64,000 nt of DNA from Varibaculum prostatecancerukia (GTDB taxonomy: Bacteria > Actinomycetota > Actinomycetes > Actinomycetales > Actinomycetaceae), in the NCBI RefSeq assembly GCF_943169825.2, contig NZ_OW968402.1, positions 1,798,001 to 1,862,000 of the forward strand. The letters are read 5' to 3'. The notes beneath the pieces were generated by a model. That model saw nothing but the letters and a program-made list of their open reading frames with translations. It did no database searches and was not told the DNA's origin. Numbering within the stretch: the stretch's first letter is position 1; every line of letters starts with the position of its first letter. The translations under genes and the position numbers were made by a program. Shown here piece by piece: positions 1-64,000 of this stretch.

Positions 1-3000
1 GGGAACTAAAAGATCAAACCGAGGGGATCTGCCAGGCAGTTGATGAACTCTTTGCTTGCGGTCCCGGCGATATTTTGGTGTTTTTGCCAGGCGAGCGGGA
101 TATTCGGGACACCGAGGCCGCCCTCGCCGCGCATCTAGGTCAGAGGTACGTGCGCGCCGGGGAGCGCTCAAACACCCCGGGCGCAGTAGAAATCTTGCCG
201 CTATTTGCCCGGCTATCCCCGGCAGAACAGCAACGAGTCTTCGCTCCGCATCCTTATCCGCGGATCGTGCTGGCCACCAATGTGGCGGAAACTTCGCTAA
301 CCGTACCGGGCATAAAATATGTGATCGATCCCGGTCTGGCCCGGATTTCTCGTTATTCCCAGCGCACCAAAGTGCAGCGCTTGCCGATTGAAGAAGTTTC
401 CCAAGCGAGCGCCCGCCAACGGGCGGGGCGTTGTGGGCGGATTAGCGACGGGATTTGTATCCGCCTGTATTCGGAAGAAAATTTCCTGGAGCGTCCCCGT
501 TTTACTGAACCCGAAATTTTGCGCACCTCCTTGGCGGCAGTTATTTTGGCGATGGCCTCGTTAAACCTGGGGAAAGTGGCAGATTTCCCCTTTATCGATG
601 CCCCGGATCCTAGGCAAGTCCGTGACGGGGAACAGCTGCTTTACGAACTGGGTACCCTTTCGGAGCGGAGCGAAAACGCCGAGGGCTACCGCCTCACCAA
701 GCTGGGGAAACGCCTAGCGAAGCTGCCGATTGATCCCCGTCTGGCCCGGATGCTGCTAGAGGCCGACCGGCGCGGATGCGTATCGGAGGCACTAGTAATA
801 GTTTCGGCGCTTTCAATGCAAGATGTGCGCCTGCGCCCTCTAGAACACCAGGAAGCTGCCGACCAAGCCCATTCGCGATTTCTGGATTCCAGTTCCGATT
901 TCCTGACCTACCTGAATCTTTGGCGCTACCTGCGCACCCAATCCCGCGATCTATCCGGAAGCGCCTTCCGGAAAATGTGTCAGCGCGAATTTCTACATTA
1001 TTTGCGCACTCGGGAATGGCAAGATCTTACTAACCAACTGCGGCAACTACTCAAAGAACTGGGAATCAGCGTACGCCCCTTGGCGAAGCCCTCCCGCTCG
1101 ACCTATCAGCCAGATCCGCAGTCTTGCGAACTGATTGCGGCCTGCAAAAACCTCACCTCTAAATATTCTGACACGGAAGCTATTCATCGGTCCCTGCTGG
1201 TAGGGATGCTTTCGGGGATTGGGAACTGGGATCAGCGCGCCAAACAGTACCTAGCGCCGCGGGGCGCCCGCTTCACCATTTGGCCAGGTTCGGGGCTCTC
1301 TAACCGCACATTCGATTGGGTAATGGCTGCGGAACTGGTAGAAACCTCCCGGCTGTTTGCCCGCAATGTGGCCCGGGTTAACCCCGATTGGATTATTCAT
1401 GCCGGAAAACACCTGGTCAAACGCTCCTATGGGGAGCCGTATTGGTCAAGTAGGAAAGGCACGGCGCTAGTTCCGGAACGGGTTACCCTTTACGGGCTCA
1501 CTATTGCCGCGGACGTGCCAGTTCCTCTGTCCCGGCTGGGAAATAAAGCGATGCCCGCGCTATCGCCTGCGGCAAATAAGTTGGATCTTCCTGGCGAGCA
1601 GACCCCGCAAACTGCCCGGGAGTGGGCACGCGCCCTCTTTATTGCTAATGCCCTGGTAAGAGGGGACGCCCCCTTGAATTATCCCTTCTTAAAACGTAAT
1701 GAAAAGATGCTGGAGCGTGCTCGGGAAGTTGAGCAGCGCACTCGACAGGCGGGGATGGTGGCCGGAGAGGACGCCTTGGCGGCTTTCTTTGCGCAGCGAC
1801 TAGGCAAAGAGGTAACCAATCCGGGAACTTTCGCGGCCTGGTTTAAACGTCAAGATGACCCCCATATTTTGGATTACCCCGAGGACGTGGTGCTCACCCC
1901 CGCTGCCACCTCAAAAGCGCCCCGCAACTATTCCAGTGGACAAGCCGCAGATCATTCGATTGGGGGCAGAACTGATTTGGCCGGCAAACTTACCCGGCTG
2001 TCTCGCGCCGGGTTCCCCGACCGCTGGATAGGGGCAGATTTTAGTTTGCCCCTGCAGTATCACTTTGCGCCCGGCAAGGAAGAAGATGGGATTACCTGCC
2101 AGGTTAGCTTGGAGCAGTTGCCCTATCTGGATCCGCAAGAGTTTCAATGGACAGTCCCGGGCCTGTGGCCGCAGCTTTTCACCGCGTTGATCCGGGCGCT
2201 ACCGAAAACGGTGCGCCGCCAGTTAGTTCCTGCCCCGCAGGTGGCTGCAGAAGTCAGCGCGTGGATAGAGCGCGAACTGGCCAATCCCGCGGCTGCTACT
2301 GGTGCTTCCGAAAGCCGCGAGCCTACCCCGGTACAGATTAAGCAAGAGGAAGCGTTGCAGGCGTCTCTCGGACGTTTAGCGGCTTGGGCGGGGATTGAAA
2401 AAAGTAATAATAATAATGAGCCTACCAGTGAAAATCAGCCTAAAGTTCCGGGAAATGAAGGCAGCGCGAAGAACGCAAATCCAGACCCCTCGGAAAGCAC
2501 AGAACAGGAAGAAAACGGGGACTTATCGAGGACAGGCACTCCCCAAGCCACTGCACCCGCAGCGGCGGACACCTCTAAACATCCTGACCATCGCAACCTA
2601 ACGGAAGTTTCGCCTAAGAAGAAGCAAACCGCCCCCTCGCGCCCGCTGGCTCAACTTTTCATCGCAGCTCTCGACCAACTGCGCGCGGTAGAGGTAACCG
2701 AGCAAGATTTTTCTCAGGCGGTCAGGGCCTTGCCTGCGCATTTGCGGATTCGCTTTGCGCTGCGGGTGGGAAAGGAACAGATCTATTCTCGCGACCTTGG
2801 AAAACTGCAAAAACGTTACGGAAAGAAAGGGCGCGCCGCTCGCAAGCAAGTAATCCGAGACGCACTTTCGCAGGTGAGCAAAGCCGAAAGCGGAAAGAAA
2901 AACCCCAATCGTTGCAAACCGTCCCCAGGCAGCGGCGAAGCTAATAAAGCCGACGAACAGCGTTTCCCGGAAACAGATTTTTCTCCTTCCTGGCCGCAAA

Positions 3001-3983
3001 TACGCGGGAAAACAGCAGTTTTACCTGCGCAAACAACCACTACTGCTGGCGGGGTACCTGGAGAAGCCTTCCCGGGCTTACTACCACAGCGCCTGCCGCG
3101 GCCTTTCGGATTATCACTACTGTCTGGCTCGCAAAAAAACCGCTACGAAAACCCGCGTTCCACCCATAAAAACAGCACAAACAGCAATCAGCAGAATCCA
3201 AGCTCCCCCGTTTTCCCAGTACGAGTAGCCCGCTTTGAAAACTTGCAGCAGGCTCAACGCTGCCACCACTTTGGGGTTACCTGCTTGCTTTGCGCCCAGC
3301 TTTACCTACCTCCTGCCCGGATCTCTACCCGCTGGCCAGCACATTTAGCGCTGAACCTGGCGGCATTACCCTACGAAAAGGCCGCTTTACTTGCAGATCT
3401 GCAGCTGGTAACCACCTGGCGTTGCCTAGCCCAAGCAAAAGTCGATACCTGGACAGTTCGGGATTCTTCGACTTTGCAACAGCTAGCTAAAGAATTCCGT
3501 GACCGTTTCGAGGACGAGGTTTACGCCCTCGCCCGCGAAATTGGGGAAGTTGGTGCCGACTACCGGGAGGTATCAGCCGCCCTCTCCCAGCATTTCCCAC
3601 TCAGTGCTTTAGGGGAAGTGACCCAGGTGCGCTCCCAACTCTCGCAACTGATCTACCCAGGTTTCCTATGGGATTTATGCGAGGGAGCCGAAGATTTAGG
3701 GCGGTACCTGCAGGCCATAGCTACCCGCCTACAAAAGGCGAGCCAGGGACAAAATAAGGGGCACCACCAGGAAGAACAAGCTTTAGCTATCTGGGAAGGC
3801 GCGCGCGAAAAGCTGGAAAACCGAGAAAATCTAGCCGCAGCTCCATCTGCCGTAACTGCCCTACTCCACGGGCGCTGGCTAGTGGAAGAACTACGAGTTT
3901 CGCTATTTGCCCAACCCTTGGGTACGCGGGAGCGGGTTTCGCTGCAGCGACTAAGCAAACTTCTAAAAGACCCGACGCCCTAG
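1..3983 (+). CDS. hrpA: ATP-dependent RNA helicase HrpA, DUF3418 type (5' partial)
   Basis: The frame is open from the left edge, so the N-terminus with Walker A and the DEAH box lies outside the window. The visible part begins inside the helicase C-terminal domain: motif V (ATNVAETSLTV) is followed by motif VI (QRAGRCGR). Then come HA2/OB-fold regions and a long DUF3418-like tail. HrpA-family DEAH helicases act on RNA or RNPs, and in E. coli HrpA resolves stalled ribosomes; that role is only inferred here. The tail carries two low-complexity charged stretches (about 2395-2640 and 2880-3200) that look like lineage-specific insertions. The gene ends 2 bp from the convergent small membrane protein gene. 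Identity is secure. Confidence 0.95.
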   Translation, partial: ELKDQTEGICQAVDELFACGPGDILVFLPGERDIRDTEAALAAHLGQRYVRAGERSNTPGAVEILPLFARLSPAEQQRVFAPHPYPRIVLATNVAETSLTVPGIKYVIDPGLARISRYSQRTKVQRLPIEEVSQASARQRAGRCGRISDGICIRLYSEENFLERPRFTEPEILRTSLAAVILAMASLNLGKVADFPFIDAPDPRQVRDGEQLLYELGTLSERSENAEGYRLTKLGKRLAKLPIDPRLARMLLEADRRGCVSEALVIVSALSMQDVRLRPLEHQEAADQAHSRFLDSSSDFLTYLNLWRYLRTQSRDLSGSAFRKMCQREFLHYLRTREWQDLTNQLRQLLKELGISVRPLAKPSRSTYQPDPQSCELIAACKNLTSKYSDTEAIHRSLLVGMLSGIGNWDQRAKQYLAPRGARFTIWPGSGLSNRTFDWVMAAELVETSRLFARNVARVNPDWIIHAGKHLVKRSYGEPYWSSRKGTALVPERVTLYGLTIAADVPVPLSRLGNKAMPALSPAANKLDLPGEQTPQTAREWARALFIANALVRGDAPLNYPFLKRNEKMLERAREVEQRTRQAGMVAGEDALAAFFAQRLGKEVTNPGTFAAWFKRQDDPHILDYPEDVVLTPAATSKAPRNYSSGQAADHSIGGRTDLAGKLTRLSRAGFPDRWIGADFSLPLQYHFAPGKEEDGITCQVSLEQLPYLDPQEFQWTVPGLWPQLFTALIRALPKTVRRQLVPAPQVAAEVSAWIERELANPAAATGASESREPTPVQIKQEEALQASLGRLAAWAGIEKSNNNNEPTSENQPKVPGNEGSAKNANPDPSESTEQEENGDLSRTGTPQATAPAAADTSKHPDHRNLTEVSPKKKQTAPSRPLAQLFIAALDQLRAVEVTEQDFSQAVRALPAHLRIRFALRVGKEQIYSRDLGKLQKRYGKKGRAARKQVIRDALSQVSKAESGKKNPNRCKPSPGSGEANKADEQRFPETDFSPSWPQIRGKTAVLPAQTTTTAGGVPGEAFPGLLPQRLPRPFGLSLLSGSQKNRYENPRSTHKNSTNSNQQNPSSPVFPVRVARFENLQQAQRCHHFGVTCLLCAQLYLPPARISTRWPAHLALNLAALPYEKAALLADLQLVTTWRCLAQAKVDTWTVRDSSTLQQLAKEFRDRFEDEVYALAREIGEVGADYREVSAALSQHFPLSALGEVTQVRSQLSQLIYPGFLWDLCEGAEDLGRYLQAIATRLQKASQGQNKGHHQEEQALAIWEGAREKLENRENLAAAPSAVTALLHGRWLVEELRVSLFAQPLGTRERVSLQRLSKLLKDPTP

Positions 3984-3985
3984 CT

Positions 3986-4246
3986 TTACTTTTCTTTTAG
4001 GATTTCAATACGTTCTAAAAGAACTCCCCCCAGCGCCAAAATAACCCCGGTTTCTACCCGGAACAGGATTTGGATTAAAGTACCCAAGCCCGGCAGCACT
4101 GTATGCAGCACCGGATTATAGTTATAAGCATTAGGGATACTGGCAACCCAAGGGCCAATAAGCGGGGCAAAAAGACCGCCGACAAACACCACGATCCCCA
4201 GCACAATCAAGGTTCTTCCCCGAATGGCACAAAAGTTATCTAGCAC
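3986..4246 (-). CDS. Small two-helix membrane protein, unknown function
   Basis: An 86-residue protein with a GTG start. Two hydrophobic segments are visible, at about residues 12-35 (LIVLGIVVFVGGLFAPLIG) and 55-78, joined by a short polar loop with an Asn/Tyr-rich stretch; the C-terminus is charged (ERIEILKEK). I do not recognise a family. A possible weak ribosome-binding site (AAAGG) lies about 14 nt upstream. It is followed closely by the end of hrpA on the opposite strand and lies downstream of the kinase/FHA-ABC pair on the same strand, with a 73-bp gap, so it could be their distal operon member. Coding status is likely because of the coherent membrane topology, but is not proven. Confidence 0.6.
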   Translation of the reverse strand: MLDNFCAIRGRTLIVLGIVVFVGGLFAPLIGPWVASIPNAYNYNPVLHTVLPGLGTLIQILFRVETGVILALGGVLLERIEILKEK

Positions 4247-4319
4247 AATTTCACCAATCCTTTAAGCCGGCTCGGCAATAGCTTTACTTAACTATCGTTA
4301 TTTTACTGAGCTACACTAC

Positions 4320-5732
4320 CTAAAGCAATAGTAAAATAACCGCCGCGACCAGGGTAATTAGGGCGCCGACACCTAAGCCGATCGCCACTCCGCCTACGAT
4401 TTCTTTAGCTGCGCCCCGCCGGCGAGCAGGCGCGTCTTGGCGGGGAGAAGCACTCGATGGGCTCTCGGCAAAACCGGGACTGTTTTCCCAGGCGCCTAAA
4501 GTTTGCTCGTTTGCGGACTCCTCCTGCTCCCCTGGTGGCGAGAATCCCCCAGGAGACCCACCGACCCCGATAGCCTCCTCGGTATTAACCATAATTGCTG
4601 GTGGTAAAGCTACCGGACGCCAGACAGGAGCCGCCGGTTCAACCTGCCCGCGAGCGGTCTGCCCCGACTGGGTTTCGGCCTCATCGTGGGCAGGAATAAT
4701 CGGTTTCGCCGACGCCAAGGAAGTCTTAGCGTCTGCTGGGGAAACCTTCACCACATCCTCCAGCGGTTGCGGGGGCGGGGGCTCCTTTAATACTGGCAGA
4801 GCATCGAGGGGGCGCACCTGGTCAACTACTGACTTTAAGAGGGCGTGGGTCTGGGCAGCGCTGGGGCGCACCGAAGTCTCTTTCGCCAGCATTTGGGTAA
4901 TCACATTCCACAGGGAGCCAGGAATTCCGGGAAGCATTCCCGGCATATCGTAGAACTGATGCTCCAACACTTCCCCTACCGAGCCTCTAAAAGGGGTGAT
5001 TCCGCAGAGTAACTCGTAAAGGATCACTCCCAGGGAATAAATATCGGTTTTAGAACTGACTCCTTTGCCTTCAATCATTTCGGGAGCCATATAGTAGGGA
5101 GTTCCCGAGCGTTTCGTGGTTTGGATTTCGTAGCGGGGATCAATCCACCTGGCTAAGCCAAAATCCGCGATTTTTGGCACCAGGTAGTTACCTTGCCGTT
5201 TCAACAAAATATTGGAGGGCTTCAAATCGCGATGTACAATCCCGGCGTGATGAATCGGGGAAAGACCAGCGGCAATCCCCATGCAATAGTAGACGGCGTC
5301 TAAAGGCAGCAGCGTTCCCCGCTTTTTTAGTAGCTCCCCCAAATCCCCGCCATCGGTATATTCCATAATGATTGCCATATATTCCGGAGTTTGCACCAGA
5401 TCATAAACTTCCACAATGTTTTGGTGGCGCACCCCGGTAACCAGGTCTTTCTCCATCCGAAAACGCTGCGCAATCCCGGGTTTTACCGCCAACTTCGAAC
5501 GTAAAATCTTAGCGGCATACAGGTTTCCCCGCGAATCAGCGACCTTCCACACTTCCCCCATGGTGCCCGAACCTAGGGCTTTGAGCAGACGATAACCGGC
5601 GATATAAAACGGGGTTTGCTGGGGTGCGGGAGCTCCCTGGCTAACTACCGGCATTTGGGGGGATCTATAGCCGGCACCATGGCCCAAACTTTGCGGAACT
5701 TGGTCAGGATAATCAGGAAACTCAGCCACCAC
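4320..5732 (-). CDS. Membrane-anchored Ser/Thr protein kinase
   Basis: A 470-residue Hanks-type kinase. A proline-rich N-terminus (1-45) precedes the kinase domain (about 46-310) with glycine loop GSGTMGEV, catalytic HRDLKPSN, DFGLA and APE motifs. A Pro/Ala-rich linker follows, and a single C-terminal transmembrane helix (GVGALITLVAAVILLLL) ends the protein, so there is no extracellular sensor domain. GTG start; its RBS (GAGGAG) lies inside the end of the upstream FHA-ABC gene, whose stop codon directly abuts the start, so the two are probably translationally coupled. The arrangement matches mycobacterial pknF next to Rv1747, where the kinase phosphorylates an FHA-ABC exporter. The same partnership is inferred here. 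Confidence 0.93.
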   Translation of the reverse strand: MVAEFPDYPDQVPQSLGHGAGYRSPQMPVVSQGAPAPQQTPFYIAGYRLLKALGSGTMGEVWKVADSRGNLYAAKILRSKLAVKPGIAQRFRMEKDLVTGVRHQNIVEVYDLVQTPEYMAIIMEYTDGGDLGELLKKRGTLLPLDAVYYCMGIAAGLSPIHHAGIVHRDLKPSNILLKRQGNYLVPKIADFGLARWIDPRYEIQTTKRSGTPYYMAPEMIEGKGVSSKTDIYSLGVILYELLCGITPFRGSVGEVLEHQFYDMPGMLPGIPGSLWNVITQMLAKETSVRPSAAQTHALLKSVVDQVRPLDALPVLKEPPPPQPLEDVVKVSPADAKTSLASAKPIIPAHDEAETQSGQTARGQVEPAAPVWRPVALPPAIMVNTEEAIGVGGSPGGFSPPGEQEESANEQTLGAWENSPGFAESPSSASPRQDAPARRRGAAKEIVGGVAIGLGVGALITLVAAVILLLL

Positions 5733-8522
5733 TTATCTCCTCGACCTTGATAGAGGAACCGCAGTTAGCGCGGCAAATACGCCGTAGAATCCCACTAAAA
5801 TCAGCAGGTTAACACCCCACCGACCTGTAGACGGTTTCCATCGCTGATGTTTTTCCGGAATAGTGATGGGCTCTGGTTTTTTTAAGCTTTCAGCTTTAGG
5901 AGGAGCCTGTCCCAAGGCCTCAGCCTGTTGTTTGGCGTCTTCATTACGTTGGTCAATCTTCGCCTTGTTTTCCTCATAGGTTTTATCCTGTTTTTTCTGC
6001 GCATCCAGAGCTGATTGCCGGCGCACTCGATCCAAATCAACTGAGGCCGCACCGGCCGAATAAGCCCATTGGGAAGAAACCGTAGAAGATAACAGGTGTC
6101 CCGCACTGGAATCCTCAAAATCGATTACTCCCCCACACATCACCAACTGCACCATGAGCAGCACAATCATTACTGGAGTGGTCTGTTCTGCGCTGCGTAC
6201 CAAAGCAGAAAAGAATAGCCCTAAAGAGGACGCCGCCAAAGTTGCCAGCAAACAGGCAAGGAACAGCTCCCAACGGAAAGGCAGGGCAACCCCGTCTTTA
6301 GGAATCCGATTCAGTAATGTTATTACCACCGTAAGAATTCCCGCCTGCACCACTGCCGATAGCCCCAGGCTAATGATTTTTGATAGCAGATAGGCGCCTA
6401 AACGCAATCCCACCGCGGATTCTCGGAGAAAAATAGCGCGCTCGCGCACCAGCTCCCTAATCGCGGGAACCAGCCCCATCAGTACCGCCCCGAAAATCAC
6501 GATGACGAGCAACATTCCCGGTGATTTAATCCCCTCGGTATCGGTGCTACCCACGAACCCGGCTTTACCGGGAACCACTAGGGACAATACCGCCATTACT
6601 AGCGGCAGCGCCACCGTAAAAATCACTACCAGAGGATCGGCCATCATCAGTCGCATTTGGCGAGAAAACAAGGTGCGACTTTGCCTTAACAAAGAATGCT
6701 TCTTCGGTTGGATCAGTTGTTTTTGCGCCGGAGCCGCCCTACTGCCCGCACTAACCCCCGTGAGGCTTAGCGACCTCTTTATATCCTGGAGATTCACCCG
6801 TCCCGAGGAGGCGAACATAGCTTGCATCTGGTCAGGAGCCCGCGAAAGTAAATCATAGATTTCCGGAAAATCTTTCACCCCCAAGGGGGCAAAAAACCCT
6901 TTAATTCCCGCTGGCGGACCAAAGTAAGCCACTTTCCCCCCGGGAGCCAGCAGGAGCACATTATCCGCCATATGCAGATTGGCAGTTGAATGGGTAATAA
7001 CTACCACGGTGCGCCCTGGTTGTCCGTTTTGACCGTGCGCGAGTTTAGCTAAAAGCGCCATGACTTCTCGATCCAGATTAGGATCCAGTCCCGAAGTGGG
7101 CTCATCCAGGAACAACAAATCGGGTTCATCTAAAAGTTCCATTGCGGTAGATACCCGTTTACGTTGCCCTCCCGACATTCGTTTTACTTTCGTATCGGCA
7201 TGGGCTTGCAGGTCGAGCTGATTGATGACTCTCTGCACCGCTGCTTTTCGTACTGTGGCGGGAGTGTCATCCGGGAAACGGAGCTTGGCCGCATAATCTA
7301 AGACTTTTCGCCCCGTCAGATCCAGATGCAATAAATCATCTTGGGGAACTGCAGAAATCCGGTCAGAAAGCGCGGAGGCATATTGGCTCATCTCCAGGCC
7401 TTCAAAATAGGTGGCGCCCTTTTGTGGTTTGAGCTTGCCCATCATGCAGTTAAGAAGGGTAGATTTCCCTGCTCCCGAAGGGCCGATTACCGCCAACAAA
7501 GAATCCTTAGGAACCGCAAAAGATACCCGGTCTAAAATAGCCTTTTTCGACCCCGCGCCCTTTTGCCGTTCTGATCCACTGGTTCCTACCAGGAAAGACA
7601 TATCGTCCACGATTAGCGCTTCGTGAGTTTGCCCTTCAGCAACTATCGATCCGATTCTAACCAGATTATTTCCCACTAAACGCAGAGAAATCCTCCCCAC
7701 AGTTAGTACATCGCCCGGTTGTATTTGAGCGGCGCGTACTCGCAGACCGTTGATAAAAACTCCGTTAGTTGACCCCAGGTCGGTCACCGTTAATTTGCCG
7801 TAGTTAATAGCCAGCACCGCATGCCGGGAAGAAACCATCGGGTCTGGTAGTACCACTTCGTTTTCAGGATCACGCCCGATATGGAAAATCTGTCCGGGAG
7901 CAGGAATCGGAATCTGGTTACCAGCTCCCACGATTTCTCGGTTATCGGTTCTGCCCAAATTAGCGGGAAGTTTAGGTGGGGCGGGACGGGGCGGTTTTTT
8001 GCCGATACCCAAGGTTGTCCACCCAGTAGGAACCAACATGTCGGAACGAGACGCCATTTTAGGAGAGGCGGCGCTGACCGCCGTTTGCGGAATTTTTACT
8101 GGCTGCGAGGCAGGAATTTTTTCTACCCCTTTGGGAGCCGCTGCCCGGGGAGGCAGTGCGGAGGTCGGCGGCAAAGCTGCCGCGGGAGAACCGGCTGTTT
8201 TTAGCTCCTGGTTAATTAGTTTCTCTTGATAGGTAATAGTCGGGGCAGAAGGTTGTTTTCCCAGACGAACCTGCCCCACGCCCTCCATCTCATATGCCCT
8301 GCCGGGATGCAGCCGCTGCCCCGCAACATAGAGCCCGTTAGTTGAATTTAGGTCTGTAAGTGTAAAGCGTCCATTCTGGTAAGAAATTTTGGCGTGTCGT
8401 CGCGACACTACTGGGTCGTTGAGCGATAGGTCTGCGGATCTATCCCGACCTATCACCGCGCTCTGCCCACGAGAAAGAGTCAGCTCTTTCCCCCCGCACT
8501 GCACCAGTAGTTGCTTACCCAT
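5733..8522 (-). CDS. FHA-FHA-ABC transporter (Rv1747-like, ABCG type)
   Basis: A 929-residue fusion. Two FHA domains occupy about residues 1-80 (GRDRSADLSL, SRRH, NSTNG) and 205-285 (GRDPENEVVL, SSRH, GSTNG); both keep the Arg/Ser/His/Asn residues used to bind phosphothreonine. The ABC ATPase (about 300-560) has Walker A GPSGAGKST, signature MSGGQRKR and Walker B LLFLDEPTSGLD. An ABC2-type membrane domain (about 620-925) is interrupted near 825-875 by a charged, coil-like segment between membrane helices. In mycobacteria the homologous Rv1747 is an exporter implicated in cell-envelope glycolipid traffic and is controlled by PknF through FHA binding. Substrate here is unknown. ATG start; the kinase gene follows with zero spacing. 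Confidence 0.93.
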   Translation of the reverse strand: MGKQLLVQCGGKELTLSRGQSAVIGRDRSADLSLNDPVVSRRHAKISYQNGRFTLTDLNSTNGLYVAGQRLHPGRAYEMEGVGQVRLGKQPSAPTITYQEKLINQELKTAGSPAAALPPTSALPPRAAAPKGVEKIPASQPVKIPQTAVSAASPKMASRSDMLVPTGWTTLGIGKKPPRPAPPKLPANLGRTDNREIVGAGNQIPIPAPGQIFHIGRDPENEVVLPDPMVSSRHAVLAINYGKLTVTDLGSTNGVFINGLRVRAAQIQPGDVLTVGRISLRLVGNNLVRIGSIVAEGQTHEALIVDDMSFLVGTSGSERQKGAGSKKAILDRVSFAVPKDSLLAVIGPSGAGKSTLLNCMMGKLKPQKGATYFEGLEMSQYASALSDRISAVPQDDLLHLDLTGRKVLDYAAKLRFPDDTPATVRKAAVQRVINQLDLQAHADTKVKRMSGGQRKRVSTAMELLDEPDLLFLDEPTSGLDPNLDREVMALLAKLAHGQNGQPGRTVVVITHSTANLHMADNVLLLAPGGKVAYFGPPAGIKGFFAPLGVKDFPEIYDLLSRAPDQMQAMFASSGRVNLQDIKRSLSLTGVSAGSRAAPAQKQLIQPKKHSLLRQSRTLFSRQMRLMMADPLVVIFTVALPLVMAVLSLVVPGKAGFVGSTDTEGIKSPGMLLVIVIFGAVLMGLVPAIRELVRERAIFLRESAVGLRLGAYLLSKIISLGLSAVVQAGILTVVITLLNRIPKDGVALPFRWELFLACLLATLAASSLGLFFSALVRSAEQTTPVMIVLLMVQLVMCGGVIDFEDSSAGHLLSSTVSSQWAYSAGAASVDLDRVRRQSALDAQKKQDKTYEENKAKIDQRNEDAKQQAEALGQAPPKAESLKKPEPITIPEKHQRWKPSTGRWGVNLLILVGFYGVFAALTAVPLSRSRR

Positions 8523-8606
8523 ACGCCTTCTTTGGTGAAATCTTAAACTTGAATGCTTTTAGTTTACGGTCTTAGGTGTCCAAAAGTTACATTCGGGTTA
8601 TATCGG

Positions 8607-9131
8607 TCAAATTCCGCGCCGGATTTTACGCAGTTCCCGCAGATAGGCAGGGTGGTGACGCGGAGTGCCTCCCTGATAGGTCCAAGTAAAAATATTTTCG
8701 ATATGGAAATCACGGGAACATTTAGAACAGGCTAAAACCCGAGTAGGGGTGCGGAAACGCTCAACGCGGTGACCGGCTTTGCATATCCCAATCCAAGGGG
8801 CCGGTAGGGAGGGCGCATCCGAGGCGACTGTGCGCTGGGCGCGTCCTCCTAGGGCCTTTACTGCCTGTTGCCAGCGTCGCCCATGTCCTGCCCGCGACCC
8901 TACCTGGGCGTGCGCCACCTCGTGTAAAACCACTTCCCGAGCGGCGGCAGCATCATAAAGCGGCAGCAGGTAGCGGGAAAAACTAATCCGTTTCTCCCCA
9001 AAATGGCAGGCTCCGGCACGGCGGCGAGCATGATCGCAGCTCACTTCCCAATCTTGCAGCCCGCAGGCGTCCAGAGTGCGACGCGCCAGCTGTAATACCT
9101 CGTCCAAGTCGCCTACTTTCAATAAATGCAT
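8607..9131 (-). CDS. SprT-like zinc metallopeptidase-domain protein
   Basis: A 174-residue protein with the SprT-family zinc site HEVAHAQVG followed by a further His (AGHGRRWQ) at about residues 72-92. A C-terminal zinc-ribbon-like region has CKAGH and CSKC pairs (about 119-140). SprT-like proteins resemble the protease domain of SPRTN, but most bacterial members have no established substrate. The gene is divergent from the TetR gene with about 56 bp between them. Family call is good; function open. Confidence 0.85.
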   Translation of the reverse strand: MHLLKVGDLDEVLQLARRTLDACGLQDWEVSCDHARRRAGACHFGEKRISFSRYLLPLYDAAAAREVVLHEVAHAQVGSRAGHGRRWQQAVKALGGRAQRTVASDAPSLPAPWIGICKAGHRVERFRTPTRVLACSKCSRDFHIENIFTWTYQGGTPRHHPAYLRELRKIRRGI

Positions 9132-9187
9132 TTAAAAACATAAACTAGGGCTGTTCCCCCTGAATCCTAGCGGAGGCAAACTCATAA

Positions 9188-9871
9188 ATGACAACCTCAC
9201 CTCTAGTGCCGCCAGCGGTGTCCGCGCGGCGCGAAGTTACCCGGCAAAAATTATTCGCTGCCGCCCGGGAGCTGTTCGCCAAAGAGGGACTAGGCAAAAC
9301 CGGGGTGAAACCCCTGTGCGAAGCCGCCGGTTTTTCCCGCGGAGCTTTTTACTCAAACTTCCCCGACTTTTCTGAGTTCTTGCGCCAATACGTACACGGC
9401 GAGTTCGCGCAGGTTTCGGAGCAACTAACTCGCGCGCAATCCTTGATCAACCAAGATTTAGCCACCGGGAGTGCCTCCGCCGAAGGTAGTTTTTTAACTA
9501 CCCACTGGCCGTTGATTAGTAAAACCATCTCCACCACTATGTTGTTTGAGCGAGATTTCGTGCTAGTGCTGACCGAGCTGCGGGTGCATGCGGCACGCAA
9601 CCGGGAATTTTTACCGTTTTTACGCAAAGAAATACTGGTGCTCGAAGAACAACTGGCGCAAATCATTACCGGATGTCTAGACACTCTCGGTTTGCGCCTG
9701 CGGGTAGACCCCCTAGAGTGCGCCTTTGTAGTGGTTTCCCTCTGGCAAGCAGACCTGATAAACCGCTCAGGTGGGGTCGCTTCCGGTCAAGTAGTGCGCC
9801 CCTCCAGTCACTTCCTAGAAGCCGCCCTCCCGCGCTGCTTAGCCGGGATGGTCGCCAGCGAAGAGTCCTGA
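9188..9871 (+). CDS. TetR-family transcriptional regulator
   Basis: A 227-residue protein with an N-terminal helix-turn-helix typical of TetR/AcrR (LFAAARELFAKEGL, then GVKPLCEAAGFSRGAFYSNF, about residues 19-60). The C-terminal ligand-binding half is not assignable to a ligand. It is divergent from the SprT-like gene and convergent with the phosphoribosyltransferase gene (9-bp gap), so its most obvious local target would be the short shared promoter region upstream. The target is inference only. Confidence 0.88.
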   Translation: MTTSPLVPPAVSARREVTRQKLFAAARELFAKEGLGKTGVKPLCEAAGFSRGAFYSNFPDFSEFLRQYVHGEFAQVSEQLTRAQSLINQDLATGSASAEGSFLTTHWPLISKTISTTMLFERDFVLVLTELRVHAARNREFLPFLRKEILVLEEQLAQIITGCLDTLGLRLRVDPLECAFVVVSLWQADLINRSGGVASGQVVRPSSHFLEAALPRCLAGMVASEES

Positions 9872-9880
9872 CGCTAAAGA

Positions 9881-10411
9881 CTAGTGACCCAGGGTACCGG
9901 GGGTGACCGGAGGCTGGGTTGACCAGGGGAAATTAATCCACTTATCGGTGTGCTTAAGTACGTAGTCGGGTTTAATAATCGACCGGGACTTTACATAGAT
10001 ACAGGCGCTTCTAGCTTCAGAAACCGTTACCCGTTCGCCGTCTTGCCCGGAGGGAATCCCGCGTTCGCGAATCAGCCGCATCACCAGTTCTAAAGTTTTC
10101 CCCGAGTCAGCCACGTCATCTACTACCAGCACCCGTTTGCCCGAAAGTGCTGACACATCCATCAATGGGGGAATCAGTACCGGTTCCGGCAGGGTTTCTT
10201 CAATATCGGTGTAGAACTCGACGTTCATAGTTCCGATTGCTTTGAGCCCTAGCGCGTAAGACAGCGCACCAGCAGGCAGCAACCCGCCGCGAGCTACTGC
10301 CACTACCAGCTCGGGCATCCACCCGGAATCTGCTATATTCTGCGCTATTTGGCGAGTGGCATCCCCGAATCCTTGCCAGGTGAGCACTTCCCGATCTTGT
10401 GTATCAGCCAT
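9881..10411 (-). CDS. Purine phosphoribosyltransferase, Gpt-like
   Basis: A 176-residue type I phosphoribosyltransferase. The PRPP-binding loop VLVVDDVADSGKT is at about residues 85-97, preceded by VVAVARGGLLPAG; the C-terminal FPWS motif resembles xanthine/guanine phosphoribosyltransferases. It would convert a purine base plus PRPP to the nucleotide. It is divergently transcribed from guaB1, which fits a purine-salvage locus. Whether it prefers xanthine, guanine or hypoxanthine cannot be told from sequence alone. Confidence 0.85.
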   Translation of the reverse strand: MADTQDREVLTWQGFGDATRQIAQNIADSGWMPELVVAVARGGLLPAGALSYALGLKAIGTMNVEFYTDIEETLPEPVLIPPLMDVSALSGKRVLVVDDVADSGKTLELVMRLIRERGIPSGQDGERVTVSEARSACIYVKSRSIIKPDYVLKHTDKWINFPWSTQPPVTPGTLGH

Positions 10412-10585
10412 AAAACTAGCCTAGCTATTTTTAGTGAACTTTTTTTGACTGGGAAAGAGGTTTTTCTTTTATCTGCTCTCCCCACCGCCTCCACCTGGAA
10501 AAATAGCGCGCCCTCGCCCTCAAAAATCTGCTGCCAGCCGTAAACCCCTCCCCCTTTTGCTTCCTTTGCACTAAGCTGAGTAGCC

Positions 10586-12025
10586 GTGCGCTTTTTAAAT
10601 GGAATGTCAGCCCCGTATGAGCTGACCTATGACGATGTGTTTATGGTTCCGTCCCGTTCGGCAATCGCCTCTCGCTTTGACGTGGACTTATCTTCTGACG
10701 ACGGCACCGGAACCACCGTGCCGATTATCGTCGCGAATATGACGGCAGTTGCCGGCAAACGGATGGCGGAAACGGTTTCTCGCCGCGGAGGACTGGTCAC
10801 CCTGCCACAAGATGTTCCCGGCGATATCATCGCCAAGACTGTGGCCAAGGTAAAAGCCTGCCACACCGTCTATGACACTCCGGTGGTACTCGGTCCCCAC
10901 GACACAGTGTCAGCCGCGCTTTCTCTGATTTCCAAGCGCTCCCATCGCGCAGTGCTGGTAGTTGATGAGGAAAACCATCCCATCGGAGTGGTTCCCGAAT
11001 CGGCTTTGGCCGGAGTGGATCACTTTGCCCAGCTACATACGGTGATGGATACCCACACCCTGCTCTTGCCGGAAGGGACCGGTCCCGAGGACGCTTACCG
11101 CCAGCTAGCCGAAGAACACCTCGGGCTGGGCGCGGTAGTTGATGAACAGGGACGCCTGGTAGGAGTAATGACCGCTCCGGGCGCAGTCCGTTCCTCTATC
11201 TACACCCCCAATACCGATAAAAACGGCAAACTGCGGGTAGCGGCAGCGGTCGGAATCAACGGTGACGTGGCTGGACGTGCCTGTCAGCTGGTGGAAGCGG
11301 GCGTAGATGTGCTGGTAGTCGATACCGCGCACGGTTATCAAGACAGAACCATCCGGGCTTTGCAGGCAGTACGTGCTACCGGAGTGGAAGTACCGATCGT
11401 GGCCGGAAACGTGGTTACCGCAGACGCGGTATCCGAACTGGCTGCTGCCGGTGCCGACATTTTAAAAGTTGGTATCGGGCCGGGCGCAATGTGTACCACC
11501 CGGATGGCTACCGGTGTGGGACGTCCCCAGTTCTCCGCGGTTCTCGAATGCGCCAGCAGAGCCCACGAACTCGGGAAACACGTTTGGGCCGATGGAGGCG
11601 TACGGCACCCCCGTGACGTGGCCCTAGCGCTGGCAGCCGGAGCCTCTAACGTGATGGTCGGTTCCTGGTTCGCCGGCACTCACGAATCACCTGGCGACAT
11701 TGTGCGCGATGCGGACGGACGCCCCTATAAAGAAAACTTTGGGATGGCTTCCCGCCGGGCAGTTCGCAACCGTAACGCCACCTCCCGCGGCTTTGAACGC
11801 GCCCGCAAAGAACTGTTCGAAGAAGGAATCTCTACCTCAAGGATGTATCTGGATCCGGCTCGTCCCGGGGTAGAAAACCTAATCGACCAGATCCTGGCAG
11901 GCGTACGCTCCTCCTTTACCTATGCGGGCGCGGCTAACCAGGCAGAGTTCCGGGAAAAAGCAATCGTCGGAATTCAAAGCGCCTCCGGCTATAAAGAGGG
12001 CGCCCCGGTAGAAAGCTCCTGGTAA
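10586..12025 (+). CDS. guaB1: GuaB1-family IMP dehydrogenase/GMP reductase
   Basis: A 479-residue TIM-barrel enzyme with a GTG start. Two CBS motifs lie at about residues 95-200, and the catalytic loop [11 protein letters not shown] carries the active-site Cys at about residue 307. The family is the actinobacterial GuaB1 group, distinct from true GuaB2 IMP dehydrogenase; mycobacterial GuaB1 has been characterised as a GMP reductase (GMP to IMP with NADPH). Divergence from a purine phosphoribosyltransferase supports a role in purine interconversion. The upstream 170 bp hold the shared promoter region; no riboswitch was recognised. Confidence 0.9.
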
Positions 12026-12085
12026 AGCAGATATCAGCGACTACAGATATAGACAACCATTAACTGGCTAGCGAAAGGAATCCCC

Positions 12086-12565
12086 TTGACCCGGGTATTG
12101 TTCGTATGTACCGGCAATATTTGCCGTTCAGTCATGGCGCAGGCAGTTGCCGCCCAGAAGGCTGAAGAAGAGATACTAGATAATCTGGTTTTCGACTCGG
12201 TCGGCGTTTCCGATGAAGAACACGGTAACCCCCCGGATTATCGCGCGGTACACATCCTCGAAGAGCACGGGTGGCTAGTGCCCGACCACTATGCCCGCCA
12301 GATTAATCGTAATGATTTCCAGGATTTTGATCTGCTACTGGCTATGACCAGCGGCCATAAACGCGCCCTAACCCGGCTAGCGCAGCGTTGGGGCGCCGAT
12401 GAAAGTAAAGTCCGCCTCTACCGTGAATTTGATCCCGAGGCTAGCCCGAGCGATATGGAAGTTCCCGATCCCTGGTACGGAGGGGAACGCGAATTTGCCG
12501 ACACTATCGAAGTTATCGAGCGGGTAACCCCAGTGCTCCTAGAAGTCCTCTCCGAGATTTCCTAG
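12086..12565 (+). CDS. Low-molecular-weight protein-tyrosine phosphatase
   Basis: A 159-residue protein with the LMW-PTP P-loop near the N-terminus (VCTGNICRS, matching CX5R-S) and the late general-acid Asp in VPDPWYGG. It would dephosphorylate phosphotyrosine or a small phosphoester. A TTG start is chosen because AAAGGAA sits about 8 nt upstream and the P-loop follows directly. It starts 60 bp after guaB1 on the same strand and may be co-transcribed with it. Downstream lies a repeat-rich intergenic region. Confidence 0.92.
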   Translation: MTRVLFVCTGNICRSVMAQAVAAQKAEEEILDNLVFDSVGVSDEEHGNPPDYRAVHILEEHGWLVPDHYARQINRNDFQDFDLLLAMTSGHKRALTRLAQRWGADESKVRLYREFDPEASPSDMEVPDPWYGGEREFADTIEVIERVTPVLLEVLSEIS

Positions 12566-12665
12566 TTCCCGTCACTGAATGTCCTCAACCTCGATAGCGA
12601 CTTGTCTTCGCGCACACTCGCATAAATGCCGAGGCTAGGTTTTCCCTCCTGTAGACGTCCGCGCA

Positions 12666-12766
12666 CAGGGGCGGATTTTACCTCGCGCCCCGAAATCCGG
12701 AAAATGCTCTGGCATTTTCACGGATTTAAGGACCGAAGCCTACCCTGCGGCATAAATCCGCCCCTG
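12666..12766. repeat. Nested inverted repeat (element C)
   Basis: Outer arms of 13 identical bases (CAGGGGCGGATTT at 12666-12678 and its complement at 12754-12766) enclose a second hairpin, 12693-12707 with 12712-12727 (AAATCCGGAAAATGC / GCATTTTCaCGGATTT). The hairpin-inside-a-hairpin layout is like the nearby element B, but the sequence differs. The rest of the 12566-13055 gap holds element B1 and half-copies of A and B; no gene is seen. Confidence 0.8.
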
Positions 12767-12814
12767 CACGCTAGTTGCGTACCTCGCGTGAGTCTCGTAC
12801 CAACTGTGTCCCTA

Positions 12815-12919
12815 GCGAGGGAGTAGATTTTTCCGAGTGGGCGCGGTGGGCATAAGAATTCGGAAAACGCCGCTACGTTTTCCGAATTCTTGGGCAGGAG
12901 GGAGAATCTACTCCCTCGC
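12815..12919 (+). repeat. Intergenic nested-hairpin element B, copy 1
   Basis: The outer stem is 15 perfect base pairs (12815-12829 with 12905-12919). The conserved core CCGAGTGGGCGCGGTGGGC is followed by the inner hairpin AAGAATTCGGAAAACG / CGTTTTCCGAATTCTT with a 6-nt loop, then GGGCAGGAGG. A half of element A (GAGCGCTTTTACC) follows at 12925-12937. It lies between the phosphatase and permease genes. Confidence 0.95.
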
Positions 12920-13055
12920 GGAACGAGCGCTTTTACCGAGCCAGACCCAATACCGGAGGAAAAGCTAATCACGCGCGCATAGGTGCGGTTTGCTTAGTTT
13001 TGAGGTTTAGCGCTTAAAATCGAGGAAACGAAAAGCGATCGATAAGGGAACGCCA

Positions 13056-14543
13056 ATGCCGAAAAAACCAGTCGAGGTTGAGGACATTATCAATAAGCAT
13101 TCGGGAGGGTTGCAACGCAACCTTTCGAATCGGCATATCCAGTTAATCGCGATTGGTGGAGCGATTGGAACCGGACTTTTTATGGGATCCGGGCGTACTA
13201 TTCACCTGGCAGGCCCTTCGGTGCTGGTAGTTTATGCCATTATCGGGGCAGTGTTATACCTGGTAATGCGGTGTATGGGGGAACTACTGGTTTCCAATCA
13301 TAAGTACGGTACCTTCGCTGATTTCATTACCGACCTATTGGGACCAGGCGCCGGTTTCGTAGTGGGATGGACATATTGGCTGTGTTGGATAGTTACCGGT
13401 ACTGCCGAAGTTATTGCGATTGCCGGTTACTTCAATTTTTGGTGGCCTGACCTGCCACGCTGGATTCCCGCGATTGGTACCGTGGCATTGTTGTTCTTCC
13501 TTAACGCCCTCACCGTAAAGGCTTTCGGGGAAACCGAGTTTTGGTTCTCGATGATAAAGATCGTGGCGATTATCGCGCTGATCTGCTGCGGAGCGGTGAT
13601 GGTGATTATCGGGTTTACCTCCCCCGATGGTCAGCGCGCCACTATCACCAACCTGTGGTCACATCCGGGAGTTACCGGCTCCGGTTTTTTCCCGAATGGT
13701 TTTTCGGGGTTCCTAGGGGGATTCCAGCTAGCAATTTTTAGTTTCGTAGGAATCGAACTGGTAGGTACCACCGCAGCCGAAACCAAGGACCCGGAAAAAT
13801 CTCTGCCCAAAGCGATTAACTCGATTCCGCTACGGGTATTACTGTTCTATGTTTTGGCGCTGGCAGCTATCATGTCGGTGACTCCTTGGGATTCTCTCGA
13901 CCCCGAATCCTCCCCCTTCGTGGGACTATTTTCCCTGGTGGGGTTGGTGTTTGCGGCTTCGCTAGTGAACCTGGTGGTAATGACTTCGGCAGCCTCTTCG
14001 TGTAACTCGGGAGTTTATTCCACCTCTCGAATGATGTACGCGATGGCGCTGCGCAGTGACGCACCGAAAATTTTCCGGAAACTTTCCCGCCGCTCCGTAC
14101 CTTTAAATGCCTTGGTTGTCACCTGCCTATTCCTGCTGACTTCTATTGCGTTAATGGCAGTAGGAGGCACGGTAATGGAAGCATTTACCCTGGTAACCTC
14201 GGTAGCGGCGGTGTTATTCATGTTCGTGTGGGTAATGATAGTGGCCGCCTACGTGGAGTTCCGCCGCCGCCTGCCCCAAAAGCATGAAGCATCGATATTT
14301 GCCATGCCCGGCGGATATCTATCTATCGCGGTGATCAGTGTCTTTATTGTTGCGATGGTGTTCGTCCTCGCCCTCGATCCCGCTACCCTGTATGCCATGT
14401 TGGCCAGTCTGCTGTGGATTGCGGTCATCGCCGCGGTATCGCTCCTGGTGCGCCGCAGTCCTCGTAACGCGAAAATCCGCGCCGAGTTCGCTGACCGTCG
14501 CCGCCGGGAACTGGCAGCCGCCCAGCAGCACCAAGCCAAATAG
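13056..14543 (+). CDS. Amino-acid permease, APC family (CycA-like)
   Basis: A 495-residue, 12-helix transporter of the amino acid-polyamine-organocation superfamily. The N-terminal signature AIGGAIGTGLFMGSGRTI is at about residues 33-50, and WTYWLCWIVTGTAEVIAI resembles the D-serine/D-alanine/glycine transporter CycA. It probably imports small neutral amino acids by proton symport. It is a single gene flanked on both sides by copies of element B, with no visible operon partner. Substrate specificity is uncertain within the AnsP/CycA/GabP group. Confidence 0.88.
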   Translation: MPKKPVEVEDIINKHSGGLQRNLSNRHIQLIAIGGAIGTGLFMGSGRTIHLAGPSVLVVYAIIGAVLYLVMRCMGELLVSNHKYGTFADFITDLLGPGAGFVVGWTYWLCWIVTGTAEVIAIAGYFNFWWPDLPRWIPAIGTVALLFFLNALTVKAFGETEFWFSMIKIVAIIALICCGAVMVIIGFTSPDGQRATITNLWSHPGVTGSGFFPNGFSGFLGGFQLAIFSFVGIELVGTTAAETKDPEKSLPKAINSIPLRVLLFYVLALAAIMSVTPWDSLDPESSPFVGLFSLVGLVFAASLVNLVVMTSAASSCNSGVYSTSRMMYAMALRSDAPKIFRKLSRRSVPLNALVVTCLFLLTSIALMAVGGTVMEAFTLVTSVAAVLFMFVWVMIVAAYVEFRRRLPQKHEASIFAMPGGYLSIAVISVFIVAMVFVLALDPATLYAMLASLLWIAVIAAVSLLVRRSPRNAKIRAEFADRRRRELAAAQQHQAK

Positions 14544-14589
14544 CCCGCCCCCGCCCTAGCCATCTGAGCTTTATCTAACACCTCGTTGC

Positions 14590-14678
14590 GGGTCGGGTGG
14601 TAAAAGCGCTCGGGGGACCCCGGTGACCCTCGCTTCGCTCGGCTCAAGCCCCCTCTCGCATCTTTTACCGCCCGACCC
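14590..14678 (+). repeat. Hairpin element A, copy 2
   Basis: Arms 14590-14606 and 14662-14678 (GGGTCGGGTGGTAAAAG with CTTTTACCGCCCGACCC) pair over 17 positions with one G-U. Inside, CGGGGGACC and AAGCCCCCTC can pair as a second stem. It is directly 5' of element B2 (4-bp gap), same orientation. A complementary half-site (GAGCACTTTTACC at 14797-14809) lies just 3' of B2. Confidence 0.88.
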
Positions 14679-14682
14679 TTAT

Positions 14683-14790
14683 GCGTGGGGGAGAAGTTTT
14701 ATCCGAGTAGGTGCGGTGGGCATAAGAATTCGGAAAACGCCGCTACGTTTTCCGAATTCTTGGGCAGGAGGAAAAACTTCTCCCCCGCGC
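14683..14790 (+). repeat. Intergenic nested-hairpin element B, copy 2
   Basis: The outer stem pairs 14683-14700 with 14773-14790 over 18 positions, one of them G-U. The inner hairpin is identical to copy 1. Against copy 3, five outer-stem positions differ on both sides and pairing is kept. It lies between the convergent permease and PF09818 ATPase genes. Confidence 0.95.
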
Positions 14791-14848
14791 TCAACCGAGC
14801 ACTTTTACCGACCGCGACCCGACATCTGCGGGGGAATTAACGGGAGAC

Positions 14849-16579
14849 TTAGACAGAGCGGGATTTTAGGCGGCGATAGCGACTAAGAGCCGCGAAAATG
14901 TCTTGGAGGCGGGGCGCGGCCAGGAACGCCGGGTAGCGTCCGGCTGAGAAAGCCTGCCAACTGGAGGACGCGAACTCAGCGGCGAAGCGGGCACACGCAT
15001 CCGCAATGCTTTCCTTGCCGGTGGCGTCAGTGACCAAAGCGCGGACGGCATAGGCGATGGCTTCTGCTTGCCCGGGATCAACCACTTGAGCAAGGGCGGA
15101 AATATCGATTTCTTCGTGGTTCAAGCGCAAAGTCGCGGTACCTTCGGCGCGGGTTTTTTCGCGCCGCCCCGAGGCAGGAGGCGGGCAGGCTAGAAGCAAA
15201 CGTTTCCTCACTGCCGGATCCGGCCAGGGAGCAGCCACGCTATCCGCACTGCTGGCGGCGCTATCGGAGCTGCTCACTTCGTGCGCCTTGGCGGTGGCAT
15301 CGTAGGGCAAATAGTTTTCGAGCAGCAGCACTTGGTCAGCTAGATCCAGGAAATCTCCCGAGCCTCCCATCACCATAATGGTGGATACTCCCAGTTCTTC
15401 CCGGATGCCTCCTACCCGGTCGACCAGGGGAATGATTGGCTCGCTGCGCACCAGCTGCCGCATCCGGCTATCGCGGAGTAAAAGATTGGTGGCGGAGGTA
15501 TCCTCGTCAATCAGCAGCGCCCGCGAACCGCACTCTATGGCTTCAGTAATCGCCGCAGCTTGAGAGGTTGAGCCTGAGGCATTTTCGGTAAAGAACGCCG
15601 TAGTGTCTCCGCCTCCGGGAAGGGAACCAATGAATAGGGAAATATCGGTGGCCGTTATTGCCCGCCCATCCTCGGCGCGCACTTTTACCGCGTCTGGCAA
15701 AGTGGCGACCAGTTCGCGTCCATCCCCCGGAATATGGGGGTAAACCGCGCGCTCGAGGGCTTCTAGCAGCGTGGATTTGCCGTGATAACCACCGCCCACA
15801 ATCACAGTGATCCCTTCGGGGATCGCCATTCCCGAGATTTTCCCCGCATAGGGCAGCTCTACGGTTTGCACCAGGGGCGAGGGGGTTTCCTGACCTAATA
15901 CCGCAGGAAGGCGGAAGGGAACTGCATCATTCATCGGTAAATCACTGATTCCGGAGGCCCGGGCCAACAGTGCCCCGTCAGCCACGAAGGCCACCCATCC
16001 GCGCTCATGAAGAATATTTTGCAGCGCCACATGGTCTTTTAAAGTGTGGATATGCCCGGTGAGATCGTCTAAATCCGGGCCGTCGTCCTCACCGAAACAT
16101 ACGGTTTTATAAACCAGTTCGCACAGGTCATAGTCCAAGAAGCGAGCAAAGTTACGCCCTAAAATTCGCCGTCCCGCCGCCGGAAACGGTACCTGCACCC
16201 GCAGTTCCAGCCCGTCCTCACTAAGAATCACCGAGGAGCGGGGCAGAATTTCTTGCCCGACCGGCGCAATCCGCAGTTGCGCCTCAGATTTCCCACCCGA
16301 CCGCCTCGCCCCGAAAACTTTGCGGGCTCGCCGCGCCAAGAAATCACCGACAGCTATCCGCCCCAACTCGTCAGCGGCAATCTCTGCGGGAATCTGGGTG
16401 GTAGCCAGCGGGACTAATATCCGGCATGCCGAAGGCGGGGCAAAGGGGTCGGACTGCACCCGGTCAATAGAGAAAGTAAAATCCCCGAAACTCCATTGTC
16501 CGATTAACTGTTTATAGCCGCCATAGGAGCGCCCATCTAATGATTTGGTTTTCCGAATTAGCTCATCCGCATCCCGCAT
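14849..16579 (-). CDS. Predicted ABC-class ATPase, PF09818-like
   Basis: A 576-residue protein carrying the hallmark of this family, a Walker A in the context VGGGYHGKSTLLEALE followed by HIPGDGRE (about residues 255-285), and an acidic Walker B-like region RALLIDEDTSATN. No membrane domain is present, so it is not a transporter by itself. Family members are ATPases of unknown biological role. It is convergent with the permease gene across A2/B2 and divergent from nrdF. Family assignment is firm, function unknown. Confidence 0.87.
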   Translation of the reverse strand: MRDADELIRKTKSLDGRSYGGYKQLIGQWSFGDFTFSIDRVQSDPFAPPSACRILVPLATTQIPAEIAADELGRIAVGDFLARRARKVFGARRSGGKSEAQLRIAPVGQEILPRSSVILSEDGLELRVQVPFPAAGRRILGRNFARFLDYDLCELVYKTVCFGEDDGPDLDDLTGHIHTLKDHVALQNILHERGWVAFVADGALLARASGISDLPMNDAVPFRLPAVLGQETPSPLVQTVELPYAGKISGMAIPEGITVIVGGGYHGKSTLLEALERAVYPHIPGDGRELVATLPDAVKVRAEDGRAITATDISLFIGSLPGGGDTTAFFTENASGSTSQAAAITEAIECGSRALLIDEDTSATNLLLRDSRMRQLVRSEPIIPLVDRVGGIREELGVSTIMVMGGSGDFLDLADQVLLLENYLPYDATAKAHEVSSSDSAASSADSVAAPWPDPAVRKRLLLACPPPASGRREKTRAEGTATLRLNHEEIDISALAQVVDPGQAEAIAYAVRALVTDATGKESIADACARFAAEFASSSWQAFSAGRYPAFLAAPRLQDIFAALSRYRRLKSRSV

Positions 16580-16623
16580 AGTTCCCTATTCTATGCCGCA
16601 CTCAGGTTTGCCTTGTAGACTAG

Positions 16624-17670
<1,047 letters not shown>

Positions 17671-17719
17671 GTTTCGGTTCGACTCCCGCAACCACCTATT
17701 TCTGGTTATCATAAGGGAT

Positions 17720-18490
17720 ATGAGCAATATTCCTACTTATCCTGAACCCCGTCCCTCCTCCCGCGTCCTAGTCACCGGCGCTTCTACCGGCATTGGAGAA
17801 GCGACCGTCCGGCAACTGCGTGCCAGTGGCTGGGCAGTTATCGCGGTGGCACGGCGGCGCGAACGCCTAGAAAAACTGGCGGAAGAAACTGGTTGCGAGT
17901 TTTACACTTGCGACTTAACCGACCGTAAGGCGGTTGATGAAATGGTCGCTGAACTGCTAAAGAAAGGGCCACTGACTGCGGTAGTCAATAACGCTGGTGG
18001 CGCTATCGGCACTGATTCGGTGGCAGATGGCAAAGTAGCGGACTGGCAGCAGATGTATCGCATCAACGTGGTCACGGCCTTGAATGTCACCCAGGCCACC
18101 CTGCCTTCCTTGCGTGAAAATGGCGGTGACCTACTGTATGTCACCTCTACCGCCGCTCTCGACACCTATCCGGGAGGCGGCGGCTACGTAGCTGCTAAGC
18201 ACGCCGAACAGATGATTCCCCTGACTTTGCGGCAAGAACTGGTGGGCGAGCCGGTGCGACTAATTGAAATCGCGCCCGGGATGGTGAAAACTGCAGAGTT
18301 TTCCCTAAACCGTCTGGGATCTAAAGAGGCTGCTGAACAGGTCTATCGCGGGGTTGCGGAGCCTCTAGTCGCCGAAGACATCGCTGACTTAATCAGCTGG
18401 TGCCTGTCGCGTCCTCCCCACGTGAATATCGATCGGGTGATTATCCGCCCGGTAGCCCAAGCCACCAACACTGTGGTTGCGCGCGATTAG
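17720..18490 (+). CDS. Short-chain dehydrogenase/reductase (SDR)
   Basis: A 256-residue classical SDR with nucleotide-binding TGASTGIG (about residues 20-27), NNAGG, catalytic Ser in TSTAALD and YVAAKH (Tyr-Lys). An Arg-rich stretch after beta-2 (ARRRERL) suggests NADPH preference. The ATG start is preferred over an earlier in-frame start inside nrdF because of the adjacent AAGGGA and the homologous N-terminus. It follows nrdF by 49 bp and probably shares its transcript. Substrate unknown. Confidence 0.9.
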   Translation: MSNIPTYPEPRPSSRVLVTGASTGIGEATVRQLRASGWAVIAVARRRERLEKLAEETGCEFYTCDLTDRKAVDEMVAELLKKGPLTAVVNNAGGAIGTDSVADGKVADWQQMYRINVVTALNVTQATLPSLRENGGDLLYVTSTAALDTYPGGGGYVAAKHAEQMIPLTLRQELVGEPVRLIEIAPGMVKTAEFSLNRLGSKEAAEQVYRGVAEPLVAEDIADLISWCLSRPPHVNIDRVIIRPVAQATNTVVARD

Positions 18491-18510
18491 GGCGCTACTG
18501 AAGTCTAGAT

Positions 18511-18555
18511 AAATAGTTAGGGCGCAAGGAAGGTTACCTTGCGCCCTAACTATTT
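18511..18555. terminator. Bidirectional intrinsic terminator
   Basis: A perfect 19-bp stem (AAATAGTTAGGGCGCAAGG and its complement) with a 7-nt loop, ending in A/T-rich arms on both sides. It lies between the convergent SDR and nrdE genes and can serve both. Confidence 0.9.
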
Positions 18556-18645
18556 TGTATTTACCGCGTATCTCCCTATAAGTTACCTCAATTCGGGTAC
18601 ATATCCACAGGTAGATAGCGGTTACCTAAATTAAACCAACATTGC

Positions 18646-20802
18646 TTAGAGCATACAGGATACGCAGCCTTCGACTTCGGTTCCCTGCAAGGCATGCTGG
18701 CGCAGCCGCATATAGTAAAGAGTCTTGATTCCCTTGCGCCAAGCGTAAATATAGTTCTTGTTTACCTCGCGAGTAGTCACCGTGTCCGGGTAGAACAAGG
18801 TTAGGCTGAGCCCTTGGTCTACGTGCTGGGTGGCCACCGCATAGGTGTCGATAATCTTTTCCGGTCCAATCTCGTAGGCATCCTGGTAATACTCCAGGTT
18901 GTCGTTGGTCATATAGGGCGCCGGATAATAGACCCGCCCGATCTTGCCTTCTTTCCGAATCTCGATCTTGGCCACAATCGGGTGAATCGAGGAGGTGGAG
19001 TTATTGATATAGGAAATCGACCCGGTCGGCGGCACCGCCTGCAGATTCTGGTGATACATCCCGTGTTCACGGACTTTTTCAGCCAGTTTCTTCCAATCTT
19101 CGCTGGTAGGCACCTTAATCGAAGATTTTTCTAGCAGTTCCCGGCATTTTTCGGTCTTCGGAGTCCAATCACCGTTAATGTATTTCTCGAAGTACTGCCC
19201 GGAATAGTACTGGGATTCTTCGAAGCCTTCGAAGCGTTCCCCGCGTTCTTTCGCAATCTTGCAGGAGGCTTTAATCGCTTCGAACGCCACGGTCAGGAAA
19301 TACATATTGGTGAAATCCAGGGCTTCTTCGCTGCCGTAGAACACTTTTTCCCGCGCCAGGTAGCCATGCAGGTTCATCTGACCCAAACCAATAGCGTGGC
19401 TCATACTGTTACCACGCTCAATCGAAGGCACCGCCCGAATATTTGACAGGTCAGACACGCTGGTCAGTCCGCGAATCGCGGTTTCGATAGTGGCAGAAAA
19501 GTCCGGAGAATCCATAGTCTTCGCAATATTTAGCGAAGCTAAGTTACAGGAAATATCTTTGCCCACCTGCGCATAGGTGAGGTCTTCGTTGTACTCGCTC
19601 TTTTCCGAGACCTGCAGAATCTCCGAACACAGGTTGGACATAGAAATCCGTCCCTTAATCGGGTTAGCGCGGTTAACGGTGTCCTCGTAAACAATATAAG
19701 GATAGCCGGACTCGAACTGGATCTCGGCTAGAGTCTGGAAGAAACGGCGCGCGTCAATCTTCTTCTTGTGAATCCGCGCGTCCTCTACCATTTCCCGGTA
19801 GTGCTCGGTGATAGAAATATCGCTCATCGGCTTGCCATAGACCCGCTCTACATCGTAGGGGCTAAACAGGTACATAGGCTCTTTATTGCGTGCCAAGTGG
19901 AAAGTAATATCCGGGATTACTACTCCCAGAGACAGGGATTTAATCCGGATTTTCTCGTCCGCGTTTTCCCGCTTGGTATCCAAAAATTCCATGATGTCAG
20001 GGTGGTGGGCATTGAGATAAACTGCACCCGCACCTTGCCGTGCCCCCAACTGGTTGGCATAAGAGAACGAATCCTCTAGCAGTTTCATCACTGGAACTAC
20101 CCCGGAGGACTGATTCTCGATCTTCTTAATCGGGGCGCCCGCTTCCCGCAGGTTAGTGAGCGACAGCGCGACTCCGCCTCCCCGTTTAGAAAGCTGCAGC
20201 GCAGAGTTGATGCCACGCGCGATGGATTCCATATTGTCTTCGATGCGCAGCAAGAAACAGGAAACCAGTTCCCCCCGAGCCTTTTTACCCGCATTTAGGA
20301 AAGTGGGGGTAGCCGGCTGGAAACGACCGGTCATAATCTCGTCCACCAGGTGCTTGGCGAGTTCTTCATCCCCGCGCGCCAGGTACAGCCCCACCATACA
20401 GACCCGATCCTCGAAACGTTCCAGGTAGCGTTTACCATCGAAAGTTTTCAAGGTGTAGGAAGTGTAGTACTTGAATGCCCCCAGGAAAGTGGGGAACCGA
20501 AATTTATAGGCATATGCCCTTTTAAACAGGTCTTTAACGAACTGGAACTGGTATTGATCCAAGACTTCCTGCTCGTAATAACCTTCGCTAACCAGGTACC
20601 TCATCTTTTCTTCCAGGTCATGGAAGAACACGGTGTTCTGGTTTACATGCTGCAGGAAATACTGGCGGGCAGCCTCTCGATCCGCCCAGAACTGGATTTT
20701 CCCCTCTTTGTCATACAGGTTCAACTCCGCGTTCAACGCGTGATAGTCCCGATCGGGGGAAGGGGCGGTTTCTATTCCGGTGTCAGTTAGATTTTCTGCC
20801 AA
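18646..20802 (-). CDS. nrdE: Ribonucleotide reductase class Ib, alpha subunit
   Basis: A 718-residue catalytic subunit. Visible are the redox-active Cys in GELVSCFLL, the thiyl-radical Cys in [17 protein letters not shown], and the C-terminal CxxC (CVSCML) that is re-reduced by NrdH. There is no N-terminal ATP cone, as expected for class Ib. The TTG start overlaps the end of nrdI by 16 nt; an in-frame stop lies just upstream, so an earlier start is impossible. It reduces ribonucleoside diphosphates together with NrdF. Third gene of nrdHIE. Confidence 0.97.
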
Positions 20803-21200
20803 AACTCACTCAGTCCTTTACGGCATATCTCAACGTCCTGGGAGGTTCCCAGGAGTTCGTACTTGTACATAAACGGGATTTTTAGTTTTTGGGCGAGGAT
20901 ATCGCCGGCAATGCAATACGCTTTGCCAAAGTTGGTGTTTCCGCTGGCAATAATGCCTACACAGTGATCGCGGTTGCTCTTTTCATTTAAGAACTTAATT
21001 ACCTGCTTAGGTACGGCGCCTTTGATATTTCCGCCCCCATAGGTAGGCACCACAATCACATAAGGCTCGTTTACATAGAGGAAGGGGTCACGAGGACGTA
21101 GCGGAATCCTTTTGTTGCGAAATCCTAGTTTCTCTACGAAACGTTTAGTGTTATTAGTCGCGGAAGAAAAATAGACCAGCAGAGGTTCCGAATCGCTCAC
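20787..21200 (-). CDS. nrdI: Flavodoxin-like NrdI
   Basis: A 137-residue NrdI, which activates the NrdF metal cofactor. The FMN phosphate loop ([12 protein letters not shown]) is near residue 10, and the central PTYGGGN and ASGNTNFG motifs are typical. GTG start. It lies between nrdH and nrdE and overlaps nrdE, implying coupled translation. Confidence 0.96.
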
Positions 21201-21338
21201 CTTTGACCTGCCTTATTGCTCTCGATCTTCGCTAATAACTGTCCCTACACAGACGCGCTGTCACCGCTGCCGGAACTCCCCGCTCTTAGCGTCAGGTACT
21301 TCGCGCGGTATCTTTTATTTCTTGAGGGCGTTCCTGCC

Positions 21339-21587
21339 TTAAGCAGTAGCTACTGCGCGAGCCGCAATTGCCAATGCCTTGATCTTGTCGGGGCGGAATC
21401 CGCTCCAAGAATCATTATCGGCAACCACTACCGGAGCCTGTACGAATCCCAGGGACTTGACGTGCTCAAGAGCGTCCGGATCCTGGCTCATATCAACTTC
21501 CGCATAAGCAATGCTCTGCTTCTTTAAAGCGCGCTTAGTCGCATCACACTGCACACAACGGGGCTTAGAGTAAACGGTGATCGACAT
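21339..21587 (-). CDS. nrdH: Glutaredoxin-like NrdH
   Basis: An 82-residue redoxin with the NrdH active site CVQC at about residues 11-14 and the C-terminal WSGFRPDKI motif that distinguishes NrdH from glutaredoxins. It reduces NrdE, itself reduced by thioredoxin reductase. The ATG is preferred over an upstream in-frame start because AAGGAGCG lies 8 nt before it. First gene of nrdHIE, with 138 bp before nrdI. Confidence 0.95.
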   Translation of the reverse strand: MSITVYSKPRCVQCDATKRALKKQSIAYAEVDMSQDPDALEHVKSLGFVQAPVVVADNDSWSGFRPDKIKALAIAARAVATA

Positions 21588-21683
21588 GTTTCTGCGCTCC
21601 TTAATTTCGCTTTCTTCGTCTGCGCTATTCAAAGAATAACATCATTGTAGTTTTTCTGCCGCCAAATTCAGGCGGTGAGTTAA

Positions 21684-21729
21684 ACACTACACCTAGTAGT
21701 CAGCTAACGCTAGTACCCCAAGATAGTGT
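21684..21729. promoter_or_regulatory. Candidate paired NrdR boxes upstream of nrdH
   Basis: Two 16-bp sites resemble the NrdR consensus: ACACTACACCTAGTAG (21684-21699) and a weaker TACCCCAAGATAGTGT (21714-21729). Their centres are 30 bp apart, about three helical turns, as usual for NrdR pairs. They lie about 100 bp upstream of the nrdH ATG; a TACAAT -10 candidate is at 21644-21649 on the minus strand. The second box is degenerate. Confidence 0.45.
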
Positions 21730-21873
21730 GTTTGGGGATAACCGGTGGAAAGAAGGCGAATTTCTGGGGATACCCCGCAACCCTAATCAATCTACTAGCT
21801 GGCTACCCGGCACCTGCCTGCTTTTTAAGCAATTTTCTCCTTCAAGACGATTGGTGAGCGGTTCCACCAAAAT

Positions 21874-21882
21874 TGTGGATAA
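21874..21882. promoter_or_regulatory. Perfect DnaA box
   Basis: TGTGGATAA, the exact complement of TTATCCACA, lies in the nrdH-luxS gap. A single box can occur by chance; DnaA control of nrd genes is known in E. coli, so it is recorded as possible only. Confidence 0.3.
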
Positions 21883-21941
21883 AAACTTTTCCCGGCGTGT
21901 CGCAAGTGTCCGCGCGCCCGGTCGGACTTTACCTCCCTAGC

Positions 21942-22091
21942 GGGTCGGGCAGTAAAAGCGCTCGGGGGACCCCGATTTCCTCGCAAAAGCGAGGATAGGG
22001 AACTATCTCAAGAGATTAATAGGTATGTTTCCGACTAAGGAAGATACTGCTGGCTTGCGTGTCCCCTCTCGCATCTTTTACAGCTCGACCC
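21942..22091 (+). repeat. Hairpin element A, copy 3 (expanded loop)
   Basis: Arms 21942-21958 and 22075-22091 (GGGTCGGGCAGTAAAAG with CTTTTACAGCTCGACCC) pair with two mismatches. It keeps CGCTCGGGGGACCCC after the left arm and CCCCTCTCGCAT before the right arm, but has about 60 extra bases in the middle. It lies 21 bp 5' of element B3. Confidence 0.85.
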
Positions 22092-22112
22092 TTACGTAGG
22101 CGGTACCAGCGA

Positions 22113-22220
22113 GCGTGGAGCCTAGGTTTTATCCGAGTGGGTGCGGTGGGCATAAGAATTCGGAAAACGCCGCTACGTTTTCCGAATTCTTGGGCGGGAG
22201 GAAAAACCTAGGCTCCGCGC
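22113..22220 (+). repeat. Intergenic nested-hairpin element B, copy 3
   Basis: The outer stem pairs 22113-22130 with 22203-22220 over 18 positions, one G-U, with a sequence (GAGCCTAGG) unlike copies 1 and 2. Core and inner hairpin are identical to copy 2 except single bases. A loose copy of its 3' part (AGGAGGAAAAACCTAG) follows at 22231. It sits 96 bp before luxS and could lie in its leader. The nrdH-luxS gap otherwise shows no gene. Confidence 0.95.
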
Positions 22221-22316
22221 GGAAAACTGCAGGAGGAAAAACCTAGCCCCTCACACACAGGCGAATGAATATCGATAAGGTGGTATCCAGAACAGCTACG
22301 TATTAAGGAGCAGGCG

Positions 22317-22778
22317 ATGAGTGAGCGCATGAACGTGGAATCTTTCAACCTTGACCACACCAAGGTGGTGGCTCCCTTTGTGCGGGTGGCCGATCGCAAG
22401 CAACTGCCTGGCGGCGATGAACTGGTCAAATATGATGTACGTTTTTGCCAACCGAACCAGGAACACCTGGAAATGGACACGGTGCATTCGATTGAGCATT
22501 TAACTGCGGAGCTGATGCGCAACCACACCGATAAGTTGATTGATTTTTCACCTATGGGTTGTCAAACCGGCTTTTATGCCCTGATGTTGGGGGTGGAACC
22601 GGAGGAGTTCACCCAGCTGTTGGCGCTGACTTTCGAAGATATTCAACGCGCTGACCAGGTTCCCGCAGCAAATGAGCGGCAATGCGGATGGGGCGCGCAC
22701 CACAGCCTGGAAGGAGCGCAGCAGGCTACTGCACGTTTCTTAGCGGCACGCGATAGCTGGAATCAGATCTACGCTTAG
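22317..22778 (+). CDS. luxS: S-ribosylhomocysteine lyase LuxS
   Basis: A 153-residue LuxS. The metal site HSIEH (HxxEH, about residues 57-61) and the Cys ligand in ERQCGWG are present, as is the catalytic Cys in SPMGCQTG. It cleaves S-ribosylhomocysteine to homocysteine and the AI-2 precursor DPD. ATG start with AAGGAGCAGG. It is followed 14 bp later by the nucleosidase that makes its substrate, so the pair forms the two-step SAH recycling pathway. Confidence 0.97.
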
Positions 22779-22792
22779 GAAGTAAACCTATT

Positions 22793-23674
22793 ATGAACAG
22801 TTACGACACCGTAGTAATCTGCGCGGAAACCACCGAACTAGCTCCATTGGTGAGCCGTTCTTGGCTACAGGAATGCCTCGCGCACCGCTCCGACGCCTCC
22901 TATGCGCCTGCAGATCCCCAGAAAGTGTTGCCGCCCCCGCTTAAAGAACTATCTGGACTGCGGTTTTACCCTATGGATTTACCAGAACTCCCGGGGCGTG
23001 TGCTCGCGGTACAAAGCGGAGTGGGGATAGTTAATGCTGCCCGCGCAGCCACTATTGCCATCGAAGTTTTAGGAGCCAAACAGCTGCTTTACTCGGGAAC
23101 CGCCGGGGGCTTAGCCGCAGATAGCCAGGTGGGGGAAGTTATTTTCGGTGACACCTACGTTTTCCATAACGTGGACGCAACCGCCTTTGGGTATCCGCCC
23201 GGGCAGTTACCGGGGATGCCCGCCAGTTACCCGGGCACTCAGAAGCTAGTTTCCGCTGCCCGCAGCCTCTTGAGCCCCGTCTTAGGTACGGAGGATTCGG
23301 CTGACGAGAGCTGCGAAAAGACTAGGCTTAACCTGGCTGCCTTGGAAACCGCGGGGGAAAATGGAGAAAAAGACGCGCTATTGAGCTCCTTAGAGGGGGT
23401 TCCGGCACGTTATGGCACTATTGCGACTGGTGATTCTTTTATTACTGACGCCAATGTCCGTGAGGTTCGCGCGGCTTTCCCTCTCGCTCTAGCCGCAGAA
23501 ATGGAGTCGGCCGCCGCAGCCCAAGTGGCTTACCTATCCGGGGCTTCCTTCTTGGCGGTGCGCTGTGTTTCTGACCTTTGTTCCCCGGCAGGCCAAGAGG
23601 TATACCACGGTAACGCCGCGGTTTGCGGGGCGCTGGCTGCCGCTAGCACCATCTGCCTACTACGCTCTCTCTAA
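22793..23674 (+). CDS. mtnN: MTA/SAH nucleosidase (Pfs)
   Basis: A 293-residue nucleosidase that releases adenine from methylthioadenosine and S-adenosylhomocysteine, giving the LuxS substrate. GVGIVNAARAA and YSGTAGGL line the active site, AAEMESAAAAQVA holds the ribose-binding Met-Glu, and RCVSDLC has the catalytic Asp. It is some 60 residues longer than usual because of an insertion at about 155-205. Directly downstream of luxS and very likely co-transcribed. Confidence 0.93.
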   Translation: MNSYDTVVICAETTELAPLVSRSWLQECLAHRSDASYAPADPQKVLPPPLKELSGLRFYPMDLPELPGRVLAVQSGVGIVNAARAATIAIEVLGAKQLLYSGTAGGLAADSQVGEVIFGDTYVFHNVDATAFGYPPGQLPGMPASYPGTQKLVSAARSLLSPVLGTEDSADESCEKTRLNLAALETAGENGEKDALLSSLEGVPARYGTIATGDSFITDANVREVRAAFPLALAAEMESAAAAQVAYLSGASFLAVRCVSDLCSPAGQEVYHGNAAVCGALAAASTICLLRSL

Positions 23675-23745
23675 GGCTAAAGTCACTGGCTCCTACAAGT
23701 TATCTGAGACAGCTTTCTAGTTATGCTCTCTGTCATGTAGACCGG

Positions 23746-23773
23746 GTAGTATAACCGTATAGGTTATTACTAC
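23746..23773. promoter_or_regulatory. Inverted repeat upstream of the deacetylase gene
   Basis: GTAGTATAACC and GGTTATTACTAC face each other across a 5-base gap, with one bulged base. The repeat ends next to the AGGAGA ribosome-binding site, so it could be an operator or an mRNA hairpin that affects translation. Confidence 0.5.
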
Positions 23774-23784
23774 TAGGAGAAATC

Positions 23785-24633
23785 GTGGCTTTGTCTTTTT
23801 CCCGTCGCATGAAACTAATTATTGCGGTAGTCGTCGGGGTAGTGGTGTTAGCAGCTGTCGGCGGTGCCAGTTACGCGATAACCGCAGACAACCCGGGTAA
23901 ATCCCAAAAAGCAGCTGCCTCAACAACCCGCCCTACCCCAAAGAAGACGCCTGGAAAATCCAAAACTCCTACCGCTACCCCCAGCACTACCACTCCCACT
24001 CAGGAGCCAGTGAACTGCGCTGAAGCCAAATGTGTAGCTTTAACTTTTGACGACGGGCCGGGAGCTGACACTCCGCAACTTTTGGATATTTTAAAGGCCG
24101 AAAAGGTTCCAGCTACTTTCCTTTTAGTGGGCAAGTCGGTCGCCACCTATCCGGATACTGTTGCTCGCGAGGTTAAGGAAGGACATTCCATTGGTGCACA
24201 CACCTGGTCACACCCGGAACTGACAAAACTTGCCGATGCAGGAATAGTTAATGAAGTCAACTCTACAGTCGAGGCAATCAGCAAGGCTGCCCCGGACGCC
24301 AAGGTTACTTTTACTCGGCCGCCTTATGGAGCGTTCAATCCTCGGGTAATTTCGGTCTTGGAATCTTTGCAACACGCAGCTGTTCTTTGGGATGTGGACA
24401 CTTTAGATTGGAAGAATCGGGATCCGAATGCGGTATTACAGAAGGTGAAAGAGCAGGTAAAACCGGGTTCTATTATCCTGATGCATGATATTCACCCCAC
24501 CACTATCCAGGCGGTACCCGAGGTAATCAAATATTTACATTCCGAGGGATACACCTTGGTTACGGTACCGGAAATGTTTGGAGGCTCCCTAACCCCCGGT
24601 AAGGTTTACTTTGATCAAAATCTGATTCAGTAA
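23785..24633 (+). CDS. Membrane-anchored polysaccharide deacetylase (NodB domain)
   Basis: A 282-residue protein. An N-terminal hydrophobic segment (about residues 10-32, LIIAVVVGVVVLAAVGGAS) is an anchor or signal, followed by a Thr/Pro/Lys-rich linker and the NodB domain from about residue 80. Metal and catalytic motifs are TFDDGP, HTWSH and RPPYG, with a late ILMHD. Such enzymes remove N-acetyl groups from peptidoglycan or other cell-surface glycans; the substrate cannot be chosen. GTG start after AGGAGAAATC. Single gene. Confidence 0.92.
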   Translation: MALSFSRRMKLIIAVVVGVVVLAAVGGASYAITADNPGKSQKAAASTTRPTPKKTPGKSKTPTATPSTTTPTQEPVNCAEAKCVALTFDDGPGADTPQLLDILKAEKVPATFLLVGKSVATYPDTVAREVKEGHSIGAHTWSHPELTKLADAGIVNEVNSTVEAISKAAPDAKVTFTRPPYGAFNPRVISVLESLQHAAVLWDVDTLDWKNRDPNAVLQKVKEQVKPGSIILMHDIHPTTIQAVPEVIKYLHSEGYTLVTVPEMFGGSLTPGKVYFDQNLIQ

Positions 24634-24693
24634 CCAACCCGTTTTAAATTCTCCCGGTGAATCCGTTAGAACCCCGGCTAGCGGCACCGGCAC

Positions 24694-25794
24694 TTAGGGT
24701 TCGGGAGTGATTTCCGAATCTAACTGGGCATCTGGGTGGGCGGCGATTAGATCGGTCAGCGAGGCTGCCGAGGTGATCATTTGCGCCATCCCGTGCGTGC
24801 CTACTACCCCCGCCAAGGCAGCCCCTACCCCCATTTCCGCCAAGGCATCGGCTTTGAGTCCCGGCCAGCCGTGAAGCCGCTTTTGCAGATCGGAAGGCAC
24901 TTGCGCCAGCCCGATCCCTGCAGCAAACAGCGCCCCGACTAGCCCGGCAATAGCATCGGTTGCCCCACCTAGTTGGACCGCTAGGGACACTGCCCTCCGA
25001 AATGCATCTTGCCCACTGAGCGGGTTTTCACGGTGCTCGATTTTAACTGCCCGCAAGATTCCAGCAACTGCCTGCAGGGCGGGAACCGCATAGGTGTTGT
25101 CACGAGGTGGTTTGAAATAGGTTTCTTCTGCCTGTTGCAGCCATTCACGCCACTGCTCACGGCGAGAAGAGGCAAGCAAGGCAATCCCGCTACCCAGATT
25201 TATCCGGCTCGCCCAGGATTCATCACCGGGGAGCGGGTCGGTGACTGCGCGGCGAATCGCTTCCGCATAGATAATCGCCGCCTCGCTAGCCAGGGAATCC
25301 ACGTGGGTAAGTTCGGTGACTGCCCGCACCGATTCTGCCGTCCACTGCGGATCTTTTATACGAGTCAGCCCGAGAATAGCGCAACGACTAAGTGGACCAG
25401 AGCCGTTGGTACGCCGGGTGCGCATATGGAAATAGGCCGCAGCAGAACGTATTTTTCGCGCGGGATTCACATTGGAAATATCGTTAACGGTAGTTTCCAA
25501 TACCACCCGCGTGGGGGCATCAACTTTACGAGTACCCCCCTGATACCAGGCTAAATAGCGGGAGGCAATCGCATCTAGACCTTCTTCCGTGGTGAGGTCA
25601 ATTCCGGTTACTGCCACTTCAGCTAGACAGATTGCTAGCTGGGTATTTTCCGACCATTCCCCGCCTGCTAGACGCCCTTCAGCCCCTAACATTCGCGGGG
25701 TGCCTGCCAGTGGCGGAGTTTTGAATTCGTAGCCAACGCCCAGGGCATTACCGCAGGCTTGCCCAACTAGGACTGCGCTAGTCCGATCCGCCAT
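24694..25794 (-). CDS. ADP-ribosylglycohydrolase-like protein with altered metal motifs
   Basis: A protein of about 366 residues of the DraG/ADP-ribosylglycohydrolase fold. The motifs GQACGNALGVGYEF, EWSENTQLAI and LGGATDAIAGLVGALFAA align by position with GDALGxxxE, W-[TS]-D-D-T and GGDTDT of the family. At two metal-binding positions the usual Asp residues are replaced (ENT for DDT, GAT for GDT), so hydrolase activity is doubtful. The start is uncertain: the frame is open to 25914 with GTG/TTG alternatives, and the ATG used here has no strong RBS. Function unknown. Confidence 0.75.
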   Translation of the reverse strand: MADRTSAVLVGQACGNALGVGYEFKTPPLAGTPRMLGAEGRLAGGEWSENTQLAICLAEVAVTGIDLTTEEGLDAIASRYLAWYQGGTRKVDAPTRVVLETTVNDISNVNPARKIRSAAAYFHMRTRRTNGSGPLSRCAILGLTRIKDPQWTAESVRAVTELTHVDSLASEAAIIYAEAIRRAVTDPLPGDESWASRINLGSGIALLASSRREQWREWLQQAEETYFKPPRDNTYAVPALQAVAGILRAVKIEHRENPLSGQDAFRRAVSLAVQLGGATDAIAGLVGALFAAGIGLAQVPSDLQKRLHGWPGLKADALAEMGVGAALAGVVGTHGMAQMITSAASLTDLIAAHPDAQLDSEITPEP

Positions 25795-25996
25795 GATCGC
25801 GAGGGGTGCTTGACCACCGCGTCGGATCAAGTCATTTTCTTGATCGCCGCGTTCCCGGTTTGTCTCGCTCGCCTCAGCCACCCTTTCAACTCTAATGCAC
25901 GCCTGGCCTAACAAGCCACCAGCCCTGGCTAGAGCGCATGGTTATTTCTCTAGCCAGGGATGCTTCCCACTGAGACAATGCCCGCAGTTTCTAAGT

Positions 25997-27958
25997 TCAT
26001 CTCCGACGCGCCCGGTAGGAAAGTAGCAAACCCCCACCTCCTAGCGCCACTAAACCTAGCCCCAGCGTCTGCGAGGAATTCCCACCGGTTTTGGAAAGCA
26101 CGGTCTGTACCACCGGAGGAACAGTCACGGGTGGCAGTGAGTATTGTTCGCTAGTTTCCGTCTCTGAGCTGCGGAAAGGCTGGGTACGCGCGTCACCTTT
26201 ATAGGAACTCACAAACACATAGGTATCTTTGCAGGGCAACCGCTTGAGACTAAGCGGTTTACCGTCTATGTCTTTATCTACCGTAAAGGTACCGTTCTTG
26301 GCGGGAACTTCTATTGAGGCCAAGGGTTTCTTGCCTTTCGCGTCTTGATCTTTTATAGGTTCCGGCAAACAGTACAGGTCATTGCGCACAATCTTTTCGT
26401 CTGCCTGCCATTTCCCAATGCCGGTAAAATCGGGGTGATCTTCTGGGAATCCACTCAGTTCTACCTGGTCAGTTAAAATCTTATCGTCTTCACTAAGCAC
26501 TATTTTTGCCTGGGTTTTTACCTTAGGGGAAAACGGTACTACCTGAGTTTCTGCTTCCTCAAAGAAAGCAGGTACATAGTCTGATTTCAAATAGGTGCCT
26601 TCGGGCTGCGAACTGCGCTGAACCGCCGCCACAAACGTATAAAACCCTGGTTTTTCTGCTTTATAGGGTTCGCTCTGATTAGAGATACTAACCCCAGCTT
26701 TAGCTTCTTCTGCACTCTTCGGAGTGGCGGGGATCTGCCAAGTTTGTACCGCTTTTTCCTCCGGCGGGATCTCACCGGGGCCGCGAGCAGAGCTGAACGG
26801 TCCGTAAACCGCCAAATCAACCATCACGGTCTGCCAACTCTCCTCTCCGGTTTTCTTCCCCCACTCTCCCTCAGCTTTTACCGTAATCTCATCGCTCAGG
26901 GTAGCCCCTTGCTCTTGCGGAAGCATCTGCGATTGGGTTTCAGTTTTTACGCTAAAGAACTGACGCGGTTCCGCATCTGCAGCTGCACTAACGCCAACTT
27001 GCGCGGGCGCGCCAGCAATCAGCAGATCTTGCCAAGTCGGGTGCTCCCACACCTCGTAACTAACCGGTGGAAGCCCGTCCGCCTTCACCTGCACACCCAC
27101 TTTCCCGGGTGCGGTTACCTCTAGAGGAATCTCTTGTACGCTCTCGCTAGAGGAAAGTTTAAAGGTGTTCTCTTGATTCTGGTCGGAAAAACGTGCGGGC
27201 CCGGATAAGGTAACAGTTTCATTTATCCCCGTTAGGGGCTGCCCGGCAGCGCTTTGCAACACCGGTAAGCGCAAGATTCCCTGGGTAGAACCAGTAGCAA
27301 GTTTTATTTCCGGAGTACTGATTCTATAGGGACCAGCGTAGGAGGAGGCCTCTATCAACAGTTGCTGAGCACGCTGTTTTACCGTGTCCGAAGGGCTTTG
27401 TTTAGAGGTTAGGCGCCCTGATAGAGAATGAATCGCATACACGGTTGCCGCAAGTTCGGGGTCTCCTTTGTCGATAGCGCTACGCAATTTTCCAACCAGA
27501 TAAGCAACCCGGTATTGCTGCCCAGCTGAAAAAACCACAGTCTCGCCTTTCTCTTTCGGTTTCATCTCAAATGTTTGTGCATTAGAGCGGTATTCTTGTC
27601 CACCACTAATCAATCGGCTTCCCTGATAGCTGACCCATTGGTTGCGTGGCGAATTTAGCTGCCGATCCGTGGCGCATACTGCCACCTTGCTGCCATCTGT
27701 AGATTTGCGGGCATTTAGTTGTATGGCGGAATTTCCATAGTTTTTCCAGACTGTACTCGGCCCTGCTGCCTGGGAAATTTGCTGTTCACTGGCCACTATC
27801 ACTGAGGAAGCAACCGCTATTACTGCAGTCACCCCCACAAAAACCAGCCGTTTTCGTAACCGCGTGCGTCGCCGCCGCCCGGGACTAATTCTGGAGGAGA
27901 GACCGGAAATCTGATGATTTTTTACGTATTTAATGCTGTTTTTTCTTTGTGTTTCCAT
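25997..27958 (-). CDS. Wall-anchored surface protein with LSKTG sorting signal
   Basis: About 653 residues. An Arg-rich n-region and hydrophobic core (about residues 37-60, RLVFVGVTAVIAVASSV) form a long signal peptide. The C-terminus has LSKTG, a hydrophobic helix and RARRR, the layout of a sortase substrate, with Ser in place of the Pro of LPXTG. The exported part resembles actinobacterial surface-anchored adhesins; a Cys near residue 95 and VYAIHSLSG faintly recall thioester-domain motifs, but the expected Gln is not evident. An upstream in-frame ATG at 28057 is possible. Divergent from the acyltransferase gene. Confidence 0.78.
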   Translation of the reverse strand: METQRKNSIKYVKNHQISGLSSRISPGRRRRTRLRKRLVFVGVTAVIAVASSVIVASEQQISQAAGPSTVWKNYGNSAIQLNARKSTDGSKVAVCATDRQLNSPRNQWVSYQGSRLISGGQEYRSNAQTFEMKPKEKGETVVFSAGQQYRVAYLVGKLRSAIDKGDPELAATVYAIHSLSGRLTSKQSPSDTVKQRAQQLLIEASSYAGPYRISTPEIKLATGSTQGILRLPVLQSAAGQPLTGINETVTLSGPARFSDQNQENTFKLSSSESVQEIPLEVTAPGKVGVQVKADGLPPVSYEVWEHPTWQDLLIAGAPAQVGVSAAADAEPRQFFSVKTETQSQMLPQEQGATLSDEITVKAEGEWGKKTGEESWQTVMVDLAVYGPFSSARGPGEIPPEEKAVQTWQIPATPKSAEEAKAGVSISNQSEPYKAEKPGFYTFVAAVQRSSQPEGTYLKSDYVPAFFEEAETQVVPFSPKVKTQAKIVLSEDDKILTDQVELSGFPEDHPDFTGIGKWQADEKIVRNDLYCLPEPIKDQDAKGKKPLASIEVPAKNGTFTVDKDIDGKPLSLKRLPCKDTYVFVSSYKGDARTQPFRSSETETSEQYSLPPVTVPPVVQTVLSKTGGNSSQTLGLGLVALGGGGLLLSYRARRR

Positions 27959-28129
27959 ATTTTGCAGATTTCCACTTACGTTTCCCGGGAGCGATGTCTG
28001 AAAAATCAGCTGGGGAAAACGCGTCACATCCTTGGCTGGGGATAACTCTCTAAACATCTCTCAGAACTGTCCTTGAAGCACGTTTTACGAGGCCAGAGAA
28101 CTTACACCTCCAAGAGATTTAAACAATAC

Positions 28130-28183
28130 GTTCGCAGTGATCCGCAGAGATAACTTTTCGTTACTGCGGATAAGCGTGAGAAC
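28130..28183. repeat. Imperfect inverted repeat between surface protein and acyltransferase
   Basis: GTTC...ATCCGCAG...TAAC faces GTTA...CTGCGGAT...GAAC. The core 8-bp arms are 28140-28147 and 28164-28171. It lies in the divergent promoter region and could be an operator or a hairpin. Confidence 0.45.
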
Positions 28184-28243
28184 ATAGGACATAGATACAA
28201 CGCCTGGCATTAGAAAAAGATATGGCAATGAAGGTAGTAAGTA

Positions 28244-30250
28244 ATGATTAGCTCGGTTCCGCCACCGCCTCCCGAGATGACTCCTGCTTCCGGCGCCCCT
28301 CCTACATCTGCTCCCATACGTGCTGGTGCACCCGCTTTTGCCGTTTCCAACCATCCTGGTCCCCACCGTCTTGCACCTCCCCCTCCTGCTCCTGCTTCTC
28401 CACCCGCTTCTTCCAATAGCCAAGCCCCTAAAGCCAGCTACCGAATTTTGGGGCTGGATGGTTTACGCGCGGTAGGCTGCGCCGCGGTTTTGCTTTACCA
28501 CTTGTTGCCGGAGGCTGCGCCGGGAGGATTCCTAGGGGTAGACGTATTCTTTGTGCTCTCCGGGTTTTTAATCACCGCTTTACTGGTGCGAGACTACGAA
28601 AAATTCGGCAAGGTAAGAATCACGCGGTTTTGGTTGCGCCGAATCCGCCGCCTCCTACCTGCAGTTGCCGCTACCGGTTTTTCTTGCACCATAATTGCAC
28701 TTTTCGTTTCCCGCGACCTCTTAGTAGGGATAAAAAGCCAGCTCGCTGGGGTTTTAACCTTTACCTATAACTGGCTAAAGATTTTCAAGGGTGAAAACTA
28801 TTTCACCATGTCCAATCCTGATTTGTTCACTAATATGTGGTCGTTGGCGGTAGAACAGCAGTTTTATCTGTTCTGGCCACTGGTAGTGCTGTTGCTAGTA
28901 TTGCTTCCGCGCCCCCTCAAGGTTCTGGCAGCACTACTTCTAGCGGCAGGGTCAGCCTTCCTAATGGGATTAATAGCGCCCGACGATTTGAATCGTGCCT
29001 ATATGGGATCGGATACTCACGCCTTCGGTTTAATGATCGGAGCGGCGCTAGCGTTTGCGGTCCGATCGCCCCTATCTCGCGCTTCTTCCCCCGCCAAAGG
29101 GGCGCAACTGCGCGGTTTAGCCGGAATTCTTAGCTTTCTCGTGCTCTTGGCTTGCTTCTACCTCGTTCCCGACCAGGGAAAATACACCTACCCTTGGCTG
29201 ACTCTGTCAGTTTGTCTCGCTGCTGCTTTAGTTATCCAAGCGGTTTTAGCTCCAGTAATCATCACTAAAACCGCAATGTCTCCCCTGGTTGTGGTGCTCG
29301 ACAGCAAACCATTTGTCTGGCTGGGAGAACGCTCATACGGCATCTACCTGTGGCATTGGCCAATCTTGGTCATCGCTCGTACTGCCGCTCCTCTGCTAAA
29401 TCCGTTAATAAATGCCCTGGTAGTAACCATACTTTCGGTACTTTTAGCTGCCGCAACTTACCGCTGGATCGAAAACCCGATGCGCAGAGGCGGAATCTTG
29501 CCGACTTTGAAACGCTGGATGGCCCCGATTAGGAAGCGCCCCCTTATTACTGCTTGCCGGTGGGTGGCAATCTGTACTTTCGTATCGGCAGTTATCGTTA
29601 GCGTAGCGTTGGCTCCGGCAAAAACCTCCGCACAAGAGGCAGTAGAGCGGGGGGAAGCCGCTAAAGCTACCGTTAGTGAGACTCCCTCTAAGCCTTCTAG
29701 CAACTCCCCTGTTCCTTCACCGCGTGGCCTGCCAATTCAACCGGTGGAAGCCAATGTAACTTTCCTGGGCGATTCGGTAATGCTTGCCTCTAAGGGCGAG
29801 ATTCAGGCGGCTTTCCCGGGCGCTGTGGTTGATGCGGAGGTTTCTCGCGCCTGGCCAAAGGCGGTATCTCTGATTAACCAGTATAAAGATTCAGGTCAAT
29901 TGGGGCATTGGGTGGTGCTGAGTTTGGCTACCAATACCGACTTAAAACCCGAGCAGATTGATCCAGTGCGGCAAGCATTAGGACCCGACCACCACTTGGT
30001 TTTGGTTACCGGTTTTGGTCCGGCCAGCGAACCTTGGATTTTTAGAACCAATGACGCTTTGATTGCCTACGCTGCCGCCCACCCTAAAGACACCCTGGTC
30101 GTCAGGTGGGATCAAGTTGCTCCTACTATCCGGGAGCATCTGGCCTCCGACAGCGTACACCCCGATCAAGAGGGTGCGAAACGCTGGGTAGCTGAGCTAG
30201 TGCAGACCCTCAAGGACTACCCGGGAGTTACTCAAGTCGGTACGCCTTAA
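28244..30250 (+). CDS. OafA/OatA-like membrane acyltransferase with SGNH domain
   Basis: A 668-residue protein. A proline-rich cytoplasmic N-terminus (1-65) precedes an acyltransferase-3 domain of about ten helices (70-420) with the family motifs LDGLRAVG, GVDVFFVLSGFLIT and RFWLRRIRRLLP. A C-terminal SGNH-hydrolase-like domain (about 495-660) has GDSVMLAS and the DSVHPD Asp/His pair. This architecture is that of O-acetyltransferases for peptidoglycan or surface glycans. Together with the nearby deacetylase and surface protein it suggests a cell-envelope modification neighbourhood. Confidence 0.9.
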   Translation: MISSVPPPPPEMTPASGAPPTSAPIRAGAPAFAVSNHPGPHRLAPPPPAPASPPASSNSQAPKASYRILGLDGLRAVGCAAVLLYHLLPEAAPGGFLGVDVFFVLSGFLITALLVRDYEKFGKVRITRFWLRRIRRLLPAVAATGFSCTIIALFVSRDLLVGIKSQLAGVLTFTYNWLKIFKGENYFTMSNPDLFTNMWSLAVEQQFYLFWPLVVLLLVLLPRPLKVLAALLLAAGSAFLMGLIAPDDLNRAYMGSDTHAFGLMIGAALAFAVRSPLSRASSPAKGAQLRGLAGILSFLVLLACFYLVPDQGKYTYPWLTLSVCLAAALVIQAVLAPVIITKTAMSPLVVVLDSKPFVWLGERSYGIYLWHWPILVIARTAAPLLNPLINALVVTILSVLLAAATYRWIENPMRRGGILPTLKRWMAPIRKRPLITACRWVAICTFVSAVIVSVALAPAKTSAQEAVERGEAAKATVSETPSKPSSNSPVPSPRGLPIQPVEANVTFLGDSVMLASKGEIQAAFPGAVVDAEVSRAWPKAVSLINQYKDSGQLGHWVVLSLATNTDLKPEQIDPVRQALGPDHHLVLVTGFGPASEPWIFRTNDALIAYAAAHPKDTLVVRWDQVAPTIREHLASDSVHPDQEGAKRWVAELVQTLKDYPGVTQVGTP

Positions 30251-30302
30251 CCTGCCAAAACCGCCTGACACACCCTAAAACCAGCGGATAACACGCGGGA
30301 TT

Positions 30303-31052
30303 TCAACCAGCCAATACTTGCGCAATAATTGCTTCGGTTTGCCCGGGGCCGGAAGTTGCGCGGGTTTGCACCCCGGTGCGCACCGCCGGGTAGTCGTTTC
30401 CATCGGGGTCAAGGCGATCCCCAACAAATAGCACCTGCGCGGGTTGGAGCCCGGTTTGCTCCAGGAACTCCCCTACCCCGTAGGCTTTATCAATCCCTTT
30501 CATGGTGATATCTACCGAGGTAGAACCACCTGAAAGTACGGTCAGTTCCGGCAACAGCTTTCCCGCGCGGGAAGCAATTTCTGCCCGTTTTTCCCCGCTA
30601 GGATCCCAAGCGTCCTTTTCTGCTTTTCCTGCCTGCTGCCCGAGGGCTGAATAGGTTAACTGGGAGCCGCGATCCTCGATGATTTCCCCTACCGGATTGT
30701 CGCACCAATATCCCAGGGAACGAGCGACCTCCTCAATCACCTTTTTCGCTTTGCCAGCAAGATCGGGATCCATGTCTAGGACATATTTGGCCTGCCAATC
30801 GCCATTTTCAAATCGGTAGTAGCGGGTGCCGCAAGTGGGCATAAGATGCAAGTTTTCCGGCGAAAATACTTGTGACTGCAAGGGAATTAGTAACTGCCTT
30901 GAAAACTGATGAAGAGAACCCCCGCTGATTACTCCGGTGGGAAGAGTGCGGGTGAGGCGCGCAAATTCTCTAGCCAGTCCCGCTTGCATTGCCTGCTTTG
31001 AGGGGGTCAGAGTGCCGTCCAGGTCAAACACCATTGCCTTAATCGCGCCCAC
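30303..31052 (-). CDS. HAD-IIB hydrolase, phosphomannomutase-like
   Basis: A 249-residue HAD-superfamily phosphatase. Motif I is DLDGTLTP, motif II region SGGS, and motif IV GDRLDPDGNDYP. The cap and overall pattern resemble eukaryotic-type phosphomannomutase and sucrose-phosphate phosphatase-like HAD-IIB proteins. The substrate is probably a sugar phosphate. GTG start after AAAGGTGAGAA. The 5' half is duplicated downstream in a broken form. It is divergent from a small membrane protein gene with two LacI-type operators between. Confidence 0.87.
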   Translation of the reverse strand: MGAIKAMVFDLDGTLTPSKQAMQAGLAREFARLTRTLPTGVISGGSLHQFSRQLLIPLQSQVFSPENLHLMPTCGTRYYRFENGDWQAKYVLDMDPDLAGKAKKVIEEVARSLGYWCDNPVGEIIEDRGSQLTYSALGQQAGKAEKDAWDPSGEKRAEIASRAGKLLPELTVLSGGSTSVDITMKGIDKAYGVGEFLEQTGLQPAQVLFVGDRLDPDGNDYPAVRTGVQTRATSGPGQTEAIIAQVLAG

Positions 31053-31267
31053 TTCTCACCTTTCTATTTGCGATGACCTTAAACCAATTAGCTATTGTAA
31101 AGCCTAAAGCGGGCTGCCTCGTTTTTTACTTCCTGGGGGCAGATTAAAATGCCAGCTAGTCGCGTAATCACAGGGCAAGCTAGCCTGAAGACCGGCAAAT
31201 CCGAGAGACTGCCCCATGCACCCGAATCCGCAGTAAAATTTCAGGTTTTTCCAGCCTCTAACCGGTA

Positions 31268-31283
31268 TGTAATCGTTTTCACA
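31268..31283. promoter_or_regulatory. LacI-family-type operator, distal (module copy 1)
   Basis: TGTAATCGTTTTCACA has the central CG and flanking A/T blocks of LacI-family or CcpA-type operators. The same site occurs at the same relative place in module copy 2 (35415), although surrounding bases have diverged. Confidence 0.6.
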
Positions 31284-31383
31284 AAAGCTGTTTTAATCTG
31301 CCTTAAACCTCTTATCACCTGCATATTTAAGTATTGCACTTAATGAAATTACCCCTCGTTTCTCATTTTTCTTTGTCTAGACA

Positions 31384-31434
31384 TTGACTAGGGGCGTGAA
31401 AGCTTTCTATAGTAATCATGTAAACGTTTCCACG
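31384..31434 (+). promoter_or_regulatory. Promoter with overlapping LacI-type operator (module copy 1)
   Basis: The -35 TTGACT (31384-31389) and -10 TATAGT (31408-31413) are 18 bp apart. The operator TGTAAACGTTTCCACG (31419-31434) falls on the expected start of transcription, so binding should repress. It would drive the 76-residue membrane protein. The same arrangement is kept in copy 2. Confidence 0.75.
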
Positions 31435-31493
31435 AGGGAGAGAGTTCAACCGGAACTTTCCGAATCGGAAGAACAGAAAGAGAGAAAATAAAA

Positions 31494-31724
31494 ATGGCTA
31501 TTTTGGTTGCACCGTCAATCCCGATGAACTCTACTCGGCTAGAAGAGCCGAGCATGGTTGCTGCTGTCGCGTTTTTCGCGCTAATGTTCGCTGGCGCTGG
31601 GATTACCCTAGTCGGCATTGTGGCAGCTTCTGCGATTACTACTATTCTGGGCGGACTAATGACCGTCGTTAGCACTCTTGGAGTGACTTGGTCTCACCTA
31701 TACTTCAAGCTCAAGGGAGAATAG
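31494..31724 (+). CDS. Small two-helix membrane protein, paralogue 1
   Basis: A 76-residue protein; two hydrophobic segments at about residues 21-42 (VAAVAFFALMFAGAGITLVG) and 44-65. It shares 37 of 76 residues with the product at 35640, including the N-terminal pattern APS-PM-ST-LE-P. I recognise no family. Coding is supported by this paralogy, by a ribosome-binding region (AAAGAGAG) and by a strong promoter and terminator of its own. Regulation through the LacI-type operators suggests a link to sugar metabolism or transport. Confidence 0.8.
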   Translation: MAILVAPSIPMNSTRLEEPSMVAAVAFFALMFAGAGITLVGIVAASAITTILGGLMTVVSTLGVTWSHLYFKLKGE

Positions 31725-31950
31725 GTTACTAGCGGCAACGGATCTAGTTGCCAGCAAACACCTAATGCGCGTCGCCGCCAGCGACGCCTAAAGTCTGACC
31801 GAGCGAAGAAAAAAAGACAGATACCGGTAAATCTGGACACTGTCCACATAAATAGGGATGATCCCAAACCTATGGGTTACTACCCACAGATTACGGAATC
31901 AGCCTAGGAAAGAGTCTAAGCTTGGCAGACTCTCTCAAGACTGTTAGCAA

Positions 31951-31986
31951 GTGGGGCGGATGGATTTCCATCCGCCCCACTTTTTT
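31951..31986 (+). terminator. Intrinsic terminator of small protein 1
   Basis: GTGGGGCGGATGGA faces TCCATCCGCCCCAC and is followed by TTTTTT. A near-identical hairpin follows paralogue 2. The remaining 31725-32271 stretch holds no gene; a small hairpin, AAAGGACG-GGCA-CGTCCTTT at 32181-32200, may terminate the alcohol dehydrogenase gene. Confidence 0.9.
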
Positions 31987-32271
31987 GCGCTTATACACTT
32001 ATCTCGTCCCTTCCCGCCCCTTGAGGTCAGGCCGAGGCTCCCCAATGCCAGCGAGATTTTCGGGAGGGTATCTCTTTTGCGGCTAAGCCAGTTCCTCCCC
32101 TTAATACGTGGCTACCTCGAATACTGGGGCAGCAGCGAGAAAAAAGCCAAGGGCGCCGACTCACTAAAACCACACATACTAAAGGACGGGCACGTCCTTT
32201 CTCAAAAAGAACGCGCCCGCCCTGAAGTCACAGCTAGCAGCTGCCGAAGCGATTAACGGAAACCGTATAAC

Positions 32272-33399
32272 TTACAGCGACATATCTACCACAGCGCGGC
32301 CTTGTACCTCGCCCTTGGCTAGCAGATTGTAGGTGGCACCGGCTTCTTCCAGCGGAACCCGCTTGGTAACAATCTTCTTGTAATCGATTAGCCCCTGATC
32401 AGCCATGCGGATTACCTCCGGCAGATCCTGGCGAGTACGAGCTCCATAGGATCCCAAAATGTGTTGAGAACGACGTACCAGACGATTGATTTCTACCTGA
32501 GCGGTCTGCACCCCGGCACCTAGGCCAATCGGCACCATGCGTCCTCCGTCTTTAAGTACGTCTAGCGCGGTAGTCCAGGTTTCAGGACGCCCAAGCGCCT
32601 CGAAGGCCACATCTACCCCGCGTCCATCAGTAATCTTCAGGATTTCCGCACGCGCATCCTGGGTAACCGAATTGATAACGTCGGTCGCACCCAATTCTTT
32701 AGCACTGGCTAGTTTGTCATCGGAAATATCGATACCCACGACCTGCCGCGCCCCGAAGGCCTTGGCAATCTGGATGATGTTCGAGCCTACGCCCCCAGTG
32801 GCAACTACCGCTACGCTCTCTCCAAAGTGCAGGTCAGCGCCACGACGCACCGCGCCGAAAGCGGTCATCGCCGCACAGCCAATAATCGCAGAAGCAACCA
32901 AATCCATACTTTCGGGCACTACCGCTACCGAAGTGGAGGGCACTACCGCGTATTCCGCGAGCCCACCCATGGAGTACATGGCGATTTCGCTACCGTCCAA
33001 ATCAGCCAAGCGGGTGGTGCCGTCATAGAGCTTTCCCTGCAAGCGGTTGAGGTCGAAGAAGGGCGCACAAAGATCATCGCGTCCGGAGGAACATGCCTCA
33101 CACTGACCACAAGGCATTAGGAATGCTCCCGAAACATACTGACCTACTTTCAGGCCGGTGTGCTCGTTACCTTCTCCCAGTTCAACGATTTGCCCGGCAA
33201 CTTCATGACCGAGTACGCAAGGCTTGGGGAAATTGATTGCTCCCCCAATTACGTGCAGGTCAGAGTGGCAAAGTCCGCAAGCAGCCACTTTGATAAGTAC
33301 TTCTCCCGCCTTGGGGTGAGGGGTGCGGATCTCGTTTACTTCCAGTCCTTTATCAATATCGCGTAGAACTGCGGCTTTCATTGTCTCGGGAATTGTCAT
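32272..33399 (-). CDS. Zinc-dependent alcohol dehydrogenase (MDR family)
   Basis: A 375-residue medium-chain dehydrogenase. The catalytic-zinc motif CGLCHSDLH is near residue 38 and GHEVAG follows. The structural-zinc cysteines are in CGQCEACSSGRDDLC (about 95-109), and the Rossmann glycines are in GVGGSN. It oxidises an alcohol or reduces an aldehyde with NAD(P). The ATG is chosen because AAGGAGCAGG precedes it; an upstream in-frame start adds 21 unlikely residues. Upstream lies ACATTTTGACAA, also found before the Gfo/Idh gene. Confidence 0.93.
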   Translation of the reverse strand: MTIPETMKAAVLRDIDKGLEVNEIRTPHPKAGEVLIKVAACGLCHSDLHVIGGAINFPKPCVLGHEVAGQIVELGEGNEHTGLKVGQYVSGAFLMPCGQCEACSSGRDDLCAPFFDLNRLQGKLYDGTTRLADLDGSEIAMYSMGGLAEYAVVPSTSVAVVPESMDLVASAIIGCAAMTAFGAVRRGADLHFGESVAVVATGGVGSNIIQIAKAFGARQVVGIDISDDKLASAKELGATDVINSVTQDARAEILKITDGRGVDVAFEALGRPETWTTALDVLKDGGRMVPIGLGAGVQTAQVEINRLVRRSQHILGSYGARTRQDLPEVIRMADQGLIDYKKIVTKRVPLEEAGATYNLLAKGEVQGRAVVDMSL

Positions 33400-33726
33400 A
33401 TCCTGCTCCTTCGCTAGAGTTTCGTTTAAAAACTTTCTTGACCTTGCAGCTGCGGCGGACACTGCCGCTTCTGTCGGTTAAGTCCAGTATCAACCATATT
33501 TGAATCTTTGTCCATACATTTTGACAAAATAAAATATTTATCCGGTTACTTTCGAACTAGAGAGGATTTGCCCGGGACTAATGGCACAGACAATCATCTA
33601 TTTTGGGAAGGGCGAATACTAGCTGCATACTGTTAGCCTCTTCTTGAAATAATTGTAAGTACAATAACTTCATAGCTAGATTTGCTAGTCTAAACCCAAC
33701 ATTCAGAAATAAAAGGAGAGGCGCTG
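33400..33726. other. Divergent promoter region of ADH and TSUP genes
   Basis: No gene seen. It is A/T-rich near 33490-33560 and contains TTTGTCCATACATTTTGACA and its continuation, a TTTGTC/GACAAA inverted pair. The 12-mer ACATTTTGACAA (33516-33527) recurs at 39166-39177. Confidence 0.4.
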
Positions 33727-34479
33727 CTGGTTCTTACCCCGGGATTGATCCTCACCTTGGTTGCCTGCGCCATTATGTGCGGACTGGCAAAAACCGCGCT
33801 GCCGGGACTGGCATGCGTACCGGTGGCGATCTTAGCTGCGGTAACGCCCACCCGCCCCTCCACCGCCCTAATGCTACTGATGCTGCTAACCGGGGATTTA
33901 CTGGCAATCTGGACCTACCGCAAGGACGCTGACTGGAAAGTCCTGCGCGGTCTATTTCCGCCTGTAGCCGTAGGGGTAGCCATCGGCGCACTTTTTCTGG
34001 CAAAAGTATCTAACCAGATAATGAAAGTTTCCATCGGGATTATTATTTTGGCTCTTACTGCCCTCACCCTGGCGCTCATCTGGTACGCGCGTCGCACCGG
34101 GCGCGACCTGGGCGCTTCCATGAGCGCTTCTTTGCCTGCACGCTTGTTTTACGGCTCCCTATCCGGCTTCACTACGATGGTCGCTAATTCTGGAGGACCA
34201 GTAGTCTCCCTGTATTTCCTGGCCTCCCGTTTTGAGGTCCGCCGCTTTTTAGGTACTCAAGCCTGGTTTTTCTTTATCGTCAACCTGCTAAAGCTACCTT
34301 TTTCCGCCGGCATTGGTCTGATTGATCAGCAAATGTTGCTGATCGCGCTGTGTCTAGCTCCCCTAGTTCTGGGGGCAGCCGTGCTGGGGCGCTGGTGGAT
34401 AGGGCGTATTGACAATAAGATCTTTGATCCGATTGTCACTGCCCTAACCATCGTTTCCGCAGTGATCCTTCTGATCTAG
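33727..34479 (+). CDS. TauE/SafE (TSUP) family membrane transporter
   Basis: About 250 residues with seven to eight hydrophobic helices and the TSUP pattern GSLSGFTTMVANSGGP in the middle. TSUP proteins are anion exporters or importers, often for sulfite, sulfoacetate or related organosulfur compounds; the substrate is unknown. The start is unclear: TTG at 33745 has no RBS nearby, whereas AAAAGGAGAGG stands 5-7 nt before in-frame CTG codons at 33724/33727, so a rare CTG start is proposed. Divergent from the alcohol dehydrogenase gene. Confidence 0.85.
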   Translation: MVLTPGLILTLVACAIMCGLAKTALPGLACVPVAILAAVTPTRPSTALMLLMLLTGDLLAIWTYRKDADWKVLRGLFPPVAVGVAIGALFLAKVSNQIMKVSIGIIILALTALTLALIWYARRTGRDLGASMSASLPARLFYGSLSGFTTMVANSGGPVVSLYFLASRFEVRRFLGTQAWFFFIVNLLKLPFSAGIGLIDQQMLLIALCLAPLVLGAAVLGRWWIGRIDNKIFDPIVTALTIVSAVILLI

Positions 34480-34524
34480 CCGCGAGTACGCCGCGTAATC
34501 TGCGGGCGCGGGAAACCTGCTAAG

Positions 34525-34630
34525 CGCGGGGAAAGATTTTTCCTCCCGCCCAAGAATTCGGAAAAAGACCGCAGGCATTTTCCGAATTCTTATGCCCACC
34601 GCACCTGCTCGGATAAAACCTTTACCCGCG
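34525..34630 (-). repeat. Intergenic nested-hairpin element B, copy 4 (inverted)
   Basis: In minus orientation. The outer stem (34615-34630 with 34525-34540) has a fourth sequence version (GGGTAAAGG) and pairs with one G-U and one mismatch. The inner arms AAGAATTCGGAAAA / TTTTCCGAATTCTT are kept while the loop differs. The core GAGCAGGTGCGGTGGGCAT is conserved. No element A accompanies this copy. Confidence 0.93.
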
Positions 34631-34744
34631 TCTATTTACACTCAATACCACGCACACTTTTCCCTGCAGTTCACCGCAGTAAGAAAATAACTGAGAGCTA
34701 ATCCCATAATCGGTTCCACACGGGTTATTCAACACATGGAAAAG

Positions 34745-34771
34745 CGGGGGCGAGCTCAGCTCGCCCCCGCG
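34745..34771 (-). terminator. Intrinsic terminator, minus strand
   Basis: A perfect 13-bp stem (GCGGGGGCGAGCT and complement) with one central base, followed on the minus strand by CTTTTCC. It lies 45 bp after the end of the broken HAD gene. Confidence 0.75.
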
Positions 34772-34815
34772 TATCAGGTAACTGACCTACAGATTTTCAC
34801 CTGTAGATTTAGCAA

Positions 34816-35196
34816 TTACTTGCTGTAAATGTGCTCCATGTAGGATTCGATTTCATCCAAGGAACGAGCGACCTCCTCAATCACCTTTTTCGCTTTACCA
34901 GCAAGATCGGGATCCATGTCTAGGACATATTTAGCCTGCCAACCACCATTTTCAAACCGATAGTAGCGGGTTCCGCAGGTGGGCATAAGATGCAGGTTTT
35001 CCGGCAAAAACGCTTGCGCCTGCAAGGGAGTTAGCAACTGCCGCGAAAACTGTTGAAGTGAACCTCCACTGATTACTCCGGTGGGAAGAGCGCGAGTGAG
35101 GCGAGCAAACTCTCTAGCTACACCCGCTTGCATTGCCTGCTTCGAAGGGGTCAAAGTGCCATCCAGGTCAAATACCATTGCCTTAATCGCGCCCAC
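34816..35196 (-). pseudogene. Truncated HAD hydrolase fused to the 3' end of the sugar porter gene
   Basis: The first ~112 residues match the intact HAD hydrolase (about 93 percent identity by eye, including DLDGTLTP). The frame then passes into LDEIESYMEHIYSK, which is the C-terminus of the MFS porter with one extra Lys. The 45 bp at 34822-34866 are identical to 36166-36210. The join falls in GGAACG, shared by both parents. HAD motifs III and IV are missing, so it should not be a working phosphatase. An ATG at 35211 is an alternative start. Confidence 0.9.
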
Positions 35197-35414
35197 TTCT
35201 CGCCTTTCCATTCGCGGTGTTTTCCGGCCAACTAGTTATTGTAAAGCCTAAAGCTGAATCCGTAGCTTTCACTTCCCTCTAGGGTAGCTTCCCAAAGGTC
35301 GCAGCCAAGTTTAAAGATTGCTACCCTCCTCCCCAATCCCGGGTCATGTTCCAGGCTTTAGGTGAAGCTCAGAATTCGCCCCGTTCCCCGGATTTTCTAA
35401 CTCTACAATGGGTA

Positions 35415-35430
35415 TGTAATCGTTTTCATA
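35415..35430. promoter_or_regulatory. LacI-family-type operator, distal (module copy 2)
   Basis: TGTAATCGTTTTCATA, one base different from the site at 31268, in otherwise diverged surroundings. Conservation between paralogous regions argues for function. Confidence 0.6.
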
Positions 35431-35528
35431 AAAATAGTTTTAATGCATTATTTATTGCTTTGACCAGGGCTGTTAGCTGTAAAAGCTGCCTAAAACACCC
35501 GGCAGTTCTCATATTCTTTTCTCAGACG

Positions 35529-35579
35529 TTGACTAGGGGCTAGAAATGTCCTTATAGTAATCATGTAAACGTTTCCACG
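35529..35579 (+). promoter_or_regulatory. Promoter with overlapping LacI-type operator (module copy 2)
   Basis: TTGACT (35529-35534), 18-bp spacer, TATAGT (35553-35558), then TGTAAACGTTTCCACG (35564-35579). All three are identical to copy 1 while the spacer sequence differs. Confidence 0.75.
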
Positions 35580-35639
35580 AAGGCGAAAGTTCAACCGGAA
35601 CTTTCCGAATCGTAAGAACAGAAAGAGAGAAAAATAAAA

Positions 35640-35870
35640 ATGGCTACTTTCATTGCTCCTTCGGCTCCGATGGCTTCTACTCAGCTAGAGGATCCTAAAT
35701 TCCTTGCCGCTATCAACTTAATTGCGTTATTGATTTCAGGCGTAGTTATTACCTTGCTCGGCATTATCACTGGCTCCATGATCGCCACAGGTTTGGGCGG
35801 ATTGCTGACCGTTGGCAGCGCCATCGGTCTTCCGTGGTCGCTCCGTTACTTACAGGGCAAGGACAAGTAA
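35640..35870 (+). CDS. Small two-helix membrane protein, paralogue 2
   Basis: A 76-residue protein, same length and topology as the product at 31494 and identical at 37 positions. Shared features are the N-terminal APS-PM-ST-LE-P pattern, ITL-GI, LGGL-TV and the late WS. No family recognised. The leader before the ATG (GTTCAACCGGAACTTTCCG...) is nearly the same in both copies. It lies next to the sugar porter gene, convergent with it. Confidence 0.8.
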   Translation: MATFIAPSAPMASTQLEDPKFLAAINLIALLISGVVITLLGIITGSMIATGLGGLLTVGSAIGLPWSLRYLQGKDK

Positions 35871-36053
35871 CTTTCGGCAACAACCAGCTTTTGTTGTCAA
35901 TAAAATTCAATAGGTGTCGTCACCAGCGACGCACAAAGTCTTGCCAAGCTCAGTATTAACAGGGCGCAAAGCTAGGTAACAGCTTGCTGTTTGCAAATTG
36001 CAAGTAGCTCAGAAATTCTTCAGAGCCTGGCAGACTCTCTCTCAAGACTGTTA

Positions 36054-36084
36054 GGGGGGCGGATGGATTTCCATCCGCCCCCCC
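36054..36084 (+). terminator. Hairpin terminator of small protein 2
   Basis: GGGGGGCGGATGGA faces TCCATCCGCCCCCC, the counterpart of the hairpin at 31951, but without a T-run after it. It may be weaker. Confidence 0.65.
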
Positions 36085-36162
36085 TGCAATTGCAGGCTCC
36101 CATCCCTGCGTATTACGTATTTAGCGGCAAATTTACAGTATTAAATACAGTTTTCTAGGCTA

Positions 36163-37812
36163 CTAGCTGTAAATGTGCTCCATGTAGGATTCGATTTCAT
36201 CCAAGGAACGTCCGGAAGTTTCCGGCATGATCTTGAACAACACCACCGCAATGATCAGGTTCAACACCCCATACATCGCATAAGTGGGTCCACCGCCCAG
36301 AGCGGCAATCATCGGCGGGAAAGTCCAGGTGATGATGGCGTTCATAATCCACATGCAGAAGATGGCAGTACCATTCATAATTCCGCGCACATTTGCGGGG
36401 AACATTTCACCCAGCATTGTCCAAACTACAGTACCGTTCGAGGACTGCACCACCAGCATGAATAGTGACATCATTAGCAGCACCAAGTACCCTGCCCACA
36501 CCGGCACGCTGCCGGCTGCGTCATGAGGAGCAATCACAAACTGGAAAATTAGGGCGATTCCCAGCAACAGGATACCTACCAGGGTGACGTCCCAGATCAA
36601 AATAGTGCGCCGGCGGAACTTGGTAATCAGAATCAAGCCGATAGCCGAGCCTACTACACTCATTACGCCGTTAGCTACCTGCGCAGTAATCGCGGCAGAA
36701 GTTCCCATGCCCGCGATGCCCAGCACCTTCGGCGCGTAATACATAACCGTATTTACCCCGGTGGTCTGGTTGACAATCGCTAAGAATATACCTACGAACA
36801 TCAGTTTGCGCAGCCAGGGCGTGTTCATTACGTCGCGGAAAGTACCTTTCTTGCCGTGTTCTTGGCTTTGACGAGCCTCAATCATCTCGTGCAGTTCCTC
36901 GGTAAGATCCCCATCTTTCTTGGGGTCACGCACCCGTTTCAAGGATCCGATAGCGGCGTAAACTTCCTGCTGCAGCACATGCCAACGGGAAGATTCTGGC
37001 ATCAGGTGCATCCCAATCCACAGGGCAACGGCAGGCACTGAACAGAGCACAATCATCCAACGCCAGGCGGCACCGTTACCGGCCGAAACCGTCATATTGG
37101 AGATGAAATCATGTGCTGCCTGCACATCGTGACTACCAAGGTGCTTAGACACTATTGCGTTCAAAGCATCCCAAGAGTACTCTCCAGCCTTCACTACCCC
37201 AGCAGGATCTGATTTCACGGTAATCTTCGGTCCGCCGTGAGCAGAGTTAATAATCGCGTTCATGGAGAAGGCCAACAGCTGCCCGACTACAATCATCAAC
37301 TGGTCAACGGCCACGATAGTACCGCGGATCCGCTTAGGTGCAGTTTCTGCCAGGAATACTGGCACCGTTGCCGAGGCGCCACCTACGGCTAGCCCCAGGA
37401 TTAGGCGGAACGGATACATTACCCAAATATTGGGGGCAAAAGTATTACCGATAGCACCAATCAGGAACAAAATGGCCAGCATAATGATGTTGTGCCGGCG
37501 ACCATAACGATCGGAGAGCCGTCCTCCAAATAGCGCCCCGAAGGCAGCACCTAGGGTAAGGATACCGCCAATTGCGCCCTCTTGAGCAGGAGTAATCCCC
37601 ATGCCACCTGCACCGTGCGGCATATACATATAGGGCAAAGCACCGGAAATGACCCCGGTGTCATACCCGAATAGCAGGGAGCCCAGGGTGGCCACTGCCG
37701 CCACGGCAATAACTCCGCGATGATTTCCCGAGGACGGGGTTTCCTGCACCATTTTTTGCAGTTTTTCTTTACTCAACTCATTCAGAGGAGTTTTTTCTTT
37801 ATTTATTTCCAC
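36163..37812 (-). CDS. MFS sugar porter
   Basis: A 549-residue transporter of the sugar porter family. Signatures are GYDTGVISG in helix 1, DRYGRRHN, the mid-protein PESSRWHV and the C-terminal PETSGRSLDEIE. Twelve helices; a ~45-residue extension or insertion (about 195-245, with GGPKITVKSDPAG) lies in an external loop. Likely proton-linked import of a hexose, pentose or inositol. It follows the Gfo/Idh/MocA gene by 31 bp and should be in the same operon. Its last 45 bp are copied in the HAD fusion at 34822. Confidence 0.93.
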   Translation of the reverse strand: MEINKEKTPLNELSKEKLQKMVQETPSSGNHRGVIAVAAVATLGSLLFGYDTGVISGALPYMYMPHGAGGMGITPAQEGAIGGILTLGAAFGALFGGRLSDRYGRRHNIIMLAILFLIGAIGNTFAPNIWVMYPFRLILGLAVGGASATVPVFLAETAPKRIRGTIVAVDQLMIVVGQLLAFSMNAIINSAHGGPKITVKSDPAGVVKAGEYSWDALNAIVSKHLGSHDVQAAHDFISNMTVSAGNGAAWRWMIVLCSVPAVALWIGMHLMPESSRWHVLQQEVYAAIGSLKRVRDPKKDGDLTEELHEMIEARQSQEHGKKGTFRDVMNTPWLRKLMFVGIFLAIVNQTTGVNTVMYYAPKVLGIAGMGTSAAITAQVANGVMSVVGSAIGLILITKFRRRTILIWDVTLVGILLLGIALIFQFVIAPHDAAGSVPVWAGYLVLLMMSLFMLVVQSSNGTVVWTMLGEMFPANVRGIMNGTAIFCMWIMNAIITWTFPPMIAALGGGPTYAMYGVLNLIIAVVLFKIMPETSGRSLDEIESYMEHIYS

Positions 37813-37843
37813 TGGTTTAGCTTTCTTTTTCGAAGGGGTGAAG

Positions 37844-39043
37844 TTACTTATCGTAGGTGGTGGCGCCGCTTACCTTTGCGACTTCATGCCAACACCCATC
37901 CGCAGCTGATTCCACGGTAGCCTGATCTATTTCGGCAGCTGACCAACCATCGGCGACTGAGGGCGCAATCTGTTTACCGGTTAACACTCCCGACAGGAAC
38001 TGGTAGCACTCGACTGCTTTCATATCATCGAAGCCCATTGAGGTGCCGGCTCCCGGCTGGAAACGCGAGAAATGCGGATAGTGAGGATTGGCCATTGAAC
38101 GGACGTATCCGTGTATCACTCCATTGTCCTGTCCGATGCAGGCCTGCAGATCATTGAGGTATTCGAAGTTCCAACGCACTGAACCTTCAGTACCATAAAC
38201 TTCCACAATGTACTCGGCACGCGGTCCCACGCTCACGCGAGAGGACTCCATGGTGCCCACCACTCCGGAATCAAAACGCACCATCATGGCTACGTAGTCC
38301 TCGTTTCCGACTTCCTTCTTTTCGTCAGAAACTTCCCAACCGGTGTGACCAACACCGGCCTTAGTGGGAATAGGACGCTCTTTAATAAAGGTGTCAGTCA
38401 GGGCAGAAACCGAGCTAATCCGGTCACGCAAAATATATTGCACCAGGTCAGCTCCGTGACTCATCAGGTCACCAACAACCCCAGCACCTGCTTTTTCCCG
38501 GTCGTAACGCCAGGTGTAGGGACCGTCGGGGCTGGAGGCATAATCGGCGATTAACCAGCAACGAACATTGGTAATTCGCCCCAGCTTCCCTTCAGCAATC
38601 ATTTCCCGTGCCTGTTCAACCGCGGGAGTGTGGCGATAGTTAAAGCCAACCGCGGTGTTAATGCCCGCGTTTTGAGCGGCTTCGGCAATTTCGCGAGACT
38701 CGGTAGCACTTACGCCCATCGGTTTTTCAATCCAGAAAGGTTTGCCGGCCTCAGCTGCCGCGACTGCAATTTCACGGTGTAGAAAGTTAGGCGAACAGAT
38801 GGACACCACGTCCACTTCCGGATCTGCGAGTACCTCGCGGTAATCGGCAACTGCTTTCTCGAAACCGAGCGCCTCGGTCGCGAGCTTTTGGGTTTCTGCG
38901 ATGGGGTCACAAGCTACCACCAGACGCACCTCGGCTCCCAGCTCTGGAAATCGCTCTGCCATCGCTTTATACGAACGCGTATGCAGGCGCCCCATCCAGC
39001 CTAGAGATATCACCCCTACGCCAATTTTCTTCTTATCTGACAT
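37844..39043 (-). CDS. Gfo/Idh/MocA-family oxidoreductase
   Basis: A 399-residue NAD(P)-dependent dehydrogenase of the glucose-fructose oxidoreductase/inositol dehydrogenase family. The Rossmann motif GVISLGWMGRLH is near the N-terminus and the family's EKPMG is near residue 105. Substrates in this family are sugars, inositols and their derivatives; the adjacent porter supports import followed by oxidation of a sugar or cyclitol. ATG start with an RBS-like AAGGAG. First gene of the operon. Confidence 0.92.
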   Translation of the reverse strand: MSDKKKIGVGVISLGWMGRLHTRSYKAMAERFPELGAEVRLVVACDPIAETQKLATEALGFEKAVADYREVLADPEVDVVSICSPNFLHREIAVAAAEAGKPFWIEKPMGVSATESREIAEAAQNAGINTAVGFNYRHTPAVEQAREMIAEGKLGRITNVRCWLIADYASSPDGPYTWRYDREKAGAGVVGDLMSHGADLVQYILRDRISSVSALTDTFIKERPIPTKAGVGHTGWEVSDEKKEVGNEDYVAMMVRFDSGVVGTMESSRVSVGPRAEYIVEVYGTEGSVRWNFEYLNDLQACIGQDNGVIHGYVRSMANPHYPHFSRFQPGAGTSMGFDDMKAVECYQFLSGVLTGKQIAPSVADGWSAAEIDQATVESAADGCWHEVAKVSGATTYDK

Positions 39044-39128
39044 ATAAACTCCTTACCCAGCCACCATTGGCTATCGTTTGAGTGGCAGTAAGAGCTTCGA
39101 TTGCTCGAAATACCACGCCCTCAAATCT

Positions 39129-39146
39129 AACCGAAACTTTTCGGTT
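39129..39146. promoter_or_regulatory. 18-bp palindrome upstream of the Gfo/Idh-porter operon
   Basis: AACCGAAACTTTTCGGTT is a perfect 8+2+8 palindrome 86 bp before the start codon, a likely operator for a dimeric repressor. ACATTTTGACAA lies just upstream (39166-39177). Confidence 0.6.
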
Positions 39147-39211
39147 TGTCTACCACTTTGACATAACATTTTGACAATACCAATTCTGCTTGTCATAAAG
39201 CTAAAGAAAAT

Positions 39212-39266
39212 ATAAAAAGACGCGGGATGAGTCAACCGGGTAACACCCGATAAACTCACCCCGCGC
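39212..39266 (-). terminator. Terminator of the S10 operon
   Basis: A compound hairpin: GCGGGGTGAGT faces ACTCATCCCGC, with CGGGTGTTACCCG inside, followed on the minus strand by CTTTTTATATTTT. It closes the ribosomal operon after rpsQ. Confidence 0.8.
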
Positions 39267-39346
39267 CTTGCAGCTAAAGGAATCAGCTTAGAGGATATTA
39301 TCGTCCTCTAGCGTTAACGATTACCTCGAAAACCTTTAGTGAAAAA

Positions 39347-39631
39347 CTACTTGGCTTTCTCGATAATTTCGCTAACCCGCCAACGCTTGGTCTTGGACAG
39401 GGGACGAGTCTCCATAATCCTTACCAAGTCGCCAGTGCCGCATTCGTTGTTCTCGTCATGCACCTTGTAACGCTTGCGGCGGTTAATAACCTTGCCGTAC
39501 AAGCGGTGCTTCACACGATCTTCAACCTGCACCACTACGGTCTTGTCCATCTTGTCGGACACGACGTAGCCCTGCAGCACCTTGCGGTGATTACGCTCTA
39601 CAGTAGCGGTTTTCTCTGTTTCTTCGCTCAT
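39347..39631 (-). CDS. rpsQ: Ribosomal protein uS17
   Basis: A 94-residue S17 with the motif [14 protein letters not shown] and [16 protein letters not shown]. It binds 16S rRNA early in 30S assembly. Here it is the last gene of the S10 operon, with a terminator behind it rather than rplN. Confidence 0.97.
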
Positions 39632-39636
39632 GAATC

Positions 39637-39867
39637 CTACTCCTCAACCTGCGGAGCGGTACGAATACCGAGCTCCCGCTCTCTAGCGATGGTGTAAATG
39701 CGGGCAATATCGCGACGCAACTGCCCGATCTGTCCGCGATCTTCACCGGCACCAGTGGCCAGTTGGAAACGCAGATTGAACAGCTCAGTCTTAGCTTCGT
39801 CTAGTTTCTTGGACAGCTGTTCTTCATCCAACATATCCAAATCAGACATTTTCAAGCCTTTTGCCAT
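39637..39867 (-). CDS. rpmC: Ribosomal protein uL29
   Basis: A 76-residue L29 with the helical pattern [11 protein letters not shown] and [10 protein letters not shown]. Its ATG overlaps the rplP stop by one base (TAATG), so translation is probably coupled. L29 sits near the peptide exit tunnel. Confidence 0.97.
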
Positions 39868-40286
39868 TACTGATCACCGCCTTCACGACTGATGAACCGA
39901 GTCTTAATCGGCAGCTTGTGCTGCGCACGGCTCATCGCTTCCCGAGCGATATCTTCGGACACGCCCGCCAGTTCGAATAGCACACGACCCGGCTTCACCG
40001 GAGCCACCCACCATTCGGGAGAGCCTTTACCGGAACCCATACGAGTTTCGGCAGGCTTCTTGGTTAGCGGACGGTCGGGGAAAATGTTGATCCACACTTT
40101 ACCGCCGCGCTTAATGTAGCGTGTCATCGCGATACGAGCGGCCTCAATCTGCCGGTTAGTAATATAGGCGTGATCGAGTGCTTGAATCCCGTATTCGCCG
40201 AACGCCAGTTCGGTACCGCGCTTAGCCATGCCCTTACGGTTGGGGCGATGCTGTTTGCGCCATTTAGTCCTACGAGGAATTAACAC
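39867..40286 (-). CDS. rplP: Ribosomal protein uL16
   Basis: A 139-residue L16 beginning [14 protein letters not shown] with a GTG start, followed by [10 protein letters not shown] and the conserved [14 protein letters not shown]16 helps position tRNA at the A site. Confidence 0.97.
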
Positions 40287-40287
40287 G

Positions 40288-41199
40288 TTACTCCTCCGTT
40301 CCGTTTTCTTGCGGCTTCTCGGCCTCGGCTACTGGCTTTTCAGCGGGAGCCTCGGTAGATTCAGCCGGCACTGCGGGGGCAGCATTTTCCGAAGCCGCAG
40401 CCTCGGGGGTTTCCGCCTGAGTCTGGGCAGCGCTCTCTTGACGGCCTTCACCGCGTCCCGAGCGACGTCCTCCGCGTGCACCTTCACGACCTGCGCGTCC
40501 GCGACGTCCACCGCGGCCACCCCGTCCACCGGATTCAACCTGTTTGCGAGCGAATTCGGTTTCGGTGAGATCGCCTTTATAGATCCACACTTTCACGCCG
40601 ATACGCCCGAAAGTGGTGTGAGCTTCATAGAAGCCGTAGTCGATGAGGGCGCGCAGCGTGTGCAGCGGCACCCGACCTTCGCGGTAGAACTCTGAACGCG
40701 ACATTTCTGCCCCGCCGAGGCGGCCAGAACACTGCACCCTGATGCCCAGGGCACCCCCGCGCAGCGCTGACTGCATACCTTTACGCATTGCGCGTCTAAA
40801 GGACACGCGGGCAGCCAGCTGTTCGGCAATACCTTGCGCCACTAGCTGGGCATCAATCTCGGGGTTCTTAACCTCGAGGATGTTCAGCTGCACCTGTTTA
40901 CCGGTGAGTTTCTCCAGATCACCACGCAGGCGATCCGCCTCTGCTCCCCGCCGACCAATAACAATGCCGGGGCGGGCAGTGTGCAGATCGACCCGTACCC
41001 GATCCCGGGTGCGTTCAATATCAATCTGGGAAATACCGGCGCGTTCCAGGCTCTTTTCCATGATCCTGCGAATACGCACATCTTCATCAACGAAATCACT
41101 GTAACGCTGTCCCGGCTTAGTGGAGTCCGAGAACCAGCGGGAACGGTGATCGGTGGTGATACCTAACCGAAAACCGGTAGGGCTAACCTTTTGTCCCAT
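40288..41199 (-). CDS. rpsC: Ribosomal protein uS3 with long C-terminal tail
   Basis: A 303-residue S3. The KH domain ([14 protein letters not shown]) and the C-terminal domain ([11 protein letters not shown]) are normal, up to about residue 215. After that comes an Arg/Gly-rich stretch ([15 protein letters not shown]) and an Ala/Glu/Pro-rich acidic tail of about 60 residues, longer than in E. coli S3 (about 233 residues). Extended basic-acidic S3 tails are seen in other actinobacteria. Start overlaps the rplV stop by one base. Confidence 0.97.
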
Positions 41200-41567
41200 T
41201 AGTCGTTCTCCTCTTCCTGTTTGCCGTCAGAAACCTCGATAGTGATGTGGCTGGTCCGTTTGAGGATCCGGCCAGCACGCCCTTGAGCGCGCGGACGGAA
41301 CCGCTTCATCGTGGGACCTTCATCTACGTACGCCCGCGAAACTTTCAGTTCCGCAAACGTATCTTTGTCGCCAGGCCGATCAGCTTGAGCGGCGGCGTTG
41401 AACATTGCGCTGCGAAGCACCTTGCGAACATCAGTTGCGACCGCCTGAGGAGCGAAACGCAGGATGTCGTAGGCCTCGAGGGCGTTCTTGCCGCGAATCA
41501 AGTTCACGACGCGACGCGACTTCTGCGGCGTAGAGCGCACGAAACGCGCTTTCGCCATGCCTTCCAT
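41199..41567 (-). CDS. rplV: Ribosomal protein uL22
   Basis: A 122-residue L22 with the N-terminal [19 protein letters not shown] and the C-terminal [19 protein letters not shown] whose loop lines the exit tunnel. The first of two in-frame ATGs is preferred because GAAGG stands at normal distance from it. Confidence 0.96.
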
Positions 41568-41594
41568 CTTTGCCTTCTTTCTCTTCGGGCGCGC

Positions 41595-41876
41595 CTAACG
41601 ACGGCGTGCCTTTCGGTCGTCTTTGTCATGTCCGCGGAAGGTACGAGTGGGCGCAAACTCGCCCAACTTGTGACCAACCATGTTTTCGGTGACGTACACC
41701 GGAACGTGTTTGCGTCCGTCGTGTACCGCGATAGTGTGCCCAATAAAATCGGGGGTAATCATAGAGCGGCGTGACCAGGTCTTGATAACCGACTTTTTAT
41801 TGGCGTCATTCAGAGCGTCGACTTTTTTCATCAGATGGTCATCGACGAAAGGACCCTTCTTTAGGCTACGTGCCAT
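41595..41876 (-). CDS. rpsS: Ribosomal protein uS19
   Basis: A 93-residue S19 with [15 protein letters not shown] and [16 protein letters not shown]. It is part of the 30S head. Confidence 0.97.
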
Positions 41877-41890
41877 GATTTATCTCCTAC

Positions 41891-42727
41891 CTAACGCTTC
41901 TTGCCGGTCCGGCGACGACGCACAATCAGGCGATCGCTGGCCTTATTCGGACGGCGGGTACGACCCTCGGGCTTACCCCAGGGGCTAACCGGGTGACGAC
42001 CACCGGAAGTACGGCCTTCGCCGCCACCGTGCGGGTGATCAACCGGGTTCATAACCACACCACGTACCTTGGGACGATGCCCCTTCCAGCGCATCCGTCC
42101 AGCCTTACCCCAAGTGATATTGCCGTGGTCAGAGTTGCCGACCTCGCCGATGGTGGCGCGGCAAGCAGCCTCTACGTTACGGATTTCACCGGAGGGCATA
42201 CGCAGCTGGGCGTATTTGCCTTCTTTCGCCACTAGCTGCACGGAAACTCCCGCGCTGCGAGCGATTTTAGCTCCCCCACCAGGACGCATCTCTACCGCGT
42301 GAATCACGGTACCCAACGGAATGTTGGTTAGCGGCAAGCAGTTGCCCGGCTTAATATCGGCAGCCGGCCCCTGTTCGATGCGGTCGCCCTGATGCAGTTT
42401 ATTCGGGGCGATGATGTAACGCTTGTCGCCATCTGCATAGTGCAGGAGGGCGATATTGGCGCTGCGGTTCGGATCATATTCGATGTGGGCAACCTTTGCG
42501 GGCACCCCATCTTTGTCGTGACGACGGAAATCGATCACGCGGTAACGGCGCTTATGCCCCCCGCCACGCCGGCGGGAAGTGATACGACCGTCGTTGTTAC
42601 GTCCACCAGTTTTGTGGATAGGACGCAGCAGAGACTTCTCCGGATGGTCGCGAGTGATTTCCGCGAAATCGGAAACCGACGCGAAGCGACGCCCGGGAGT
42701 AGTCGGCTTGTATTTACGAATACCCAT
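41891..42727 (-). CDS. rplB: Ribosomal protein uL2
   Basis: A 278-residue L2 with the peptidyl-transferase-associated motif [14 protein letters not shown] near the C-terminus. Normal length and position in the S10 operon. Confidence 0.98.
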
Positions 42728-42741
42728 TACTTGTTCACCCC

Positions 42742-43047
42742 TTACGCAGACGCTTCGTTGAAGATATCGATTGTGCCTTCGGCAAGGGTAATAATGGCGC
42801 GTTTGCTATCTTTCCGCTTGCCAAATCCGGTGCGAGTACGTACCCGTTTACCTTTGCGCGCAATCGTGTTTACGGTCTTTACTTTCACATCGAAGATTTT
42901 TTCGATGGCGATCCGAATCTCGGTCTTATTGGCTTTGGGGTCTACCTCAAAAGTGTATTTCCCCTGATCCATCAGGCCATAGGCTTTTTCCGAGACGATC
43001 GGGCGGTAAATAATATCCCGCGGGTTCTTAGTAACCTCGAGTGCCAT
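42742..43047 (-). CDS. rplW: Ribosomal protein uL23
   Basis: A 101-residue L23 ([19 protein letters not shown]). The ATG beginning [11 protein letters not shown] is chosen over a longer in-frame opening that runs into rplD; it leaves a 4-nt gap to rplD. L23 forms part of the exit-tunnel docking site. Confidence 0.96.
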
Positions 43048-43051
43048 TGCT

Positions 43052-43696
43052 TTACGCCTCCTGTCCGGTCTTATCGGCGATGAACTGGCGAATCGCGGCC
43101 TCGGTGAAGATAACGTCCTCGTTATTGAGTACGTCATAAGTATTGAGCTGGTCAACCATCAGCAGGTGAACCTGCGGCAGGTTACGCAGCGACAATATCT
43201 GTTCTTCTTCCGGGCGGGTAAGCACTACCAGGACGTAGCGCTGATCTACCAGGGATTCGATGTGTTCGCGGCCAGCCTTAGTCGAGGGGGTTTCCCCGGC
43301 AACCAACTGGGACACCAAGTGCATGCGATCCTTGCGTACCCGGTCAGATAGGGCGCAAGCCAGAGCTGCGGCCTTCATCTTCTTGGGGGTGCGCTGAGAG
43401 TAATCGCGCGGGTGCGGGCCGTGTACGACTCCGCCGCCCCGCCACTGCGGCGCGCGAATCGAGCCTTGACGAGCCCGACCGGTGCCTTTCTGGCGCCACG
43501 GCTTCTTGCCGCCACCACGCACCTGACCACGCGTTTTAGTCGAGTGCGTACCCTGACGAGCCGCCGCGAGCTGCGCGTTAACTACCTGGTGCATTAAAGA
43601 AATATTGGGATCCCGATCAAAGATGCTGGCGGGCAGGTCAACGCTGCCTACTTCCTTACCAGCGGGATCAGTTACGTTTAGCGAAAGATTAGTCAT
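43052..43696 (-). CDS. rplD: Ribosomal protein uL4
   Basis: A 214-residue L4 with the tunnel loop [18 protein letters not shown]. In E. coli L4 also represses the S10 operon through its leader; no such leader can be claimed here. Confidence 0.97.
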
Positions 43697-43698
43697 AG

Positions 43699-44367
43699 TT
43701 ACGCACCTTTCACTGCACTACGAATCAGAACAATACCGCCCTTGGGACCGGGAATAGCTCCGGTAACCAGGACAATGCCTTTTTCGGCATCGATTGCCTG
43801 AACTTTAAGATTCTGGATGGTCCTGCGTTCCCCACCCATGCGTCCGGCCATCCGTAGGCCTTTGAATACGCGTCCGGGGGTGGCGCAAGCGCCGATGGAA
43901 CCAGGTTTGCGGTGGTTACGGTGAGCACCGTGGGAGGAGGAAACGCCGGCAAAACCGTGACGCTTCATAACCCCGGCGAAACCTTTACCTTTGGTCTTTC
44001 CGGTAACATCCACTTTTTGGCCGACTTCAAAAATGTCGGCTGCCAATTCCTGGCCAAGAGTGAAATCGTCATTGCCTCCGGTACGCACCTCTACTAGGTG
44101 GCGACGGGGGCTGACTCCTGCTTTATCAAAATGGCCGGCAAGGGGTTTGGTGACTTTCCGCTGATCGATCTGCCCGAAACCGATTTGAATGGCGGTGTAG
44201 CCATCGGTTTCCTGGTCTCGAATCTGCGTCACCACGTTCTTGTCGACCTGCACGACGGTGATGGGAACGACTTTTCCGTCCTCGTCCCAAACCTGCGTCA
44301 TGCCTAGCTTGCGGCCGAGAAGTGCCCGAGTGGGTACTGCGGCAGCCGGCTGGGTCTGCGTGGTCAT
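43699..44367 (-). CDS. rplC: Ribosomal protein uL3
   Basis: A 222-residue L3 with [17 protein letters not shown] at the N-terminus and the conserved [16 protein letters not shown] region with the Gln/Lys-rich neighbourhood near the peptidyl-transferase centre. The gap to rplD is 2 nt. Confidence 0.97.
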
Positions 44368-44379
44368 AATTTATTTTCC

Positions 44380-44688
44380 TTAGAGTTTGATCTCGATGTT
44401 TACGTCAGCAGGCAAATCGAGACGCATCAGCGAATCGACTGCCTTAGGCGTCGGGTCGACAATGTCGATGAGCCGTTTGTGCGTACGCATTTCAAACTGC
44501 TCTCGGCTGTCCTTGTACTTGTGTGGCGACCGAATCACGGTGAACGTGTTCTTTTCGGTCGGCAAAGGTACTGGGCCTACCACTGTGGCGCCCGCGCGCT
44601 GGACCGTTTCCACGATCTTTTTCGCGGACGAGTCGATGACCTGGTGGTCATATGACTTCAGCCGGATGCGGATTTTCTGTCCCGCCAT
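44380..44688 (-). CDS. rpsJ: Ribosomal protein uS10
   Basis: A 102-residue S10 with [19 protein letters not shown]. First gene of the S10 operon; it also works in antitermination as NusE. It is followed by rplC after 12 nt. Confidence 0.98.
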
Positions 44689-44814
44689 TCCGTCTACCTC
44701 TTCTTCTTCCGTAGATGTTTCCCCGGTGTTTATCCCGGGCCTGCCAGGGGATCGAATCCCTTGCTTGCGCTAAGCCCGCTAGGGCGAACTTAGCCAGCTA
44801 CAAGCGCGCAAGAA

Positions 44815-44834
44815 TCCCTAAAAAAGTTTAGGGA
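44815..44834. repeat. Small hairpin in the S10 leader
   Basis: TCCCTAAA-AAAG-TTTAGGGA, a perfect 8-bp stem about 125 bp before rpsJ and downstream of the predicted promoter, so it would be part of the 5' leader. Confidence 0.5.
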
Positions 44835-44956
44835 GGTGATCTTTACGATCCCTGACGAACTGTTTCGCCAGGCACGAATCGATTCCTGCGTTCTTGCTGC
44901 CGGGCGCTAACTGAGCGGGTACGCAGAGCGCACCTTTCAACTAGAGCCAGTAAACT

Positions 44957-44986
44957 ACTTTAACGCGCTTGTAAGAACCCTTTCAA
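44957..44986 (-). promoter_or_regulatory. Predicted S10 operon promoter
   Basis: On the minus strand, TTGAAA (44981-44986) and TAAAGT (44957-44962) with an 18-bp spacer, giving a leader of about 260 nt before rpsJ. Confidence 0.55.
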
Positions 44987-45143
44987 GCTGCGGTCATGTG
45001 AATGACCCCACGTCCACGCATCCGGGCGTGTCGCAGCACTCATTTTCTGCCGCGCATGGGGTGCTTTTCGTAACGTCCTGCGCGGAAACTAGGTTTTCCT
45101 TCCCCTCCGCACAGCAGCAGGATTCTCCCCTCCTGACGCAGCG

Positions 45144-45235
45144 GGGCTGCCGCGGTAAAAGCGCTCGGGGGACCCCAGTGAGCCTTGCTTACGCTCGGCT
45201 CAAGCCCCCTCTCGCATCTTTTACCGTGCCAGCCC
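45144..45235 (+). repeat. Hairpin element A, copy 5
   Basis: Arms 45144-45161 and 45218-45235 (GGGCTGCCGCGGTAAAAG with CTTTTACCGTGCCAGCCC). The outer bases differ from copy 2 on both sides and still pair. The inner CGCTCGGGGGACCCC and CTCAAGCCCCCTCTCGCAT are identical to copy 2. It lies 39 bp 5' of B5. Confidence 0.87.
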
Positions 45236-45274
45236 ATTCGCGGCTTCAGCACTTGCGGGTACGTGGCACCGTAC

Positions 45275-45385
45275 CGCGCGAGGACTAGGTTTTATCCCAG
45301 TCTGCTAGGCGGCGCAGAAATCGAAAAATGACCTGGTAATTATCGTTTTCTTGGGTGGGAGGAAAAACTTTTCCCCCGCGCGGGC
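45275..45385 (+). repeat. Intergenic nested-hairpin element B, copy 5 (degenerate)
   Basis: It keeps CTAGGTTTTATCC on the left and GGGAGGAAAAACTTTTCCCCCGCG on the right, but the core and the inner hairpin have drifted and the GAATTC arms are lost. The gap between rpsJ and the pilus operon (44689-45433) contains only the S10 promoter/leader and this A5-B5 pair; no gene seen. Confidence 0.75.
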
Positions 45386-45433
45386 TTGGATACCGCGCGA
45401 GGGAAAGGACTATTAAGCTGCGGCGGAGTTTCT

Positions 45434-46165
45434 TTAAGCTTCCGTAAGGGTTTCTTCGTCTTGGGGACGGCGCCGCAAGGCGGCAACCAGGATGCCGGTA
45501 CTAAAGAGGACGCCCGCTGCAATCAGGAACGGCACCACGTAGACACCGGTCTTGGGCATATGCGGCTTCGCCGGGGGCGGGGTCACGGGAGCCGGAGTTT
45601 GTTCCGCCATCATCTTGGGGGCAATCGAAATGTTAAAAGTCCATACGTGCAGGTCAGGGTTACCGGAGGGCATGGTTATCAGGAACGGCTTGATGCGACC
45701 ATATTTATGGGTAGTATCTGCCGGTTTCTGATCACTCACCAGGTACAGTCCGACCGGCAGGTCAGCGAAGGTAACGTTGCCTTGATCATCGGTGGTCATG
45801 GTTTTTGCCGGCTCTAAGCCTTTGGCTTCGGCCTGCTTAACCGTCATCTTCTGCAGTTGCGTCCAATCCGCGGTAGGTAAATCTACCCCTTTGACCCGGT
45901 TAATCTGAATCACCTGTCCCCCAGCGGGACCATTAGGCAAGGCTCCCGGTTTGGGGTCGTCATAGGGATTGGCGGCAGTCTTGGTGATATGCAACTGTCC
46001 GAGGCGCGCGGGATTGAAACTTGCGGGATCGAGGCCGGTGATGTCACCCACTACTACTGGTTGGTCCGATTGCGGTGAAGCCATCGCTGAGGTTGGTACC
46101 AGGGCAAGCATTAGTGCGGCCAGCAGCCCCAAGCCTGCTTTCAGCTTGCGTCGCGTGCTGTTCAC
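45434..46165 (-). CDS. Basal/minor pilin, SpaA-like, MPKTG anchor
   Basis: A 243-residue secreted protein. The signal peptide ends near SAMASP (about residue 30), a Cna-B/SpaA-like domain follows (GNVTFADLPVGLYLVSDQ), then a Pro-rich linker and the sorting signal MPKTG with membrane helix and basic tail. Met replaces Leu of LPXTG. It overlaps the sortase gene by four bases (GTGA). Small size and distal position suggest the basal pilin that links the pilus to the wall. Confidence 0.85.
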   Translation of the reverse strand: MNSTRRKLKAGLGLLAALMLALVPTSAMASPQSDQPVVVGDITGLDPASFNPARLGQLHITKTAANPYDDPKPGALPNGPAGGQVIQINRVKGVDLPTADWTQLQKMTVKQAEAKGLEPAKTMTTDDQGNVTFADLPVGLYLVSDQKPADTTHKYGRIKPFLITMPSGNPDLHVWTFNISIAPKMMAEQTPAPVTPPPAKPHMPKTGVYVVPFLIAAGVLFSTGILVAALRRRPQDEETLTEA

Positions 46166-47163
46166 TGTGTCCTCCTTGCTTTTCGTGGCGGGTAACGGGT
46201 AGTTATCTCGGCGTCGGTGGCGGAGATTCCGCCACTGGTAATCGGGGGTGAAGCCCCGGATGCTTTCTTATTTTCTTTTTCGTCCTCATCGCGGCGGCGC
46301 TGCCTCCACAGCCACCAACCGAGCAGCAGAGCGGCTAGGCAAGCCACAAAAATTATGGCTCCCATCCACCATGGCCATTCCAGCTTTCCGGCTCCGGCGA
46401 AGGGGTCGGTCTTATCCATCGGCACCCGCTCCCCGGTCACTAACAGCCGATGGCTGTTAATTCCGTAGGGCGTGCAGGTGAGGACGGTTAAAAGGTCTTT
46501 GCCTTCTTGCCGCTGCAGGGTTTTCACCTGGTCGGGGCGAACTACTCGAATCCAACGCACCTGGTATTTGAGCTTTTGCCCCGCTACCTGCACATAGATA
46601 GCGTCACCTTTCTTAACCTTGGTCAGGTTATCGAGCAAAGTGGCTGTTGAGAGCCCGCTATGCCCGGTGAGTACCGCGTGCGTTCCTTTACCCCCTACCG
46701 GGAGCGAGGATCCGTACAGATGCCCGATTCCGCGTTCTAGGGTGTCTGGCTGGGAACCGTGGTAGATAGGTAAATCTACTTTGATTCCCGGGATTATCAG
46801 ACGCCCCATCTCGGGGACGATATTTAGTTGTTTTAGATACACCTGATAGGGGTTGTTGTCTTTGGCTACCCGCGCCAACCAGGGATCCAGGATGGGAGCC
46901 CCCGGGGTGTGCTGGTTATATGCCTGCGCTGCCTTAAAAGAATCAGACAGCTGCTGCCTATCAAGATATTTTTCTGCTTTTGAGTATTCGTAGGCGATCT
47001 GGAGTTGGCGGGCATTGTTCCATTGGGTTGCTACCACGGGGTATAACAACACCGCAATACCCGCCAACGCCAGGATTACGGGGATCAGAGTGGAACCGCG
47101 GCTGCGCTGAACTTTGCCTTTACGCTGCTCGGTGGCTCCGCTGGTTTTCTCTTTCTTCCCCAA
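46162..47163 (-). CDS. Class C (pilin-polymerising) sortase
   Basis: A 333-residue sortase with N- and C-terminal membrane helices. The catalytic His is in LTGHSGL, the Cys in TVLTCTPYG and the Arg in NSHRLLVTG. The extra C-terminal helix is typical of class C enzymes that polymerise pilins. TTG start with AAGGCG. It is downstream of the major pilin and separated from it by a strong hairpin. Confidence 0.94.
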   Translation of the reverse strand: MGKKEKTSGATEQRKGKVQRSRGSTLIPVILALAGIAVLLYPVVATQWNNARQLQIAYEYSKAEKYLDRQQLSDSFKAAQAYNQHTPGAPILDPWLARVAKDNNPYQVYLKQLNIVPEMGRLIIPGIKVDLPIYHGSQPDTLERGIGHLYGSSLPVGGKGTHAVLTGHSGLSTATLLDNLTKVKKGDAIYVQVAGQKLKYQVRWIRVVRPDQVKTLQRQEGKDLLTVLTCTPYGINSHRLLVTGERVPMDKTDPFAGAGKLEWPWWMGAIIFVACLAALLLGWWLWRQRRRDEDEKENKKASGASPPITSGGISATDAEITTRYPPRKARRTQ

Positions 47164-47180
47164 TTTTCGCCTTGCTATTT

Positions 47181-47212
47181 AGTGTCGGGGAGCAGGGTTG
47201 CTCCCCGACACT
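47181..47212. terminator. Strong hairpin between major pilin and sortase
   Basis: AGTGTCGGGGAGCA and TGCTCCCCGACACT form a perfect 14-bp stem with a 4-nt loop. On the coding (minus) strand it is followed by AAATAGC, not a U-run, so it is not a full terminator there. It probably reduces read-through or protects the pilin mRNA 3' end. On the plus strand a T-rich stretch does follow. Confidence 0.7.
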
Positions 47213-47221
47213 TTATTTTAG

Positions 47222-48694
47222 TTATGCGCGTACCCGATTGCGACGAGCATAGTAGTATGCTCCACCCAGCAATCCGGCTGCCACGATCAGGAAGAGGGCA
47301 ATACCCGCTCCACCGGTCAGCGGCAGCTTCGAGAGGATATCTGAGCTCTTTACCGTGTTCTGGTACTCGACCTCTACTGGTTTGTTCTGATCAGCAGCGG
47401 CTTTAACCGTGGCCTTATCGAAACCGACTTTCACCACAGAGCTGCCCAACTCGTAACCGGTAGGTGCCTTAGTCTGTACCACACACAGACTATTGTCACG
47501 TGCCGCTAGGGGTTCTGAACTAGCTACTCCGGCTTTCAATCCGGTCGCGATTGCGGCACCAGTGGTGGAAGGATCCCCGGTAGCTTCATCGTCACAAGCA
47601 TAGACGCTAAACTCTGCGTTTTTATTGTTGATATCGGTTTGTCCGTCCTTGTTGTTTACCAGCAGCTTCGCCATCGGAATATCCGGCTGGTCTTTAGGAT
47701 CAGTTTCACTGCCGCCGTTTTCACCTTTCTCCGAGTCATAGTTGTAGGCTGCCTTGTTCTTAATAACCCACTTGCTGGCGTCTTCGCTCCAAATAGGATC
47801 CCCTGCGGGGAGAATTTTACCGGTCAGAGTCACTCGCAGAACCTTGCCTGAATTGGCATCCAGCTTGGCAAGTCCGGTTTTAGTTAGCTCGATTCCGTAG
47901 GGGTTTTCAATAACCGTGTAATCAGCAGCATCTAGCGCTGTCTTGGTGTCCCCATCTACAATCTCGACCTTCTCGATCGTAGAGTTGGCCTTATTTACCT
48001 TCAGCGGACCGGAAGGAGTATCAGTGACTTTGTAGGTCTTAAACTTGTCACCTTTATCTTTCTCGGTCAAAGTAGGAATCGGGGAGTCAATCTCGAAGGT
48101 CATCTTGGAACCAGGTTTAATCACCTGGTCTTTAGCGGTGATGTCCTTCTTAGTGATCTTCCCAGCGGAACCGTTCTTGGGGTAAACGGTCACGGTATCC
48201 ATCCAAGTTCCGGATTCGGGATCGGTCATCGGAATCAGAATCAAGGACGGGAGCGCCGCCTTGTAACCGGTAGGAGCCTTGGTTTGGGTCAAACGATACA
48301 ACCCGGGCTTGACGGTAAACGAAGTCTTGCCATCGGCACCCAAGTCTTTCGTTTCTTCAACTGCCGGGCTCGCCGGAGTGAAGGTAGCGGCAGTCGCTGC
48401 AGTGGCCGCATTGTAACCAGCGGTAGTGGTTACATCGTAGTTACCTTTTTCCAGCTTGAAAGTACCCGAGGGCAGTTTCTTGCTGTCGTCAAACTTACCG
48501 CTCTTGCCGTCAGCTTTAACTCCGGATTCACCAGTCTGCGGCTCTACCGAAATCGTGTAATCTTTGCTGGCATCGATCGCGGGGGCAGCGCTGGCGCCAG
48601 GCGCGCCGACTGCTACCAAGCCCAGGGCAGCCATGCCCAAGGCGGCAGCTAGTGCCATCCCCCTCCGAACAAATTTCTTAGTGTTGGAAAACAT
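47222..48694 (-). CDS. Major pilin (SpaA/FimA type), LPLTG anchor
   Basis: A 490-residue pilus shaft protein. The signal peptide ends near ASAAPA (about residue 37). The pilin motif Lys is in TVTVYPKNGS (about residue 173). Two Cna-B-like domains follow, the last with a Cys pair (YACDD, LCVVQTKAPTGYE), and LPLTG with membrane helix and RRNRVRA ends it. The sortase joins the pilin-motif Lys of one unit to the LPLTG Thr of the next. ATG start with AGGTAAAA. Confidence 0.93.
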   Translation of the reverse strand: MFSNTKKFVRRGMALAAALGMAALGLVAVGAPGASAAPAIDASKDYTISVEPQTGESGVKADGKSGKFDDSKKLPSGTFKLEKGNYDVTTTAGYNAATAATAATFTPASPAVEETKDLGADGKTSFTVKPGLYRLTQTKAPTGYKAALPSLILIPMTDPESGTWMDTVTVYPKNGSAGKITKKDITAKDQVIKPGSKMTFEIDSPIPTLTEKDKGDKFKTYKVTDTPSGPLKVNKANSTIEKVEIVDGDTKTALDAADYTVIENPYGIELTKTGLAKLDANSGKVLRVTLTGKILPAGDPIWSEDASKWVIKNKAAYNYDSEKGENGGSETDPKDQPDIPMAKLLVNNKDGQTDINNKNAEFSVYACDDEATGDPSTTGAAIATGLKAGVASSEPLAARDNSLCVVQTKAPTGYELGSSVVKVGFDKATVKAAADQNKPVEVEYQNTVKSSDILSKLPLTGGAGIALFLIVAAGLLGGAYYYARRNRVRA

Positions 48695-48895
48695 TTTTAC
48701 CTCATTTATGTTTTTCTGTTTATTTACGTTTGGAAATTTTCTTAACTTCTTTGTTTTAAGATGTTTGCGCGTTACCCCCTGTTAACCCGGGGTCGGTGCC
48801 GGACCGGAAAAATCTTTCACGAGCTAAAGACTGTCTCCAGGCGGCAAGCATCCATCCCGCGGGTAAGCGTGGCAGGCACGCGCGGTGAATTATTT

Positions 48896-51800
48896 TCATT
48901 CGCGCCTCCTATGCCACATCACGGCTGCCGAAGCGGCCACCAGGGAGATTCCCACCAGCCACAACCAGGGCAAATAGCCGCCGGTTAGCGGGAGATTCCC
49001 AACTCTTACGTCCGCCAATTCGATCTGCCAAGCCTTGACGGTATTGTCCGGCGCATAGGTGGCTATCAGACCAGAACTCTTGGCTTCCGGATCGAGCTTA
49101 ACTGCGGTGTCTTGCTCCGCTTTCTGATCGGCAGGATCTAGGGCGACGGCAAACTTCCATCCGAAGGGGAACCTTTCGCCCGCATTCTTGCCGGCATTGG
49201 TGTTCCCCAGCAGATAGTTGCCAGGTGGCAGTTCGGTCTTCGATTCATACACACCCGACTGGCCCTCAACTGGCACCAGCTCGATCGGCGTCCCGGCACT
49301 TTCGTCTGCGTTTCTCTCATATAGGGAGAAGGTAGCATCCGGCACCACCTGTCCGTTAGGCTTGGGAGCCGTTGCCTTATAGATACGCACTTTGGTGCCA
49401 TTGCTGTAAACCGTGTACAGCACCACGCCCTGTTTGGTGGTTCCATCCAAAGTAATCTCAAAAGTGCCCTTGCCGGGATCCGTATCCTTAACTGCCAGCT
49501 TGGTCTTGTTAGCTTGGGAGAAATCCATGTTGTCATAGAAATAGAATCCCAGTTTATCCACGTCCCAAGGCACCCAGTTGCCTGCCACTTTCAGGTACGG
49601 TTTCGCCGAAGTATCCGGTTTGGTACCAGTCAGCTTGCAGGTGGTACCCACCGGCACCAGCGGAAGCTGCGCAAAGTTGCCGCGCCCTGCCTCGGCGGTA
49701 CCGGCTATCGCAGGATAGCCCCCATCGGGTGCCGGCAAACCAGCCGGGCGAGTACAGGTGTAGTTGTACGCGTACTTGTTGGTTTCCGGCAGCACCTCAT
49801 CGCGGCGCTTGCCCTCTACTGCGGTACCTATCTGATATTGATCGAAAGGCACCAGATAGAAGTCCTCGAAGGTAATAGTGGTTTCCTTCTTGCCTTCGGG
49901 GTCCAGACTGAGCGGGGTGACCTTTAAGACACCCGGGGTTTGCGAGTTGCCCAATGCCTCAGTTTGCTCAGTAGCCCCCTCGGTTACTACTTTGGCACTG
50001 GGGTTCAAGTACACCTGCGGATTCGTGTACTTGGCAACCGGGTCTTTCTCGGCCTGGTTTTCATGCCAGATCTTACAAGTGGAGCTGGCGGGCACGAAGT
50101 TACCGCCGTCCTCACCGGAGAGCAAGGTGAGTTCACCAGTGCTCAAGGTGGTCTTGTCGTTAGCGCTCAGATCCATCGAGCCCTCGTACACTTTGGGATT
50201 GCCCTGGTCATCTCGCAGATACTTATCGGTGCATTGATAGTGCGCCTTGTAGCCAACTTCCCCTTTATCGACCAGGGCTTGACCCACGGACATATAGGAG
50301 GCCGCATCATCTTTTCGCACCTTCTGCACCACTTTTAGTTTGGCGGCAGGACGCACGAAATCGTTATTGATGGTAAAGAGGGATTGTTTTTGTGTACTCC
50401 CCTGGCCACTCACATGATTGGGGTGCACAATGAAGCCCACAATTCCCTGGTCACCACTCATTAGATTCAGGTTAGAATCATCATCTACCTGCGAATTTTT
50501 TCCTTTGTTATAGCTGAATAGACCCCTCAATCCGGCAGCATCTGCGGTCTGCGTGTCTTGGGTTGGATCCTTCTCAATGGTGGTAGTCACCTTGGCATCC
50601 AGCTCTGGGAACTTTTCCTCTGCCAAAACGCAGCGATACCCGACTGGAATCAGCTGGTTGGCGACGGCATCCTCCCACTTTCCAGGCTCAGTGGCACTTT
50701 CTTTAAAGCTCAACGCCACTCTAATAATGGCGGCGGCGCTACTATCGGGAGGCAACTCCGCGTCTCCGGCTCCAATTAGGGGCGGCGGCCCGCAGTAGAG
50801 GCGAGCGTCAAAGGTCTTGCCTCTAGCTAAGGGCGCCCCATTGCCGGTATTAGTTAAACTCACTTTCACCTGGGTTTTTTCGAAGACATAGTTATTCCAA
50901 GAAACCATAGCGCCGGCAAAGTTCTCGGGCAGGGTGCTGGGAACTACCGGATTACGGGGATCCCCATTCGCATCTTTTAAGTTGTCCCCGACAGTCGGGT
51001 TATGGGGATCATTGGGTATAAATGCTTCGTTTTTCCCTGCTTTTTTGTCACGCGGCAAGAGCACCTTAACCTGAATCTCTCCGCCCACATTTTCGGCGCG
51101 GCACTTATCGGAAGCATCCGTGCACTTTTCGTTTCCTTCGCGGTCACGACCGCGGTATCCATTGGTAATCTCCCAATAGTGACTCCATACAGTTTCGTCT
51201 ACTTTGGCACCAGCGGGGTCTTCAGTGACGGTACAAACCGCGCCCGCCGGCAGGGCATCAATCACATGCCATTCACCCTGTTGGAAACGACCCATTTCAG
51301 TGCTGGCACTGGGATGCAGATTGCTCTCTTTCAGCCTAGAAGGCAAGTCATTGCCGAAAGTAGCTTGGGCATCGGTATTCAGCCCAATGTCACGGGGTGC
51401 GGGGATATTGATGGGCTTTCCATTCAAGGAGCAAGACCAGCTCACCGGGAAGTGCTTATCACCAGAAACAATAGTTACGCCCTCGCCGCCGACTTTCTTC
51501 TTCAGGTTGAAAGTCGCCAACTGCAAGCGGTAATCCCTCTGCAAAGCGATGCTTTGGCCATCAGCAGACGTCCACTGATAACTATATTTGTCCGCGCTGG
51601 CTGTGCCCCCGGCACCTGTCCAGGCCGGATCCTGCAAATCGGTTCCAGGAATCTTCAAAGTCGCTTCGTTGGTGGTAGCCGTACAGTCCCAATTGGCGGG
51701 TACTTCCAGGGGCGTAACGGTACCCCCATTAGACAGTTCTGGTGAGAAGGTTGCCGTAGATGTTACCGCGCCATTTTTGTACTGGCATTTAACCTCAAGA

Positions 51801-54800
51801 GGAACCTTGGTGCTATCAGCATCATTGGGGGCAATCCCCAGGACGGCTTGACGCCATTCGTCCGGAACAGTAATCCGGTCGCCGTTGGCGGTACTATTAG
51901 CATCCTTGGAAGTCCACATGCTGGAGTGAGCAGCCAGATTTACCGTGGTGGTCTTGGCCTTAGCCCATAGGCGAATAACCACGCTAACGCTGCCACTGCC
52001 ACTAGGAGAAGTGAATTGGGTGTTGATAGGGCCTGCATTTGCCTGGTTGATATCATCAACATTCGCCCACTTCCAATCTATTCTGCCTTCTAAATCGGCA
52101 AGCGGAGCCTCCACCCGGCAATCCGAACCCTCAGGGATATTAGTGGAATCAACAATGGTGCTAGTACCATTCTTCAAATCAAGCGTGACGGGTACGGGCG
52201 CTCTGTCCGTTCCGCCATTTGTGCATTTAACCTGTGCGTCCAAAGTATCGGGAATCTTTAACGCATCATACTGGGGACGAGATTTCACCAGCCCCTGTAC
52301 CGAAATCTCACCCGAGCCTGGCAGCGAATACTTGGTTTCCAAATTGGCGGTAGATCCGCTTTCGGTGATCGTCACCGTCTGTGGAGGAGCCTGGTACCTA
52401 ACATTCAATCCCGCAATGTCTTGCGGCTCTGACTGAATGGTGCACTGGGAACCAACCGGCAGATTTTCCAAAGACTTGGAAGTTTTTTCGTTGCCATTTG
52501 CCGGGATAACTAACTCATTGACTGTCTGCCCCGCCTCTCCCGGCAGCTTACAGGACACCGTAACTTTATTGTTCTTACCTTTTATGGTGGACTGCATGGC
52601 GGAATCCGGGGTCGGTGACCCCCAGGCTATCTTATGGTTTATAGCCAGGTTAGCCAGCTTATAACTAAGGTCGTTCTTGACGTTAACCGGAGTTTCAATC
52701 GTGGTGTCAGTTATGGTGGTGCTGATTGGACCCGGCATCACCAGCTGGGCGTTGGGCACAGCAGCGGGAGCTCCGATCGAATCCTCGGTAAGATCACATC
52801 TAACCCCGGCCGGCACCTTTTCCACTAGCTTAGACTCGGTGGACTTAACACCAAAGCTTGCGGTGTCTTGGCCGTCAATCGGCACGGTAACTCCCTCGTC
52901 GGTGCATTTCAGGTGCATGGGGAAGTCCTGGCCAATACCCTGACTGGCGGCCTCGCCGGTCAGCTCTTTAGTTACCCGCAACTTGCCTTCCAAGCGCTGT
53001 AAATCCTCGGTTATGTTAATAATTTGTTTGCCGGGAGAGTGTACCCAGAAGTAGTTGTTGCTGCAGGCTTTAGGAGTTGTGGGTTTGCTATCGTGGTCTG
53101 CCTGACAGATAGTAGATTCGTAACTGTCCCTCACGACTACGCCGGGGATATTTACCGACTCGCCCACATCGGTACCAGGTCCGTGAATGTTCTGGTTCGG
53201 GGGAACCGTTGAAAGTAAACAGTGAGTACCGACCGGCCAGGCATCCTTGCCGTTTTTATCCTGTCCCAGGATAACTTTGGCGGTACCATCGGGTTTCACT
53301 CCTACCCAGTCGACTCCTACGTAGCCGGGATAGGTTCCGGTATTTGTTTCCGGCAACTCGGGGAGCTTAGTGGGGTCAGCCATGAACCGACAGTTATAGT
53401 ACACTGGAACCTTTTTAGGTAATTTGCCCTCTGCGATTTTTTTCGCCAATGCGGGATCATTCTTGGAGTTAGAGAAATGCAGGGTAACTTCCACGTGCGC
53501 TCGCAGGGAGTTATACACAGTATGCGAAACCAGCTGCGAGTCTTTTTCGGTGGTGACAGTGGGATCCTGAAGCTTGATTTTACCCACGATGATATTCTTT
53601 ACCGACTGCTTTTGATCTTTTATTTTCTGGGTTTGAGCCTCGTCTACCGCAAAGTTAGTTCCAATAAAATAGCTGTCAGAAGTAAATTTCATACTCGCGG
53701 TAGTGACGTCATACCCCTCGGGCATCTCGATGGTTTCCGTGATAGTACACTGGGTACCTACTGGAACTGGCGTCGGAGTTATTTGAAGTTTGCCCAGCTT
53801 GGCGATAATGTTCAACTCTTTAACTTGTTGGGGACCAGCGACCGTGGGGGGAACAACATATTCATCCGGCTTATCTCCCAGGGGATCTTTACACTCCCAT
53901 TTATAGGAGTATTTGGCGCCATTAGTGTAGTGAGGAGGCTTGCCTCCGACTTCGTAACGAATCTGATCATTAACTGTTGAAACGGTCTTTTCGAAGGTCA
54001 ACTTTTGCAGCGGGCGCGAATAAGTCGCACACTTAATCGAGAAAAGCTCACTAATCTTATTCGCAGGGATCTTAAACCCGACGCGCTCGTGCGCGGGATC
54101 ATTTATCTCTTCAGGCGTGAAAACTTCGGAATCTCCAGTGGCTCTACTCAAACCTTGGCAGCGGACGTTCTTCCCATTAAGCTTGGTGTGCCAGTATTCA
54201 GTGGTATGCCGGGGGAAAGTAACATCCACCCCGCCGGTCATCTTTGCCTTAGTAAGACTGATTACCACCCGACCATCTTTACCGGTGGTATAGTACTGCG
54301 ACTTTACGGAAGTATCTGTTGGGGTAAAGTCGATTCTTTGACCAGCATTGGGTTTTACATAGCGGAAATCCTGGTCTACCAGATCGGAAGTTAGCGAAAG
54401 GTGGGTATCCTCCCACATCCAACGGCGCATGGTTTGTTCAAAAGTGCCGTTGGCAATGCCATCCTTCGTATTTGTCTTGTAATATTCTCCATTTTTATCA
54501 AACCAACCATTTGGTTGATTGGAGTTATTATCGTGGTTAAATTCAATATATTGGTAATTAGGACTGTCCTGTTTAGGGTCAGCTACACCAGTTAGAGCGC
54601 GCAAGAAGGCGGCACGGGTATTAAAATTCTTAACCCAGGTTCCCATGCCCATAGTGCGAATATCGCCGCCGAGGTTGCGAATCCGCCGGGCAACATCTAG
54701 CATACCGAGACGACCAGGGTTAGCGGTCAAAGGAAAATCATTGAACTTCCACGCGTGATCATCTTCGCTATCTTTATTGTCGGGGTCGTCAACAAAGTTC

Positions 54801-55678
54801 TTGGAGGGAGTATCAAGATCTTTACTTATCAAATCCTGGTTAAGTTGATCCTCGTCGGACTCCCCATCCACATAGTGGTTAATTTGCCAAACATCCTTGT
54901 TCCGGTTATAAATCGATTTACTGAGATGCCAGTGGGGGTCGGACACCGACATAATAATAATCTTGGAATAGAGAGGTCGGGGCTCGAAATCGGGGTCGCC
55001 CGCATGCTCTTTTAATTGTTGCTGCCGGTAACGCAGCATATCCATGTAGAGCTTACCCAGCCCCCACTCGCTATTGCCACCAAACTTAGTGGCTAAATTC
55101 CCGCCCTTGCCGTTGGTGGCATCCAAAGACCAGACTTTATTCATTACCTTGTTATATCCAGCCTCATCTGCCAGAGAGGTGGCTTGCAAGTCGGGAGTGT
55201 TATTCCCCCAGGCGCCCTCGTCTTGTTTACGGGCGTAGTGGTAGATACCTATAGACAGCGGGGAGCCTTTTAGCTTCTCAATTACATTCGCTACTGCCCG
55301 GTTTTGATCCCAGTTACGGCACTTGCCGTCGCTTAGACGCTTACGGCTATCTGGTATTGCGTCGCCGTAATCCCTAGGGCAAGGAGTGTTCCAGTTGGTA
55401 CCAGGAACCGCCCCACCCATGGTTTGGTATCCATAGAATGACCCCATCTCGAATACTAAGGCAATAGAACCAGCGCTCTTGATATCCTGGGATTCCGCTT
55501 CCCGAGGAGGATCCGAGGGCCAGGGGTCATCCGCACCGCCAATGATCGGGTGAGCCGGGTCAGAGGGTTCTGCCTGCGCTTTAGGGAGCGCCAATACCGC
55601 CACCGGAATCAACGCGAGCACCAGCCCCAAGAGGGTCAGCACCGCGGTGAGCTTTTGATATCGCTTATGTCCTGCCAC
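48896..55678 (-). CDS. Giant pilus tip adhesin with degenerate VWA domain and DUF5979-like repeats
   Basis: About 2260 residues. Signal peptide (AVLTLLGLVLALIPVAVLA), then a VWA-like domain (SIALVFEMGSF at its start, IIIMSVSD later). The metal site is altered: Glu-Met-Gly-Ser where DxSxS is expected. About ten repeats of 100-130 residues follow, each with two Cys (one early, one in a pattern like TQCTITE), then a Cna-B-like domain and LPLTG anchor. The GTG at 55678 is preferred because TTAGGTGCAAC precedes it and the frame's earlier start at 55792 overlaps the predicted -35 region. First gene of the pilus operon. Confidence 0.9.
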   Translation of the reverse strand: MAGHKRYQKLTAVLTLLGLVLALIPVAVLALPKAQAEPSDPAHPIIGGADDPWPSDPPREAESQDIKSAGSIALVFEMGSFYGYQTMGGAVPGTNWNTPCPRDYGDAIPDSRKRLSDGKCRNWDQNRAVANVIEKLKGSPLSIGIYHYARKQDEGAWGNNTPDLQATSLADEAGYNKVMNKVWSLDATNGKGGNLATKFGGNSEWGLGKLYMDMLRYRQQQLKEHAGDPDFEPRPLYSKIIIMSVSDPHWHLSKSIYNRNKDVWQINHYVDGESDEDQLNQDLISKDLDTPSKNFVDDPDNKDSEDDHAWKFNDFPLTANPGRLGMLDVARRIRNLGGDIRTMGMGTWVKNFNTRAAFLRALTGVADPKQDSPNYQYIEFNHDNNSNQPNGWFDKNGEYYKTNTKDGIANGTFEQTMRRWMWEDTHLSLTSDLVDQDFRYVKPNAGQRIDFTPTDTSVKSQYYTTGKDGRVVISLTKAKMTGGVDVTFPRHTTEYWHTKLNGKNVRCQGLSRATGDSEVFTPEEINDPAHERVGFKIPANKISELFSIKCATYSRPLQKLTFEKTVSTVNDQIRYEVGGKPPHYTNGAKYSYKWECKDPLGDKPDEYVVPPTVAGPQQVKELNIIAKLGKLQITPTPVPVGTQCTITETIEMPEGYDVTTASMKFTSDSYFIGTNFAVDEAQTQKIKDQKQSVKNIIVGKIKLQDPTVTTEKDSQLVSHTVYNSLRAHVEVTLHFSNSKNDPALAKKIAEGKLPKKVPVYYNCRFMADPTKLPELPETNTGTYPGYVGVDWVGVKPDGTAKVILGQDKNGKDAWPVGTHCLLSTVPPNQNIHGPGTDVGESVNIPGVVVRDSYESTICQADHDSKPTTPKACSNNYFWVHSPGKQIINITEDLQRLEGKLRVTKELTGEAASQGIGQDFPMHLKCTDEGVTVPIDGQDTASFGVKSTESKLVEKVPAGVRCDLTEDSIGAPAAVPNAQLVMPGPISTTITDTTIETPVNVKNDLSYKLANLAINHKIAWGSPTPDSAMQSTIKGKNNKVTVSCKLPGEAGQTVNELVIPANGNEKTSKSLENLPVGSQCTIQSEPQDIAGLNVRYQAPPQTVTITESGSTANLETKYSLPGSGEISVQGLVKSRPQYDALKIPDTLDAQVKCTNGGTDRAPVPVTLDLKNGTSTIVDSTNIPEGSDCRVEAPLADLEGRIDWKWANVDDINQANAGPINTQFTSPSGSGSVSVVIRLWAKAKTTTVNLAAHSSMWTSKDANSTANGDRITVPDEWRQAVLGIAPNDADSTKVPLEVKCQYKNGAVTSTATFSPELSNGGTVTPLEVPANWDCTATTNEATLKIPGTDLQDPAWTGAGGTASADKYSYQWTSADGQSIALQRDYRLQLATFNLKKKVGGEGVTIVSGDKHFPVSWSCSLNGKPINIPAPRDIGLNTDAQATFGNDLPSRLKESNLHPSASTEMGRFQQGEWHVIDALPAGAVCTVTEDPAGAKVDETVWSHYWEITNGYRGRDREGNEKCTDASDKCRAENVGGEIQVKVLLPRDKKAGKNEAFIPNDPHNPTVGDNLKDANGDPRNPVVPSTLPENFAGAMVSWNNYVFEKTQVKVSLTNTGNGAPLARGKTFDARLYCGPPPLIGAGDAELPPDSSAAAIIRVALSFKESATEPGKWEDAVANQLIPVGYRCVLAEEKFPELDAKVTTTIEKDPTQDTQTADAAGLRGLFSYNKGKNSQVDDDSNLNLMSGDQGIVGFIVHPNHVSGQGSTQKQSLFTINNDFVRPAAKLKVVQKVRKDDAASYMSVGQALVDKGEVGYKAHYQCTDKYLRDDQGNPKVYEGSMDLSANDKTTLSTGELTLLSGEDGGNFVPASSTCKIWHENQAEKDPVAKYTNPQVYLNPSAKVVTEGATEQTEALGNSQTPGVLKVTPLSLDPEGKKETTITFEDFYLVPFDQYQIGTAVEGKRRDEVLPETNKYAYNYTCTRPAGLPAPDGGYPAIAGTAEAGRGNFAQLPLVPVGTTCKLTGTKPDTSAKPYLKVAGNWVPWDVDKLGFYFYDNMDFSQANKTKLAVKDTDPGKGTFEITLDGTTKQGVVLYTVYSNGTKVRIYKATAPKPNGQVVPDATFSLYERNADESAGTPIELVPVEGQSGVYESKTELPPGNYLLGNTNAGKNAGERFPFGWKFAVALDPADQKAEQDTAVKLDPEAKSSGLIATYAPDNTVKAWQIELADVRVGNLPLTGGYLPWLWLVGISLVAASAAVMWHRRRE

Positions 55679-55758
55679 GTTGCACCTAACAATCCTAGTA
55701 AAACTACGCCCCCCCCGGGTTACCCGGCAAGGGGGCGAGCAAGATACCTTTGGAACTA

Positions 55759-55788
55759 ATCCTAAATTACAGTTAGTTAACCCGTCAA
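55759..55788 (-). promoter_or_regulatory. Predicted pilus operon promoter
   Basis: Minus strand TTGACG (55783-55788), 18-bp spacer, TAGGAT (55759-55764). It gives a leader of about 70 nt to the GTG at 55678 and argues against the longer open frame. Confidence 0.55.
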
Positions 55789-55832
55789 GCACTTTTTATG
55801 AATACGTGCAGCTCGCTCACATCATGAGACGA

Positions 55833-55875
55833 TAAAAAATCGCGCCCCGAGAGGTATCTCTCGGGGCGCGATTTA
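55833..55875 (-). terminator. Terminator of the str operon
   Basis: A 15-bp stem, ATCGCGCCCCGAGAG-like with 5-nt loop, followed on the minus strand by TTTTTT. It lies 16 bp after tuf. Confidence 0.93.
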
Positions 55876-55890
55876 AACTAAAAGGTTAGT

Positions 55891-57081
<1,191 letters not shown>

Positions 57082-57208
57082 TTAATGTCCTCCTGGACTC
57101 GGGTAGTTATCTATCGCTTGGTTGTCAAAGTAAAGGTTAACACCCAACGCGAATGATCTCCTACGGGTTTTTCTGTGATTTTTAACAAAATAAAGGCACC
57201 CGCGAGGG

Positions 57209-59371
57209 CTATTCGCCTCGGGTCTTTGCAATGATTTCCTCAGCAACTGAGCGGGGGACCTCATCGTAGCTGTCAAACTGCATGGTGTAAACGGCGCGAC
57301 CCTGCGTCTTTGAACGCAAGTCACCCACATACCCAAACATTTCCGACAGCGGAACCTTTGCCCGGACTTCCTTCACTCCATTGACATCGTCCATGGACTG
57401 AATAAATCCGCGGCGAGAGGAAAGATCGCCCATCACGTCGCCCATATACTCTTCCGGAGTCCGGACCTCTACGGCCATAATCGGCTCCAGCAAAGTGGGC
57501 TTAGCGCGGCGAGCGCCCTCCCTCAAAACCATGTTACCGGCAATCTTGAATGCCATTTCTGAAGAGTCGACGTCATGGTAAGCACCATCCGTCAGGGTCG
57601 CTTTGATACCGGTTAAAGGATAACCAGCCAAAACGCCACCCTCCATGGCTTCTCGAATGCCCTGGTCTACCGAAGGAATGTATTCACGAGGAATACGTCC
57701 GCCGGTAATCTTATTAACAAACTCGTACGGTTCTTCCGCATCCGTGGGAAGCGGCTCGAAAGTAACCAGTACCTTTGCGAACTGGCCAGAACCACCGGTC
57801 TGTTTCTTGTGGGTGTATTCCACATCCTCGACCGTCTTGCGGATGGTTTCGCGATAGGCAACCATGGGCGCGCCCACGTTTGCTTCCACGTGGAACTCGC
57901 GTTTCATCCGGTCAACTAGCACGTCCAGGTGCAGCTCGCCCATACCGCCAATCACGGTCTGGCCGGTCTCGTCATCTAGACGCACGGTGAAGGTCGGGTC
58001 TTCTTCTGCCAGGCGCTGAATCGCAATTCCCAGTTTCTCCTGGTCAGCCTTGGTCTTCGGCTCGATGGCCACGTGAATAACCGGATCTGGGAAGTTCATC
58101 GACTCCAGAACTACCGGCTGATCACTCTCACACAAGGTGTCGCCAGTGGTGGTGTCCTTCAAACCCACAAAGGCGTAAATGTTACCAGCGTGCGCAACCT
58201 CAATCGGATTTTCCTTATTGGAGTGCATCTGGAAAATCTTGCCTACGCGCTCACGCCGTCCCTTGGTGGCATTCAGCAGCGGGGAGCCCGCCTTGATGTG
58301 TCCGGAGTAAATCCGAACATAGGTCAGCTTGCCATAGAACGGGTGCGCGGCAATCTTAAATGCCAGCGCCGCCAAGTGGGCGTTCTCGTCCGGAGGACAA
58401 AGAATTTCTTCTTCCTCGTTATTGGGGCTGTGTCCTTCCAGCGGCGGTACATCCAGCGGGGAAGGCAGGTAACGCAAAACCCCATCTAGAACCGGCTGTA
58501 CGCCCTTGTTCTTGAACGCGCTGCCCGCAAACACCGGGTAGATTTCGCTCTTCAAAGTGAGTTCGCGAATACCGGCAATAATCTGATCGTTGGTGAGCTC
58601 ACCGTTTTCTAGGTAAGCCTCCATCAATTCGTCATTGGCTTCCGCCGCTGCGTCAATCAGTTTCTCGCGGTATTCTTCAGCGCGATCTTTAAGATCAGCG
58701 GGGATTTCACCATATTCGAGAACCGCACCCAAAGTGGGGTCACCCTCGGATACTTTCGCGCCCTTCTTATTGGCCTCTGCGGCCTGCTCGGCACTAAAGG
58801 TTTCCGGGAAGTAAACAGCCCGCATTTCCAGCAGGTCAACGATTCCCTTGAACTCGGCCTCGGCGCCAATCGGCAGTACCATCACTACCGGCTTGGCATG
58901 CAGACGATCCTCGATGGTTTTCACCGAGTAGTAGAAATCAGCACCCAGTTTGTCCATCTTGTTGACGAAGCAAATACGGGGCACGTCATACTTGTCGGCC
59001 TGACGCCATACGGTTTCAGACTGGGGTTCTACACCCTCTTTACCGTCAAATACGGCCACGGCACCATCGAGGACGCGCAGGGAGCGCTCTACCTCTACGG
59101 TAAAGTCAACGTGACCAGGGGTGTCAATGATGTTGATCTGTTGATCATGCCAAAAACAGGTGGTCGCCGCGGAGGTAATGGTAATCCCGCGTTCCTTTTC
59201 CTGTTCCATCCAGTCCATGGTTCCGGCACCATCGTGGGTTTCCCCGATCTTGTAGTTGATGCCCGTGTAGTACAGGATGCGTTCGGTTACAGTGGTTTTA
59301 CCAGCATCAATGTGAGCCATGATGCCGATGTTGCGAACCTTAGATAGGTCAGCAAGCACTTCTAATGCCAC
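57209..59371 (-). CDS. fusA: Elongation factor G
   Basis: A 720-residue EF-G with [28 protein letters not shown] and NKMDKLGAD, full five-domain length. It drives translocation. The start follows rpsG by 21 bp. No resistance-type feature can be judged by eye. Confidence 0.99.
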
Positions 59372-59392
59372 AATTGTTCCTTCCGGTTAGAG

Positions 59393-59863
59393 TTACCAGC
59401 GGTAGTGAGCGAAAGCCTTGTTGGACTCCGCCATCTTGTGCATGTCTTCACGACGCTTCACCGCAGCACCCAGGCCGTTGGAAGCATCCATAATTTCGTT
59501 CATGAGGCGTTCGGTCATGGTCTTTTCGCGGCGCTGCCTAGAAAAGTCAACCAACCAACGCAGCGCCAAGGTGGTCGCCCGGGAGGGACGAACCTCCACC
59601 GGCACCTGGTAGGTGGCGCCACCGACGCGGCGAGAACGCACTTCCAGAGCGGGGCGAACATTTTCCAAAGCGCGCTTTAGCACGCTAACCGGATCCTGTT
59701 CGGTACGCTCACGCACGCCCTCGAGCGCGCCGTAAACAATACGTTCCGCCAAAGCTTTCTTGCCGTCTAGCAGAACCCGATTCACCAACTGGGTGACGAT
59801 GGTCGAGCCGTAAACCGGATCTACCGCCAAAGGGCGCTTGGGAGCTGGACCTTTACGAGGCAT
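59393..59863 (-). CDS. rpsG: Ribosomal protein uS7
   Basis: A 156-residue S7. The ATG beginning [10 protein letters not shown] is chosen; the open frame extends upstream into rpsL but lacks homology. Conserved are [11 protein letters not shown] and [14 protein letters not shown]. It starts directly after the rpsL stop. Confidence 0.98.
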
Positions 59864-59864
59864 A

Positions 59865-60239
59865 CTACTTCTTCTCCTTCTTCGCGCCGTACTTAGACCG
59901 GCCCTGGCCACGGTCACGCACACCCTGGGTGTCAAGCGCGCCGCGCACGATGTGGAAACGCACACCGGGCAGGTCCTTTACACGCCCACCGCGCACTAGC
60001 ACGATGGAGTGTTCTTGCAGATTATGTCCCTCACCGGGGATGTAAGCGGTCACTTCAATGCCGCTGGACAGGCGAACACGCGCCACTTTCCGCAGTGCCG
60101 AGTTCGGCTTCTTCGGGGTGGTGGTGTAAACACGAGTGCAAACGCCGCGGCGCTGGGGCGAGCCCTTTAACGCGCGAGTTTTACTCTTCGCCTTCTTAGT
60201 TGAGCGTCCTTTGCGGACCAACTGTTGGATGGTAGGCAC
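59865..60239 (-). CDS. rpsL: Ribosomal protein uS12
   Basis: A 124-residue S12 with [17 protein letters not shown] and [13 protein letters not shown], the two decoding-centre loops. The Lys residues altered in streptomycin resistance are the usual ones. The GTG with AGGAGAAGTA is chosen over the longer open frame. First gene of the str operon. Confidence 0.98.
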
Positions 60240-60637
60240 TACTTCTCCTGTTACTGAATGTCGAAACACTTGCCACGCGGTACCGAAATATCGGCCCCAG
60301 AAACGGGCATACTGCACCGCCGGGGCCGGCCCGCAAGGTTAAGGCTGCATAGGATGCTGGCCTTGGTAATCAGCGGATCGCGCCTAACTGACTTACCCTT
60401 AACGTCCGGAGCTCAACGGAGAAGAGCCCGTGCCAGAAAAATCTGGCTAGTTCGGGGCCCGGTATCGCGGGCACCATGATTAAAATTAGCCAGCCACCCT
60501 GTCGCTGGTCAAACCGGATTAGCAAATAAAAGCCCTTTTGTGACTGATTCCATGAGTAAAGCTCCGATTTTAGGATCCTGCGTCAATATTACAGGCGGGT
60601 TCGTGTCGGCTCGATTCCTGGCTTATTATGAGGAATC
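60240..60637. other. Divergent promoter/leader region of str operon and menF
   Basis: No gene seen. A strong predicted promoter for the str operon lies at 60483-60512, giving a 5' leader of about 235 nt before rpsL. No tRNA or riboswitch recognised. Confidence 0.5.
60483..60512 (-). promoter_or_regulatory. Predicted str operon promoter
   Basis: Minus strand TTGACC (60507-60512), 18-bp spacer, TAATTT (60483-60488). Confidence 0.6.
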
Positions 60638-62194
60638 GTGTGTTCATCTAGCCTGCCCGCGAGCGAAGTTTTGCAATACCGCGTATCCAGGCTTCGCAAT
60701 CGCGAGTGCAGCTTTGAGCAGGTATTTGAGCTTTTAGAGCAAAATCAGCATTTGCTTTCACCTGCCACAGCTGAGTGCCGCACCCTTACGGTTTGGAGCG
60801 GCAAGCGGCTCAAGTTGGCGGGTTTAGGAATAGCTTGGAAGGCCTGCTTTAGCGGCGAAAATGCTTTTTCTGCAGCCGAGGACGCCTGGCGAGGGCTGTG
60901 TGAAAGCAGCCAAGACGCTGCTGGGGGCGAAGACGAAAATCCCGCTTTAGCTGCGGAATCTCGACAGGCGACAACGAGAGAAAACTGCTGTTCAGAACCG
61001 GGAAATACTCGCAGTTCAGAACCTGAGAAAATAAGCTGGCCGCTGGTTTTAGGCAGTTTCGGGTTTACGCCCGCTACCCCCTCGCTGCTGCTAGTTCCAG
61101 CTTTAGCGGTGGTTTCCAGTGGCGGTAACACTTGGCTGTGGCAAGCTCGCTTTCAGGCAGGGCAAGAAGATTTCCGAGGACGCCGGGGAAATTCCGGCGC
61201 AACTGCCGATAATGTGCAAAAGGCGGCAGGGACCAATAAGGAAGAAGCCCAAAGCGATGCCTCGGGCAATAACGCGGAAGCAACAGAAAACACGCAGGTT
61301 GGCGACCCTTCCTTGCGCTCTTGCCCCGCGCGAAATACCAACGTAGCAATTCCCCGGCAACCATCCCCGCTATCCCCTTCCGATCCCGCGCAGGTAGTTA
61401 GCGAAACGTATCCGCACTTGCAGCCGGATGCATGGATGGCGGCAGTGGGGCGCGCGTCCGCGGAAATTCGCGCCGGGCGAGCAGAAAAAATCGTACTTGC
61501 CCTCGACCGGGAACTACGCTTTTACCAGGATGTTTCCTTGGTGCGGGTTACCAAATACTTGGCTGAAACCTACCCCACCTGCTGGACTTATGCGATTGGT
61601 GACCTGGTGGGAGCCAGCCCCGAGATGCTCGCCAGCGTAAGCGAAGGGAAGCTGCTGTGCCGCGTCCTCGCGGGCTCGGCCGTTCCCTCCCAGGAACAAC
61701 GCTTGCTAGGCGATCCTAAAGAGCAACTTGAGCACCGGTTGGCAGTTCAAAGCGCCGAAGATTCGCTAACTGGACTTGACTTAGATTTAGAGGTGCCTGC
61801 TCCCCGCTTGCTGCACCTGGGATACGTTACGCATTTGGCGACCGATATTACCGCTGAAAACCTTGCTGATCAGGGCGTTACGTCTCTGCGTGCAGCGGCG
61901 GCACTTCACCCCACGGCAGCGGTTTGCGGAAAGCCCCGCGAAGTAGCTGCCGCGCGTCTGGCTGCGCTAGAGAATATGGATCGGGGTCGTTACGCCGCCC
62001 CGATTGGATGGATGGATGCTGCCGGCGAGGGCGAATGGGCAATTGCTTTGCGGTGCGCCGAGCGCGACCCGGCTCGCGCAGACACTTATCGCCTGATTGC
62101 TGGCGCTGGGATCATGGCAGATTCCGATCCGCAGCGCGAGCTGGCCGAAACCGAAACCAAAATGTCACCCATGCGCCGCGCCCTCCAGGCGTAA
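60638..62194 (+). CDS. menF: Isochorismate synthase
   Basis: A 518-residue chorismate-utilising enzyme. The C-terminal chorismate-binding domain has GRASAEIRAGRAEKIVLA, IGDLVGASPEMLAS, LHPTAAVCG and RYAAPIGWMD. It makes isochorismate for menaquinone (or a siderophore). A low-complexity stretch at about residues 175-250 (Asn/Ala/Glu-rich) interrupts the N-terminal part. GTG start with GAGGAATC. The neighbouring convergent menD supports the menaquinone route. Confidence 0.92.
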   Translation: MCSSSLPASEVLQYRVSRLRNRECSFEQVFELLEQNQHLLSPATAECRTLTVWSGKRLKLAGLGIAWKACFSGENAFSAAEDAWRGLCESSQDAAGGEDENPALAAESRQATTRENCCSEPGNTRSSEPEKISWPLVLGSFGFTPATPSLLLVPALAVVSSGGNTWLWQARFQAGQEDFRGRRGNSGATADNVQKAAGTNKEEAQSDASGNNAEATENTQVGDPSLRSCPARNTNVAIPRQPSPLSPSDPAQVVSETYPHLQPDAWMAAVGRASAEIRAGRAEKIVLALDRELRFYQDVSLVRVTKYLAETYPTCWTYAIGDLVGASPEMLASVSEGKLLCRVLAGSAVPSQEQRLLGDPKEQLEHRLAVQSAEDSLTGLDLDLEVPAPRLLHLGYVTHLATDITAENLADQGVTSLRAAAALHPTAAVCGKPREVAAARLAALENMDRGRYAAPIGWMDAAGEGEWAIALRCAERDPARADTYRLIAGAGIMADSDPQRELAETETKMSPMRRALQA

Positions 62195-62200
62195 ACGAAG

Positions 62201-64000
62201 TTAAAGGGCAGCTAACTCGCGGGCGATTTCCGATTCCAAAGCAGCGCGGCGAGAGCGTAAATCCGGCAAATAAGCGTTAATTTCCACGATTTCACGGCGC
62301 GGGGTTTCGCAAAGAATCGCTTTTAGTTCTTCTATGTCTTGGGCGCAGCGGTGATCCCAACCCAGGCCGGCAGCCAGCGCGGAAAGATCGAAATGCTGGG
62401 GTGTCAAGAAGTAGCGCTCGAAGATTTCCTGGTCACTAGCCGCACCGTGTTCGAGGGTGGCGAAGATGCGTCCTCCCCCATCGTTAAGTGCCAGCACCTG
62501 CACAGTGGGCGCGTCCTCCAACTGCCCAGTGAGCAACCCGGTTAGATCATGTAGACAGGTCAGGTCCCCGGCTATCAGCCGCACCGCGCGCCCGGTGCCA
62601 GCAGCCAGTCCCGAGGCAGTCGCGATATTTCCATCAATGCCTGCCAGGCCGCGATTCGCGCAATAGGTAATGCCGCGGTCACCGCGCGCCGCCAGATCAA
62701 AAGCACGAATCGTGTTGGAGGCACCGAGCATAGTCAGCGGAGGGGCACAGGAGGCAGTCACCTTTTTCCCCTCCGGTTGTGTCAGCACGCTATTGCCACT
62801 CCCCGAGCGGCCCTCATCATCGGCATCCCTCACACTATCGGTGCTGGTCAGGTGGTTAACGCCTTTTTCGCTAGTTTCCCGAGAGGTATCGGGGTCACGA
62901 TTAACCCACTCCTCATAGACGTCCTCGTAAATACGGGCGAGGGCATAAGGATCTATCCCCATTTCCAGTTCTCGCAGGTTATCCCCCATTTCCGGGGTAT
63001 CTTCGGGAGTGGCCATGCGGAGGCGGTGGGCAACTTCGTTCGCGGTTTGTCCGCCTTCGTTCGAGGTAGCGAAAACATGATTTTTTATTGCTTCCGAAGG
63101 GGTTGCCTGCGCAGCTACTACTTGCGGAAGTTCACGGGAATCCAGTGCAGCATAGTTGGCGTTTTGCCAAACCGTGACCGCGCGTCGATCTACACAGCGG
63201 CGGTAGGCGCGCTCGACTGCTTTCGCGGCCTCGCGCCAACGCGCCAGCCAGCTAGGACTGGAGGTCGCCGGGAAAACCTTATCCACTTGCCCGGGGGTGG
63301 TAGCTATATATTTTCCGGTCAGGTTAGTTCTCGCCCCCAGGCTAGGCAAGCGGTAAATCGGGATATCCCCTCGGGAAAGCAGGGAACTTACCGGACGCGA
63401 CAAAGTGGCGTGACCGGCTATAATCACCTGCTCAACTTCACCGGTGAGGGCGGGGAGCACTTGCGCCGCGTGCGCGATCTGCACCGGATTGCCGGGGAGC
63501 AAAGTCACCGTCGGTTCTGCCAACACCGGCAGTCCCCATGCTTGCGCCGCCTCTGCGACCTGCGGGAGGCATTGATCCGCTAAAACCACCACCGTTTTTG
63601 CGATTTTTCGGGGAGCTTCTCCCTCACCCTCGACCACTAACTGTATTTTTAGGCGGTTTTCCGAGGAAGGCGCGGTTGCAGCTTCGTCAGCAGCAAGACC
63701 TTGCAGCTCGGCAGGAATCTGCCAGCTGCTGGAGCTGACTAAGGGTGGCGCGAAACATAGATTCAACTGCAACGGGCATAGTTGCCCGCGTTTTTCGGCA
63801 CCCGCACCCCAAGCCTTATCAAAGGCATCGCTAAGACTTTCTTTTACCGTATCCAGGCCATCCTCGCTGGCGTCAATATCTAGCGCCACCGGACAGGCTG
63901 GCTCAAAAATTCCTTGCTGCCAGGTAGTTTGATTCGCGCCAGTTCCGCGAGCGGAGCGGGGGCGATCAGCGGTCACAGCAACCAACGGAATTCCGCAGTG
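62201..64000 (-). CDS. menD: SEPHCHC synthase MenD (5' partial)
   Basis: Thiamine-diphosphate enzyme that joins isochorismate and 2-oxoglutarate in menaquinone synthesis. The frame runs off the right edge; the first residues visible are HCGIPLVAVTADRP. The ThDP-binding region is AGDLTCLHDLTGLL with LNDGGGRIFATLEHG. A low-complexity insertion (about 62780-62920, Asp/Ser/Glu-rich) lies in the middle domain. Convergent with menF, 6 bp between stops. Confidence 0.92.
   Translation of the reverse strand, partial: HCGIPLVAVTADRPRSARGTGANQTTWQQGIFEPACPVALDIDASEDGLDTVKESLSDAFDKAWGAGAEKRGQLCPLQLNLCFAPPLVSSSSWQIPAELQGLAADEAATAPSSENRLKIQLVVEGEGEAPRKIAKTVVVLADQCLPQVAEAAQAWGLPVLAEPTVTLLPGNPVQIAHAAQVLPALTGEVEQVIIAGHATLSRPVSSLLSRGDIPIYRLPSLGARTNLTGKYIATTPGQVDKVFPATSSPSWLARWREAAKAVERAYRRCVDRRAVTVWQNANYAALDSRELPQVVAAQATPSEAIKNHVFATSNEGGQTANEVAHRLRMATPEDTPEMGDNLRELEMGIDPYALARIYEDVYEEWVNRDPDTSRETSEKGVNHLTSTDSVRDADDEGRSGSGNSVLTQPEGKKVTASCAPPLTMLGASNTIRAFDLAARGDRGITYCANRGLAGIDGNIATASGLAAGTGRAVRLIAGDLTCLHDLTGLLTGQLEDAPTVQVLALNDGGGRIFATLEHGAASDQEIFERYFLTPQHFDLSALAAGLGWDHRCAQDIEELKAILCETPRREIVEINAYLPDLRSRRAALESEIARELAAL

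Follow-up and report, generated by a model that had tools for sequence, protein, structure and literature searches.

Foreign DNA can be added to a bacterial genome by homology-facilitated illegitimate recombination, a process described in S. pneumoniae, A. baylyi, and P. stutzeri (PMC3240628), in which homologous exchange takes place at one end and an illegitimate join forms at the other. The locus considered here would follow the same scheme, although, unlike the cases in that account, it is read from a natural junction rather than from an observed transformation. A mechanism akin to this one has been proposed by the authors who described the T6SS orphan immunity arrays of Vibrio cholerae (PMC5361080). 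As in our locus, a diverged small gene in those arrays lies beside the other copy, together with the remnant of a displaced gene. An effector/immunity relation, however, is not known from our locus, and the likeness is one of layout only. Finally, the merodiploids of S. pneumoniae transformation, as presented in PMC3784515, are similar in that a partial duplication arises during DNA exchange. These are tandem duplications that formed at repeats and span ~100-900 kb, besides a single duplication of 3,276 bp that lacks flanking repeats, and their copies are not diverged, whereas those of Varibaculum are.

The locus lies in a window of 64,000 nucleotides of Varibaculum prostatecancerukia and contains two modules with the same parts. 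Module 1 (30714-31982) and module 2 (34858-36083) each comprise the start of a HAD gene, a promoter with two LacI-type operators, a leader, and the gene of a 76-aa protein. A zinc alcohol dehydrogenase (ADH; 32272..33462, minus strand) is convergent with small protein 1; its coordinates run from an upstream start codon, and the part conserved in relatives starts near 33400. To the right of module 2 there is a sugar porter family MFS transporter (36163..37812, minus strand; TIGR00879, 296.5 bits with a cut-off of 237.8). Each of five other Varibaculum genomes (G001-G005) has one module, giving seven modules in six genomes for comparison (two own and one from each relative); among the six, module 2 is present only in this genome. 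Identity between the two modules differs strongly by part, which confirms what the first-pass annotation had described. The N-terminal HAD part (HADn) is 92.9% identical in protein over 113 aa (89.7% in nucleotides), the upstream operator O1 94.7%, and the promoter-to-leader segment 89.6%. By contrast, the upstream spacers are 49.8 and 53.8% identical, the small gene 62.8% (48.7% in protein, 37/76), and its 3′ UTR 59.2%. In the first 60 nt of this 3′ UTR, the two own copies show 64% identity, compared with 88% in G003 and 87% in G005.

In the lac paradigm, promoters of the LacI/GalR type have an auxiliary operator. The control region of the modules is similar, with two palindromic predicted sites about 150 bp apart at fixed spacing, one of them over the start. 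It departs from the paradigm in that the regulator may be any of nine LacI-type candidates encoded in the genome and that looping is only proposed. O1 (TGTAATCGTTTTCA; 31268..31281 in module 1 and 35415..35428 in module 2, plus strand), recognized by its sequence pattern, is unchanged in 6/7 modules, G004 having TGTAACCGTTTTCA. O2 (TGTAAACGTTTCCA; 31419..31432 and, by sequence pattern, 35564..35577, plus strand) lies over the expected transcription start and is identical in all seven. Every module (7/7) has a palindromic predicted operator, with CG at its centre, that covers the start site or lies close to it. The distance between O1 and O2 is 149-151 bp throughout, in contrast to that from HAD to O1, which varies from 203 to 337. 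In the 2.21-Mb genome, TGTAANCGNTTNCA occurs at four sites, which are these two O1/O2 pairs, and nowhere else. Read backwards as a control, the pattern also gives four sites (3 + 1), and the number of sites is at chance level; that all four lie here, with fixed spacing, and recur in relatives is not chance. The wider pattern TGNAANCGNTTNCA has five sites in the genome, four of them in these modules, against three for its control. Around the nine LacI-type genes, a single TGNAANCGNTTNCA site was found, and with a different centre.

A promoter scan placed TTGACT-18-TATAGT at 31384..31413 in module 1 and 35529..35558 in module 2 (plus strand). These are the top two of nine promoter-like sites in 30950-36300, where shuffled sequence gives 5.0 +/- 2.2, and both TATAGT and TTGAC are aligned in 7/7 modules. 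Downstream, the leader is predicted to form a hairpin with an 8-bp stem and a 5-nt loop (31440..31460 and 35585..35605, plus strand). In a covariation count that covers the inner 8 of 15 predicted pairs, changes on both sides were seen in 3/8 pairs and 56/56 cells were paired; among the 7 outer pairs, two are broken, each in one sequence. Operators, promoter, and leader are retained at fixed spacing in the seven modules of six genomes, which bears out the earlier proposal that the conserved islands are a footprint of the true regulatory sites. Downstream of small protein 1 there is a perfect inverted repeat (31949..31982; arms of 16 nt with 2 nt between) followed by a run of T and, thus, terminator-like. 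Its counterpart in module 2 (36054..36083; arms of 14 nt with 2 nt between) has the same core and no run of T after it. A terminator scan requiring a loop of 3-8 listed neither repeat, and Rfam gave five matches at E 5 or better in 30000-38000, all under the gathering score. The cell probably produces the small membrane protein in two versions, both controlled by a single LacI-family repressor. This repressor would occupy O2 at the transcription start as well as O1, ~150 bp farther upstream, perhaps through looping.

Small hydrophobic protein 1 (76 aa; 31494..31724) and its diverged copy, small protein 2 (76 aa; 35640..35870), are both plus-strand open reading frames, the second being also recognized by pairwise comparison. 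Orthologues of protein 1 are 92% identical in G003 and 86% in G005, and 63, 62, and 53% in G002, G001, and G004, respectively; strong divergence is not general among them. For both proteins, all Pfam matches were below the cut-off; NCBIfam gave two such matches with protein 1 but nothing with protein 2, the PHROGs matches were weak (E 0.03 or worse) and had no known function, and PADLOC gave no match. In 213 genomes, a seven-row profile recovered both own copies, a single copy per genome in the five other Varibaculum, and two weak matches in genus g17. The structure model of protein 2 (7 rows) is poor, with one long helix, a mean pLDDT of 72.5, and a pTM of 0.39. Hydropathy indicates a single broad hydrophobic stretch, and two membrane helices are a guess.

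The two HAD genes, both on the minus strand, are unlike in extent. That of module 1 (30303..31052) encodes a full HAD-IIB family phosphatase of 249 aa (NCBIfam HAD-SF-IIB, 63.8 bits with a cut-off of 41.8), while the second (34816..35211; 131 aa as listed) is a truncated chimera of HAD residues 1-113 of 249 and a transporter tail. It has no complete catalytic domain, and Pfam HAD models score under their cut-off on it. HADn of the two modules differs by a dS of 0.42 with an omega of 0.08, the kind of divergence expected of an intact HAD. The two copies have similar distances from G003 (dS 0.71 and 0.65) and from G005 (1.01 and 1.03). Between the modules, synonymous changes number 27/85 in HADn and 36.5/60 in the small gene (Fisher p 0.0011, rounded counts). 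The parts are consequently not equally old, as a recent tandem duplication in place would have them, and the first-pass annotation was right that a single recent duplication is insufficient. The orthologues diverge unevenly too, and uniform divergence of all module parts was not seen among them.

The inserted segment (34867..36160) is absent at that place from 5/5 other Varibaculum genomes. It is flanked by a direct repeat of the 50-nt 3′ end of the transporter, whose left (34817..34866) and right (36161..36210) copies, both on the minus strand, match at 49/50 positions. At the left copy, HAD codon 113 is joined in frame to the transporter end at a 6-nt match, CGTTCC (34861-34866; GGAACG on the plus strand). 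Apart from these few bases, the two sequences that meet at the join are unrelated. The chimeric HAD, ending in the last codons of the transporter, and the 50-nt repeat were absent from the earlier description. The insert interrupts a tract in which this genome and G003 are almost identical, with a dS of 0.06, against 0.6-0.7 to the left of the tract. By gene, dS from G003 is 0.06 for both MFS and GFO; elsewhere it is 0.70 for HAD, 0.61 for ADH, 0.60 for TauE, and 0.22 for rpsQ. The left part of the tract (34245..34866, its left edge being approximate, from 100-nt bins) consists of the TauE 3′ end, the intergenic region, and the 50-nt transporter tail, and this flank with its tail matches an uninterrupted region of G003 (19 differences in 421 at 34445-34866, JC 0.047). 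At the right end of the insert, the transporter 3′ end is 99/100 identical to G003. The dS between the two HADn copies is about seven times that of the interrupted tract.

On balance, these observations suggest that module 2 was probably imported recently, in an already diverged form and through homology-facilitated illegitimate recombination, rather than duplicated locally. The donor DNA would have come from an unsampled Varibaculum lineage with HAD, small gene, and transporter together. After uptake, one end may have recombined by homology within the transporter 3′ end and the other by the 6-nt illegitimate join, so that a diverged small gene, a whole control region, and a truncated HAD would have been added and nothing lost. 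The join looks young because the left 50-nt copy does not differ from G003 at any position (0/50). About nine differences would be expected (P ~1e-4) if the join dated back to the HADn divergence and the copy had been under no constraint. The argument is strong only without such constraint, since the tail is generally conserved (1/50 from G001 and 3/50 from G005 for the left copy). The split of the tract common with G003 also points to import. A point against import is the unequal depth of HADn and small gene, which requires that the donor was itself mosaic or that one more exchange took place.

The first-pass annotation had suggested, as the first of two options, an older duplication with conversion of the HAD part, and this is the second-best explanation, possible yet rather unlikely. 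A tandem duplication of HAD, small gene, ADH, TauE, and transporter tail, followed by loss of the second ADH-TauE, would give exactly the novel joint found between transporter tail and HAD, and conversion would make HADn younger than the small gene, as it is. Weak leanings toward pairing the two own copies are found in the trees of the upstream spacer (69/79, unstarred), the leader (36/54, unstarred), and the pooled non-HAD parts (49/80), and the pairing is not rejected for the small gene (AU p 0.07); for the origin of the module, however, the trees are weak. Against this history, the left tail lies within the young tract, so that the join would have had to be refreshed as well; the flanks downstream of the transporter do not resemble each other on the left and on the right; and all five relatives lack the second module. 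It is the young-looking join and the split tract that favor import over this history.

The other proposal of the earlier note, diversifying selection on the small proteins, is not supported. A recent local duplication after which the small gene alone changed fast, under diversifying or relaxed selection, is improbable. It would agree with the pooled non-HAD tree, where the second copy stands on a long branch with the first, G003, and G005 (95/100). Against it, synonymous sites and the 3′ UTR have changed as well, and omega, tested pairwise only, is 0.30 for the own pair (dS 1.23) and ranges from 0.11 to 0.40 over all pairs for which it could be computed (20 of 21). In comparisons of this genome with G003 and G005, conservation is higher in the small gene than in the HAD part (dS 0.22-0.36 against 0.71-1.27), and HADn has diverged far more than the tract in which the join lies. 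Still less probable is the converse history, in which module 2 is native and illegitimate recombination introduced module 1 along with ADH, TauE, and the left flank, so that the native HAD was displaced and truncated. Join and repeat are equally expected from it, and small gene 1 has an unusually low dS to G003 and G005 (0.34 and 0.22), as if exchanged. Both flanks would, however, have had to turn G003-like independently, while one split tract explains both at once, and ADH and TauE are not G003-like (dS 0.6).

No donor of the preferred import was found. Module 2 is diverged from every other module in the six genomes, and none of the five relatives has the order HAD, small gene, and transporter uninterrupted by ADH and TauE. 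The 77 nt between inverted repeat and transporter (36084..36160) have no full match in these genomes, only matches of 15-19 nt (best E 0.07), and weakly resemble the sequence downstream of the transporter in G004. The position of the break cannot be read from the upstream spacer because it changes freely in the pairs examined. A search of genome contigs with small protein 1, not 2, and possibly leaving out the species itself found V. vaginae only. The genome has a ComEC-family protein, by a search that also matches the E. coli control; its presence is compatible with DNA uptake and no demonstration of it.

The case is one of ordinary genome evolution, fairly well dated. Among the matches listed for Varibaculum genomes and for recombination or horizontal gene transfer, titles and abstract openings held no account of the locus, nor did those for a small membrane protein with a convergent alcohol dehydrogenase in Actinomyces. 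A gene pair that looks duplicated and then changed by diversifying selection can have arisen by import; a dated tract together with a chimeric join helps to separate the two. Very doubtfully, the small-protein locus might be a cassette site where diverged versions of a single repressed membrane protein are exchanged again and again among Varibaculum species. Of these, the first would have been recently common to three species and the second added to one of them, several versions being useful, for instance, for protection from, or signalling to, kin. The comparison also provides a phylogenetic footprint for a promoter with two operators, and it draws attention to a small membrane protein that has no family name and whose relatives, in several Actinomycetaceae genera, adjoin an alcohol dehydrogenase.

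The Varibaculum genome holding the window is a single contig of 2,211,690 bases. Module 1 (30714-31982) is formed by an HAD-IIB phosphatase gene on the reverse strand, a two-operator promoter, a leader, a gene for a 76-residue hydrophobic protein on the forward strand and a terminator-like inverted repeat. Beyond it lie a convergent zinc alcohol dehydrogenase (ADH), a TauE-type exporter, a sugar porter (MFS) and a GFO/IDH/MocA-type oxidoreductase (GFO). Module 2 (34858-36083), located between TauE and the sugar porter, has a second HAD start, promoter, leader, small gene and an inverted repeat at which the run of T is missing. In effect, it is a copy without its dehydrogenase. The similarities between the modules claimed in the first-pass annotation were confirmed by recomparison. 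All five other Varibaculum genomes compared (G001-G005) have one module each, in the common order HAD, small gene, ADH, TauE, MFS, GFO and ribosomal protein gene. In G002, two sugar porter copies (1979-3613 and 5258-6904 of its stretch L013) flank the GFO gene and are 77% and 95% identical to that of the window, the additional copy being the 77% one, across GFO from the other.

When the seven modules of these six genomes are aligned, the upstream operator (O1), the promoter, the operator over the expected transcription start (O2) and the leader are kept, while the spacers have diverged. Thus, the proposal that the conserved islands are a footprint of the regulatory sites holds. The O1-O2 distance is 149 or 151 bp and the TATAGT-O2 distance 11 in all seven modules, while the distance from HAD to O1 varies from 203 to 337. 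There are four TGTAANCGNTTNCA sites in the genome, every one at these modules; a reversed control pattern also has four, so weight is placed on position, spacing and conservation rather than on this count. For TGNAANCGNTTNCA, four of five sites are at these modules (control, three). Palindromic operators of this type are expected to be bound by LacI-family repressors, and such a repressor probably binds here. None of the nine LacI-family genes in the genome could be tied to these operators, and the strict operator pattern is absent from the stretches looked at in g17, another genus of the family.

The leader can fold as a hairpin in which, across the seven sequences, three of eight pairs have changed on both sides and none is broken. 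These both-side changes were matched by 2 of 500 shuffles, and the number of further pair types by 219 of 500. As the structure was derived from the same seven sequences, the pair changes are only suggestive of a real, conserved hairpin. Read by eye, the leaders in L034 (before the small gene) and L035 (before another short reading frame) have CGTCCGTGC..GCACGGAC in common, and also a stretch with potential pairing to the ribosome-binding site (region around L036 and L037).

Between modules, the HAD N-terminal part (HADn, residues 1-113) has 27/85 synonymous and 8/254 nonsynonymous changes (omega 0.08), and the small gene 36.5/60 and 48.5/168 (omega 0.30). Synonymous change differs between the two (Fisher p 0.0011, counts rounded), and 3′ UTR identity is 59% between modules, 68% against G003 and 73% against G005. 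Diversifying selection on the small proteins, as had been suggested, is therefore not favored, given an omega of 0.30 and synonymous sites and 3′ UTR that have diverged too. Nor is the small gene generally fast, since its synonymous divergence is below that of HADn between this genome and G003 (0.34 and 0.71, p 0.026) or G005 (0.22 and 1.01, p 8e-6), and the same holds for G003 compared with G005 (p 1e-4); G001 and G002 show no significant difference (p 0.23). Against G005, the value of 0.22 for small gene 1 (31494-31724) is also far under those of HAD, ADH and TauE (0.75-0.82). Separate exchange between species, or constraint, may explain such low values.

The junctions of module 2 point to another cause. 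Its HAD runs to residue 113 and then continues in frame into the last codons of the transporter, with CGTTCC present at the join in both genes. The last 50 nt of the transporter flank the insert (34867-36160) on both sides, with one difference between copies, and the left copy has 0/50 differences from G003, where the insert is missing. Against G003, dS is 0.06 for MFS and GFO and about 0.05 for the left flank, compared with 0.60-0.70 for HAD, ADH and TauE to the left of this tract and 0.22 for rpsQ to its right. The near-identity of the sugar porter and GFO to G003 extends over 34245-39340 (against L011), likely an exchange tract between two species. Module 2 sits within it, yet its HADn differs from that of module 1 by a dS of 0.42 with an omega of 0.08, so the module appears to predate its present position. 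The two HAD copies lie at similar distances from G003 and from G005, which would fit a second copy that stayed an intact gene until recent times. Searched against the five other genomes, the 77-nt right flank gives no more than short matches, with a weak likeness to the transporter-downstream region of G004.

If a diverged module came in through homologous exchange on its transporter side and was joined over 6 nt on its HAD side, the tail repeat, the chimeric HAD and the split tract would be accounted for in one step. Homology-facilitated illegitimate recombination, which combines homology at one end with a short join at the other, has been reported from three transformable species and, as a rare event, from conjugation in E. 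coli (PMC3240628); the same type has been proposed for immunity gene arrays (PMC5361080). The main alternative, an older duplication in the own lineage, gains from the general conservation of the transporter tail: the left copy differs from G001 at 1/50 and from G005 at 3/50 positions, so that the youth of the join depends on this copy being free to change. This lowers the standing of import slightly and raises that of duplication by as little, leaving the latter rather unlikely. Trees are weakly resolved overall. For the small gene, module 1 groups with G003 and G005 without module 2 (96/99), and a pairing of the two modules is not rejected (AU p 0.07). For HADn, both modules group with G003 and G005 (90/96), and the tree neither establishes a pairing of the two nor does the test reject it (p 0.28). 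The best spacer and leader trees pair the modules, unstarred (69/79 and 36/54), and the pooled non-HAD tree puts module 2, on a long branch, with module 1, G003 and G005 (95/100). No donor of module 2 was found among the genomes searched; with HADn near and the small gene distant, a donor must combine both. The uneven divergence is a sound observation, and its cause is most likely import, not selection, with somewhat better than even confidence.

No library searched placed the small protein in a family. With a nine-row profile, 213 genomes from 36 genera of the family were searched, and 21 of them, from 9 genera, hold relatives at an E of 0.01 or lower: six Varibaculum, three g17 and 12 weak others (E 2e-6 to 0.009). 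An ADH orthologue (70-77% identical) is present in 7 of the 20 stretches L036-L055, and a close dehydrogenase in 82 of the 213 genomes. For 30 of these 82 places, the dehydrogenase gene was inspected together with 1.5 kb to either side. At an E of 0.1 or lower in that small set, a small hydrophobic relative was present in 6/6 Varibaculum and 11/24 others, always on the 3′ side of the dehydrogenase; among the 11, nine are convergent and two on the same strand. Since the profile already included L063 and L064, two of these 11, and most of the Varibaculum rows, their matches are built in; leaving out L063 and L064 gives 9/22 non-Varibaculum places, eight convergent. The small protein thus tends to accompany the dehydrogenase, judging by gene neighborhoods, and an adjoining HAD is seen in Varibaculum only among the stretches examined. 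As a low-confidence guess, the protein could have a role in fermentative or sugar metabolism, as a membrane partner or as a regulator. The stretches with such a protein 3′ of a conserved zinc alcohol dehydrogenase come from several genera and are L062, L063, L064, L069, L070, L073, L078 and L080-L083, and L041 has two tandem copies of the small hydrophobic protein.
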